From: Ulva prolifera
Lineage: Eukaryota > Chlorophyta > Ulvophyceae > Ulvales > Ulvaceae
Assembly (NCBI GenBank): GCA_023078555.1
Contig: CM041196.1
Coordinates: 4,464,001-4,528,000, forward strand
Direction of reading: 5' to 3'
Length of the DNA: 64,000 nucleotides
A program made the translations under genes and the position numbers. Below are positions 1 to 64,000 of the stretch, in pieces. Within the stretch, counting starts at the first letter, position 1, and each line of letters opens with the position of its first letter. Under the pieces are notes generated by a model. It saw nothing but the letters and a program-made list of their open reading frames with translations, was not told the origin of the DNA and did not search any database.

Positions 1-133
1 CGGGAAAACTGACGGCCCGCTCCGCTCGCCGTCGTCAATTTTCCAAATTTCGGCGGGAATACGATCGGTTTGCACCGCAAGACCCCTCGCGTCGTCGGGA
101 AAACCGACGGCTCGCTTCGCTGGCCGTCGGTAC
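1..133. repeat. two related GC-rich hairpin units
   Basis: Two copies of a similar unit start near 1 and 98; each begins CGGGAAAA and contains a short palindrome. In the second, CCGACGGC (104-111) pairs perfectly with GCCGTCGG (123-130) around an 11-nt loop. In the first, GACGGC (11-16) pairs with GCCGTC (28-33). The left unit is at the window edge, so the array may continue outside. No function is evident. Confidence 0.4.
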
Positions 134-352
134 TTCGCCCCTTTTCTCATAATTTGTCGGGAAACCGATCGGCATGTAGAGCCCTGGTAACCCGATACGA
201 CACGTGCGTTTACACGCAAGTGGCTTGCCGTAGGCTGACCAAACCAAGCGAGCGGGGCTTCAAACAATGCACACGCATGCATGATCAATACACTACGACC
301 GTTGTGATGGCCACGATAAAACATTAATTGTTTCAAGCGAGATCCGTGAACA

Positions 353-532
353 ATGAATGACTCTGAAGCGGGTCTCGCAGCGTCTGCAGCCGCTTCAGCG
401 GACCTGTCCGCAGAGGCTGCTAGCGCCGGTGTAGCAGACGTTAGCAGACGAAGGCTGGGGCTTGAGCAAGCACAGGAAATGATATTTGTGCTGATGGGCA
501 TGCCACCCGTGATCAGCGAGAAGTGGATGTGA
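353..532 (+). CDS. short hypothetical ORF or first exon (59 codons)
   Basis: An ATG at 353 opens 59 codons ending in TGA at 530-532. The N-terminal half is very Ala/Ser-rich; it is followed by an Arg cluster (SRRRLGLEQAQEM) and a hydrophobic stretch (IFVLMGMPP). The composition is more protein-like than the surrounding DNA. A GT directly after the MGMPP codons could be a splice donor, so this may be the first exon of a longer gene. I do not recognise a family, and chance is a real alternative. Confidence 0.22.
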   Translation: MNDSEAGLAASAAASADLSAEAASAGVADVSRRRLGLEQAQEMIFVLMGMPPVISEKWM

Positions 533-1417
533 TTGTGGAGTGAAAGGTAGCAGAATGTGGTATTGTAGCATCTGCAGCACTAGAATGCCTGAAAACATGC
601 TGCATTATTCTGCTTTTGCCTGCTTGAGCTCTGTAAGGCACAACAGTATGGCCATACGGCTATTCATATGGTTCATACGGCATCAACATCCTCATAAGCA
701 CACAGCAGTATTGTTTTTTCAATGATCATACACTTTTCGAACTACCTCCTCGTGAGCTACAAGAAGTACAATTAAGAGAATCAGCTCCTGTGCTCATACA
801 AACCAACACGGATCCCCGTTACACACATTGATTGCAAACGAGAGACGCGCATGGTTGCAGTTTGTGTGCAAGCCGCTTGGAAGGTACCACCACCGCTGAT
901 GAGTGCTGGTTGGCATGTGCGATCTTGATGTGACGTTCAACATGAAGCTGCTTCGTACATGAATATTGTGCTGTGTTGATTTGAGCTCACTCTTCTGTTG
1001 AATGCCTTCTGTAACGCACCCCGGCCCGACAAGACAGGGACCTCGTGCCCTGCATCAAGCTGCAACCACCGCTCACGCGAGAAGGCCCACCCTGAAACAC
1101 TTCTCAGCTTTACCCCCCCTGCACCTGCACGTGGGCCACGCGTGATCTGGGCCCCGCGTGATACCACCAGCGGCCGCACGCACACGCATGCTCTCCCCGC
1201 AACGGCCTCCGCACCCTACCAGTACACCCCCGGTGCTACCTCAGCACCCTCACACACACACGAGCCTACACCCTCGCGCCAGCACCGCTCAGGTCGCCGC
1301 TTCACACAAACTCACCCCTCGCCACCCCCGCTGCAGCCGCTCTACGTTTTGCACACACACCACCCCGCTGCGGGCATCTGCCACGGCTGCCGCTCGGCGT
1401 GCATGGAGGCCATGCAT
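533..1417. other. intergenic, C-rich low complexity towards the right
   Basis: I see no supported gene here. From about 1020 the plus strand becomes very C-rich with many CAC and CCC runs, so the open frames are compositional. This is the 3' flank of the KARI gene; no TGTAA motif (TTACA on plus) is visible close to its stop. Confidence 0.5.
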
Positions 1418-6916
<5,499 letters not shown>

Positions 6917-8750
6917 ACTGCCTGCCCTCTTGAAAAAGCGGAGAAAGGGCGAAGGATTCCTGTCTCCTGAAATTTGTCCCGGTGACGAGGCCTCGTCGCG
7001 AGGATGCTGAATGTAAGAGCAGCCGCGGATTGGGGAGCAAACGCCACGTCGAGTTCTCTGGGGTGGCTACAGCATCCTGTAAGCCTGGCCTGGCCGCCGT
7101 GTGCGCGTGTGGCTCCTCCATGGCATGTCATCGGTGGCATGAATGGTGATAACAATGCGATCGCTGTCTGAGCCAGAGGCGTCTTGAATCTAGCTCCGAC
7201 TGAGCGCTGGACACTCTTCATCAAACATCTGCGCGCTGACTCTGAAAGAGCCGACTCACAAGCGCTGAGGCGCAAATCTGCCGCGGAGCGAGTGTCAAAC
7301 AAACGCAAATTGGTAGCTAGTTAATCTATAATCTACTGCCTGGAATTGTTGGACAGACGCAGCCAGTCAGTACTGCACTGCAATCGCCACAGTCACACTC
7401 ATGTCGATCATGGACTACTGAGTGTGGCTTCTCCACATAAGAGCTTAGCAAGTGAATATTGAGTCATCCTGAATATCAGTCTTTGAAGGCATTGATTCCT
7501 GTCGAATTGGGTTTGGTTTGGTCGGTGCAGGCATGTCAAGAGTGTCCGTCCACATGGCGACCGTGCTGCTACGGTGACCAAGGACTTCAAGATGCACCAC
7601 AGCTCTACCGTATAGTCGAAGGAGGATTGCCTCACTATGGCACGCTGAGATTAGAGTGGGTCCATGGAACATGTGCCGTGTGGCATGGAGGGTGCAGGCT
7701 GTCATGATGCGCTAGCCGCATGGAGGAGAACCACCATGTGCACAGTCGCCGCTCTTCCATCACAATGACTAACTGTCAGGTGAGATAAGGCGCATGCAGT
7801 GGAGATGTGCGCTGTGGCCGATCGGGCTGCTTGGGGACGTGCAAACTATGTTCAGGTCTCACTTCTCATGCGGATGGGCATTCTTGGCAAGGTGCCATAA
7901 ATTCAGATGTTTGATGTAAGTAGAATCTCTTGTGGTCAGGATGTCTGTATATGCGGCGATTGGATCACAGTTGGACGAAAGGCGGCTTTGGAAATGGACC
8001 GCATGAGAGTTGCGCCAGCCTTGCGGCAAGCCTGCCCTAGCATGTAGAGGCGGAATACGCTGGCTGCTCAACACTGTTGCGTCGGCTAGAGAAGGATGAC
8101 TGCAGAGGTGCTCCAGAGCATGATGTCATGCAGATGACCAGACACACGACAAGAGCAGCTGGCATAGCCATGCTGTCCTAAACAGCGGTCCACCGCAGTC
8201 TTTCGGACCTTGCTCGGGATTAGAATTTAACTCTAGAATTATTAGGATGCGATCGTGGGACTTGGTAATGAAGTGCCATCGTGTTTGGCCACGGGAGGTG
8301 TGAATCTCAAGTCTTTTGGGCCTACTTACCGCGGCGTTGTCTCGAGCACTGAATCCCAGCCCATGCTGACAGATGGACCGCACTGACCACGAAAGGATGG
8401 ACAGCGCCATTTGCTGTGTTCCAGAGAAGGTCGCAAAATTCACTGATCTTTGTCGAAGTCACTGTGTCCCGCTACCTTCCGCTTGCGTGCTGGCACAGTC
8501 GCGAAAGATACGAACCAGGCCAACTTCGTTTCTCAAGTAGCATTCTTGAATTTGCCATGATCAGTGCAGAAGATCTGGGCGCGTTCGTGGTGCGCACCTA
8601 CCTATCGCGCTCTACAGCTCGCGTCGCGCATCAGCCGTGGTCACAGATTGACACGCCGGATTTCCGTATGCAGAACGTGTTGGCAATTTTCACAGTCGTA
8701 CTCCTGACGGCCTTCCATATTCTTCAAGCTTCGGCGCAGTGAGACCTGTC
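6917..8750. other. intergenic between divergent KARI and FAM32A-like gene
   Basis: This is the presumed shared upstream region of KARI (minus) and the FAM32A-like gene (plus). Open frames exist on both strands (for example 8416-8742 plus, ending in a hydrophobic stretch), but none resembles a known family and none shows a convincing exon chain. No clear TATA box was identified. Confidence 0.5.
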
Positions 8751-9446
8751 ATGAATCCTCTGAAAGGCCCGCTGAAGCTGAAAGGGGATGCAACATTAGT
8801 GTCAAAGAAAAAGTCCAAGAAGAAAAAGAAGGACAAAGATAAGACAGAACAAGAACCAGCTTCAGCTGCGGTGGAGACCAAGGGAGGAGACGTCAAACCA
8901 AGCGTTGTTCACAAGTGCGCAGCTCTCACAGTGGCATGTCATGCCCGGATACACAGTCGTTCAATCGGCCATGCCCCGGACTCCACCAGCACATTGATTG
9001 TCTGTGTATCCCTGTATTTGAATGTGGCCGATTGGAGGATCAGTTCGCTCTACTGATGTAACAACATGATGTGTGTAACGGTCATGGATGCTGCGCAATG
9101 TCCTCCCCAAGCCACAAACAAGCCAAAAGCGTCTCATCTGTGCCATCTGTTCCATCTGATGTGATGATCTCCTGCGAGTCCTGCCTAGGCAGGTACACCT
9201 GTCCTTTGTGCTTGAATGCACTCGCACCCACATTGTGCGTGAAAAACCAATCAATGCCAAGACGAAGTCGGCCGTGGCTGCAGGACCGACGCACAACGGA
9301 AGCATGAGGCATTCTTAGCAAAACGGGAACAAGCAACGATGGACCAGATGGCTGGAAAGTCCCACCGTGAACGGGTACAGGAGTACAATGAGAAGCTGTC
9401 GCAGTTGACTGAACACAATGACATCCCCAAGGTCGGGCCAGGCTAA
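8751..9446 (+). CDS. FAM32A-like nuclear protein, 2 exons
   Basis: Exon 1 is 8751-8914 and exon 2 is 9284-9446, together 108 residues, close to the about 112 of human FAM32A. The protein opens MNPLKGPLKLKG, followed by a lysine block with KKKSKKKKKDKDK. After an acidic/polar linker it ends in a helix with the family tail EHNDIPKVGPG; the plant members share the same DIPKVGPG end. Donor AA|GTGCGC and acceptor CTGCAG|G rebuild a lysine codon. FAM32A is known as a nuclear protein associated with the spliceosome at the exon-ligation step; that role is family knowledge. ATG 8751 is chosen because the family starts just before GPLKLKG. A TGTAA motif follows at 9541. Confidence 0.9.
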
Positions 9447-9540
9447 GTGTTGAAGGATCTTACACGTCACGCTTCGATGCAGCATGATGGCATGCTGCTG
9501 ATGCACAGAAGGCTCGACGTAGACTGTCAACATCCAGCTC

Positions 9541-9545
9541 TGTAA
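9541..9545 (+). promoter_or_regulatory. TGTAA polyadenylation signal of FAM32A-like gene
   Basis: TGTAA lies 95 nt after the FAM32A-like stop codon. TGTAA is the standard chlorophyte poly(A) signal, and several genes in this window show it at a similar distance. Confidence 0.5.
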
Positions 9546-9616
9546 ATAGATTGCACGGTCGGTCTGCACCCAGTGCACATATCTCAGCACCCAGCACCGG
9601 CACACTCGAGCAACAT

Positions 9617-10964
9617 TCAAACCTGTAGCTTCAGCCCTGCAAATCCCAGCAGCTCCGTCGTCTCTGGCAGGACATATGCCGGCTTCGAGTTGGAAACGTT
9701 GGTCTTGTGTACAACACTTGCCTTGGTGTATGGCGTGCCAGGTTCTAGTCGCTCTAGAATTCCAGCAGCCTCCCTCAGCATCTGCCTAGCGTTGATATCT
9801 TCCATCGGCAGTTCAAACGCTGCCTGCAAGCACATGGATATGTTACCTTGTGGAAGCAACTTGCATGTAACTATCAAATTCATACTATGACCGAGTGTAT
9901 ATGCTGATGTTGTCGGTTGACGATAGATCACCGGAAGAGTCTGCCGTCACAATGGACAGGAACACGAACAAGCCATTCCTGAGAATGACCATGCAGTGAG
10001 TAACAATCAGTCCATCATGAAGCAACAACATGCCTTGCAGAATTGCTTCACAGTTGCTTGCGCTATGATTGAGTCCGGGACCAACTCACTACGGGTGTCT
10101 AGCTGTATGACACAACGTAAACCACAAGCCATGCACCTTGCATGGCAGAGCCAGAGCAGATGACCCGCACTCGCAAGGCTGGAATGGAGCTAGCAGCATG
10201 GAGATACGCAGCCTCCAGGATGCCACAGGGCAGAAACCTATTTCCGCACGTCGTAACAGAAAGCAGCACAGCAGCACACAAAAAACGCTGATGGGCTGCT
10301 GTATTGCAGATGTGGCGAGCTGAAGGGCAGTACCTTGAGCTCCCGGATGGCATCTTCCTCTTGGGCAAACTGCAGCAGAGTCTTTGCGAGCTCCACACGG
10401 TGGATCACTCGATCTGGCCGGAGCGTTGCTGCTTGCTGATAGCACTCCAGCGCCTGTGCCATCGTGCCTGGCCGGAACTCTGTCCCAAATACGTACTTGA
10501 TCAGTGTCCGAACGACAGCATTGAGTGAGGCCATTCCTACGTGCCACCGGCCCATCAAGTGGTGCGCGACATCATCGTGACTGTCAGCCTCCAGGGCCTT
10601 ATATGCAGCTTCCTGGGCTTCTTTGGCAAGCTGCAGGATGCGTTTCGGGTTTCGCTCAAACGTGGCCAAGCGACCCTTGCCAATGCACTCAGCTGACCAT
10701 GCTAGAGAGTAGGAGCTATCGAGCTTCTGTGCCACTTTTGCCAGGGCGATAGCACGGTTGTTGCAGCGGATGACCTCCTCCCGTTGAATGCCTGGGACAT
10801 ATGTGTGGTCTGTCCATTGCTTGGAGGCGAACGTTACAAACTGGGCGTTGGTTGGCTCAAGGAGGTGTGCCTTGGTCAAGTACTCCAAAGCTCCTTGAAG
10901 ATCACAAACGTTCTGATGACTCACAGATTCGAGAAAGTGTTCTTGAGCGCTCACATAGTCGGCA
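9617..10964 (-). CDS. regulator of microtubule dynamics (RMD) family protein, TPR-like
   Basis: The large exon (about 10964-10334, left boundary at AAG|GTACTG) encodes a TPR-like helical domain. Landmarks are GALEYLTKAHLLEPTNAQFV, NNRAIALAKVAQKLDSSYSL, then HHLMGRWHVGMASLNAVVRT and ALECYQQAATLRPD. The order matches RMDN proteins, including the family's K/GRW...SL..V motif before a small-residue loop. The 3' exon 9823-9617 continues with AAFELPMEDINARQMLREA, the typical LP...ED..A...A.....L end, then a lineage-specific tail. Animal RMDN proteins bind microtubules or act at ER-mitochondria contacts; the algal role is unknown. The first exon(s) and start codon were not found; acceptors at 10965 or 10913 are both possible. 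TGTAA (minus) lies about 155 nt past the stop. Confidence 0.8.
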
Positions 10965-12121
10965 CTGCAGTGTACAGTGGAGCCCTCGGCACTTTGTGCA
11001 TTTGCACTGAAGCAGCAGCAATTCACAGAAAACGTTATCAGTGCAGTGACAGACAAGCTGTATATAATGTCTGAGCACATGCATCTGCCGTATCCTACGC
11101 CTACGCTGACAGCCAAAACGGGGTGGTAGCATGTCATACCTGACTGTCTTGTCCGCAGACGCTTTCCTCCACCGTTTACGTGCAGAGTTCCCGGCAAAAC
11201 CTTTCTGGAGATTATAGAGAGCTGTAGAGACCAATACGTAGACCCATTCTGCGAAATATTCGCACTCGCGTGTGCAGGCGCGCAGAGTCGGATTTGGGTA
11301 TGCTGCCAAATTCGTGAGGGCAACACTGGCGTCACAGTCAACGGCGGGAAGTCGAAAGCATACTCCCGACTTAGGTGGGAATACTGGAGGGGAACTTGAA
11401 TTTGCTGCACGCACAGAGATGGCTGTTCCCGATTCAAATGCACACATTGCACATTCTGCCAGAAACGAGCCTGACAGGCCATACACTTATTCACAGCCAC
11501 AGTTTCTGCATCCACAAGTCAATTGTTTCAAATACTCCCGTCGAACGACAGCGTCATTCGCTGTGCAGTTTCCTGGCCTGAAATGCCTCGTTGATTGTGG
11601 GCACATCACTCAACACCACGTGCGCGGAGTAGTCAGGCGCGTCACCAACACCTGTCTGATGAAGAATGTAATAGTCGTCGGTCGATGCAGGCAGACTGTT
11701 ATCCAAACTATGCGCGCAGGACGTTTTCTTTCGTTCGAATGAATAAACTCGCATGGTGGAACCTCGCAACCGATCGAATGCTCACAGTTCATGTGCCAGA
11801 ACAACGAGAAGCTCATCAGAAAGGCCAGGCTACACTGCTGTTTTGAACGAACAACATCAGGCCTGGACGGGTTACACACGCAGCACTCTACCCCTGCACA
11901 TAAAACCGCACTGCCGCATCAATGCACAGTATTCAAATCTGCCGCATGGCAAACTGCACTCAGCCGACAACAACAAACACCCAACCAGATCAAGTCAAAC
12001 TGCATCCACAGCCCTCACCGCGGCCGGCAACTTTGCCAGCCACCCAAAACATCCACAGCCTCCCAAGCTGATATCTCACGGAAAACGCGGTACGAGGTTC
12101 AGGTGGCCAGGGCCGACGTCG
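10965..12121. other. intergenic; may contain missing 5' exon(s) of the RMD gene
   Basis: No frame here could be joined to the RMD exon with confidence. TTACA at 11872 (TGTAA on minus) is a plausible poly(A) signal for the tRNase Z gene. The remaining sequence shows nothing recognisable. Confidence 0.4.
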
Positions 12122-15100
12122 CTAACCCTTCAGGCTCGTCTGCGCAGCCCACGGCTCGCGCACGCCGCCGCCGCGCTCCCCCGGCCGCGCGACCCGCCAC
12201 GTGAACCCATCAAACGCACACGCGACCGCCGGCCCGCGCAGCGCAGACTCCGCCTCGCGCTTCAGCATCGCGAGGCTCGCGGTCTGCTCCTCCTCGTCGT
12301 CCGCGCTCGGCGCCGCCGCCGGCGCGACCGACGCGGACTGGTACCGGCCGGAGAAGTGCGTGAGCACGAGCTGCTGGGCGCCGACCTGCGCGGCGAACTC
12401 GCCGGCCTGCCGCCCGGTCGAGTGCGTCGCGATGCGAGCCTTGTCGAGCATCGTATGCAGGAAGGTGCTCTCGTGCGAGAGGAGGTCGCAGCCCTGCGCG
12501 AGCGGTCGGATGGCACGCGAGTCGCACGTGTCCCCCAGCAGACACACCTTCCGTCGCCGCTGGCGCTCGTCGCCCTGGGGCTCCTGCATGTCACCACCTC
12601 GCTCATCCTGCTGTGACGCAAGGTGTATGGCCACCGCCGACCGGGGCGTCAGGGGCGGAACGCAGAGGGCTGTATGTTTCACCCATCGCACCCCTCCCAT
12701 GAGACTTCAGCCCGGTTATGTTGCTGCAGCAGCACCCGCATCAGGCGTGCGGGAGGCTGACAGGTATCTCAATAAATCCCCGACAACGTGTCCTGGCAAC
12801 ACCTCGACAACTTAGACCGAAGTTCAAGCCGGAAGCTTCACCAGGTGGAAGCCTCACGTAACGCCCTGGCTCCGCCGTGGCTCCACGTACCGCCCTGTCA
12901 TCACATTGACGGTCAATCGCATGCAATCACAATCCCTCAATTCCCCGCAAATATGAGGGCGGGGGAGGGGGGGGGGTGTTGGTGGGGAGGCCACTGCGGA
13001 GGAGAGGACTGGTGCTGCCGGGGGGCGAGGGAGGGGAGCGCACCAGGAACACGTAGCCCCAGCACGGCACACGGTGCCGCAGCTGCGCCGCAGCGATTGT
13101 CCAGCCGTTCGGCAGCTGCGCCGTCCATGACAGGCCGTTAAACAGCGGGAACTTGTTGTCCTCGCTGCGGCCGCTCGTGCCTGGGCGCCGGCAGAACGCA
13201 AACTGCCGCACCTCGCGCACGCCGAGCGGCGGCGTTCCATTTGCCTGGTCAGGGTTCTGCCTTGTTATCTCGATCTCGGTGCCAGGGCGGATCAGTGGCG
13301 CGCCCGCTGCGGCCGCCGGGCCGTCGCCGAGCGCCCACTCTGTGACTTTGACCTGCATCGGGGGAGGTGCGGGGAAGCCGGGGGCGGGGATGTGGTCCGA
13401 GCGCACAGACTCCGCGACGAAGCGCGCCGTTCCTGGCGGGCCAAAGACGTGGAGCGGGGTGGCAACGCCGCTGCAGACGCAGGCACCGTGTTGAAAGCGT
13501 TTGAAACTGGACCGGGCACGTGTGCGCATACCGCACTTCCGTCAAACGCAGCGGCATCATACGAAACTGGGCGGCATCAGGGAGAGAGTGTTCGCCGCGT
13601 GTTGTAAGGGCAGCACTCGCGTCCGGGTGCTGCATGCATGGGGCTACCCTGCGACCCCACGTCGCGAGTGGCCATGAACAATGTCGCCCCAATGCGACTG
13701 GCAGTCTACCTCTGGCATCACACAACAGTTGCAATCACTGCGCAGGCTCATGACAGCATGCAGAACCGACCGGGCAGGTGTGTGAGGGTCGGCGGCACCG
13801 CCAGGGGGGGGGGGAGGGCACCTGCGCTCGAGCTGAAGCTCGTGGCGCGCCTGCACGAGCGCCGGCAGGCCGAAGCAGTGGTCGCCGTGGTGGTGCGTGA
13901 TGCACACGGAGTGCACCTGCGCCGCGTTGAGGCCGACCGCCTCGAGCTGCATCAGCGTGCCCTCCCCTGCACGCGCCCGCGCCGCCTCACAGCACAGCAC
14001 AGCACGCGCTGCAGCTCAGCCGGAGCAAGCCCGGAGCGGACATCCAATACATTTGATGGCGGACCTCAGCGCTTTCGCACAGCCTTGTGCGCAGCAGCCA
14101 CCGCTGCGACCAGATTCCCACCCCGGCGGTCACCGCCACACGCATGGGTGCTGCGCGTCGAGGCCAGCCCGGGCACGGCGGGTGAGACATACCACAAACA
14201 ACAACAACAGCAGTAATCATGTGTTCTCGTCCTACAGAAGATAGTGCTACTCGTCTCGGGTTGCCGGCCCAAGGGCATTGAATCCCCCACAGGTTCACCC
14301 CGCGCCATGCACACGCAGCACACAGCACAGGCCACGCAGCGCGCAAAGCACGCACCGACGTCGACGATCATGATGTCATCGCGGCCGCCGTCGGTGGCGC
14401 GCAGCGCGATGCCGGAGTTGTTGCGGGTGCGCGTCGGCGCGCCCGAGGACGTCCCGAGCCACGTGACCGACACGCCGGTCGGGTTGCCCGCGACGTGCTG
14501 CTGCACGCGGCCGCGCATGAAGCTCTGGAAACGGCCGACGTGGTCGCCGGCGGCGCGGTGCATCCAGCTCCGCCGCGCGTCCTCCGCCTGCAGAAGCAGC
14601 GCCGTCACAGCCGCTGCCGGAGCTCTCAGAGAGCGTTTCTGGACGCGCTCATGGAGATGCGGTGCGTAGATTAGAGATTGGCACCCCCATCGCGCTGCAT
14701 TGCTGGGGAGCTGCATGGGGCCCCGCCAGTACAGGGGTCACAGGGAGAGGGGGGATAGATTTGTGGCTGCAGGCGTCATGATGGCTTCCCATAAGACTGG
14801 GTTGCAGACGGCGTCAGTGCACGTGCATGTGGACTGGGTAGACGAAGCAATAACGAGCACCAGTACGGCCATGAACCTGGGTGCAGGTGCGGGACTGTGC
14901 ACAGGCCGAGAGGCCACAGCCGCTTGCGAGCTGCGCGCTGGCGCCCCAGTGCAAGCACGCATGCATCAATGCCACAGTCGGCACAGAGAACCAACGCGCA
15001 TCGCAGCCGCCACACCGGCGCTGGGGATGCACAGCATACATCGCAGCCGCAGAGCCAGGCTAAGGTGAGACGAGCTCGCAACAGGGGGGGTGGGGTGGGG

Positions 15101-15797
15101 GGCGTGCCGTAGATGCGAAGGGGTCTATGACGGAGTCTGCGGCGTCCGCTGTGCCCTGCACTGCGGCTTCCATCACCTGCCGGGCGCGCGCCAGAGCGTC
15201 CGCGTCGAGCTCCTGGGCACCCCGGCCCGGCCCCCACACGCCGTCCTCCTCCTCACTCCCACCTCCACCGCTGCTGTCGTGATCGAGGTCCCACATGGCC
15301 TCCCCTCCCTGGCTGCCCTCCTCGCTACCCGGGCCGTCATCGTCGGATGTGAACCACGCATCCGTCGTCGCGCGAGAAGGCGTGTGTTCGTCATCGTCTG
15401 AGCTGTGAGTCGTGTTGTGGCTGTGGCCACTGGTGCTGTGGATGCAGGAAGCATCGCTTGTCAGGCGCTGCTGCGCGATAGCAGGCGTTTCTTCCCCAAG
15501 CTGAGCCGAAGGTTCGATGTGTATTGATTTTCTTTGGGCCTCAAGGATCGCTTCGGTGCAATCTGCTTTTGTTTCTGTGGCCGAAAGGCCGAGTGTACTG
15601 CAGATGCTCTTCAGGTCGTTCAGCCTTAGGCGCATAAGTTTACCCTCGGTGGCGGGTAACTTCATATACACCTCCACAACTTGATCGACGGGCGATCCTC
15701 CTGTGTTGCGGAGTGTCTGGGAGCTTGCGGAGGCGGCCAGCACAGGTGCCGTGCCTGACTTTGACAAGCGACTTTGACGCCGGCTGAAATCGGACAT
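12122..15797 (-). CDS. tRNase Z (metallo-beta-lactamase), probably with N-terminal SAP domain
   Basis: tRNase Z cleaves the 3' trailer of pre-tRNAs. Catalytic exons on minus are 14587-14356, 13966-13822, 13470-13044 and 12583-12122. They show VTWLGTSSGAPTRTRNNSG, the zinc motif ITHHHGDHCFGLP (HxHxDH), FGPPGTARF, CLLGDTCDS, LLSHESTF and LTHFSGRY, in family order. The exon before them (15797-15108) encodes a SAP-type DNA/RNA-binding helix pair (LRLNDLKSICSTLGLSATET) and a Ser/Asp/Glu-rich linker. Joined through a phase-0 GC-AG intron (ACG|GCACGC to TTCTGCAG), the model is 651 residues. The alternative is two genes: a 245-residue SAP protein ending at 15060, and a tRNase Z starting at ATG 14716 (464 residues, with a possible transit peptide). 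The tRNase Z call is near certain; the fusion is about 60% likely. Introns are rich in C on the sense strand, and a C11 run follows the second donor. Confidence 0.88.
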
Positions 15798-17344
15798 GCA
15801 TGAGGATACCGTTCTGCAGACACACATCTGGCCTCATGAGCTGGCTGTTAGTACATCGCAGGGGATGCGTTGGATCGTTCTGCCGTGCAAACACACAAGT
15901 GCCAAACGAAGGTCCTGCATGTGGACGCAGGTATAGGACATGCAACCAGACATCAACGGAGCAGCAAAAATCGTGTATGGAACTTACCTGGATGCCTGAC
16001 CGCTTGCATGGCGAACGCTGTGTGGAACGGAGCGCTGTGCGCCGTGGACAAAGGGGCGCGTCATCAGGAAACTTCGGAGCACACGACAGTCGACTATTGC
16101 CAGCTCAGCAATGTAATAAGCATGCAGAATTAGCAGAGTGTGTCGTAGTACAATTCATGTGAAGTTGTCTTGGTCTCGGAGCGGGCTGAGAACGAGCAAG
16201 GTTATCGTGGCCCACAAAGCGGATCGTCGAAGATGGGTCGCTGCTAGAAAAGCACGCTAGCGTCTGGAATTTTCGAATGGGTATGTACGTGGACTGATTG
16301 CAGTTGCAAGGGATACGTGCTGTTGACGCGGCTGCGCTCGATGCCACGTCACCACAGCCACAAGCGTCTCTGGGACTGGGCTCCGTTCAATTGCAGGCTT
16401 CATCGTCTCAAGACAGGCCTCGCCCAGGAATTTAGAAGTGTAAATACGTGGATACAGATTGCTGAGAAAGCATCCTCAGTTGCTGCAAGACCTTTGCCGC
16501 TCGGAAGAAACGACTTCCCGTTGCACGTGTGGCCACGCGCGTTGCCCTCAATTTGTACCCGTGTAGAGGATTGCTGCATCCTCCGCATTGATGCAAACCA
16601 CTTGCAGGCATTGCCATCTATGATCTGCATGTTGACAGCTTTGTGTAAGCGGCAGCCGTTCGTTTTCTTCGACGTTCAGAGGAGCCATTTTAGTCAGTTG
16701 TCACATCTCGTGAAACGCCGAGCCTCTCATTTCACAATATACACAGTCAAATCTATGTTTTCCCCTGCAACATTGGTGAAAGCGGTGAGCTGGTGAGCCT
16801 ATACACCCTGCAACCCGCAGCACGCAGGCACAACGGGGTCCCTGCAGCTGAAAACAGGCCTGCAGCAACATGTTGAGATCCGGACGCCATTGTCTCCAGC
16901 CACCACGCGGGTATGCAGCCCACATGCACAACTGTAACAGCTGATACAAATTATCAGAGGCGTAGATCCGGTGTTCACAGGCACTGCCGTCCTCCTTCAC
17001 AAACGCTGCTGGAAAGGACTGTCGCATGCAGGCCTCGTTGGTCCTTCCGATCTGCACGATTCATCACGGTGGCAACTGTGGCTGTGCTATCTTGTACAGC
17101 ATATACGTACAGACCGACTGCAGCTCATGCTGAACAGCCAGCCCGTGCGCCCCCTCCCAGTCTGCCTTCTCCCCATCACAACTGCTGCAGGAGCGCCCTG
17201 GGCCTCACCTCCAGAAGCTGGTCTCCGCATTATATCCATGGGCTCCTGATGCATGCTTTCCCGTGCACGCCTGCGCCCAGAACCTGTGCTGTTTCACCAT
17301 TGTATGTAGTGTCTGGCGCAGACTGGAGCCATTCACCTGTGCAG
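15798..17344. other. intergenic / unresolved 5' part of the OTU gene; weak LRR-like exon
   Basis: On plus, 16568-16643 encodes CCILRIDANHLQALPSMICM followed by LTAL. This fits one leucine-rich-repeat unit and is followed by a good donor (GTAAGC at 16644). No neighbouring repeat units were found, so it is at best an isolated exon. Any upstream exons of the OTU protease should also lie here but were not identified. Confidence 0.3.
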
Positions 17345-19407
17345 GTCCAGCCACAGATGCTCCACAGCTGAAGATCCTGAGCATTAATGGCGATGGCAAC
17401 TGCATGTTCAGAGCGCTTGCACAGGGCCGATCGTTCAATCAAGGCACGCACGCGCCATCCATGCCTTGCGTGGGAGCTCAGCCGCATGTGTCTCAAATCG
17501 TCTGCAACCTCACGGCAAAGCACAACCGCTTGTGAGCCTCGCATCCCATGTCTGAGACATGTGGATTCAGCCCCGCAATGCCTGTGGCTTCACACCAGAT
17601 TGCACCACCATGCCGTGTGTGGCAATCCAGTGGTATAGCGGCCATACCACTGGATTGCCACACCCTGCCTTGAAGAAACGTGATGCACAATGGCCAAGCA
17701 GCGCTGCTCTCACCGTCAAGGTGAAATAAGATCACACTGGTACAAGTGATCTGCTCCGTGATACCCCGTTGTTTCTCATTGCATTATACACAGATACAGA
17801 TCTGGCTAAGCTCATCCCAATCTGCTTGAAAACTACTGCCCTTGCGCTGCATGCCGTAGTCAACCCAGATTCCCCAATCAAAGCTGCCTCCTTGTACGGT
17901 GACAGATTCATCTACCGAGTCCGCGTTTGAATGGGCATGGGCGTGGGCTTGACATGCAGATGTAGCCCATGCTTGATCAGAAGCAAATGCTGCCCTCTGC
18001 CGAATTAGGATTTAGCCTTATTGAACAGAGAGCGACGGGGTATGGCGCCAGCCAGCAGCCAGCAGCACAGTGACCTGCACCAGTGTGCGTCTCACACCAG
18101 CTGGCGGGCACGACTATCACCACTGCCTTACGGTGAACATGTGTAAAGTAACAGTAAAGTAAATCTGAATTTACTGAGCCGTAGCCTATTGGACATTGGC
18201 GAATCCGAGTTAACGGGACCACAAATGTGTTGTGTTGCGAGATGGTCGCCAACGGTGTGGGCGGTGCTGTGCAGATGGCAGGATCCTGACGCCCGAGGAA
18301 GAGGGCAAAGCTGCAGACGTGTTGAGGGCGGACATCGTTGCTGAGATGCAGCGCCAGAAAGACTTCCTGTCGCTCTTTGTGACCTCGGACTGGGACCAGT
18401 ATGTGCGCAACATGGCTCGGACAGGCACTTGGGGGGGTGCGTCCCTGACTCACGCTCTGCAGCACGTGTGACTGCACTTCTCATGGAGCGGGGTCCGGCA
18501 CAGCCTGCTGTCCCAGAGCATTGGGCTGCTGCTTCGTACACAATGTTGCTGTGGCTTGCATGAGCCCAGGCTGGTATGTGGCAGAACGCCAGCGCAGAAC
18601 ATAGAGCAGCAGCTTTCGACCAAACCCAATGACTTCAAATACACGTGTAGCAAACGCGAAGCACCAGGAATACGCCAAGGGGTGGTCGCCCCGCGAGGTC
18701 CCCGTGCATGATGTTGTAGCCATGTTGCCTTGGCATCTGACAGCTCTTGCGTTCGGGAGCGGGGCAGATGCTGGTACATGATGCAGACAGCTTCGCCTGG
18801 CATGTTGCATCACTTGAAGAGAACAGTAGAGGCACTCTGAGCATGCAAACGCTGCGCCTCATGGTATTTATTGACATCAGGGAGGCATCTCACAACCACT
18901 GTTGCAGATCCGGCGTTGGATGCACAGAAACGGCTACCACAGACAATGAGGTGTGAAGTGCGCTTCAATTTACACATTGCATCAAGTGCATATAGAACGT
19001 CCATCGTTCTCTCCACAGTCAAGCTTGACCATCTCTTTCGTACCTGGAATGCCGACAGGTAATAGCGGAGGCAAGCAGACGTGCTTGTGGAAGCTACATG
19101 TTTGGACAGTTGGAATGGCACGCCATGAACACATGGAATTCCGGCTTTCAGTGCATGTCAGATTAAAGAACGCAGGACATGGACATGTGCTGCAGGCGAA
19201 CCGGAACTATCTGTCGCGCCCGAGGTTCTGAATGCCCCTGTGCATGTGTATCAAGCTGGCAAACGTGGGGGAGCCTTGCAACGGACAAGTGAGTATGGTT
19301 CTGATACACAGACGGAGCAGGCTCCCATCCTCGTCATGTTCTATGGCCAGCATTATGATGCGCTTCTAGATGCAAGCACCAAGGCTCCTTTGCGGAGTGA
19401 ATTGTAA
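17345..19407 (+). CDS. OTU-domain cysteine protease (deubiquitinase), 5' end unresolved
   Basis: Three exons assemble into an OTU fold: 17345-17443, 18275-18436 and 19196-19407. Exon 1 has the catalytic Asp/Cys block ILSINGDGNCMFRALAQG. Exon 2 has EEEGKAADVLRADIVAEM and the conserved WDQYVRNM...GTWGG. Exon 3 starts GEPEL, continues APVHVYQAG, and ends with the catalytic His block ILVMFYGQHYDALL and a 14-residue tail. Junctions are CAAG|GC...CAG|AT (a GC donor) and GGG|GT...CAG|GC; both restore family-typical sequence (FNQDGRILTPEEEG and WGGEPEL). OTU proteases remove ubiquitin from substrates in cytosol or nucleus. The acceptor at 17344 implies at least one more upstream exon. The stop codon overlaps a TGTAA motif. 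Confidence 0.85.
17617..17663. repeat. perfect 20-bp hairpin in OTU intron
   Basis: Arms 17617-17636 and 17644-17663 are perfectly complementary over 20 bp with a 7-nt loop (AGCGGCC). It lies in the intron between the first two OTU exons. It could be a miniature fold-back element or a small-RNA precursor. Confidence 0.85.
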
Positions 19408-20721
19408 CATGTCTGATGATTTGTCACGAATGATTGCACAAATTGATTGCTGTTGATTGCTGAAATGCTTCCATGGGTGGGGACAGATGTGTGTTATAGT
19501 CATTGCGGATGTGTGTTGTGGTCTATGTCTTGTCAGCAGGCTTCCTCCGCTGCGCTTGTTTTGTCGATGAACAAGTGGCTACAGGATGGCTACAGCGCTC
19601 GAGGGCTAGACTCCATCTTCGAGCCATGGCATGCCGGCACCAAGCACGATACACACACAACAATGCTATGTGACAGCCAGACTTGGATGAGACGTTTTCA
19701 CACGGCCGTCAAAAATCGCATTTCAGCGGACACCCGTGTTCCCCGCACACGATCTGCCCAATCGAAACTTCCTGAAAAGTCGGGTCACGATGTCGACGAG
19801 AAACTTGAAAGAGGTTCGCTCTGAATCTGCATCGGCAACAGAGCTTAGGAGCGGCCGATCATCTCGCGTTTTGTGCAGATCCTCAAGTGGCAAAAGCACT
19901 TCCAAACCCAGCCGGCTTTTATTCACATGGCGTACGCTCCATGTAATCTGTGATTCATGGCTTCGATCGTGTCAAAGGCAACTTTCAATTTCGTGGACCG
20001 ATGTTGCTGTGAAGACTCATGCTCCAGAGTGCTCTGAAGATTGATCAGCGCCATGAAGAGATCATTACATCTGCTCACTGGTTTGCAGATCACCCAAGAC
20101 GGGCGATAAAGTGGCTTCTCATATAATCCCAGCCGCATTAGCTGCTACCATCCTCTCTGGCGTGGTAATGCTCGAAGTTCTTGAATGCCACTGTACCTGT
20201 TGACACGAGTGCTTCCCCAACTGATGACCAGTGCGCGATTGATCAATATTTTCTCAATTATGTAATGCAGGTGGTGACAAGTGTGAGCATGGTGTTCGGA
20301 TGGAAAGGGGACTGACCAATGTGACATGGTCTGTCTTTGGCTGCCATATCCAGGCACAATGGACTCTGCCCTAGTAGAGGTGACTTTCATTTGTAACGCC
20401 GGTACCCGTTGGTTTGATGGCAAGAGTCATCAGTTGCAAGGTTGTCACACATTGTTTCGGGCGTCTACGTCTAAGGCCTTCACAATGGAAGTACGGAACA
20501 GGCTTCCTTCAAGCAAGGGTACATCACTAAAATCCGCTTTGCCGATCTGCCCAATTGGGGCCACCTAAATTGTGCAGATATGCTCTGAGCAGCGGATTTA
20601 CGCATCTAGGCGCCACGACAATTCCGGAAAAAAATGATACACCAGCTTCTTATCTTATGAACTAGCCATCAACACTAACGATGAAATGACGATTTCCTGA
20701 AGAACCAGTCTACCGTGAGTT
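19408..20721. other. intergenic, no supported gene
   Basis: Open frames on plus (19447-19824) and on minus (19723-19926, 19923-20138, 20145-20423) do not resemble known families. The two overlapping minus frames have a fairly normal amino-acid mix and could be a frameshifted or spliced gene, but nothing confirms it. Confidence 0.35.
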
Positions 20722-21183
20722 TCATGCCTTCGCTCGCTTTAACCTGCTTTCTCTCTGTGAAAGAAAGGCCCGCGCAGAGTCGGAACCTCTAGCACCTATG
20801 TACATCATCTTCTGAGATTCCAAGGGCTGGACGGTGAATCCCATTTTCTTTTGCGCCATGACTTTCTGTGGTTTCAGCTTCTTCCCGGCTTTGGACACAG
20901 CCTGTGAAGCAGTGTTGGCTCCCTTGGCACCGCCCTGCACCCCTGGCTCCGCATTTCTGAGACCTTGTTTCATGATATCTTCGAAAGTCGCCCCATCAAT
21001 CTTTTGGAGCAATGCTTCCGCTACGTCGTCCAGTGATTGTCGTGGCCTAGTTCCTGGGCTGCTTTCTGTCTCTGTTGGCTGCATGTTGTCTAGCTGTGCA
21101 TCTACTGTGTGTCGAATATCATCAGTCAAATTAGCCTCAGAACTGCTTCCGATCTTCTTCTGCTTTGCCTGCTTTCGTGCCAT
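20722..21183 (-). CDS. lysine-rich hypothetical protein (153 residues)
   Basis: ATG at 21183 gives MARKQAKQKKIG, a basic start, then a polar acidic middle, a helical segment (DDVAEALLQKIDGATFEDIM), a Lys-rich block (KAGKKLKPQKVMAQKKMGF), and a C-terminus ending in AFLSQRESRLKRAKA. The frame stays open 53 codons upstream of this ATG without another ATG, so an upstream exon with an acceptor near 21270 is possible. The basic ends suggest a nuclear or nucleolar protein. I do not recognise the family. It is divergent from histidinol dehydrogenase, with about 515 bp between the starts. Confidence 0.6.
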   Translation of the reverse strand: MARKQAKQKKIGSSSEANLTDDIRHTVDAQLDNMQPTETESSPGTRPRQSLDDVAEALLQKIDGATFEDIMKQGLRNAEPGVQGGAKGANTASQAVSKAGKKLKPQKVMAQKKMGFTVQPLESQKMMYIGARGSDSARAFLSQRESRLKRAKA

Positions 21184-21698
21184 TGCGTCACGTGTGAATG
21201 GCACCTCCGGTGCAACCGTGCTGGCAGATGTAACGCCCCGTGCACCGGACGAGAAGTACAGCTGCCTCGAAGGTGGTGCAGCAAAGTCAATATATTCACA
21301 CACAGCACGCCATGGCAGTTGTAGCTGAGTCGCAGATTGCACGTCTGGCCTGCTTGGCAGAGCGGAATGTGCAAAGAGCGGCTAGGAGGGCGTGTTCACA
21401 ATTTCGCCAGCACAGATAGAAGTGGATGCTGAGTCAGTTTGTGGTCACAGCTGCAGGACAACATGTCCGGCAGCGTGCTTTGCCATACGCTCGGACGGAC
21501 TGATGCACGTTGATCGATGTCCGTAAGCCACTGCTGGGGCCGGCGGGACAGTTCAGCAAAAGATCAGAGCATGCATCGGCCGTGTTTCACAATGCCCGAT
21601 CACAAGTCCCAACAGGTAGCGTCCTGAACAACGTGCCTGGTTCTGATTGCGTCTTCTAGGGACTCCCGGTTCGTGATTCCCAGTCGCCGTGAGCATCC

Positions 21699-24076
21699 AT
21701 GTCGGCATCCGGCAGATGCGTGCGCAACCTCAACAGCTCCAACGCTATTGTATCGCGCAGTTCATTTGGCAATCGGTGTCGTCGGACAATGGCAGCGCAG
21801 GCAGTAGCTAGTGAACCTCTCTTGAAGGTGCACGACTATGAAGGGTTGAAGGACGCCGATATCAGCGAGTTGATCCAGAGGCCTCGAATTGATTTTTCTT
21901 CCATCATCGACACGGTGTGACGCTGCGTGATGCTGATATAACGAGCATAAGGCATGCCCTCGTGTCTCGTGGAGCGACCAACGCTCACCATCTCGTTCGC
22001 TCTTGGTCCACGGCGTGACATGGTTCGCGAGTCGGCATGATGATCCTCCATAATTATGCTATTATTTGGTCCATGTTGAATACGTCAGGGTCGCTTAGGA
22101 CCCGACCTGGCTGTGGGTCTGTGGCACTTCTGCAGCCCATGGCAACCTGCAAACTTGATTGATCAACAGCCGTTGAAAAACATGCTCCCTGGCCACTTGC
22201 TGTCAAGCTACTGCATATCAGTGCAACTCTTTCCGGTGTGCACACACCTAGGGCACGCTGGCACATGCCGTCCCGGACATTGCCTCAAGCCTGGTACTGT
22301 GATCTCCCACATGGCCACACCCTCCACCTGATCCCACCCCCCCATCAACGACGCAAACCCCCGAATTCCTCAACACTCATCCGACATCAGCGGCATGTTG
22401 TCGATCGGGGTGTAGCGTGCGCACCACTGCCCACGTTCACTCCCTCCAGGACACTGCATCACCACCAACCCAGAGATCGCTGTCAGCGGAGTCAGCCTGC
22501 GCCACATCCACACAGAACCCCGCTGCAGGTCACACCCATCTGCGACGCCGTGCGCGAACGCGGCGATGACGCCGTCGCGGAGTTCACCCGCAAGTTTGAC
22601 GGCGCCGAGGTGCCGCGCACCTGCATCCCGATCGCCGACCTGCCTACCCCGGACCTCGCCCCTGACGTCGCCGCGGCCATCGACCTCGCGTACTCGAACA
22701 TCCGCGCCTTCCACGCCGCGCAGGCGCGCGAGGGGCCCCTCTCCGTCGAGACGATGCCCGGCGTCACCTGCCAGCAGCTGCGCCGCCCCATCGGCGCCGT
22801 CGGCATCTACATCCCCGGCGGCACCGCCGTGCTGCCATCGTCTGCCCTGATGCTCGCGACGCCCGCGCAGCTCAGCGGCTGCGGCACGGTCGTGCTCGCG
22901 ACGCCGCCCCTCAAGGCCGCCGACGGCAGCCAGAGCACGGAGCACATCATCGCGCCGGAGATCGCGTACGTGGCGAAGAAGGCGGGCGTGACGCACGTGC
23001 TCGCGGCCGGGGGCGCGCAGGCCGTCGCCGCGATGGCCTGGGGCACGCAGTCGTGCCCCAAGGTCGACAAGATCTTTGGCCCCGGCAACCAGTTCGTTAC
23101 CGCCGCCAAGATGGCGCTCCAGGTCTGCCCCGCACTCCCCTCGCCTCCTGCCTCTCTCTCTCTGTGGGCGTCCACTCGCCCGTCCACTCCGATCCCGAAG
23201 TAGGCAGGAGGCCGGAGGGCAGTGTTGATACTGTTGTGATTGAGAGTGTCGTGAGAGCTGTGCATTGACACGGGATTCAGCCAACGCAATCTGAAAGGAG
23301 TTACAGAAGAGTAAGTGGGTGTCCCGTGTTGAATCGCGTGCCGTATGTCCACAAGTGTAAGAGATGTCGAGACTCTCAGATGGATTACTGTTTTCCAAGG
23401 CCGTGCTGCGTGCTCTGTGGTAGCGAAGAGGGCGCATGTGGTGCAGTCGTCCGAGGCGATGGTGGCGATAGACATGCCAGCAGGGCCGAGCGAGGTGCTC
23501 GTGATCGCCGACGCCGGCGCGCCGCCCGCGCACGTCGCGGCTGACCTCCTCTCGCAGGCCGAGCACGGCCGCGACTCGCAGGTCGTGCTCCTCGCGCTCC
23601 CGGGCGCCGACCTCGACGCGATTGAGGCCGAGCTCGCGGCGCAGCTCGCGGCGCTGCCGCGCGCCGACGCGGCCACCGCTGCGCTCGGCCACTCCTTCGC
23701 CGTCCGTGTGCCGTCCCGCGCCGCTGCGACCGCGCTCTCCAACCGCTACGCCCCGGAGCACCTCATCGTCAACACGGAGGACGCGCCGGAGTGGCTCGAC
23801 GGCCTCGACAACGCCGGCAGCGTGTTTCTCGGGCGGTTCACGCCGGAGAGCGTCGGGGACTACGCGAGCGGCACGAACCACGTGCTGCCAACGTACGGCT
23901 ACGCACGCATGTACTCCGGCGTCAACCTCGATGCGTTCTGCAAGAAGATGACGGTGCAGCAGCTGAGTGAGGCGGGGCTGCGCGCGATCGGGCCGGCGGT
24001 CGCGAAGCTTGCGGAGGTGGAGGGTCTCGACGCGCACCGCCGCGCCGTCACGCTGCGCCTTGGTGACATGAGTTAG
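21699..24076 (+). CDS. histidinol dehydrogenase, plastid-targeted, 3 exons
   Basis: The enzyme catalyses the last two steps of histidine synthesis, L-histidinol to L-histidine, with NAD and zinc. Exons are 21699-21914, 22529-23122 and 23447-24076, together 479 residues, with both introns phase 0. Exon 1 has a Ser/Arg-rich transit-peptide-like start and the family opening [12 protein letters not shown]. Exon 2 has [32 protein letters not shown] and the signature [11 protein letters not shown]. Exon 3 has [15 protein letters not shown], the catalytic [10 protein letters not shown] and NRYAPEHL, then [18 protein letters not shown]. All expected active-site blocks are present and length is normal for the plant enzyme. 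Splice sites are ACG|GTGTGA, CAG|GTCTGC, and two CAG acceptors. A long open frame on the other strand is a GC-rich shadow. Confidence 0.97.
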
Positions 24077-26006
24077 AGCGCGCCGGACTCTGCGTTCATG
24101 TCGCTGTCGTGGCGAGGGCGCGGCGTCAGCTGCGGCGCCACTGTGGTGCGGGTGGCATGCACTCGTGTGTGTGTGTGTGGGTGGCTCCGGCGCGCCATGG
24201 TGGCCTGTGCGACATGCACCCTGGGCTGCGGGCTTCTGCCAAGCCACCCCATGCTGTGTCGCTGATGAGGGTCGCATGCCTGGGCTATGTCGAATGAATG
24301 CTAGGGTTGGTATGGCGTCGGCGGGCGTGGCGGAAGCCGAGGGCTGTGTGAGAGGTCATGCGGGGTCAATCCCGGCAGGGTGCATCGGCGCGCTTTTCAA
24401 GGCATGCATGCACATGGACTGGCGGGCCCGCCTGTGTGCGGGTGTCTGACAAGGGGTTGCAGGGGGCTGGGGGGGGAGGCTGCGGCGACCGGCAGACGGC
24501 CGTGCGTCGGCCGGACCAGTCAGCGTTGGGGCGGAGCGGCGTGGGGAGGGCCCTTCAGCGTGGCAGGCTGCTGCGTGTAAAAGTGTTGACTGAGGCCGCA
24601 GCACTATCGACTGTGTGAAAGTAGGGAATGTGGAGGTGGCCAGGACCTTCCCGATGTTTCTAGGTTTGATGTCTGGTTGGTAGCCGATAGAATGCTGCAA
24701 CGCACCCATGCATCTGAGATCACAGAGCTAGATGGGCTCCCTGTTCAACACAACAGCCAGCGAGGTGCAGGGCCATGAACCACTGTATGGCAGCGATTAT
24801 GGAAGACATCAAAGGATTGGCAGGTGCATTTACTTGGACAGACCTGTGGGTACCCTGACACCCAGGCAGCTAGCACATGTACACAAAATGATCATGCTGA
24901 TACAGCTCGGGCCCGAATGCTGCCGCTGTAAGGACTCCATGCGCCCACACATGTCCTGCTTTGCATACATCAGGAGGCCTGAGCTTGGCGATGATCTGAA
25001 GCTGTTGCGCTAACCCCGATCTAGAGTGTGTGGTATTGTATTGCGAGTGGCAAACACACAAGTCACGCTGCTGAGAGGCTGAGAGGCACCCCGGTGAAGA
25101 ATGACCTGATCAGAGGTACAGTGAATTATCTCCGATAGGCCAAATCAGAGAAAGCTAGCTGACGTTGTATGACGCCAGAGCAACTCTGGACACTCTTGGG
25201 GTTGATGTCTGTCACTATGTCATGACCTGCAGGCTGCCTAGATCAATCACAATGTAATCTGACTACCGCCACCACACCCTGCAGGCTCATAAGAGAGGGA
25301 CCTGGAGATTCAGAGCCCGGAGCATCAGTGGTGTTTCTCTACTGTACCTGCTTGAGCCTGAAGCACGCACCTGCTGATCACTCTTCTAGCCATCATGCAG
25401 CATGATGCAGCGCCGCCGAGGTTGATGGAGCTTGCCGTAGACGTGCCTCTGGTTGTCGTCCGGCAGATTGGCTGGAGTGAGCGGAGGCAGTTGCTCCTCG
25501 TGGGGACGCCGGTCGGTGCTGTTTGTAGGGTGATGTGTGTAGTTGCTGTGCCCCACAATGGCTCGGGATATATATTGTAAATTGGGTGAGCCGAGATTGA
25601 TCATGATGGACACCCCCGCTGGAACAGACTCCGGGCCACAGCTGCTCGAGGCAGCAAGACTCGTACTCTGTTACTCACGCTGCTGTGAGCAGAACGCCCT
25701 GACGGTGCACAGCATGAGCTGTGGGCCACAGCCTGTGGCCTTTGTCCATCTGCCAAGGCATCTCTGGCCACACCCTCGGCCTGTGTAAGTATATGATTGT
25801 GTCACGCATGACGTCCAGTGAAGTGATCAGAGTTGCAATGGAAGCAGCATCTGCAGTGGGAATTGCAATGGCATCTGCAATGGGATCAGCATCTGCACAC
25901 CAAGCATGTACACACACAAGCACACCTCTTCGCCGACTGTGTCCCTGCAACACATGCACACATACGGCGCCAGTGTGGCCCACCTCTGGGCCACACACTG
26001 TGTGCT
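24077..26006. other. intergenic, no recognised gene
   Basis: It holds the HDH 3' flank (TGTAA at 24573), a 93-codon plus frame with ATG at 24732 containing a Cys cluster (ECCRCKDSMRPHMSCF) that I do not recognise, and short direct repeats of CATCTGCAATGG type near 25850-25890. None is convincing as a gene. Confidence 0.4.
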
Positions 26007-26916
26007 GGGCGGCCTCAGGCAGCAGTTTGTTGGGTTTGGCCCTGTCGTACGGCGGCTGGCGTTGTGGTGTTTGTGGTTGTGATGTTGTGTGTCGGCCGTG
26101 GGGTCTGTGCGTGCGTGTGTGGGTTTGGGTTTGTGGGTGTGTGGGTGTGTGCTTGGCGGTCTGCGGATCTGTGCCTTTTGCTGCGCCGGTGATGGGTTTT
26201 TTTTGTTTGGGCGTGGTGGGTGTCGCCTGCGTGGGTGTCTGTGTTACAAGGACAAAGGCAGCAAGTCGGGCAGCACCGCGAAAGGAGCAAGCAGACGAAG
26301 CAAACACCAAGACACCCACGAACATCTCACCCATCACCGGCGTAGCAAGCGACACAGATCCGCAGACCGCCAAGCACACACCCACACACCAGCACACACA
26401 CGCACAGACCCACACACCCACAAACCCAAACCCACACACGCGCACGCACAAACCCCACGGCCGACACACAACATCACAACCACCAGCACCACAACGCCCG
26501 CCGCCGGACGACAGGGCCAAACCAAACACACTGCTGCCTGAGGCCGCCCATCATGGCCGCCCGATTGCCGGGGGCCGCCCCGGCCCCAAGACCCACCCCC
26601 ACCCCACCAAGCCACAGCATACCACGCCAGCCCGGCACACCGCCGCGCAGCCTCGCCGGCCCACGCCGCACCGCACCCAGGACAATGCAGCGCCCAAGCC
26701 GTTCCGTAGTCCCCGCACATGCCAACGAAGGCATCCCGCACACCCATCGGACCCGGCCCAGCTGGAGTCAGAGGCCACAGGCCGGTGGCGTCAAGCGGAC
26801 AGGGCGCCCAAGGGGCACCCCACCGCTCAGGCCGGATGGCCTGTGGGTGTCTGTGTGTTTGCTTCTTCTGTTTGCTTCTTTCGCGGTGCTGCCCGCCTTG
26901 CTGCCTTTGTCCTTGT
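26007..26916. mobile_element. fold-back element with nested inverted repeats
   Basis: The stretch starting GGCCTCAGGCAGCAG at about 26010 recurs inverted, ending near 26550; the arms are about 180-220 bp and GT/CA-rich. A second inverted pair joins 26243-26300 (TTACAAGGACAAAGGCAGCA) with 26847-26920. The direct repeat ACACACTGTGTGCTG flanks the whole at 25992-26006 and 26917-26931, and could be a 15-bp target duplication or part of the ends. A diverged relative of one arm lies at 46205-46400. No transposase is present. Confidence 0.6.
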
Positions 26917-26931
26917 AACACACTGTGTGCT

Positions 26932-27212
26932 GTGGGCCTAAACATACACATACCCAAGCTTGGCTGCGCACCTGCAGCATCATGCACTTGTATCTGCGAC
27001 ATGCTGCCTCTGTGTAACTATAAGCACAGTAATTGAAGTATATTTTGGCTCAGGGGCAGGCCCACCAACCCAGCACAACCTGCTGCCTCTGTGGCCTGAT
27101 AATCTGCTTGGTGGCGACCAGGTGCTCCTTCATTGTAACCATCGGCGGCAGTGCTCTGATCATGGCATCCACGATGAATCCCAGAATCCCAGACCCAACA
27201 CATCACCATGCA
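26932..27212. other. short spacer without a recognised gene
   Basis: Unremarkable sequence between the fold-back element and the first retrotransposon 3' tail. Confidence 0.4.
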
Positions 27213-27360
27213 TATGTATGTATGTAGTTACAAAGGACATGTATGTATGTATGTATGTAGTTACAAAGGACAGAGGCCGGGCAGCGAGCCGTGTATGTAG
27301 TTACAAAGGACAGAGGCCGGGCAGCGAGCCGTGTATGTATGTAGTTACAAAGGACAGAGG
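27213..27360 (-). repeat. array of retrotransposon 3' ends and (CATA)n tails
   Basis: Reading minus, four copies of the RLE element terminus CCTTTGTAACTACATAC follow one another. Two of them carry only about 30 nt of upstream element sequence (GGCTCGCTGCCCGGCC) and one only about 7 nt. Each copy ends in a CATA run, and the next begins inside that run. This is what repeated, extremely 5'-truncated insertions into the previous tail would leave. Confidence 0.75.
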
Positions 27361-30300
27361 CCGGGCAGCGAGCCGTTGCTAGGAATACACACGCAAATCC
27401 ACTCACGCAATCATGGCACTAGGCCGGGCACGAGCACGTACCACAGCTCGGCCGGTGATGCCAGCCAAAGATTGAAGCCCCGCACGGAGCACAAGAGCAT
27501 TCCCCTTGCACAATGCCACACTCAACCGGCGCAGAGCATTCGTCACAAACAAAGCACGGTTCACCTTACCACACCGAGACGCAACCTCCGCCAGCCGATT
27601 CAAGTGATTCATGGCAGGCCGCCCCAAGCGACCATGCGTCTCATGCGACAACGGCACGAAACCATACGCATCAGGGTCGTACAAACGATAAGCAGTGCGT
27701 TTCTGCACGTCCCGCGTCTCCGCAGCACCCCCGTCCTCGCGGGCCGCACGGCCGCAATAGGAACCAGCACAGGGGTTCACAACCGACACATCTCCTATGC
27801 ACAAAGGGTCGCCCGGCGGCATAAACATGATGTCCCCCAGTTTCTCCTGGGCCACTGCCCTGAACACCTCATCCAGCGCCGTTGCCTGCGCGGCAGCGGC
27901 CTGCTCCCCAGGCCCCGCTGGATCCTGACCACCCGGCGCCGCCGCCGCCGCCAGGGCCGCAGCCTGCGCTGCGTCTGGCGCGTGGCGCCCCATCTGGGCG
28001 CTGTGTCCAGCATCGGCGCCGGCGGCCGGAGCAGGCGTAGGTGCCGGCGCCTCGTCCGCGCGCGCGGTCGGCGGCGGCGGCGGGGCTGCAGGCATCGGCG
28101 CCGCGGGCAAGGCTGCCCCACGCGAAGGGCCCGCGACCTGGGAGGCGGGCTGGGGCGGAGCAGGGGGGGGCGGGCCCAACGGGCCAGCATGGATCTGCCT
28201 CGATGCGGCCGCGAGCCGCGCGCGGACGAACGGCGCTGTGCGCGGGATGCGCGTGGATGCCACACACGCGTGGGACCCGATCTCGCGCCATTGTTTTTCA
28301 ACGATATTGTGGCGCGAAGTCCAGGTCCCCGCATTGTGTGTGCAATTCATCGCGTGATCGAGATCATGCGGCTGTATGAGAGTGCCACATTCGCAGCGCG
28401 AGCCGACCGCATTGGGAGGGGCTGGGGACATGCCCAGGAGATACCTGATGCACAACATGAACTCAATGTCAGTCATGCGCAGCGCCTGGGAGAGCGGCAG
28501 GGTGCTCAACCAAAGGGTGGCTGCACGGCAAGCACAGCTGCGAAGCCGTGCCAAGTTGCATGCACCCTCGAGCGTGGCGACGTCATGGCTGGCAAGCAGA
28601 GCTGCCCGGCGGCGCAGGGCAACCAACTTTGTGATACGCTGCTGCATACCAGGTAACACCTTGGCGATGGTGTCGCCGCTCGCCGGCCCGGGCAGCTCCG
28701 GATGGAGCTGCTGAGCGACGTTGAGGGCCTGCCAGGTTTCCTGCAATTGTTGCCCGTGCGGCCCCCGGTACGGCTGCATGCACTCGGGGCCTCCTGCGAA
28801 CGCCTTTTGGCTCACCGCCGCCGCAGCGAGGTACGCTCCGTCCGCGACCTCCTGCGGCGTGGACGTGACGCCCAGGCCTCCGAGGCGCGCTGGAAGGACG
28901 GCTTGTGCGGCCGCACGAGTGTCGTCCCGCGGGACGCGCATGATTTCATTCACCGCAGCCAGGACGGACGCCTCCGTCCGGCGCATGTGATCGGAAATGT
29001 GCGCCCACGGCACCGCCCTGGCGTAGTGCAGCATACGGCGTTGGCAGGACATCGTGAGCAGCAAGAACTGGTCTTGCGCTTTCAGGGGCAAGCGCATCAT
29101 CTTTTCGATGGTGGCGCACACCTTGTCGGCCGTCGCTTCCGCGTGCGCCGACTCGAACGCCGGGGTGCCGATGGGCGTGCCGGTGATGACGGTGCCCTCC
29201 GTGGCATGCGTTATGCCGAGCGCGGCCGCGACGGATCCCGCATGCTGGGGGTCGCGCGAGTAGGCCGTGCACTTGTGCAGCTGGGGCTCCAGCCCGAGGG
29301 GCTCTGCTGCCGAGACCAGCGCACGGAATGCGGCGGCGGCGTCCACGCGCTGCCCGGCGATGGTGCAGTCGTCATGATACGCCATGAGGGCGGCCGTGAC
29401 CTCCCTCCCGGGTGGCTGGTGCTGGGCCTGCACTGCCTGGAGGGGGCCCTGGAGGGCCAGGGCGAAGAGCAGCGGGCTGATGGGGTCGCCTTGACGCACG
29501 CCGCGCTGCGACGTGATTGCAGCGGTGCCGGGCGGTGCGCCTTCGATGTAGAGATTTGCGGGGAACCTGTAAAGCATGGTGGCGAAGGGCAGCAGCGCAG
29601 GCTTGTGAGACGCAACGGCCTCCAAGATGGCTGCACGGGACATCATGTTGAATGCATTCTTCCAGTCCAGCTGCACAAGCACGACATCGTCCCACGCTTG
29701 CAGCACGGCGCGCGCAGCATGGCCCAGGTTCTGCGCGCCCCCTGGCACCCCGACCCCCACCTGCAGCGGCGCGAGGGAGGCACCCAGGCCACTGCACAGG
29801 GTCATGGCGCACAGGCTTACCAGGCGCTGCCACGTCTCTGCAATGGCGATAGGGCGGACGCCTCCCTGTGGCTTCTCCTGCGGGAGGAGGCGGCAGTCCA
29901 GCAAGCGCGGGAGGTGTGGCAGCCGGCCGGCGAGGGCCGCGTTCACGAAGCGGTGAATCTCCGTGAATGCGGCCGTGGAGGCCGTGCCAGCAGCCCGGAT
30001 GTGCTCATACGTCCACCCCGACAGGCCTGGGCCGCTGCCCTTCGGCAGCTTGTCGAGCAGTGCGCGGAGCGTCGCCTCGTCGATTTGCAGCGGGGGCGCG
30101 GGCTCGGCGGGCTGGGTGTCGGGGGGGAGCGCTTCTGCGGGATGCAGGTGCCGCAGCGCCTCATGCACTTCCGGGGTGTACCTGGCGATGGGCGGCGCCT
30201 CCACTTTCTCCGCGCCTTTGCGGACATTACCGTCGCTCAGTGACCTGTGGACGGAGCCCGCCAGGCGGCGATCCTGGTTCTGATTCATTCTGCGCTTCTG

Positions 30301-31487
30301 GCTCGGAGTGGGCTCCGCCAGCCTGGGCTCCTCGCCGTCCATGAACAGCGTGATGCATGTACGAGCGCGGCGCGCCGTGCCGTCCCCTCCCTTCAGCGAC
30401 AGAACCTTACCAGGGAAGTCGAGGACGCGGCCCAGGGCCAGTCGTGCTCCGTCGATGTTTGACGCGTCGCTGGCATCGTTGAAATCTCTGAGGAGCTCGG
30501 CCGTTGCGTCGCCGAACTCCGGATGGACGGTGTCCGGGACCTTCGGGGAGGGCCTGGGCTGGGCGGTGTTGTGGGCGGCGGCGGGGGCTTCGGTGAAGTG
30601 ACGGGGTGGCTGATGGGGGTGCGGCTGGGCAGGCTGGGCAGGCTGCGGCTGGGCGGGCTGCGGCTGGGCGGGCTGGGCTGGGGCGGGTTGGGCTGGGGCG
30701 GGCTGTCGGGCCGGATGTGTGGCGGGCAGCACGCAGTGACCTGACCTCAAGCTCCTGTTCTGACCTCCCACACATTTATGCGCCTTAGGGGTCTTGGTGG
30801 AGCCGAATATGCCACAGTGAGAGCAGTACGCGGCATTGAGTTCGTGCAGCTTCGCAGTAGGCAGCCTCGGCCCGTCGCGATGGATTCCTCGGATGTGGGT
30901 GAACAGACTTGAATGGGAGGAGAGACTAGCGCTGCATCCGTCATATGGACACTGAAAGCTCATACGCAGGGACTCGTTCCGCTGAAAGCGGACACACTAA
31001 CGGTGCAGTCTAACGGGCCATTGAACCGGCCAGACGGCACAAAACTAAAACAACAAACACACAACACTTTTAACGAATCAAATCTGCAGATCACCTGCGG
31101 CTAGTCCGCAGGATTGCCAGTGGGACTGCCGGACAACGGCACGCGGGCAGCCAGCGGCCCGCGCCGACATGACGGCTGCAAAGCCAAGCGGGTCACCAGG
31201 AAGGCCAGGCGAAACATAGAACAGACATCTAGGTGTTCCAAATGGGCAAGGCTGCAGGCCACTGGCGGTCAGTCCGCTGGCATTCTAGTGGGGCTGCAGA
31301 ACGACGGAACACTGGCAGCTGGCGCGCGTATTCGTTGCAGCTGCACGACAGCGGACGACAGAACACAACTAAGGGCCTATTCGTTTTCTTTTTGCTGCCT
31401 CCCGCAGCCGGGTTCTTTTGGCATGCGTCTACATCGGGACCACGACACAGCACAGACGACAGACGTACGACAAAGATACAAAGAGAT
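27346..31487 (-). mobile_element. full-length RLE-type non-LTR retrotransposon, copy 1
   Basis: The 5' end is near 31487, directly abutting a (CATA)n tail of the preceding element. It has a 5' untranslated region of about 520 bp containing two diverged direct repeats (near 31110 and 31273), one long ORF (30963-27403), and a 3' untranslated region of about 59 nt ending TTTGTAAC plus a CATA tail. It differs from copy 2 at only a handful of positions, so transposition is recent. Confidence 0.85.
27403..30963 (-). CDS. non-LTR retrotransposon polyprotein: zinc fingers, reverse transcriptase, RLE endonuclease
   Basis: The ORF is intact with 1186 residues. A C2H2 finger (Cys5, Cys10, His23, His28) and a Cys/His cluster (Cys47, Cys50, His62, Cys64) sit at the N-terminus, followed by a Pro/Gln/Ala repeat region. 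Reverse transcriptase spans roughly 310-600, with QLDWKNAF, SQRGVRQGDPISPLLFAL and the catalytic box AYHDD (Asp531-Asp532). Near the C-terminus are a CCHC motif (CECG...H...C), SRHN, and GDPLCIGDVSVVNP, the layout of the restriction-like endonuclease of R2-type elements. A Pro/Ala-rich insert of over 100 residues separates RHN from the PD-like motif, which is unusual. Encoded functions would be target cleavage and target-primed reverse transcription. Codon use is much more GC-rich than the flanks. Confidence 0.93.
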   Translation of the reverse strand: MSFQCPYDGCSASLSSHSSLFTHIRGIHRDGPRLPTAKLHELNAAYCSHCGIFGSTKTPKAHKCVGGQNRSLRSGHCVLPATHPARQPAPAQPAPAQPAQPQPAQPQPAQPAQPHPHQPPRHFTEAPAAAHNTAQPRPSPKVPDTVHPEFGDATAELLRDFNDASDASNIDGARLALGRVLDFPGKVLSLKGGDGTARRARTCITLFMDGEEPRLAEPTPSQKRRMNQNQDRRLAGSVHRSLSDGNVRKGAEKVEAPPIARYTPEVHEALRHLHPAEALPPDTQPAEPAPPLQIDEATLRALLDKLPKGSGPGLSGWTYEHIRAAGTASTAAFTEIHRFVNAALAGRLPHLPRLLDCRLLPQEKPQGGVRPIAIAETWQRLVSLCAMTLCSGLGASLAPLQVGVGVPGGAQNLGHAARAVLQAWDDVVLVQLDWKNAFNMMSRAAILEAVASHKPALLPFATMLYRFPANLYIEGAPPGTAAITSQRGVRQGDPISPLLFALALQGPLQAVQAQHQPPGREVTAALMAYHDDCTIAGQRVDAAAAFRALVSAAEPLGLEPQLHKCTAYSRDPQHAGSVAAALGITHATEGTVITGTPIGTPAFESAHAEATADKVCATIEKMMRLPLKAQDQFLLLTMSCQRRMLHYARAVPWAHISDHMRRTEASVLAAVNEIMRVPRDDTRAAAQAVLPARLGGLGVTSTPQEVADGAYLAAAAVSQKAFAGGPECMQPYRGPHGQQLQETWQALNVAQQLHPELPGPASGDTIAKVLPGMQQRITKLVALRRRAALLASHDVATLEGACNLARLRSCACRAATLWLSTLPLSQALRMTDIEFMLCIRYLLGMSPAPPNAVGSRCECGTLIQPHDLDHAMNCTHNAGTWTSRHNIVEKQWREIGSHACVASTRIPRTAPFVRARLAAASRQIHAGPLGPPPPAPPQPASQVAGPSRGAALPAAPMPAAPPPPPTARADEAPAPTPAPAAGADAGHSAQMGRHAPDAAQAAALAAAAAPGGQDPAGPGEQAAAAQATALDEVFRAVAQEKLGDIMFMPPGDPLCIGDVSVVNPCAGSYCGRAAREDGGAAETRDVQKRTAYRLYDPDAYGFVPLSHETHGRLGRPAMNHLNRLAEVASRCGKVNRALFVTNALRRLSVALCKGNALVLRAGLQSLAGITGRAVVRARARPSAMIA

Positions 31488-31658
31488 ATGTATGTATGTA
31501 GTTACAAAGGTAGAAGATGTATGTATGTATGTAGTCACAAAGGACAGAGGCCGGGCAGCGAGCCGTTGCCAGGAATACACACGCAAATGTATGTATGTAG
31601 TTACAAAGGACAGAGGCCGGGCAGCGAGCCGTTGCCAGGAATACACACGCAAATCCAC
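31488..31658 (-). repeat. two micro-fragments of RLE 3' ends plus copy 2 tail
   Basis: Reading minus from the copy 2 stop codon: its 3' end and CATA tail, then a fragment of about 70 nt with the same end and tail, then a fragment of about 12 nt with another tail, then the 5' end of copy 1. Each begins inside the previous CATA run. Confidence 0.75.
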
Positions 31659-34600
31659 TCACGCAGTCATGGCACTAGGCCGGGCACGAGCACGTACCAC
31701 AGCTCGGCCGGTGATGCCAGCCAAAGATTGAAGCCCCGCACGGAGCACAAGAGCATTCCCCTTGCACAACGCCACACTCAACCGGCGCAGAGCATTCGTC
31801 ACAAACAAAGCACGGTTCACCTTACCACACCGAGACGCAACCTCCGCCAGCCGATTCAAGTGATTCATGGCAGGCCGCCCCAAGCGACCATGCGTCTCAT
31901 GCGACAACGGCACGAAACTATACGCATCAGGGTCGTACAAACGATAAGCAGTGCGTTTCTGCACGTCCCGCGTCTCCGCAGCACCCCCGTCCTCGCGGGC
32001 CGCACGGCCGCAATAGGAACCAGCACAGGGGTTCACAACCGACACATCTCCTATGCACAAAGGGTCGCCCGGCGGCATAAACATGATGTCCCCCAGTTTC
32101 TCCTGGGCCACTGCCCTGAACACCTCATCCAGCGCCGTTGCCTGCGCGGCAGCGGCCTGCTCCCCAGGCCCCGCTGGATCCTGACCACCCGGCGCCGCCG
32201 CCGCCGCCAGGGCCGCAGCCTGCGCTGCGTCTGGCGCGTGGCGCCCCATGTGGGCGCTGTGTCCAGCATCGGCGTCGGCGGCCGGAGCAGGCGTAGGTGC
32301 CGGCGCCTCGTCCGCGCGCGCGGTCGGCGGCGGCGGCGGGGCTGCAGGCATCGGCGCCGCGGGCAAGGCTGCCCCACGCGAAGGGCCCGCGACCTGGGAG
32401 GCGGGCTGGGGCGGAGCAGGGGGGGGCGGGCCCAACGGGCCAGCATGGATCTGCCTCGATGCGGCCGCGAGCCGCGCGCGGACGAACGGCGCTGTGCGCG
32501 GGATGCGCGTGGATGCCACACACGCGTGGGACCCGATCTCGCGCCATTGTTTTTCAACGATATTGTGGCGCGAAGTCCAGGTCCCCGCATTGTGTGTGCA
32601 ATTCATCGCGTGATCGAGATCATGCGGCTGTATGAGAGTGCCACATTCGCAGCGCGAGCCGACCGCATTGGGAGGGGCTGGGGACATGCCCAGGAGATAC
32701 CTGATGCACAACATGAACTCAATGTCAGTCATGCGCAGCGCCTGGGAGAGCGGCAGGGTGCTCAACCAAAGGGTGGCTGCACGGCAAGCACAGCTGCGAA
32801 GCCGTGCCAAGTTGCATGCACCCTCGAGCGTGGCGACGTCATGGCTGGCAAGCAGAGCTGCCCGGCGGCGCAGGGCAACCAACTTTGTGATACGCTGCTG
32901 CATACCAGGTAACACCTTGGCGATGGTGTCGCCGCTCGCCGGCCCGGGCAGCTCCGGATGGAGCTGCTGAGCGACGTTGAGGGCCTGCCAGGTTTCCTGC
33001 AATTGTTGCCCGTGCGGCCCCCGGTACGGCTGCATGCACTCGGGGCCTCCTGCGAACGCCTTTTGGCTCACCGCCGCCGCAGCGAGGTACGCTCCGTCCG
33101 CGACCTCCTGCGGCGTGGACGTGACGCCCAGGCCTCCGAGGCGCGCTGGAAGGACGGCTTGTGCGGCCGCACGAGTGTCGTCCCGCGGGACGCGCATGAT
33201 TTCATTCACCGCAGCCAGGACGGACGCCTCCGTCCGGCGCATGTGATCGGAAATGTGCGCCCACGGCACCGCCCTGGCGTAGTGCAGCATACGGCGTTGG
33301 CAGGACATCGTGAGCAGCAAGAACTGGTCTTGCGCTTTCAGGGGCAAGCGCATCATCTTTTCGATGGTGGCGCACACCTTGTCGGCCGTCGCTTCCGCGT
33401 GCGCCGACTCGAACGCCGGGGTGCCGATGGGCGTGCCGGTGATGACGGTGCCCTCCGTGGCATGCGTTATGCCGAGCGCGGCCGCGACGGATCCCGCATG
33501 CTGGGGGTCGCGCGAGTAGGCCGTGCACTTGTGCAGCTGGGGCTCCAGCCCGAGGGGCTCTGCTGCCGAGACCAGCGCACGGAATGCGGCGGCGGCGTCC
33601 ACGCGCTGCCCGGCGATGGTGCAGTCGTCATGATACGCCATGAGGGCGGCCGTGACCTCCCTCCCGGGTGGCTGGTGCTGGGCCTGCACTGCCTGGAGGG
33701 GGCCCTGGAGGGCCAGGGCGAAGAGCAGCGGGCTGATGGGGTCGCCTTGACGCACGCCGCGCTGCGACGTGATTGCAGCGGTGCCGGGCGGTGCGCCTTC
33801 GATGTAGAGATTTGCGGGGAACCTGTAAAGCATGGTGGCGAAGGGCAGCAGCGCAGGCTTGTGAGACGCAACGGCCTCCAAGATGGCTGCACGGGACATC
33901 ATGTTGAATGCATTCTTCCAGTCCAGCTGCACAAGCACGACATCGTCCCACGCTTGCAGCACGGCGCGCGCAGCATGGCCCAGGTTCTGCGCGCCCCCTG
34001 GCACCCCGACCCCCACCTGCAGCGGCGCGAGGGAGGCACCCAGGCCACTGCACAGGGTCATGGCGCACAGGCTTACCAGGCGCTGCCACGTCTCTGCAAT
34101 GGCGATAGGGCGGACGCCTCCCTGTGGCTTCTCCTGCGGGAGGAGGCGGCAGTCCAGCAAGCGCGGGAGGTGTGGCAGCCGGCCGGCGAGGGCCGCGTTC
34201 ACGAAGCGGTGAATCTCCGTGAATGCGGCCGTGGAGGCCGTGCCAGCAGCCCGGATGTGCTCATACGTCCACCCCGACAGGCCTGGGCCGCTGCCCTTCG
34301 GCAGCTTGTCGAGCAGTGCGCGGAGCGTCGCCTCGTCGATTTGCAGCGGGGGCGCGGGCTCGGCGGGCTGGGTGTCGGGGGGGAGCGCTTCTGCGGGATG
34401 CAGGTGCCGCAGCGCCTCATGCACTTCCGGGGTGTACCTGGCGATGGGCGGCGCCTCCACTTTCTCCGCGCCTTTGCGGACATTACCGTCGCTCAGTGAC
34501 CTGTGGACGGAGCCCGCCAGGCGGCGATCCTGGTTCTGATTCATTCTGCGCTTCTGGCTCGGAGTGGGCTCCGCCAGCCTGGGCTCCTCGCCGTCCATGA

Positions 34601-35180
34601 ACAGCGTGATGCATGTACGAGCGCGGCGCGCCGTGCCGTCCCCTCCCTTCAGCGACAGAACCTTACCAGGGAAGTCGAGGACGCGGCCCAGGGCCAGTCG
34701 TGCTCCGTCGATGTTTGACGCGTCGCTGGCATCGTTGAAATCTCTGAGGAGCTCGGCCGTTGCGTCGCCGAACTCCGGATGGACGGTGTCCGGGACCTTC
34801 GGGGAGGGCCTGGGCTGGGCGGTGTTGTGGGCGGCGGCGGGGGCTTCGGTGAAGTGACGGGGTGGCTGATGGGGGTGCGGCTGGGCAGGCTGGGCAGGCT
34901 GCGGCTGGGCGGGCTGCGGCTGGGCGGGCTGGGCTGGGGCGGGCTGGGCTGGGGCGGGTTGGGCTGGGGCGGGCTGTCGGGCCGGATGTGTGGCGGGCAG
35001 CACGCAGTGACCTGACCTCAAGCTCCTGTTCTGACCTCCCACACATTTATGCGCCTTAGGGGTCTTGGTGGAGCCGAATATGCCACAGTGAGAGCAGTAC
35101 GCGGCATTAGAGGTCGTGCAGCTTCGCAGTAGGCAGCCTCGGCCCGTCGCGATGGATTCCTCGGATGTGGGTGAACAGAC
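31659..35180 (-). pseudogene. RLE-type retrotransposon copy 2, 5'-truncated and frameshifted
   Basis: The sequence is nearly identical to copy 1 from its 3' end to codon ~19 of the ORF. The first part, including the start codon and most of the first zinc finger, is missing: the element begins at 35180 against a CATA tail. A one-base insertion near 35108 relative to copy 1 (GGCATTAGAGG against GGCATTGAG) breaks the frame between the two zinc-finger regions. Downstream the frame is open for 1127 codons (35042-31659), with all RT and RLE motifs. One extra 15-bp Pro-Ala-Pro-Ala-Gln unit sits in the N-terminal repeat. The only amino-acid changes I noticed are a few near the C-terminus (for example GFVPL to SFVPL). 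Confidence 0.9.
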
Positions 35181-35183
35181 TTG

Positions 35184-35306
35184 TATGTATGTATGTAGTT
35201 ACAAAGGACAGAGGCCGGGCAGCGAGCCGTTGCTAGGAATTCACACGCAAATCCACTCACGCAGTCATGGGCAAATCCACTCACGCAGTCATGGCACTAG
35301 GCCGGG
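35184..35306 (-). mobile_element. RLE element 3' fragment
   Basis: It contains only the last coding residues, the 3' untranslated region and a CATA tail, with a 27-bp internal tandem duplication of the stop-codon region. Its tail is the apparent landing site of copy 2. Confidence 0.8.
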
Positions 35307-35349
35307 TACTGGAGCCTGGGAGGGGGGCCGGCACTCAGGCCTCATGCAT

Positions 35350-35667
35350 TGTCAGGAAAAGCGCCCACCCGAAGGTGTACTACTTTCCTTTCAGGATCTG
35401 GTCATATATGTACTTGAGTGCTGATGACTCAACATGACACCCCCCCTCACTCAAGGACCGTTGACTAGGATCCGAAAGCTTGGAAGGCGGACGCGTATCC
35501 TGGGTGCAGCTGCCCGGATTTAAACCCGCGTCTATGGAGGTTAAGATCCTCTCTATGACCACTCTCACCGATACCATGTCAGGAAAAGCGCCCACCCGAA
35601 GGTGTACTACTTTCCTTTCAGGATCTGGTCATATATGTACTTGAGTGCTGATGACTCAACATGACAT
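35350..35667. repeat. pair of ~90-bp direct repeats
   Basis: The block starting GTCAGGAAAAGCGCCCACCC at 35350 recurs at 35578 and is essentially identical over about 90 bp. The spacer holds a tRNA-like stretch. It resembles a small composite repeat or a SINE-type insertion with a duplicated flank. Confidence 0.8.
35505..35578 (-). other. tRNA-Lys-like sequence (possible SINE head or tRNA relic)
   Basis: On minus the order is GAGAGTGG (A-box-like), an anticodon arm AGAGG-ATCTTAA-CCTCC with U33 and anticodon CTT, and GGGTTTAAATCC (B-box-like). The T stem pairs poorly and a clear acceptor stem was not found, so a functional tRNA gene is unlikely. It lies between the two 90-bp direct repeats. 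Confidence 0.35.
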
Positions 35668-36604
35668 GCACGTCCAATTGAACCGCGAGCACCTCAGAGC
35701 GCTCCAGAACACAAGGAAAAGTCCTATAGACTCGCAATAACCTTCTGAATCGATTGTAAGTAGTGTGGGCGAAACAGGTGAAAACGCCCAGCGAAACCGG
35801 GATTTTTGGACCAAGAGCCCGTTTTGCCCAGCGACGCCTCAGATGGCCTCAAACGGTGCCCAGCGTATGCCCATCGTGCTCAGTGGGCAGAGAGCACTCG
35901 AAAAACACCATAATATGTTGCCCTGATGTTCAACTGGCTGCCACCTCGACTTGTGTCACCGTGCGGTGTTCGCGTCCGACCAGCGTCATGGCGGGCGTCC
36001 ATACTACCGGGAAACATCCCATCGATTACCATGATTTCGACCAGCTTACCGGAATATTGGCACATATGCAGCTGTCTTGTGTGGTGATCAAAGAGCAGGT
36101 GGGCGACGTGTTCCTTGCTGAGATACTCAAAACATCGCAGCAGCTCCAGTGTTGTGAACTTCATCTTAAGATGGAATTGTTGTGAGACTACCAACACTTT
36201 GATGCCTGCCCATACGGTACTGAGTGAACCTCCGGGTCAGTCAGTGTAGCATGCTACACTGCATAGCAGTGCATCTTTGCACTTTAAGATCGAAGGGACA
36301 GCAGCACCACCGACCAGATATGTTCTTCAAAAGCGATCAGGATACAAATTTGAAATGTACATGCCTATCATCAGCATGGTCTGCAAGCAAACACCATTCT
36401 ACAGAGTGGAAGGCTTGCGTAGGCACGTCATTGTTCGCCTGAATCCACACCATCATGCAGTAGATCCACGCACGGTGTTACCAGAGACAGTCTGCCATGG
36501 TCCTTAACAGTCTGCCATGGTCCTAAACATGCCTGATCTGTTGACGAAGGCGATACACTGATTTCCAGTGGTACAGAGTCACACATGTATGTATGTATGT
36601 ATGT
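35668..36604. other. no supported gene; GCCCAGCG-repeat DNA
   Basis: It contains several GCCCAGCG motifs (35790-35870) that recur at 43240-43330 near the hAT-like element, so the two stretches may be relics of the same repeat. The frames present are not recognisable. Confidence 0.4.
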
Positions 36605-36805
36605 AGTTACAAAGGACAGAGGCCGGGCAGCGAGCCGTTGCCAGGAATACACACGCAAATCCACTCACGCAATCATGGCACTAGGCCGGGCACGAGCACG
36701 TACCACAGCTCGGCCGGTGATGCCAGCCAAAGATTGAAGCCCCGCACGGAGCACAAGAGCATTCCCCTTGCACAATGCCACACTCAACCGGCGCAGAGCA
36801 TTCGT
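36605..36805 (-). mobile_element. RLE element 3' fragment joined to APE element tail
   Basis: It encodes the last 45 residues of the RLE polyprotein (from NALRRLSVALCKGN to the stop), the 3' untranslated region and a CATA tail. Its 5' junction lies directly on the CATA tail of the APE element at 36806-36822, showing one element inserted at the other's tail. Confidence 0.85.
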
Positions 36806-39800
36806 ATGTATGTATGTATGCATGATTACATAGCCGTATCCATTTGGACATTGACAACTCCGAAATCCGGGACCGAAAGAGGCATCCAAGCAACATGCTG
36901 CCGCAAACTCTGACTTGCGCCACAGAATGCAACAACACGAGCCAATTCACCGAGAGGGGACGGGCGATTTGCAACACCCGACACCCCAGCATCACCACCA
37001 ACACCATCAACACCGACAATAAGCACAACCGCTACATCAGACCACGAAACACCAGAGGCACTGTCATAAGGACCTGGCCGTGCGAGCAACTGCCGCACCA
37101 AAACCGCAACGGCGGAGACATGCCGATCACGATGTGCCACTGGGACAGGTGGCAGAACTGCCCCGATGGGTGCACGTGCGATGTAGGATGTGAAGACAAC
37201 AGCAGCACGTGAATATTCCAAATGCTTTTCACTACGGTGCCTACACAAGAAAGGAGACAGACCCGAACGAGCAGACATTAGCACACGCACAAGACCGGGC
37301 TCAACGGAGTCCATAAACGGGGCTAGTGACCCTAGTTCGTGTGTTATCACACCACGCAACCACTCTCCAGTGACCTTATTGTCGCGACCACGCTTCTCAA
37401 ATCGTTGTTCAAGGTATGCCAACCACATGACAGCCACGACCTTCTCACGGGTAAGATTTGAGTACGTGATTGTGAGAGGGCTTTGTTTGGACGGCTGATC
37501 ATGCATGCCGAGACGTTTGGACACCCTGGGTGGCCCACGTCGGCGGCGATGCTCAGGCTCGGGTGGAGCCTGTAAGGCAAGTCTGATGTGTGCATATCGT
37601 TTCAGTTCTGCCGCAATGGCCGTGATGCGGGAATGAAAGTCCCCGCCCACCCCCGGCCCCCGTTGAGAGTGACCCCGAATCGCGGTGGATTCCACCGCAA
37701 CCGGGAATCGCTCCGCCCCCATGTGTGTCAGCTTTGCGTACCAGCAAAGTTTAGCTGCCTTGATCATTGAGCTCACAGGCAGGAGGCCCGTGTCGGAAAA
37801 AAGAATCTCCTCCCTGCAATCGAACTGGTGCAGACCAAACACCATGCGGATTGCCTTTTTACAGATGGTATCAAGTTTGTCGAGTTCAGTTTTTGGGCCA
37901 ATCCATACCTCAGCCCCATACAAAGCAGGAGTATATATGAACGCATAAACAAGGCGGAGCCGGGCGGTCACCGGGAGGTAGTGGCAACGCAGCACTGGCC
38001 GCCACGCGCCAAGTGCCTTGTTCATCTTTGCGCGTACATGATGCATATGTTCAGACCAAGAGCCATTTGACTGGAAGAAAACACCCAAGTATTTGTAGGT
38101 GTGAACAGTCTCCAACTGCGACCCCCGCAGCTGGAAGACAACTGGTGCGCCGCCCTGCGGCTGATTGAACACCATAGTTTTAGACTTCAACACATTTGGT
38201 AAGGAGCGCCATTGAAACAACCATTTATCGATTGTATCAATATGTCCCTGAAGCCCTGCCGGTGTCAAGGACATTGCATTGACATCATCTGCATAAGTGA
38301 GTCCGGAAATTTTATCGGTGTCTGGTGAGTCAAGGGGAATGCAGAGTTCTTTTGGACGGGTGTGCAGTGTTGCAAGCAGATCATCAATGAACACATCAAA
38401 GAGAATGGTTGACAGGGGGTCGCCTTGGCCGACCCCGAGGGTGATGGGGAAGTATGGTGATTCCTGGTCTTGGAAGCGCACCCTCGATTTCGTGTTTGAG
38501 AGCATGTGTGCGATGACCCGACCGAGGCGGCCTGTCACTCCTTTCTGGAGTAGTTTGTACAACAGACCGTCGCGCCACACAGTATCATATGCTTTCCGGA
38601 TGTCCAGGAAGAAAGCATAAAGTGGAGTGTCCGCCGCGGCGGCCGCCCGGACAATGCGTGCAAAGGTGTGGACATGGTCTACACAGCCGCGATCCTCGCG
38701 GAATGCGGCTTGGGACTCATGGAGGGTTATATTGTTTTGGAGGCGGGACCTGAGTAGTGTGCTGAAAAGCTTCCGGAATATTGAAAGCAGTGTGATACCC
38801 CGGTAGTTGGAGGGGTCTGTTGCATCCCCGGCTTTGTGGAGGCTTACAATTGTTCCGAGTGACCACGCATTGGGAATGGTTTCGTGCGTCCAGCAGAAAT
38901 TGAGGAGCTGCAGGACGACGGTTTGCAATTGCGGCCCCCCGGCCTTCAGTAGTTCGCAGATGATATCATCGTGGTCTGCGGCTTTCCAGTTGTGCATTGT
39001 AGCAAGTGCTTGTTGAAGTTCGTGAAGTGTGAAGGCATCATCCATCTCTTGGTTGTGTTGAGGCTCATTGTGGCGCCATGCGTGCAATGTGTCTCTGACA
39101 TGTGCATCAGTTTGCTCGCAGAATGTGGCATGTGGGACCGGGTTCATTTCAGATTGGTAGTGATTCGAGAAAACCTGCATCACTGTGTCTATATTATCAG
39201 TGGGGACTCCCCCAGACATAACAGAAGGCACGGGGTGCTCGGCCGTCGAGCCACCCCTGGTTAGCAGTTTCAACAAACGTTTCGCAGACACCCATGAAAC
39301 TTTAGACTCAAGTCCTGGCGTGCACGTTTTAGAGACATGGTTGGCTTGCTGTTTGGTGTATGCACGTTTAAGATCGCGTTTCAGCTGGTTCTTTGCACCT
39401 CGGCGTTGCTGGAATGCTAGCTTGTCAGTGTCGCTGCCGGTCCGGCAGTGTGTCTCATGAAGGGTCCAGCATTCGCGTCTGAGGTCTGCATATTCTTTGT
39501 TCCACCATTGCACGCGATGGGTCCGTACCTGGTGTTTCCCAAAGCATTGCTCTCCTGCGGTACGTAGGATGTTTGCCAGGGCAGATGTGAAAGTGTTGGC
39601 AGCTTCAGCATGCGGCATGCTACATGAGTCCATGTCGTGCAGCAACTGCGCAAGGGGCGCTTGCAGGGCTGTCTCAAATTTTGCGACTGTCTCCTCGTTG
39701 TGCATTGCTTTCCTATTCCACCGTTTTTTGTGTGATCGGGCGCATTTGCGCTTGCTTCTGTGTGTGGCATGTGGCAGTGACAGTGATAGTGTGAGCAGCG

Positions 39801-41535
39801 CGTGATCAGAGAGACACTGCCCAGCAGAGTGGATTGCAGGTGCACTGCAACGGTCCCTACATGCAGAGCTCGTCAGACAGTAGTCAACAACAGAGGTGCC
39901 GCCGGCATGCATGCATGTCGGCGAAAAGGCAGTGTGGTTGTGCATGACATGCATATTGCATTGTTCTACCATGTTTATTAGGCGACAGCCCTGTGAGTTA
40001 CGGAACGTTTCATTATGTAGTGGAATATGATGTGAGTTTTGTGCATTCCCAATCCTGGCGTTGAAGTCCCCGCACACAATGATGTGGAATCCCTTGTCAG
40101 TCAAGTAGTGTATGTCGTGTGTGAGAGCTTCCAGCTCAGCAGCAAACCTGTCGCTGTCTGCAGGACGGGCGTGTGCCACCGGCCGAATGTATACACTTCC
40201 GATTGCAGTCTTGGTTGTGTGTCTGCCGGCGCACAATTGTACCCAGGTCGTCTGATGATTTTTCTTGGAACCCCAGGATAGTGTGTGTGTAAGGTGTGAC
40301 AGTGTGTCTTTCACAATGATGCCTGTGCCGCCGCCGGTCCTTGTTTGAGTTGTGTATCCCGGAGCACCATATGCAGTATACCCGTGCGCGGCAAGCATAG
40401 AAGTTTTCTCTGTGTCCGACAAGTCGCACCAGGTTTCTTGGACTGAACAAATGTCCACATGTTTTGATGACAGAAATGCACAAACATCCACATGTTTAGA
40501 TGACAAGGATTGTGTAAACATACCATTCACATTTAAGCTTCCAAGCGTGACACATGTTGGTGCTTTAGATATACCCGCCTGGTTGTCATGTGCAGAGGCG
40601 AGAGGTGCAAAGCGGTTGGCCGCGGTTGCAGGTTCGGTGGTGGTAGGGTGGGGGCGAGCGCGGAGTGGTTTGTTCCGGCCATCGCCTTGTGGATACATCA
40701 TGTATGTGAGTTCTATTTTGGTAGAGGGAGCCGTGCGGCAGCCCCGAGGAAGCAGTGCCTCTGAGCATGCTTGGGCAAAAGGAACCACGCCCTGTGCGAT
40801 AATTTTCGCGATGTCGAGTCTTCTGTAGACGGACAACAGGAGGAATGGCTGCCCAGTTGTTTTATTTCTGTGTCGTGTACGGTGGGCGGCCTGAAGCATT
40901 GAGAGGGTGGCGCTGTGTGAGGTCACGGAGAGGAATGCGCCCGTGTGGCAGACAACGTCACAAGGGCCAAAGAAAGAGAACACTACGCGATTCGGTGGCA
41001 CAACTTGCATCACCTCCTCATGCTCATTGTGCTGCTGATGCCTTATGCCGGTTTGTTGCATCACAGGCGCGTTCACTGTCTCAGTCATAGAGAGTCGTGT
41101 TGGAGGGGAGAGGACCAGGCTGTTGCGGTACGGATCGAAAACGAGCATGCGCACATGGACAACTACGCACGTGGCTGTGCGACATTGCACCAGCCACCAC
41201 ATACTAGTCAAGCAGACACCAGAATGGGGGAGGGGGAGGACACCGCCCGCCCCCCAACATAACCACACCATCAAAACAGACCGCGCAGGAGACTGCAACA
41301 CGTAGCACAGAGAACACTTGACAGCACTTCCACGTACGGATGCCCAACAAGGGCTCCCCAGCCCAGTGTACCTACGCGGAATACAGAGCAGAGACGCCAC
41401 ACACCGGACTGTAGGAGCCGGAACCCAGACCAGACACCACACTCCACGACGCGCACCGGACTGTAGGAGCCGGAACCCAGACCAGACACCACACTCCACA
41501 ACACAGCTACTGCCTCGCACCAACAAGCCCGGCAT
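36806..41535 (-). mobile_element. APE-type non-LTR retrotransposon, copy 1
   Basis: It extends from the CATA tail (36806-36822) to at least the ORF start at 41088. The upstream part includes a tandem duplication (41404-41502) and could be its 5' untranslated region; the exact 5' end is unknown. The stop codon is part of ATGTAATCAT immediately before the tail, so the element has almost no 3' untranslated region. Confidence 0.85.
36826..41088 (-). CDS. APE-type LINE polyprotein: endonuclease and reverse transcriptase
   Basis: ATG at 41088 gives 1420 residues; the frame is open 149 codons further upstream, but that part is Cys/Trp/Val-rich like translated untranslated DNA. An apurinic-type endonuclease covers roughly residues 180-425: LGSLNVNG, ICSVQETW, IVCGDFNARIG, SVVDYCLTS and CLSDHALLTL. 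Reverse transcriptase covers roughly 690-960: IVSLHKAGDATDPSNYRGI, FLDIRKAYDTVWRDGL, LGVGQGDPLSTILFDVFID and the catalytic GLTYADDVN. A long C-terminal region follows with no clear zinc knuckle, and it ends QMDTAM. A short near-repeat (SSKHVDVCAF, then SSKHVDICSV) lies in the endonuclease. The ORF has no internal stop or frameshift, so it could be active; it is almost identical to the copy at the window's right end. Confidence 0.93.
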   Translation of the reverse strand: MTETVNAPVMQQTGIRHQQHNEHEEVMQVVPPNRVVFSFFGPCDVVCHTGAFLSVTSHSATLSMLQAAHRTRHRNKTTGQPFLLLSVYRRLDIAKIIAQGVVPFAQACSEALLPRGCRTAPSTKIELTYMMYPQGDGRNKPLRARPHPTTTEPATAANRFAPLASAHDNQAGISKAPTCVTLGSLNVNGMFTQSLSSKHVDVCAFLSSKHVDICSVQETWCDLSDTEKTSMLAAHGYTAYGAPGYTTQTRTGGGTGIIVKDTLSHLTHTLSWGSKKNHQTTWVQLCAGRHTTKTAIGSVYIRPVAHARPADSDRFAAELEALTHDIHYLTDKGFHIIVCGDFNARIGNAQNSHHIPLHNETFRNSQGCRLINMVEQCNMHVMHNHTAFSPTCMHAGGTSVVDYCLTSSACRDRCSAPAIHSAGQCLSDHALLTLSLSLPHATHRSKRKCARSHKKRWNRKAMHNEETVAKFETALQAPLAQLLHDMDSCSMPHAEAANTFTSALANILRTAGEQCFGKHQVRTHRVQWWNKEYADLRRECWTLHETHCRTGSDTDKLAFQQRRGAKNQLKRDLKRAYTKQQANHVSKTCTPGLESKVSWVSAKRLLKLLTRGGSTAEHPVPSVMSGGVPTDNIDTVMQVFSNHYQSEMNPVPHATFCEQTDAHVRDTLHAWRHNEPQHNQEMDDAFTLHELQQALATMHNWKAADHDDIICELLKAGGPQLQTVVLQLLNFCWTHETIPNAWSLGTIVSLHKAGDATDPSNYRGITLLSIFRKLFSTLLRSRLQNNITLHESQAAFREDRGCVDHVHTFARIVRAAAAADTPLYAFFLDIRKAYDTVWRDGLLYKLLQKGVTGRLGRVIAHMLSNTKSRVRFQDQESPYFPITLGVGQGDPLSTILFDVFIDDLLATLHTRPKELCIPLDSPDTDKISGLTYADDVNAMSLTPAGLQGHIDTIDKWLFQWRSLPNVLKSKTMVFNQPQGGAPVVFQLRGSQLETVHTYKYLGVFFQSNGSWSEHMHHVRAKMNKALGAWRPVLRCHYLPVTARLRLVYAFIYTPALYGAEVWIGPKTELDKLDTICKKAIRMVFGLHQFDCREEILFSDTGLLPVSSMIKAAKLCWYAKLTHMGAERFPVAVESTAIRGHSQRGPGVGGDFHSRITAIAAELKRYAHIRLALQAPPEPEHRRRRGPPRVSKRLGMHDQPSKQSPLTITYSNLTREKVVAVMWLAYLEQRFEKRGRDNKVTGEWLRGVITHELGSLAPFMDSVEPGLVRVLMSARSGLSPFLCRHRSEKHLEYSRAAVVFTSYIARAPIGAVLPPVPVAHRDRHVSAVAVLVRQLLARPGPYDSASGVSWSDVAVVLIVGVDGVGGDAGVSGVANRPSPLGELARVVAFCGASQSLRQHVAWMPLSVPDFGVVNVQMDTAM

Positions 41536-43362
41536 AAGGCCGGGCGCGCGCTACTCGCGCACCGGACCCGGAGATGGAGAAGTCGCCCGGAAGGGCGTTT
41601 TGAATCATGCACTGTGCTTTTGTTGTGAACACTCTGGGCCGGGCAGCTGGCATCGGGACACAGCGGCCGCACGAGTCAGACCCCAAGAGCATTGTGGTGT
41701 GCGTGCAAAAAGCAGGACAGGTCATTAACGTGGTACGCCGTCTTCGGGGGTGGCGGGCTTCCGCCAGCTACGCCCTCAGGCTGTCTACTCGGGAGGGCAG
41801 CGAACGAGGCTACTCTTATGAGGCCCTCTCCACCCTTAATTCGGAGAGCGCGACATAGCACACAGAACCCCCACCGAACCACCCACTTGACCGTGAGCTG
41901 CCAGGGACACCCACGTGGGACAAGCGCTTGGCTCGTACAGCCCGTTTGACCGTGGGAGTTTGCCAGGCACACTCACGTGGGACAAGCATTGGGCGTGCGT
42001 CAGGGCATCCGCCGGGATCCCCCCCAGACTTTGCACGTTTCGCGGTCTGCTCGCCACACACACACAGACTGTGATGACTACAAGTGTATGCACGGGCTCG
42101 GGCCTGCGGGCCCAACAACATGCGCTACAGTCTTGCATCAGGCGTAGCCGCACAGCAAGAACGCTGACGGCACGGGCTCGCGGAGCCTGAACATCGCGGA
42201 GCCCGTAAACAAAAGGAAAAGGCACACAATAACTGTCTTTGAGCGGCAACATGCCGCGCAGTTCGGCGTCTTGGCATTGCTAGCACAGCCCGAAACTAAA
42301 CATCGCGGCGCGAGAAGACACACACTCACGCAGCTACCGTGTGCTCGTGCAACTGCCCGCCAGAATCGGGAATCAGATGTTATAAGCGAGATGGTATGCA
42401 TTCTGTGGGTGTGAAACGGGCAAAGCATGTAGAAACAAGCAGTGCGCAATAGTTCGGCAACCACGCAGCACAGCTACGGCGTCGGCAATGGGTGTTGCCG
42501 GACCAAGCTGGCCAGGAACGCACAACATAACACAATAAAACATCTAACGTGGGATCTGTGAGTTCTGGCACCTGGGATGACTTCTGGTTGCGATAGTTGC
42601 CGAGAGTGCCTCGTCTGGACTCGAGCGCAGCCTCATCGTCGCATCGTCACTGCCCGCGGGCGAACGCCGAAAGACACAAAAACAGAAACTAAGACTCAAC
42701 AAGAAAACCTATCGCGTGATCAAGTTCGTGTCCGTGTCGCGGTAGCCGGTCCGCTCCCCTGCCGAGAGCGTTTAGCACATCATAGCCATGGTAATCATAG
42801 ATGTGTGTATGCAACCACATGTATGCAACCAGGTCGTCACACATACGCTGGATGGAAGGACAAGTATCACACATGCTATCAGGACATGGCAATCAGATGT
42901 GCTGCAGAACCTGTGCTTGGCTCTGTTGTGATCAACTGTTGACAACGCCCAGCGCTATGGAGTACACATTGCAGCAGCCAAGCTTAAGCTGCCCCCCAGC
43001 CAGATCGGGCAAGCAACAGTCTCGCCAGACCCGGAAAGCCATCTCAAATATCTCCGGTTTTTATTATGTGCGTGACAGCTCCTAACGGCGCGGTCGATGG
43101 TGTCCAAGGGAAGCAAACATGGCAGAGCATGTACTAGTACCGCCCGCAGCAAAACAATAGACCATTTACAACGCATCAGGATGCATTACAGGCATATAAG
43201 GGTGTTCTAAGGCCATTGGGCATGCTTCCGGTCCCGCTGGGCGCGTTCTCGCGCTCGCTGGGCACAATGGGGCTTTTTGCCCAGCCATGCACACGGATTT
43301 CGGGCCAAAGGTCCATTTCGCCCAGCGAATTTAAACAAAGATACAGCAGCATTCAGAAGGTT
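41089..43362. other. APE element upstream region and intergenic DNA
   Basis: A tandem duplication with a 55-bp period starts at 41404 (unit GGACTGTAGGAGCCGG...). A second, diverged tandem pair with a period of about 59 bp is at 41885-41995 (TTGACCGTG... ACGTGGGACAAGC). Inverted GGGCTCG/CGAGCCC-type motifs occur at 42090-42200. No gene was recognised; the left portion may be the LINE's 5' untranslated region. Confidence 0.45.
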
Positions 43363-43370
43363 ATTGTGAG

Positions 43371-44525
43371 TAAGGTCCGCCAAAAACGTATAATTCCAAG
43401 TCTCCTACGTTGCCTACGTCGTATGAAATCAAAATGTTTAATAATATCGTATATTGCACCGTATGGCGTATATGCTGCCGTATAAGCGTATATTGCACCG
43501 TATGCCCGTATAATGTGCCGTACATGACCTCGATGACTGATACGTTTGACATATACGGCTGCTTGATTGCATGCTGAGAGTACGTGCTAGGCCCCATGAT
43601 GGTGTGGGAGTGTTCTAACTATCTATGCACCGTGTTTGATGCACTGGAATTTGCACAGTATGATGTGCAGATAGATAAAAAAGAGTCCAGTGTCCAACAC
43701 ACTGGCACATACACTGGCTCAGCTCTCGGGAGCAAGGGTTGCGATATGATGCGGGCCTGGAGGACGCGATCCTGCCGGACTGAGTTGTGAGTGCGGTTGT
43801 AGTGTGAGTGTGTGTGTGAGTGTATGTTGCAGTTGATTCGGATGAGATTCGGTTTCAGTGTTTGTTTTCTCCCGTTCACTCTTTTGTAAACTGCACTGGC
43901 TCAGCTGCACATGATTACACAAGCTCTCACAGTTCATCAATCGTGTCAAGCAGTACAGCTAAGTCCCCCATACTGCCAGGCTTTCCACGTGCCAGCCTGT
44001 CATTCTGCTTGATGTAAATGAGGTCACACGCACGTGCTAGTCCCAGGTTTGTGTGCTAGTCCCAGGTTTGTGCGTGCCTTCACATACAACTGACCCCATT
44101 CAGTCCAGTTACGCTCCGAAGCACAGGCTGTCACAGGCATAGACATCACAGTTGCTGCGACCTTTGCAAGCACTGGTTACTCCTTGGAGAGATGATTTAC
44201 CCAAAACCGCCTGCGCTTGGCTGAGTTCGGAACACGCCCATCTGCATCAAGCTTGGTCAGATTCACAACAGTCTTCTCATATGCTCGTAGTGGACCCGTA
44301 CTTGACCGTATATGACCAACGTATATGGCGTATATGACCAACGTATATGGCGTATATGACCACCGTATATGGCGTATATGGGTCACCGTATATAGCGTAT
44401 ATGGGTCACCGTATGACCGTATGAAACGCACCGTAGGACCGTATGAGGAACGAAAATAAATACTACGATGACCGCCTTTAATACGTATACGGCATTTCAT
44501 ACGAATACGTTTTTGGCGGACCTTA
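43371..44525. mobile_element. non-autonomous hAT-like DNA transposon, 1155 bp
   Basis: Terminal inverted repeats are perfect over 21 bp (43371-43391 and 44505-44525), beginning TAAGGTCCGCCAAAA. The 8-bp target duplication ATTGTGAG is present exactly at 43363-43370 and 44526-44533. Subterminal CGTATA-type repeats crowd both ends (43480-43530 and 44285-44440), as expected for transposase-binding sites. Eight-bp duplications with short terminal repeats are the hAT superfamily hallmark. The interior has no transposase-like frame. Confidence 0.88.
44285..44440. repeat. CGTATATGG/CGTATATGACC minisatellite in hAT-like element
   Basis: About eight copies of a 14-24-bp unit built on CGTATATG lie near the right end of the transposon; sparser copies lie near the left end. 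Confidence 0.8.
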
Positions 44526-44762
44526 ATTGTGAGTCTATAGAAGTTCCCAGCGATGTCTCGAGCGTTCTGAGCTGCTCGCGGTTCAATTGGACGTGCATGA
44601 GGCCTGAGTGCCGACCCCCCTAGCCTGGGCGATTGTATGGCAGAGCACGAAAGCAGACATGCAGTAGTGGCGGCAGCAACCACGACACCATGTGGCCAGC
44701 CTGTGTCAGCTTTGCATCATGCATTTCACACCAGCATGATAAAAGCACACGCCAACATGATT

Positions 44763-45228
44763 GACCCTTTGTGCATAGGAGATGTGTCGGTTGTGAACCC
44801 CTGTGCTGGTTCCTATTGCGGCCGTGCGGCCCGCGAGGACGGGGGTGCTGCGGAGACGCGGGACGTGCAGAAACGCACTGCTTATCGTTTGTACGACCCT
44901 GATGCGTATAGTTTCGTGCCGTTGTCGCATGAGACGCATGGTCGCTTGGGGCGGCCTGCCATGAATCACTTGAATCGGCTGGCGGAGGTTGCGTCTCGGT
45001 GTGGTAAGGTGAACCGTGCTTTGTTTGTGACGAATGCTCTGCGCCGGTTGAGTGTGGCGTTGTGCAAGGGGAATGCTCTTGTGCTCCGTGCGGGGCTTCA
45101 ATCTTTGGCTGGCATCACCGGCCGAGCTGTGGTACGTGCTCGTGCCCGGCCTAGTGCCATGACTGCGTGAGTGGATTTGCGTGTGTATTCCTGGCAACGG
45201 CTCGCTGCCCGGACTCTGTCCTTTGTAA
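44763..45228 (+). mobile_element. 5'-truncated RLE retrotransposon insertion with 10-bp target duplication
   Basis: This 466-bp piece contains the last part of the RLE polyprotein (from DPLCIGDVSVVNP to the stop at 45170) and the 3' untranslated region to TTTGTAA. CAACATGATT occurs perfectly on both sides (44753-44762 and 45229-45238). Unlike the other copies it is on plus, is not in a microsatellite and has no CATA tail. The coding frame is open from 44637 into flanking DNA, giving a 177-codon chimeric ORF; nothing shows it is used. Confidence 0.9.
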
Positions 45229-45238
45229 CAACATGATT

Positions 45239-46204
45239 AAGGCACGCGAGAGCATGCACTGTCGACGGGGCCCTGGTATGTTATTCGGCATGCATGCAGT
45301 GAGCTCCCTCGCGAGATGCCAGGCGCGATGGGCGGCAGCTGTGAGCAGGTGGAGCCATGCATGCGGCCATGCATGCATCGCCCTCCACCTTGGCGGGCCA
45401 TGCATGCATGACCACAGCAGCTGCGGCCTAGCGGCCTAGCGCTACGCTCAGCGGCGCATGCATGGCCCCGTCTGCACGTGGCGGCGTCGACCACGCCAAC
45501 GCGCCGCCGCCGTCGACGGATCCGTTGTACAGCAGCGCACCGACGCAACGCAGTCAGTGTGCAGCAGTATGATCAGATGCCATACAGTGTACACCTGTCT
45601 GACTTCATGAGGCAAGCAGCTGCGGGTCTTTCGAGGGCGCGCGGAGGCAATATTATTCACTGCCATCGTGCGAATGCGCAGCGCGCAGCACGCACCTCAC
45701 CTGCAGCTGCCACGTGCACGTGGGCTTGTCTCTCTCGATCTTCTGTAAAACAAGCAGTGTCGCGACGATGCTTGGGTATGGAGGCGAGAGGATGCTGTGC
45801 CTGCAGGCACATCATGAGCTCTAGACGCGTTGTCGTCCTGTGTATGCAACACCCACCGTCGCAAATTGATTCTCGACTCGCAATGGGTGTTGTGGCGTAG
45901 GTGTACACATGTTAAAATCAGAACAAGAATATTCTAGAATAATATTGTTCTAGATCTACAGCTCCTGCGGTGCCACCCGGCCGTGCCCTTATAAGCTTAC
46001 AGCACATGCAGTGTCACGGGCCATGGCATTTGCGCAATCCGAAGCATCGGTGGCAGTCGCGACGACATGTTCGCCGTATGCTCCCAGCCCTGCCCAGGCA
46101 CGCAGCGAACGTCGTTAGAGCGTGTTGAAGGTGTCTTACGTGTGCACCACCCACACATGCATGAGCGCAGTACTTCACCGCGGCTGCAACGCAGCTGGTC
46201 GTCG
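45239..46204. other. intergenic, CATGCATG-rich
   Basis: Between 45280 and 45470 the palindrome GCATGCATG occurs many times. No frame on either strand is convincing. A heat-shock-element-like palindrome lies at 45921-45953. Confidence 0.45.
45921..45953. promoter_or_regulatory. heat shock element-like palindrome
   Basis: GAAtaTTCtaGAA (45927-45939) is a perfect alternating nGAAn trimer. An extra GAA at 45921 and TTC at 45948-45950 extend it into a 30-bp imperfect palindrome. It matches the heat shock factor binding consensus, but no recognised gene starts next to it. Confidence 0.45.
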
Positions 46205-46560
46205 CACGCTGTTGCACGCAGTCGGGGCTAGGGCGGCCCCCGGCAGTCGGGCGGCCATTATGGGCGGCCTCAGGCAGCAGTGTGTTGGGTGTGGCCCTGT
46301 CGTGTGGGTGCGGCCCTGTCGTACGGCGGCGGGCGTTGTGGTGTTAGCGGTTGTGTTGTGTTACAAAGGAAAAAGCCGGAGGGGCCGGTAGCACCGCCAG
46401 GACCAAAAGGGAGAGCACAAGAAACGCAATGCGCACGCAGCAGGAGAGCCACAGCCAACGCCAAGGCACAACAAGCAGCCACACACCCCCACACTCCCAC
46501 GCACTACCACACGAACCACACACTGACACCCGGCCCACACACCCACGCACCCGCACGCGG
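46205..46560. mobile_element. diverged copy of the fold-back element arm
   Basis: GGCGGCCCCCGGCAGTCGGG through the Gln-Ala-type GGCCTCAGGCAGCAGTGTG stretch matches the inverse of 26525-26590. It is followed by the same order of motifs (GGCCCTGTCGTACGGCGG, GTTGTGTTACAAAGGA) as in the 26-kb element. The second half is CA-rich, as in that element. Confidence 0.55.
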
Positions 46561-47692
46561 TGCACACAACCCCCCGGCATCGGCCATGCCTAGGAAGCTG
46601 TCAGTGTGGCAAGCTTGTCTCGTCATACACAGCAACAAGTGTAAGGCTCTACGCTGTGAGCATTTTGGCAGGGGAATTTCAGCTGCAGGCTGCAGCCTTG
46701 CCAGTTGAGCTGCATGATCATCACATGTGTGATGCCCGGGAGGACAGACGCTGGAGCATCGCAGGCGAGGTGAAGCATGCATATCATGACACAGGTTTAT
46801 GTGTGAAGCTTTTCAAGTGTGGTAAGCAAGCTCACAGCGAGAATGCTGGGGGTCGCGATGCATATACCACTGCAGACTTCACCGCCGAATGTGCATGCAA
46901 CCATACCACGGGCGGGTTGAGTCACATTCAACACGTAATTGGGGTGAAGTAGCAATCCCGTGTGATCTGCTCCACCGCGCGATCGTTGCTGGCATGGCTC
47001 GGCGCTCGCTGCCTGCCTCAGGTCTGCGAGCGTATAAAGCACCGCTGGCGACGCACACGCCTCATAGTACCTTCGCGCTCTAAGTACGTTCTACAATCAA
47101 ATCTCAATCTTCTATCTACGAATACATCCAGAGATTCAGTATGGCTGTCCCATCGATGATCACTGACGAGACAAAGGCAGCCACCAAAAATATTCAGGTA
47201 TCCTCACCGATCCTGTGAGCTATGTATACACTGTTTGCAGATTCCGAGTGGTGCTTGATGTCGGCTGTATCCTGTCAACGTTCCACAATAGCTACAGGCT
47301 GTAGCGCTCCCATCAGCGTCAAGCATGTCATCGATCAAATTGTTTACTATGTGAATCATGCAATTCTTGTCTGTTTGGCTCCAATACCTTAGTCGGACCT
47401 GCGTCTGTGCGCTGCGTTCTCGGGCCTTTGCATCGGCCTCGTCAGGCTCTCGCGTCTGCTTTGCTTCCGAGTACACCCACGCATGCATGCGTACGACGAA
47501 GCTGCTGCCACACGCTTGTGCACATGCCGACCTACTGGCACGGCTATGGATAGCTACTACAACACATTCACGCCCCGTAGATATCGTGCAGTCCTTTTCT
47601 GTTGCCATCGGACATGCATACATGTGGTCTATGCCATTCGACTGCATGGGGCCGAGAGCCATAGGCACTTACAATCCTGTCTGCGTGTTCAG

Positions 47693-48849
47693 GCAGCTCT
47701 GGCCAACGGTTCGGTGACCCTCCGGCCTTTCGCGCCCTGCCGTCTGCCCCCGGTCGTGAAAGCCGCTCTTGCCGCGGCCGCAGCATCTGAAGGCACAGTC
47801 CGGCCTTGTGTGCCGGCCCCCTGCCCCCCCGAGGTCACTAAGGCCACCAAGGCGATCTTCCACTTCCCCGGAATTCAGGCTGCACTGGACCGCCTGGCCG
47901 CAGAAAAAGCAGCCAAGGCATGTGTGGAAGTACTGGTGAAGACAGCCATTGCAAATGTCGTGGCACAGGCAGAGGCCAGGGAGTGTGTGGCCAAAATGGT
48001 GCAGGCTGCAGTCGACTCTGTCCTGGCTGGCGCTGCAAGCAAGGGGGGCAATCCTGATGCTACCGAGGTATGCAAGCTCCATGAGGGATTGTTGCATCTG
48101 CTCAACGTGACGCCGGTCAGTGAGGATGCATGAGCGCAATTCGTTTGAGATTATTGTCACAGCGACATAGGAGAGTCAGGGTAGGCTTCGGCACCGTTGT
48201 CACAGCTTGGTCTGGTGTGCAGGTTCTGGACATGGAGCAGGGTTCCGTATCAGAAGCGGACATTGGCGCTGAGGTGGACGCCCTGTGCGAGTTGCTGGTG
48301 GTCGAGTGTTGTGATGACTTTGCTGAGGAGTTCTTGGCTGCTGTCGATGCCGGAAGTGATGGCGCCGCTGCAATTCTCACCTCGTCTGACAACAATTTGT
48401 ACAATAATATTGTGGAGCCTCACACAATGCACAAGCAAGAAGCCTTCACAGCTGCCGTGGAGGTCACAGACGAGATCAAAGGAACGGCTGCCTCTGCAGC
48501 CGACCTCGATTCCTGTGCCGCCGCTGAAGGCAGCACAAGGAAGTGGCTCGACATGCCGGAAGATTTGACAGAAGCTGAAGTTCCCCCCCGGCGCCGATCG
48601 CTTGCGGGACAGGTGCCTGAGTTTCCGCTGTCGCCTGAGGCAGATGCATCTTCTACAGAACTGGTGGTGCCTGCTGCACAATGTGAGGACTCTGCCACCT
48701 CTCATGTGGGCGCTGCAAATAGACAAGGCAACACCACCAAGCAACACAGCAGCAGGAAGAAGGGTGGGCCCGGGAAGAAGAGGAGCAAAGCTGCAAGGCA
48801 GGGGAAGAAAGGGAAGCATGCCAAGAAGGGCAAGAAGGGACGTGCGTAG
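47693..48849 (+). CDS. family A protein, copy A1 (first exon unresolved)
   Basis: Exons 47693-48067 and 48223-48849, both phase 0, encode 333 residues. The first has an Ala-rich helical part with two related units of about 21 residues (ACVEVLVKTAIANVVAQAEAR and ECVAKMVQAAVDSVLAGAA). The second has an acidic stretch (VSEADIGAEVDALCELLVVE), a conserved block RRRSLAGQVPEFPLSPEAD, and a very basic tail ending KKGKHAKKGKKGRA. An acceptor (TTCAG|GCAGCTCTGGCC) precedes the first exon in three of the copies, so an initiating exon lies upstream but was not identified. The basic tail suggests nuclear or nucleic-acid association; that is inference. I recognise no known family. TGTAA follows 114 nt after the stop. 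Confidence 0.7.
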
Positions 48850-51800
48850 ATTACAATTTGTGTATTGTTCTTCGCAAATTGTTGAATGACAGTGCGTGTA
48901 GATATCCAGTACAATCTGTGAGAGCACACGGAGAGGAGTGCGAGGGGTGCATAGGCACCTTGTGTAACCAACCTGGCATGAGCTGTCACATTTTCTGGTG
49001 CACAACTGTGTCCTTGTTAAGATACACGTCCATCCATCGTATCTGTTCCTGGGTGCCTCGATCTGTAGGCTGCATGATGATGATGGCACCACTTCAAGGC
49101 AATGTTTTAAACTGAGTCACCGCTCACATGTCAAACGTAAAAGCTGTGCAAAATCAGCTCACAAGTGCCTGTCTCCTCCGGCTGTGAACGTGATGGATCA
49201 TTCTACTTAATACTAGAGCGCTGAATGGGCATGCTGGGCTTGGATGTACGCTGGTCAGTATGCTGCTGGACCAGGAGACTATTCGTTGCATAGGCTAGAT
49301 GGACAACCTCCTCCTCCAATATATCGACTTGTATCAGGCATTGATGACAACTGCCAAAGCAATCGGCCAGGAACCAGCTCGAACACAACACCTACCGAAC
49401 GTGAGCCGCATTCAAAGGCCGTCAGGTCGAACGCTACCTGTGCACCAAGGCAATATCTGTCTCTTCCTTTCAGCTGTGCTGCTGCCAAGTCTCCGCCATC
49501 GTCAATACCTTTGCGGGCGCAGAGATGCCCCGAGGTGTCGTCAAGTGTTTGTCTGTCACGCATGTGTCACTGTCCAGAGTCCAGGACGATGTGAGCGGCG
49601 CACAAGAGACGCGTTTGCATGTGAAACAGATATTTTCTTAGCATGGCGATGTTGTCACTGCTCTCTGTGTACTGCTGTGCCTCCCGAAGGTATCTGCGCT
49701 CGACGTAACACTCCCTGAGACCGTGCAGTCTTGATCTGTTCCCTCGAAATGAGCCGAGACGTCAGGCATCATACACGAACTATAATTTTACATGTGTTAT
49801 TATCTTTCGGCCTGTCGACCTTTCCTAACAAGCAGTAGAGCACCTTAGGAGTCCTCAGGACTGGGTGGTGCTACATGCAGCTGGCATCACTAGCTCGCAA
49901 AGCGTGCGTGCAGTGTTCAAAATCGTGACTGAGTCTATGACAGTTACGTTTCACGGAGGATAAAGGCCAGCGATGTCTCCCACACCAGAGTAGGCTTGGC
50001 ATTGGGACCAGGTGGCAGCAGGTGTGCCAAGATTCCAGCTGCTCAGACACTGTCACAAAGATTCTGGGGTGTCGGTAAGACACACCTGTATACCTGTGAC
50101 GTGTACCTGCCGACTCAGATGCACTGCATTCAGAGTTCTGCGACGGCAGGACTCGTTTCGGACCTGTCATCCTGTCCCGGGCCTGCAGACCAATGTGGCA
50201 TGGATGGTAGACAGCGCAGCAAGTTGATCTTGGAGTGATGCTAGAAACTCATAGATGATTACATATACGTAGGGCTGAGAATGGAAGAAGTAGACGCCAT
50301 CGAGCCGCCCTTACACCTTAGCGCTGATGTCCTCCACTGTGAGATGCAAGGGAGGTATCCGTCCTGAGATGTGTGAGGGTGACACATCGTAATTGTTAGC
50401 GGTTGTGAATCTCCTTGGAGCCCAGTGGGCATGCATGACCCAAGCAAGCACACATGACCGCTGGTCAAGGCAGGAACGAGTGCCAAGTGAGGCGCCACAC
50501 CGGTGCAGGTAGGTTCTACCCCCTTCCCTTGAGAAGGCTTGCGCATTCGCTGCTGTCTGTGTGGGGCTGTGAGGTGAGCTGTGGTGCGTGGAGGAGCGCA
50601 CAGCAGCCTAGCAGCACCTCTGCTTCTGCTTGCTGGTTCGCACACAGGCAGCGGAGTGCAGTCCAGACCCCGCTTCCTGGCCCGCTGTGGAGCCCGATTG
50701 AGACCTGCCAAGCGGTTGCTGGAGTTGCCACCTGCGACTCACCCTCGTGTCCTATGCAGGTGTATGCCGGAACACAGGTAATTGTGATGAGATCAGAGCC
50801 CGCCAGCACGCCGGCTTCCACGCACTCATCTGGCGACTCTTCCGCCGCCAGCACATGTGGTGCCACGAGCGCTGGCTCCTGGAACTCGCCATGTTCCACC
50901 ACTGCGGCAGCCCCCGGCATCAGCGCCGCAGTGCCCGCGCTCACCATCGTCGCCCTGACACACAACGCCGCAACTCGCAGCATGCTGGCCGGAGCGGTTC
51001 CTGCCCGCACGGAGACACTGCAGCCCTTCACAGGCTCTGTCGTCTGGGTCGTAGACATAGCGCTCGGATCCGCTCAACCCAAGGCAGCGTCCATGCTGGA
51101 GCTTGAGGTTTAAACCAGTGGAGTCCAGCGTGCTGCGTGTCGTCGGTGGTGATTCTTTCTAAAACGCCGAGGTGTGTGGCCGCATGACTACGGTTGAGCG
51201 CGATGCACACATTTCGGCCCAGCTGCTACAGGCCGACGTCTTGGCTGTACCAGGATGCGTCCTTTCGCCTTCTCGCACACATTTGCTGACTTTGCGAGCC
51301 GCGAGCCATCGCATTCCCATGCAGCGTCGCATAGGCTGGTGGGCTCAGTAGACTTCACCCTGAGCACTGTGAAGACGCTCGCGTGGCCTTCAGGGGGGTG
51401 AGGATGCGTAGCCGTGTGGAGATGGCGGTGGAGGTGGTACGGGGAATGAATGCCGTCGTCGCACCGGTTATGGGCGTGCAGCCACATGTGTGCCCGTTCA
51501 GCGGGCCTGGCGGTGATATACAGTGCTAATGCGTACTGAGTCATGCACAGCCACAGCCCGTAGGCTTTTCCTGAGTGCTTTGGCTGCTGAACCAATGGCA
51601 ATGGATGTGCTTAAAAGAATCGAGATTACGCCGTGCAACACCAGCCAGCAGCAGCGAGACGACTGTGTGTACACATTTCAGGATTGTCAACAAGGTTCGT
51701 GACGTCGCCACGGAGGCTCCTATTTGAACCACCCGTGTCGTCATTCTGAACATGATCGGCCCCACACAAGTATGACACCAGTTCACTGCAAGTATTAACC

Positions 51801-52304
51801 GACTGCCATGTCGCGAGGCTCTGACACCGGGGCTGCCATGCAGGCGCGCCGGCCTCTAGGGGACTGACTTCAAACTGCTGGAAGCGGAGTGGTGTCCAGA
51901 CACCGCTTCCTGGCCCGCTGTGGAGCCAAACGGAGACCTGCTGAGCGGGGGTGGGAGTGGTCAAGCGGCAGTGCTGCCCTGCGACGCATCCCGGTTCCCT
52001 GTCCTATGCAGGTGTATGCCGGACTGTAGCTCATGGTGATGAGATCAGAGCCCGCGCTCTGTGAATTGCAGCCTCGTATTACAATGAAGCTGACAATGAG
52101 AGTCATGCGTTGGTGAACTGGGGAAACAGTAAGTGAACAACACTCGCGCATGGGAGCTGGCCATGAGGGAAGTAGCATGAAGTGTGTGTGTTACACAACA
52201 TGCGACCCTCTCCACCACAACCATCACTACTCTCTTAATCACGGAACCTCTACACTCGCGAGCGAAATGCTGGAAAGTCAAACAAGCTAGGTAATTCTGT
52301 ACAA
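48850..52304. other. duplicated flanking DNA, no firm gene
   Basis: Most of this matches 56712-60149 in pieces. A plus frame at 50454-51113 ends in a fairly protein-like stretch (ALTIVALTHNAATRSMLAGA, then VVWVVDIALGSAQPKAASM). It has a loosely similar counterpart near 58770-58920, so a decayed second gene may exist here, but no exon chain could be supported. Confidence 0.4.
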
Positions 52305-53525
52305 CTATGCACGTCCCTTCTTGCCCTTCTTGGCGTGCTTTCCCTTCTTGCCCTGCCTTGCAGCCTTGCTCTTCTTCGCCTTCTTCCCAGCCCCGCTCTT
52401 CTTCCCTTTGCTTCGTGTCTTCAACGTGTCATCCGGGCCCTCAGTTTCAGTCATCTGGGTGGAGGTAGCGCCCGCACACACCTCGGCCGTGGTATGTTCA
52501 AGTGGAAACTCAGGAACCTGGCCAGCAAGCGTGCAGCGGCGGGGGGGCACTACAGCGTTGGACAGGCCGGCCGCCACATCAGCTACCTGCACGTTGCAAC
52601 ATGATCAGGCAACACTGACATCCAGCACAGGTGCATAGTATAGACAGAATCTCATAGATGGCTGCAGGCTAGCGTTGACACCGAAGCTCTGCGCGACATG
52701 CATCCACATGCAAGTGCACCAGGTGGTGAGCCAGTGGCAATGTCATACCTTGTCGTTGAAGCATGCGGGCTCGCAGTCTTCACAGCAGTCTTGGAACAAC
52801 ATTTCGAAACGATTTTTGCTGCTGCACAGCTCAGCATCCATGGCGGGAGCACCGGTGTCGACATCGCGTGACATTGCCACCTTTGAAGCAGCGTCGTTGG
52901 CTTCAACAACATCATCGTCATCATCAAACTCATCGCAGCATTCTTCCACGAGAGTGTCACACAGAGCGTCCACCTCAATGCCAGCATCCTCATCTGACAC
53001 AGAGGCCTCCTCGATGTCCAGCACCTGCATGCCTCGCCCCGCTGTGGCAGTGTGTCTAAAAAGCTGCCAGAAAGGCAACACCTGTGAGCGTGGCTGTGCT
53101 GACATAGGGCTATCAGGAAGAGCTGGTCACACCTCTGTGGCTTCGGGGTTGGGACCCTTGCTTGCAGAGCCAGCCAGGACAGAGTCGACTGCTGCCTGCA
53201 CCATCTTGGCCACACACTCCCTGGCCTCTGCCTGTGCCACGACGTTGGCAATCGCCGTCTTCACGAGCGTCTTCACCTGGCTTTCGGCCTCTGCCTGTGC
53301 CACGACCTTGGCAACTGCCGCCTTCACGAGCGCCTCCACGCATTCCCGGGCTTCGTCTTCCGCAGCAGCGGCCTGTGCGGCAATGCATGCCCCCTCAGCG
53401 GCCAGGCGGTCCAGGGCCGCATGCATGGCGGGGTGCAGGCTCTTCTTGAACAGCCCCTTGGTGGCCGAGACTGCCCCCACAACCTCGAGGATGGCAGCTG
53501 ACACCGACGCCCCAGCCAGAGCAGC
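52305..53525 (-). CDS. family A protein, copy A2 (first exon unresolved)
   Basis: Exons 53525-53133, 53024-52749 and 52586-52305 are all phase 0 and together encode 316 residues. It has three of the helical units instead of two (ECVEALVKAAVAKVVAQAEA, QVKTLVKTAIANVVAQAEAR, ECVAKMVQAAVDSVLAGSA), a long acidic run (EECCDEFDDDDDVVEAND), the conserved RRCTLAGQVPEFPL block and the basic tail ending KKGKHAKKGKKGRA. Compared with A1 and A3 it has an extra intron between the acidic part and the QVPEFPL block. The start exon is not identified. TGTAA (minus) lies 110 nt after the stop. Confidence 0.7.
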
Positions 53526-55568
53526 CTGCAAACACACATGCATTGTCTACAGCTGGAACTGAACGGCACACTCAGCAATGTAGAAGAGGATTCTCATGCA
53601 TGCTGACGTGTGCTCAGCAACATGCGTGGACTCTGCGGACGTCTTGAATTACATGCATGCATGCATGGGTGTACTCGGAAGCAAAGTGGACGCGAGAGCG
53701 TGACGAGCCCGAGGCAAAGGGCAGAGGCAGCGAACGCAACAACAGCGGCAAACATGCCAGCTCAACGCTCAACGGGATAGATGTGATGTATGCACGCAAG
53801 AGGTGGCAGCTGTTTAGATCTAGAGGCAACAGTGCTCGATCTGCTGGAGCGTTTGCACTGGCAGGCTGACATGTTCACGATAAGGAGAGGAAATCGTAGT
53901 GACAATAAGTCCAAACATTGACACTCCACGCAAGCGAATGGCGTAGATAGGAGAGCGTGCCTTGGACAGCGCGATGGCTGCAGCTGGTGTTGTCTGAGAA
54001 ACGGTAGAGAAAGCCATTTCGACGATTGGTGTATCGGAGATCTGTTTGAAAAGGAAGATAGTACTCGAGAGCAAAGGAGATTTGAGGCATATGTGGTCTT
54101 CCGCGGCTATTTATGTGCTCGGCGGACCGAGGCGTGCAGCTCGCGCCGAGACATCTCAGCGATCATCGAACGCGCTGAGCATCAGACTCAGTTGCTGAAA
54201 TTTGTCACATGCATTGTATACGTACACGTATGCCCCGCCGCTGCATGCACGTCTCATCGATGATGCAGGACGAGGTCATGCAGACGCAATGACACCGTCC
54301 CCAGGCCTTCACAGTGGGACCGTGAAGCACATGCAATGCATGAACCCCCAGTCCGTGAGTAGTGTATGCTGGGTACCGCCAATGCACCAATATGTTCTGA
54401 TCTATTGTGATCAGGCTCATAGGGCATGCTGATCTCTAGACCCAGGACTGTGCCACTGCTAGTATCAGCGACAGGGCCCAAGATGTAACAGACGATCTTT
54501 GTGGTAATCGTGAACTGGCTGTGCTGCCATATGCCTCGTCAGGATGCCTGGAGACATGCCTCGATGAGCCTACTGTCATGGCAGCAGTTTGTTCGGAAAA
54601 GGCCACATTTGCCTCTGCTCACACCAGGCAGTTCACATCTTACGGGCCAACATTGCATCGTGTGAAGCCTTTCATGGTTAATAAGCACGCTCACAGGGAG
54701 AATGCCGGGGGTCGCGATGCATATACCACTGCAGACTGCACCGCGGATGTGCATGCAACCATACCAAGGACGGTTCGAGACACATGAGGAACGTAACGAG
54801 GGTGCATTACTCGTTCCTGCGTGATCCGCTCCAACGCACGAGCATTGCTGGCATGTCTCGGCGCTCGCTGCCTGCCTCAGGGCAGCGAGCGTATACCGCA
54901 ACGCCGGTGACCGCACACGCCTCACAGTACATTCGCGCTCTAAGCACTTTCTACAAGCAAATCTCAACCTTCTATCTACTGGTACGTCCAAAGATCCAGT
55001 ATGGTTGTCCCATCGATGATCACTGCCGACACCAACGCAGCCACCAACAAAATCAAGGTATGCTACCCAAGCCAGCACGCTATGTACGCACTCTTTGTAG
55101 ATTCCAAGCGGTGCCTGATCTCGGCTGTGGCCTGTTTGCTGTACAACGTTGCACAGTAGCTACAGGCTGTAGCGCTTTCATAAGCGTCAAGCAAAACCAA
55201 TAAGGCTGTGTGAATCATGCGATTGTATTCCGCTTGGTTCAAATGACCTGCGTCTGTTCGCTTCGTTGTGGGGCCTTTGATCCGGGCTCGTCAGGCTCTC
55301 GCGTCCGCTTTGCTTCCGAAGTACACACCCACGCATGCATGCGTATACGCATTCGTACGTACGAAAAAGCTGCTGCCACACGCTTGTGCACATGGTGCAA
55401 GCGGCCTACTGGCACGGATATGGATGCGCAACTGCAAGATGTCCGCGCCCCGCAGATATCGTGCAGTCCTTCTATGGTGCCGTCTGACATGCATACATTT
55501 GGTCCCATATGCCATGATTGCATCCGCCCGAGAATCATAGGCACTTACAATCCTGGCTGCGTGTGCAG
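53526..55568. other. duplicated upstream regions of A2 and A3
   Basis: 53530-53830 is the inverted counterpart of the A1 and A3 upstream blocks (GAAGCAAAG...CGCGAGAG motif). 54640-55560 repeats 46790-47690. The missing first exons of A2 and A3 should be here. No separate gene is supported. Confidence 0.4.
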
Positions 55569-56711
55569 GCAGCTCTGGCCAACGGCTCTGCCATCCTCCG
55601 GCCTCTCGCGCCGTGCCGCCTGCCCCCGGCCGTGGAAGCCGCTCTGGCCGGGGCCCCGGAATCTAAACGCGCAGTGCGGCCTCGTGTGCCGGCCCCCTGC
55701 CCCGACGTCACCGAGGCCACCAAGGCGATCTTCTGCTTCCCCGGCATCCAGGCTGCACTGGACCGCCTGGCCTCCGAACAAGCAGCCAAGGCGTGTGTGG
55801 GGACACTGGAGAAGACAGCAAATGCCAACGTCGTGGCACAATCAGAGGCCAGGGAGTGTGTGGCCAAGATGGTGCAGGCCGCAGTCGACTCTGTCCTGGC
55901 TGGCTCCGCATGCAAGGTTGCCGTTTCTGATGCCACCGAGGTATGCACACGTAACTGTTTGTTGATTTCTGCATACCTTGATGACTGCGTGCGATAATGC
56001 ATACTGTGACATTTTTGTCCACAGTTTGACAGCGATTTCGCCTTGGTACTTGTGCTTTTGTCACCATCGTCACAGCCGGGCTGTGGCGCGCAGGTGCTGG
56101 ACATCGAGGAGGCCTCTGTGTCAGACGAGGACATTGGCGCTGAGGTGGACGCCCTGTGCGAGTTGTTCGTGGTCGAGTGCTGTGATGACTCTGCTGAAGA
56201 GTTCATGGATGGTGTCGATGGAAGTGATGGCGCCGTCAGCAGCTCTGCATTCTCGGAATCAACGTCATCCATCGCTGAGCCACATACGACCGACTCTCAG
56301 GAAGGCTTTGCAGCTGCAGTGGACTTCATGGCCTCAATCAGCGGCAAGGCTGCCTGCCCTGCCGACCTTGATATCGGCGCTGCCGATGAATGCACCTCGA
56401 AGAACCGGCTCAAAATGCCGAATGATTCGACAGAAGCTGAAGTGCCATTCCGCCGCCGCTCGCTTGCAGGCCAGGTGCCTGAGTTCCCACTGTCGCCCGA
56501 GGCAGATGCATTCTCTTCAGACCTGTTCGCGCCTGCTGCACAATTTGGGGATTCTGCCACCTCTCATGTGGGTGCTGCGAATGGACAAGACAATGCCCCC
56601 AAGCAACACAGCAGCAGGAACAAGGGTGGGGCTGAGAAGAAGAGGAGCAAGGCTGCAAGGCAGGGGAAGAAGGGGAAGCATGCCAAGAAGGGCAAGAAGG
56701 GACGTGCGTAG
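55569..56711 (+). CDS. family A protein, copy A3 (first exon unresolved)
   Basis: Exons 55569-55940 and 56094-56711 (both phase 0) encode 329 residues. The layout is as in A1: Ala-rich helical part with two repeat units (ACVGTLEKTANANVVAQSEA, ECVAKMVQAAVDSVLAGSA), acidic part VSDEDIGAEVDALCELFVVE, RRRSLAGQVPEFPLSPEADA, and the same basic end KKGKHAKKGKKGRA. Donor GAG|GTATGC and acceptor GCGCAG|GTGCTGGAC are conserved with the other copies. TGTAA follows 113 nt after the stop. All frames are intact, so all three full copies may be expressed. Confidence 0.7.
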
Positions 56712-59700
56712 AGCGTCAGTGTTGCGGTATTCCCTGATTTCGTTGACAGACAGTGCATCTAGATATCCAGTACAATCTGTGAGAGTGCACAGGGACGAGT
56801 GTGAAGGGTGCATAGGCACATCATGTAACCAACCTGGCGTGATAAACGAGCCGTCACAAAGTCATGTGCACAGCTGTGACCTCCATGAGAAACACGGCCA
56901 TTCGTTGCATCTGTTCCAAGATGCCTCGATCTTTAGGCAGTGGCTGCATGAGGATCGTGGAACCACTTGCAGCGCCCACATGCAGTGCAATGTTTCAAGA
57001 TGAGTTCCCGGTCACATGCCGAACTGAAAGGATGTACAGATGCAGCTCAAATTTGTCTGTTTCCTCTGCCTGCGAACAAGTAATATCATTCTACTTGATA
57101 TTAGATTTCTGAATGGCCATGCTGGGTCACGCTGTATGCTGTTCAGTACATTGCTGGACCAGGAGACTGTGTCCATGTTTGAGATGAAATGCTCCTGCTG
57201 CAAGACTTGACTTCAACTCGTAAGTTCTTTGTCGCGAGTGCGCTGCAGCCCGCGCCAGATGGAGAGACGTCAGACTGCCGCGCATCCGTGAACAGCGTGA
57301 GGAGACTGTAATTGACGAGCTCCAAAACAATCAATTTAATCTATGCAGAATGCTAGCGGATTGTATCAGGCATTGATTTCAGTTGCCAAAGCTCCAACAC
57401 AACACCTACCGAACGCGTGCCGCGTTCAAAGGATGTGGGGTGAAATGCCACCTGTTTACCAAGGCATCATCTGTCCTTTTCTTTCGTTTCTGCTGCTGCC
57501 ATACTTACACCACCGTGAACGCCTGTGCAGGTGCAGAGATGCCCCGGCATGAGGTGTCGTCAAGTGTGTCGGTCACGCATTTGCTTCTGTCAGTGTCCAG
57601 GCCAATGTGAGCGGCGCACAAGAGACAGGTTTACAGGTGCACCAAGACATTGGTCAGCACGAGGCTTTGGTCACTGTGTTCCGTGTAATGCTGCGCCTGC
57701 GAAGATAATTGAGCTAGCTATAGCCCTCACCTCCTTGAGACCGTCCATGATTGACCTGTTTTTTTATATGGGCCGAAGCTTTAGGCATCGCACCTCGATT
57801 TGCCCTAATTCTTCAAATGGCGGCATGTCGACCTTGCTTGACAAGCGGAACAGCACCTTGCGAGTCCTCAGGTATAGCGTGGGGTTACTTTCAGCTGGCG
57901 TCACTACGTATCAAAGCGTGCGTGCTGTTTGAAGAATCGTTGTTGAATCTTTGACAGTTATCCTGCCCGGAGAGTCGAGGCCAGCAATGTCGCCAACGCT
58001 AGAGTAGGCGGTGCAGTGGGAAATGGGACCTGGTGGCATCAGGTGTGCCAAGACTGCAGTTGTTCAGACACTGTTACAAGGGTTCTTGTCTCCTACGACA
58101 CATCTGTAAGGCACACCTGGTGTGCCTGATGCACTGCCTTCGGAGCTGTGCGATGGCATGTTTCATTTCGGGTCTGTGAACCTGTGCGCAGACCAATGTC
58201 CCGTGGACGGAAGACAGCGCAGCAAGTTAGTTCTTCAAGGACTCGTTATATTTTTATATGCTGTTGGCACATGCATGCAGGGTGAGTCATCCACAAAGTA
58301 GACACCATCGAGCCGGTCTTGCACCTGGGCAGTGCTGGTCACCTCCGCTACGATTACCACCGTGATGGCACACAGGTAGCCATCCTGAGATGTGTGAGGT
58401 CTACGTCTGCTAGTCGATGGCACCTGGCTCTCCTTGCAGCCCAGCGGCCGTGCATGATCGCATTGGCCCAGGCAAGCACAGACGACCGCAGTTTAAAGAG
58501 AAGTGCCAGTGCCAGCAGACACGCAGCACGCAGGTGGGCTCTGTGCCCTTGTTCTAGACTTTTGCCAGCCATGCTATATGTGTCGCGTTACATCAAGTTG
58601 GTCTCGTTCACGTGGCGTGGTCTCGTATAGTTCTCAGCAAGCCATCTACGTGCATTGGCAGTCTACTTACTCGACTGCCATTCTCAGTCCTGGCTGTAAT
58701 GCATGAGATGTAGTTGCGCTTTGCCCACAGCAGGCAGCAGAGGTGATGCGCGCGGCGGCGACAAGTCGGCGTCGGCGCTGACCGTCGTCGCCGGCACTGC
58801 CGTGATGTTGGTGGCATCTCGATCTGACTGGCCGAGGTGTCTGGCAGCGCGAGCGCGATCAAGCGCACGCATGTTGGCCGTCGCCCAGCGGCTGCAGGGC
58901 GACGCCTTGGTCGTGTCAGGGTGCGACACTTCGTCTTCCCCTTCCCTCGCACAGCGCGCAGCGTGGTCGCTACGGGCTCAGCAGGCACACGTGCTGACAG
59001 CGTGGCGTGGTCTGTCTGGCTCCATAGACTTGCATTTGCAGCACTATGGGGGATGTGTGCGTTGCTTACAGGTGGGTGAGGCCATTCAGGAGACTGCAGT
59101 GGGGGTGGTGAACGCACACATCGGGCAGTACAACGCTGTTGTCCTTCACGCTGCACTCCACCGCAGCCGCGGTGCGGCGCCAACCCTATCGTCATCGAGG
59201 AGGTGCCCCCCCCCCCCCCCCCCACGCACTGCGCCTTATCTGCCACTGGCTCAACTTCCGCCAACCTGTTGTGATGTGCCGTACCTGTATGAGAAGTGGG
59301 TGTGCGCCCGCTACATTGCACCGAGCAAGTACTGCATGTAGCCGAGACTTTGCACGTTCAGCGGTTGTGACTCACCGGCACGATGTGCCAAGGGTCACCC
59401 CAGAGGTCCCCTGAGAAGGCTTGCGCGTTGGCTGCTGCTTGCGTGAGGATGTGAGGTGGGTTGTGGTGCGTGCAGGAGCGGCCATGCTTTGCAGCGGAGG
59501 CCGTGCTTGGCGGCGAATTTGGGCATGTGTAGTCGCTTCATTTGGACAACCCATAGCGCAAGTCAAACCACGCGTGATCCCACACAAGCATGAGGCCAGT
59601 CCGCAGCATGCTTGAAGCGACTTCCACGTAGCGTGGCTCTGATACTGGGGCTGCCATGCAGACGCACCAGCCTCACGTGTACTGACAGCGACCAGGCAGC

Positions 59701-60149
59701 GGAGCGCAGTCTGAACCCGCCTGCTGGCCCGCTGGAGCCCAACGGACACCTGCCGAGCGGGTGGGGGAGTGGTCAAGCGGCAGTGCTGCCCTCTGACGCA
59801 CCCCAGTGCCCTGCGCTTCACACACAACCTGTCTGTGCAACTTGCGACTCAATCTCATATGCAGGTGTATGCGGGACCATAGGTAATTGTGATTGATGAG
59901 ATCAGAGCCCTCGCTCTGCAAGTGACAGCATTGCATTACAATTAGAATCACGCGTTGGGGAACTGGGGAAACAATATGTGAACAACACTCATGCATGGGG
60001 GCTGCCCATGAGGGAAGGAGGATGAAAGTTTTGTGTTACACAGCATGCAAGCCTCTCCACCACGACCATCACTCCTCTCTTAATCATAGAACCACTACAC
60101 TATCGGGCGAAATGCTGGTAAATCAAACAAGCTAAGAAAACCTGTACAA
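56712..60149. other. duplicated flanking DNA of unit 2
   Basis: 56760-57960 repeats the A1 3' flank; 57960-59330 loosely repeats 49850-51110; 59400-60149 repeats 50505-50800 and 51790-52300. A C18 run lies at 59206-59223. No gene is firmly supported; a plus frame at 58703-59341 is the counterpart of the doubtful frame at 50.5-51.1 kb. Confidence 0.4.
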
Positions 60150-60267
60150 CTATGCACGTCCCTTCTTGCCCTTCTTGGCGTGCTTCCCCTTCTTGCCCTG
60201 CCTTGCAGCCTTGCTCCGCTTCGCCTTCTTCCCAGCCCCACCCTTTTTCCCCTTGCTGCGTGTATGT
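60150..60267 (-). pseudogene. family A copy A4, 3' stump cut by retrotransposon
   Basis: Only the basic C-terminal tail remains (SKGKKGGAGKKAKRSKAARQ to the stop at 60150), closest to A2. The 3' flank matches that of A2, including TGTAA 110 nt downstream. Everything upstream is replaced at 60268 by a CATA tail and an RLE fragment. Confidence 0.85.
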
Positions 60268-60345
60268 ATGTATGTAGTTACAAAGGACAGAGGCCGGGCA
60301 GCGAGCCGTTGCCAGGAATACACACGCAAATCCACTCACATACGT
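60268..60345 (-). mobile_element. RLE element 3' fragment
   Basis: It comprises about 65 nt of the RLE 3' untranslated region, starting GTGAGTGGATTTGCG, plus a CATA tail. It lies between the APE copy 2 tail and the A4 stump. Confidence 0.85.
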
Positions 60346-63300
60346 GTATGTATGTATGTATGATTACATAGCCGTATCCATTTGGACATTGACAACTCCG
60401 AAATCCGGGACCGAAAGAGGCATCCAAGCAACATGCTGCCGCAAACTCTGACTTGCGCCACAGAATGCAACAACACGAGCCAATTCACCGAGAGGGGACG
60501 GGCGACTTGCAACACCCGACACCCCAGCATCACCACCAACACCATCAACACCGACAATAAGCACAACCGCTACATCAGACCACGAAACACCAGAGGCACT
60601 GTCATAAGGACCTGGCCGTGCGAGCAACTGCCGCACCAAAACCGCAACGGCGGAGACATGCCGATCACGATGTGCCACTGGGACAGGTGGCAGAACTGCC
60701 CCGATGGGTGCACGTGCGATGTAGGATGTGAAGACATCAGCAGCACGTGAATATTCCAAATGCTTTTCACTACGGTGCCTACACAAGAAAGGAGACAGAC
60801 CCGAACGAGCAGACATTAGCACACGCACAAGACCGGGCTCAACGGAGTCCATAAACGGTGCTAGTGACCCTAGTTCGTGTGTTATCACACCACGCAACCA
60901 CTCTCCAGTGACCTTATTGTCGCGACCACGCTTCTCAAATCGTTGTTCAAGGTATGCCAACCACATGACAGCCACGACCTTCTCACGGGTAAGATTTGAG
61001 TACGTGATTGTGAGAGGGCTTTGTTTGGACCGCTGATCATGCATGCCGAGACGTTTGGACACCCTGGGTGGCCCACGTCGGCGGCGATGCTCAGGCTCGG
61101 GTGGAGCCTGTAAGGCAAGTCTGATGTGTGCATATCGTTTCAGTTCTGCCGCAATGGCCGTGATGCGGGAATGAAAGTCCCCGCCCATCCCCGGCCCCCG
61201 TTGAGAGTGACCCCGAATCGCGGTGGATTCCACCGCAACCGGGAATCGCTCCGCCCCCATGTGTGTCAGCTTTGCGTACCAGCAAAGTTTAGCTGCCTTG
61301 ATCATTGAGCTCACAGGCAGGAGGCCCGTGTCGGAAAAAAGAATCTCCTCCCTGCAATCGAACTGGTGCAGACCAAACACCATGCGGATTGCCTTTTTAC
61401 AGATGGTATCAAGTTTGTCGAGTTCAGTTTTTGGGCCAATCCATACCTCAGCCCCATACAAAGCAGGAGTATATATGAACGCATAAACAAGGCGGAGCCG
61501 GGCGGTCACCGGGAGGTAGTGGCAACGCAGCACTGGCCGCCACGCGCCAAGTGCCTTGTTCATCTTTGCGCGTACATGATGCATATGTTCAGACCAAGAG
61601 CCATTTGACTGGAAGAAAACACCCAAGTATTTGTAGGTGTGAACAGTCTCCAACTGCGACCCCCGCAGCTGGAAGACAACTGGTGCGCCGCCCTGCGGCT
61701 GATTGAACACCATAGTTTTAGACTTCAACACATTTGGTAAGGAGCGCCATTGAAACAACCATTTATCGATTGTATCAATATGTCCCTGAAGCCCTGCCGG
61801 TGTCAAGGACATTGCATTGACATCATCTGCATAAGTGAGTCCGGAAATTTTATCGGTGTCTGGTGAGTCAAGGGGAATGCAGAGTTCTTTTGGACGGGTG
61901 TGCAGTGTTGCAAGCAGATCATCAATGAACACATCAAAGAGAATGGTTGACAGGGGGTCGCCTTGGCCGACCCCGAGGGTGATGGGGAAGTATGGTGATT
62001 CCTGGTCTTGGAAGCGCACCCTCGATTTCGTGTTTGAGAGCATGTGTGCGATGACCCGACCGAGGCGGCCTGTCACTCCTTTCTGGAGTAGTTTGTACAA
62101 CAGACCGTCGCGCCACACAGTATCATATGCTTTCCGGATGTCCAGGAAGAAAGCATAAAGTGGAGTGTCCGCCGCGGCGGCCGCCCGGACAATGCGTGCA
62201 AAGGTGTGGACATGGTCTACACAGCCGCGATCCTCGCGGAATGCGGCTTGGGACTCATGGAGGGTTATATTGTTTTGGAGGCGGGACCTGAGTAGTGTGC
62301 TGAAAAGCTTCCGGAATATTGAAAGCAGTGTGATACCCCGGTAGTTGGAGGGGTCTGTTGCATCCCCGGCTTTGTGGAGGCTTACAATTGTTCCGAGTGA
62401 CCACGCATTGGGAATGGTTTCGTGCGTCTAGCAGAAATTGAGGAGCTGCAGGACGACGGTTTGCAATTGCGGCCCCCCGGCCTTCAGTAGTTCGCAGATG
62501 ATATCATCGTGGTCTGCGGCTTTCCAGTTGTGCATTGTAGCAAGTGCTTGTTGAAGTTCGTGAAGTGTGAAGGCATCATCCATCTCTTGGTTGTGTTGAG
62601 GCTCATTTTGGCGCCATGCGTGCAATGTGTCTCTGACATGTGCATCAGTTTGCTCGCAGAATGTGGCATGTGGGACCGGGTTCATTTCAGATTGGTAGTG
62701 ATTCGAGAAAACCTGCATCACTGTGTCTATATTATCAGTGGGGACTCCCCCAGACATAACAGAAGGCACGGGGTGCTCGGCCGTCGAGCCACCCCTGGTT
62801 AGCAGTTTCAACAAACGTTTCGCAGACACCCATGAAACTTTAGACTCAAGTCCTGGCGTGCACGTTTTAGAGACATGGTTGGCTTGCTGTTTGGTGTATG
62901 CACGTTTAAGATCGCGTTTCAGCTGGCTCTTTGCACCTCGGCGTTGCTGGAATGCTAGCTTGTCAGTGTCGCTGCCGGTCCGGCAATGTGTCTCATGAAG
63001 GGTCCAGCATTCGCGTCTGAGGTCTGCATATTCTTTGTTCCACCATTGCACGCGATGGGTCCGTACCTGGTGTTTCCCAAAGCATTGCTCTCCTGCGGTA
63101 CGTAGGATGTTTGCCAGGGCAGATGTGAAAGTGTTGGCAGCTTCAGCATGCGGCATGCTACATGAGTCCATGTCGTGCAGCAACTGCGCAAGGGGCGCTT
63201 GCAGGGCTGTCTCAAATTTTGCGACTGTCTCCTCGTTGTGCATTGCTTTCCTATTCCACCGTTTTTTGTGTGATCGGGCGCATTTGCGCTTGCTTCTGTG

Positions 63301-64000
63301 TGTGGCATGTGGCAGTGACAGTGATAGTGTGAGCAGCGCGTGATCAGAGAGACACTGCCCAGCAGAGTGGATTGCAGGTGCACTGCAACGGTCCCTACAT
63401 GCAGAGCTCGTCAGACAGTAGTCAACAACAGAGGTGCCGCCGGCATGCATGCATGTCGGCGAAAAGGCAGTGTGGTTGTGCATGACATGCATATTGCATT
63501 GTTCTACCATGTTTATTAGGCGACAGCCCTGTGAGTTACGGAACGTTTCATTATGTAGTGGAATATGATGTGAGTTTTGTGCATTCCCAATCCTGGCGTT
63601 GAAGTCCCCGCACACAATGATGTGGAATCCCTTGTCAGTCAAGTAGTGTATGTCGTGTGTGAGAGCTTCCAGCTCAGCAGCAAACCTGTCGCTGTCTGCA
63701 GGACGGGCGTGTGCCACCGGCCGAATGTATACACTTCCGATTGCAGTCTTGGTTGTGTGTCTGCCGGCGCACAATTGTACCCAGGTCGTCTGATGATTTT
63801 TCTTGGAACCCCAGGATAGTGTGTGTGTAAGGTGTGACAGTGTGTCTTTCACAATGATGCCTGTGCCGCCGCCGGTCCTTGTTTGAGTTGTGTATCCCGG
63901 AGCACCATATGCAGTATACCCGTGCGCGGCAAGCATAGAAGTTTTCTCTGTGTCCGACAAGTCGCACCAGGTTTCTTGGACTGAACAAATGTCCACATGT
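60346..64000 (-). pseudogene. APE-type LINE copy 2, premature stop, cut by window end
   Basis: The sequence is nearly identical to 36806-40500. It includes the whole reverse transcriptase and most of the endonuclease domain; the 5' part lies beyond the window. One TGG codon before the reverse transcriptase (NFCWTHE in copy 1) is TAG here (62428-62430), which would separate endonuclease from reverse transcriptase. The other differences are a few scattered substitutions. The stop codon again abuts the CATA tail. Confidence 0.92.

Follow-up and report, generated by a model that had tools for sequence, protein, structure and literature searches.

Zepp and ZeppL are L1-clade LINEs of Coccomyxa (Chlorella) and Chlamydomonas (PMC3446292, PMC8226300). 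Zepp ends in an (A)n tail (PMC3747384, Table 3) and forms one cluster per chromosome in Coccomyxa (PMC3446292, PMC8226300). MoTeR1 and MoTeR2 of Magnaporthe oryzae belong to the R2 group, with a defective partner, and annealing of the target strand with the RNA end has been proposed for them (PMC3636483); their tandem copies always lie head to tail, with a variable tract of the target repeat in between (PMC7367193). Microsatellite-specific RLE LINEs include some HERO families and Togen, which is specific for (TG)n (PMC4640811). (CATA)n tails are tabulated for some green-algal L1 families (PMC3747384, Table 3), and SINE/LINE pairs with common 3' ends include Chlamydomonas SINEX with RandI or L1 (PMC3747384).

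In the green alga Ulva prolifera, an R2-like LINE very probably selects (T)ACATAC, a short motif with a direction, as its insertion site; sources of the motif are the elements' own ends, the tails of one family of APE LINEs and further CATA tracts. The window, i.e. the whole 64-kb stretch of DNA analysed, contains nine minus-strand pieces of this RLE-type LINE; eight form a chain from 35309 to 27221, and the ninth stands apart at 36805-36600 (Table 1). Their tails, CTTTGT(A/G)ACTACATA, end at 36600, 35192, 31594, 31528, 31495, 27338, 27294, 27254 and 27221, and the chain finishes in a CATA run at ~27213. Seven of the nine start inside, or at most about 7 nt from, the CATA run ending the previous RLE piece. 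The loosest junction is that of the 15-nt piece at 31509, where CTTCTAC separates the piece from the preceding run. The 36805 piece starts in the CATA run that terminates the APE element; the exception is the 35309 piece, which starts after ...CCAGGCTCCAGTA. The initial annotation had counted at least seven pieces, nearly all with junctions in the preceding CATA run, which is borne out in number and, the 35309 piece apart, in position. Copy 2 is 99.3% identical to copy 1 (BLAST), and a further copy at C1:9393333 has the same 5' end as copy 1, with one mismatch, likewise straight after a CATA run. The chain is genuine and representative of the genome.

Table 1. Elements and reading frames in the window, in order of position.
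Feature	Position	Strand	Remarks
RLE tail fragment, 19 nt	27221..27239	-	
RLE fragment, 39 nt	27254..27292	-	truncation point identical to that of neighbour 27294..27332
RLE fragment, 39 nt	27294..27332	-	starts in CATA tail of copy 1
RLE LINE copy 1, 4149 nt	27338..31486	-	BLAST; 5' end directly after CATACATACATA of preceding fragment
ORF of copy 1, 1186 aa	27403-30963	-	
RLE tail fragment, ~15 nt (CTTTGTAACTACATA)	31495..31509	-	7 nt past preceding CATA run
RLE fragment, 61 nt	31528..31588	-	reference 4089-4149; starts in CATA tail of copy 2
RLE LINE copy 2, 5'-truncated	31594..35187	-	BLAST; from reference position 572; 5' junction in CATACATACATACAA ending 35309 piece
ORF of copy 2	31659-35042	-	
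RLE fragment, first piece of chain proper	35192..35309	-	reference ~4056-4149; 24-nt internal duplication
TIR transposon, 9.3 kb	35321..44621		inverted ends AGGGGGG(T/C)CGGCACTCAGGCCTCATGCA; 8-bp duplication CCCAGGCT
RLE fragment, 206 nt	36600..36805	-	reference 3944-4149; in CATA tail of APE LINE; separate nest within TIR transposon
APE LINE ORF, 1569 aa	36826..41535	-	Exo_endo_phos + RVT_1
Solo RLE copy, 473 nt	44763..45235	+	off-motif site; duplication CAACATGATT
RLE fragment, 69 nt	60271..60339	-	in CATA tail of second APE LINE copy

The chain had also been described as following the APE element. This part does not stand: a separate TIR transposon contains both the APE LINE and the 36805 piece, so the APE element is ruled out as head of the chain. 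The 8-bp duplication CCCAGGCT lies on both flanks of the transposon (35313-35320 and 44622-44629), and the transposon breaks the 5' flank of the chain. Its empty site reads ...GCCATACAATCGCCCAGGCTCCAGTA followed by CCCGGCC, and in this reconstruction CATACA lay ~20 nt upstream of the 35309 piece before the transposon inserted. The APE LINE stop codon is 5 nt upstream of its own CATA run. The target duplication of the APE element itself (GTGTGACTCTGT), used as a query, matched the known place only. The tail pattern of a second APE LINE copy, with one mismatch, lies at 60354-60379 of the window.

Judged by its predicted protein, the RLE element is an R2-like LINE, with an R2-type reverse transcriptase, a single ORF and no APE domain. 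The protein matches RVT_1 (Pfam, E 8e-11), and the best relatives of solved structure are R2Tg/R2 (E 1.1e-05 and 2.6e-05), against E 0.64 for human L1 ORF2. Both this enzyme type and the single long ORF of copy 1 agree with the R2 group. Of three scanned proteins, that of the APE LINE alone contains Exo_endo_phos. A zf-C2H2 match at the N-terminus (E 0.0014, 19.4 bits) falls under the curated cut-off of 25.2. Pfam gave no match for a C-terminal nuclease domain; read by eye, this region holds CECGTLIQPHDLDHAMNC, then RHN, then LGD-13 residues-DVSV and KRTAY, which resembles a CCHC plus PD-(D/E)XK nuclease motif. The 39 listed near-full-length copies, which are the best-scoring candidates on nine contigs and not a random sample, have 95-100% protein identity, and 38 have no stop in the matched part (the list has 47 rows, eight being N-terminal parts merged by hand with their copies). 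A partner element of ~930 nt has its last 68 nt in common with the RLE LINE at 94% identity; ARAGORN found no tRNA gene in L077 or L091.

The RLE tail motif matches at 1290 places in the genome, the reversed control at 2. Exact tails that are close neighbours on contig 1 share their strand in 45 of 47 pairs. Examination of 77 tails gave 71 readable 5' junctions; five of the others had the junction beyond the stretch and one had no alignment, so that long copies are under-represented. The counted junctions are from contig 1 in 70 cases, the remaining one being L007, and the stretches cover 64 of the 98 exact tails of that contig (the other 34 lie at 10.78-12.51 Mb, two of them seen in L089); loci on other contigs were added for reading by choice, not at random. 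CATA-type sequence was present at 61/71 junctions, compared with 1104/20000 (5.5%) random 40-mers, by an automatic test that is loose: up to 4 substitutions are allowed for the APE type, and L039 owes its own-tail score to a distant match. These 61 comprise 29 of own-type tail, 15 of APE-type tail and 17 others. The motif is present at most junctions, mainly in one orientation: CATAC occurs within the last 30 nt in sense at 52/71 and in antisense at 4/71 (random, 2.7%). The sampled copies thus do not lie mostly outside CATA sequence, the outcome that the initial annotation had named as telling against its reading.

The ten junctions without the motif were read by eye. L046 is an internal deletion downstream of an APE tail, L065 has a diverged own tail, and L061 and the 35309 piece of the window contain internal duplications. 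L048 2404726 and window 45221 (ACATG) are marginal, and no explanation was found for L050, L066, L075 and L078.

APE tails are listed for 100 of 227 places. For the 20 of these that lie on contig 1, an exact RLE tail follows on the same strand at up to 4.5 kb in 13 cases (random expectation: mean 0.23, maximum 4 in 10000); in 2 cases it lies upstream and in none on the opposite strand, and 7/20 look empty. Of 26 other (CATA)3 tracts on this contig, 13 are likewise followed on their own strand by an RLE tail at up to 4.5 kb. Conversely, 18/39 near-full-length copies are preceded on their own strand, at up to 5 kb, by a member of the set of 100 listed APE tails (1 copy has such a tail downstream, 0 on the opposite strand), and 12/39 form head-to-tail pairs 4.0-4.3 kb apart. 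By eye, three 5'-truncated copies (L083-L085) start ~10 nt or less from an APE CATA run. The APE tails in L004, L006 and L008, chosen for an unbroken (CATA)5 and hence by a selection favouring empty tails, look empty, with no RLE tail in 1.5 kb downstream. Only one or two CATA units are present in 57/70 readable tails, so that insertion does not require a long (CATA)n microsatellite; one CATAC appears to be enough. The earlier proposal that the element's own tail microsatellite is the target is upheld with qualifications: the unit is a short directional CATAC, and the tail of another LINE family is used often as well.

Target duplications give the order of events at some loci. Duplications of at least 4 nt beyond CATA units occur at 18/71 junctions (permuted mean 2.0, maximum 7, 300 permutations); the other 53 pairs have no clear duplication beyond these units, and the internal junctions of the window chain gave no unambiguous one outside CATA or element sequence. 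Visible duplications start with the motif and extend 4-16 nt past it. They are serial in L091 (CATACATGCCTCTG three times, CATACATGCGTGACTG twice), L052 (CATACGGCCGA twice, CATACGGC three times), L080 (CATACAGCC twice) and L060 (CATACACAG four times). Since these CATAC-starting duplications reach unique DNA and recur two to four times per locus, the arrays there grew by repeated separate insertions.

The proposed mechanism is target-primed reverse transcription at (T)ACATAC, which the RNA end ...CUUUGUAACUACAUA matches. The nuclease might nick the bottom strand 5' of CATAC, and the GTATG end of the nick would pair with CAUAC of the RNA. Variable CATA unit numbers could come from slippage or from the target itself. 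Where a duplication is visible it starts with the motif, so that an insertion leaves the motif at either end and further insertions follow there; because the motif is directional, new copies join head to tail. Own ends, APE tails and other CATA tracts all serve as sources. The ~930-nt element, whose final ~68 nt correspond to those of the LINE, may use the RLE machinery in trans. The idea that the tail is a preferred landing site, each insertion leaving the next one, is upheld by the CATA-type junctions and the serial duplications. The chances are about even that the RLE LINE is a hyperparasite whose 3' end mimics the (CATA)n tail of the L1-like APE LINE: APE copies would be landing sites, each insertion would rebuild the site at both ends, and one APE copy could seed an open-ended growing landing pad common to the LINE and its ~930-nt partner.

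Other processes might also produce ordered arrays. In template jumping, reportedly a property of the R2 reverse transcriptase, the enzyme passes from the 5' end of one RNA to the 3' end of the next and lays the array at once in one insertion event. Order and orientation would be the same, and window junctions 31594/31588 and 31495/31486, with CATA alone between the pieces, fit it. However, no target duplication between pieces is predicted, and non-element DNA is repeatedly duplicated between pieces in L091, L052, L080 and L060, which rules the process out at these serial-duplication loci; copies in APE tails are left unexplained, and overall template jumping is improbable. That a single insertion was multiplied by tandem duplication, unequal crossing-over or replication slippage is highly improbable, given that truncation points of neighbouring pieces usually differ, that some pieces carry their own duplications (L091, L052) and that APE-tail occupancy is left unexplained. 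The two 39-nt pieces at 27332-27254, which have one truncation point in common, may nevertheless be a tandem duplication, as may the part of L060 where a 69-nt unit is present twice; at the serial-duplication loci the differing duplications rule this process out, save perhaps for that part of L060.

Random breaks or nicks, with sites chosen solely by pairing of the RNA ACUACAUA end with an ACATA-like DNA end, would dispense with endonuclease specificity. This is unlikely: although the weak-match sites TACATATTGC (L063) and CAACATGATT (window 45221) were used, duplications beginning at the motif point to cleavage of the two strands in stages, and the RLE tails downstream of APE tails and other tracts on contig 1 also speak against it. 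There is very little chance that clustering reflects open or heterochromatic regions, with CATA a by-product; RLE copies are dense in some regions, e.g. contig 1 near 11.1-11.2 Mb, but 13 same-strand against 0 opposite-strand tails downstream of APE tails need targeting at the sequence level. A telomeric system was rejected: contig 3 starts with an APE tail, its first 400 bases contain no telomere repeat, and tails are spread along contig 1.

Insertion at (T)ACATAC offers a worked example of a transposon creating its own landing sites and borrowing those of another family. With insertion-order duplications and with used and empty tails side by side, co-evolution of LINE tail and target becomes directly testable. 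The RLE tail arrays are also a model for the possible start of nested LINE arrays, e.g. at algal centromeres.

Compared with the systems above, the RLE element resembles Zepp/ZeppL in nested insertion into existing copies and in arrays that, through 5' truncation, are mostly 3' ends. Unlike Zepp, it is R2-like, has the tail ACTACATAC and no APE domain, is dispersed, and also exploits another family's tail; it works like Zepp without being a member. With MoTeR it has in common the R2 group, head-to-tail tandem copies with variable amounts of target repeat between them, a partner element and a proposed pairing of the RNA end with the target, whereas MoTeR targets the telomere repeat and the RLE junctions examined are at CATA-type sequence supplied by elements, spread along contigs away from their ends. 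Like HERO and Togen it is an RLE LINE targeting a simple repeat, as its sampled junctions indicate, but it also shows own-tail targeting and serial arrays, which the accessible text of PMC4640811 does not describe. The window APE LINE resembles some green-algal L1 families by its (CATA)n tail; use of such tails as another LINE's target is not mentioned in the accessible text of PMC3747384. The ~930-nt element recalls the SINE/LINE pairs in its common 3' end, but no tRNA gene, the only SINE head sought, was found at the two loci searched. The initial annotation regarded such arrays as worth describing in an alga. Zepp already provides nested tail arrays in green algae (PMC8226300, PMC3446292), and the individual components belong to known kinds; what looks new is a tail target that regenerates itself and is used across families.

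Nine pieces of one LINE, the RLE LINE, lie on the minus strand of the window, and their tail reads CTTTGT(A/G)ACTACATA. Besides two long copies (Table), the remaining pieces measure 15-206 nt each. The encoded protein carries a reverse transcriptase (Pfam RVT_1), and R2 proteins are its closest solved relatives. A sub-threshold Pfam match to a C2H2 finger is found at the N-terminus; the C-terminal nuclease has no Pfam match, its candidate being recognised by eye alone. The upstream APE LINE encodes an endonuclease domain as well as a reverse transcriptase domain; its stop codon precedes the element's own CATA run by 5 nt.

Table. Coordinates of the main elements in the window
Feature	Position	Strand	Properties
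RLE LINE copy 1	31486-27338	minus	1186-aa ORF
RLE LINE copy 2	35187-31594	minus	99.3% identical to copy 1
TIR transposon	35321-44621		9.3 kb; inverted ends and 8-bp duplication CCCAGGCT

The initial annotation described an APE element followed by an RLE chain in which nearly every 5' junction begins in the CATA run ending the preceding piece. The order needs correction: the APE LINE and the RLE piece at 36805 are cargo of a TIR transposon. With this transposon left out, the sequence reads ...GCCATACAATCGCCCAGGCTCCAGTA followed by CCCGGCC; the chain proper therefore begins at 35309, next to an original flank with CATACA, so that this junction, the single misfit, is at least compatible with the rule. 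The 36805 piece, lodged in the CATA tail of the APE LINE, is an independent case of this rule. The transposon's 8-bp target duplication is hAT-like in length. Within one arm, the 90 nt at 35350-35439 recur without mismatch in direct orientation at 35577-35666. The repeat has TG...CA ends and is accompanied by a primer-binding-like TGGTATC and by a purine run; going by these motifs, identified by eye, 35350-35666 resembles a TRIM-type miniature LTR element.

Genome-wide, the RLE tail motif has 1290 matches (637 + 653, at most 2 mismatches), against 2 for a reversed control. The 98 exact tails on contig 1 form 47 neighbour pairs with a spacing below 6 kb, 45 of which are same-strand; 5000 random placements give a mean of 4.4 and a maximum of 14 close pairs. 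Two RLE pieces of opposite orientation, at C1:5360242- and 5360389+, are separated by 144 nt; these exact tails include only one further opposite-strand pair below the 6-kb limit, with a spacing of 4.9 kb. RLE-dense regions occur at C1:10.89-11.20 Mb and C9:2.93-2.96 Mb. Zepp clusters may be centromeric.

The proposal that CATA-type sequence is the preferred target is supported. Of the 77 tails sampled in genome stretches, the 5' junction was readable in 71, and an automatic rule assigned these junctions to an own-type tail (29), an APE-type tail (15), other CATAC/ACATA (17) or none (10); 1104 of 20000 random 40-mers from the same stretches satisfy this rule. On inspection, the ten remaining junctions comprise 4 unexplained, 2 marginal and 4 with explanations. 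The motif is directional: CATAC lies within 30 nt upstream of 52/71 junctions, its complement in 4/71.

The tail of the APE LINE is itself a target for the RLE LINE. It has 227 matches (at most 3 mismatches) versus 0 for the reversed control. For 13 of the 20 contig-1 APE tails listed, an exact RLE tail follows downstream on the same strand within 4.5 kb (random positions: mean 0.23, maximum 4); 2 have a same-strand RLE tail upstream and none has one on the opposite strand. Conversely, of the 39 best-scoring near-full-length RLE copies, from nine contigs, 18 are preceded within 5 kb by a listed APE tail of the same strand (downstream 1, opposite strand 0). At six loci (L079-L081, L083-L085), RLE sequence begins a few bases past the APE CATA run. 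Of the 59 (CATA)3 tracts on contig 1, 17 belong to RLE tails and 16 to APE tails; of the other 26, 13 are followed by a same-strand RLE tail within 4.5 kb downstream. Seven of the 20 listed contig-1 APE tails are apparently empty; the APE tails of L004, L006 and L008, where no RLE tail was found, also look empty. Another APE LINE copy (L005, C3:1-91) stands at the beginning of contig 3, with a CATA tail that ends ~50 nt in; the first 400 bases of this contig contain no telomere repeat.

A ~930-nt element, whose last 68 nt are 94% identical to the RLE LINE's, occurs in the same arrays (L077, L091), where its copies differ in their 5' ends. Its 27-nt internal motif has 113 matches (at most 3 mismatches) versus 0 for the control. 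We regard it as a partner of the RLE LINE. Since one of its frames stays open over 249 codons, it may be coding.

Where visible, the duplicated RLE target begins with CATAC. The element's terminal sequence is ACTACATA; C follows the CATA units in 59/70 readable tails, and unit number is small (one in 33, two in 24 of the 70). The simplest account of insertion is that a bottom-strand nick 5' of CATAC would leave a GTATG end, which would pair with the RNA's CAUAC and prime synthesis, and that the second strand would be cut ~4-16 nt past the motif. 5' truncation is common; 56/71 pieces are shorter than 500 nt, judged from piece lengths in a sample where long copies are under-represented. The new copy would then bear the motif at both ends.

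Serial insertion is visible in the duplications. A duplicated target is recognisable where it extends past the CATA units: 18/71 pairs share at least 4 nt there (permuted mean 2.0, maximum 7). Several arrays show a single duplication repeatedly, between consecutive pieces. L091, with eight tails in 2.5 kb downstream of an APE tail, carries CATACATGCCTCTG three times and CATACATGCGTGACTG twice; L080 carries CATACAGCC twice. In L052, CATACGGCCGA appears twice and CATACGGC three times; the last CATACGGC continues into a 5'-truncated piece that is older, so that the insertions can be put in order. In L060, CATACACAG occurs four times, twice inside a 69-nt unit that may be a tandem duplication. Neither one template-jumping event nor simple tandem duplication would place target DNA between different pieces. 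At the internal junctions of the window chain there is only CATA, sequence of the element itself or a few stray bases, and we therefore infer nested insertion there from the other loci.

In the available parts of the literature, Zepp arrays arise from nested insertion into existing copies (Craig et al., PMC8226300), with one cluster per chromosome (Blanc et al., PMC3446292). MoTeR elements lie head to tail with target repeats between them and have a defective partner (PMC7367193), RLE LINEs choosing microsatellites are already known (PMC4640811), and (CATA)n tails have been tabulated for L1 families of green algae (PMC3747384). This partial coverage contains no account of an RLE LINE targeting its own and another LINE's tail, an absence that is weak evidence because the coverage is partial. 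As far as these sources extend, nested arrays, head-to-tail repeats, microsatellite targets and (CATA)n tails are thus all of known kinds, and the use of both its own and another LINE's tail as target appears to be a new variant.
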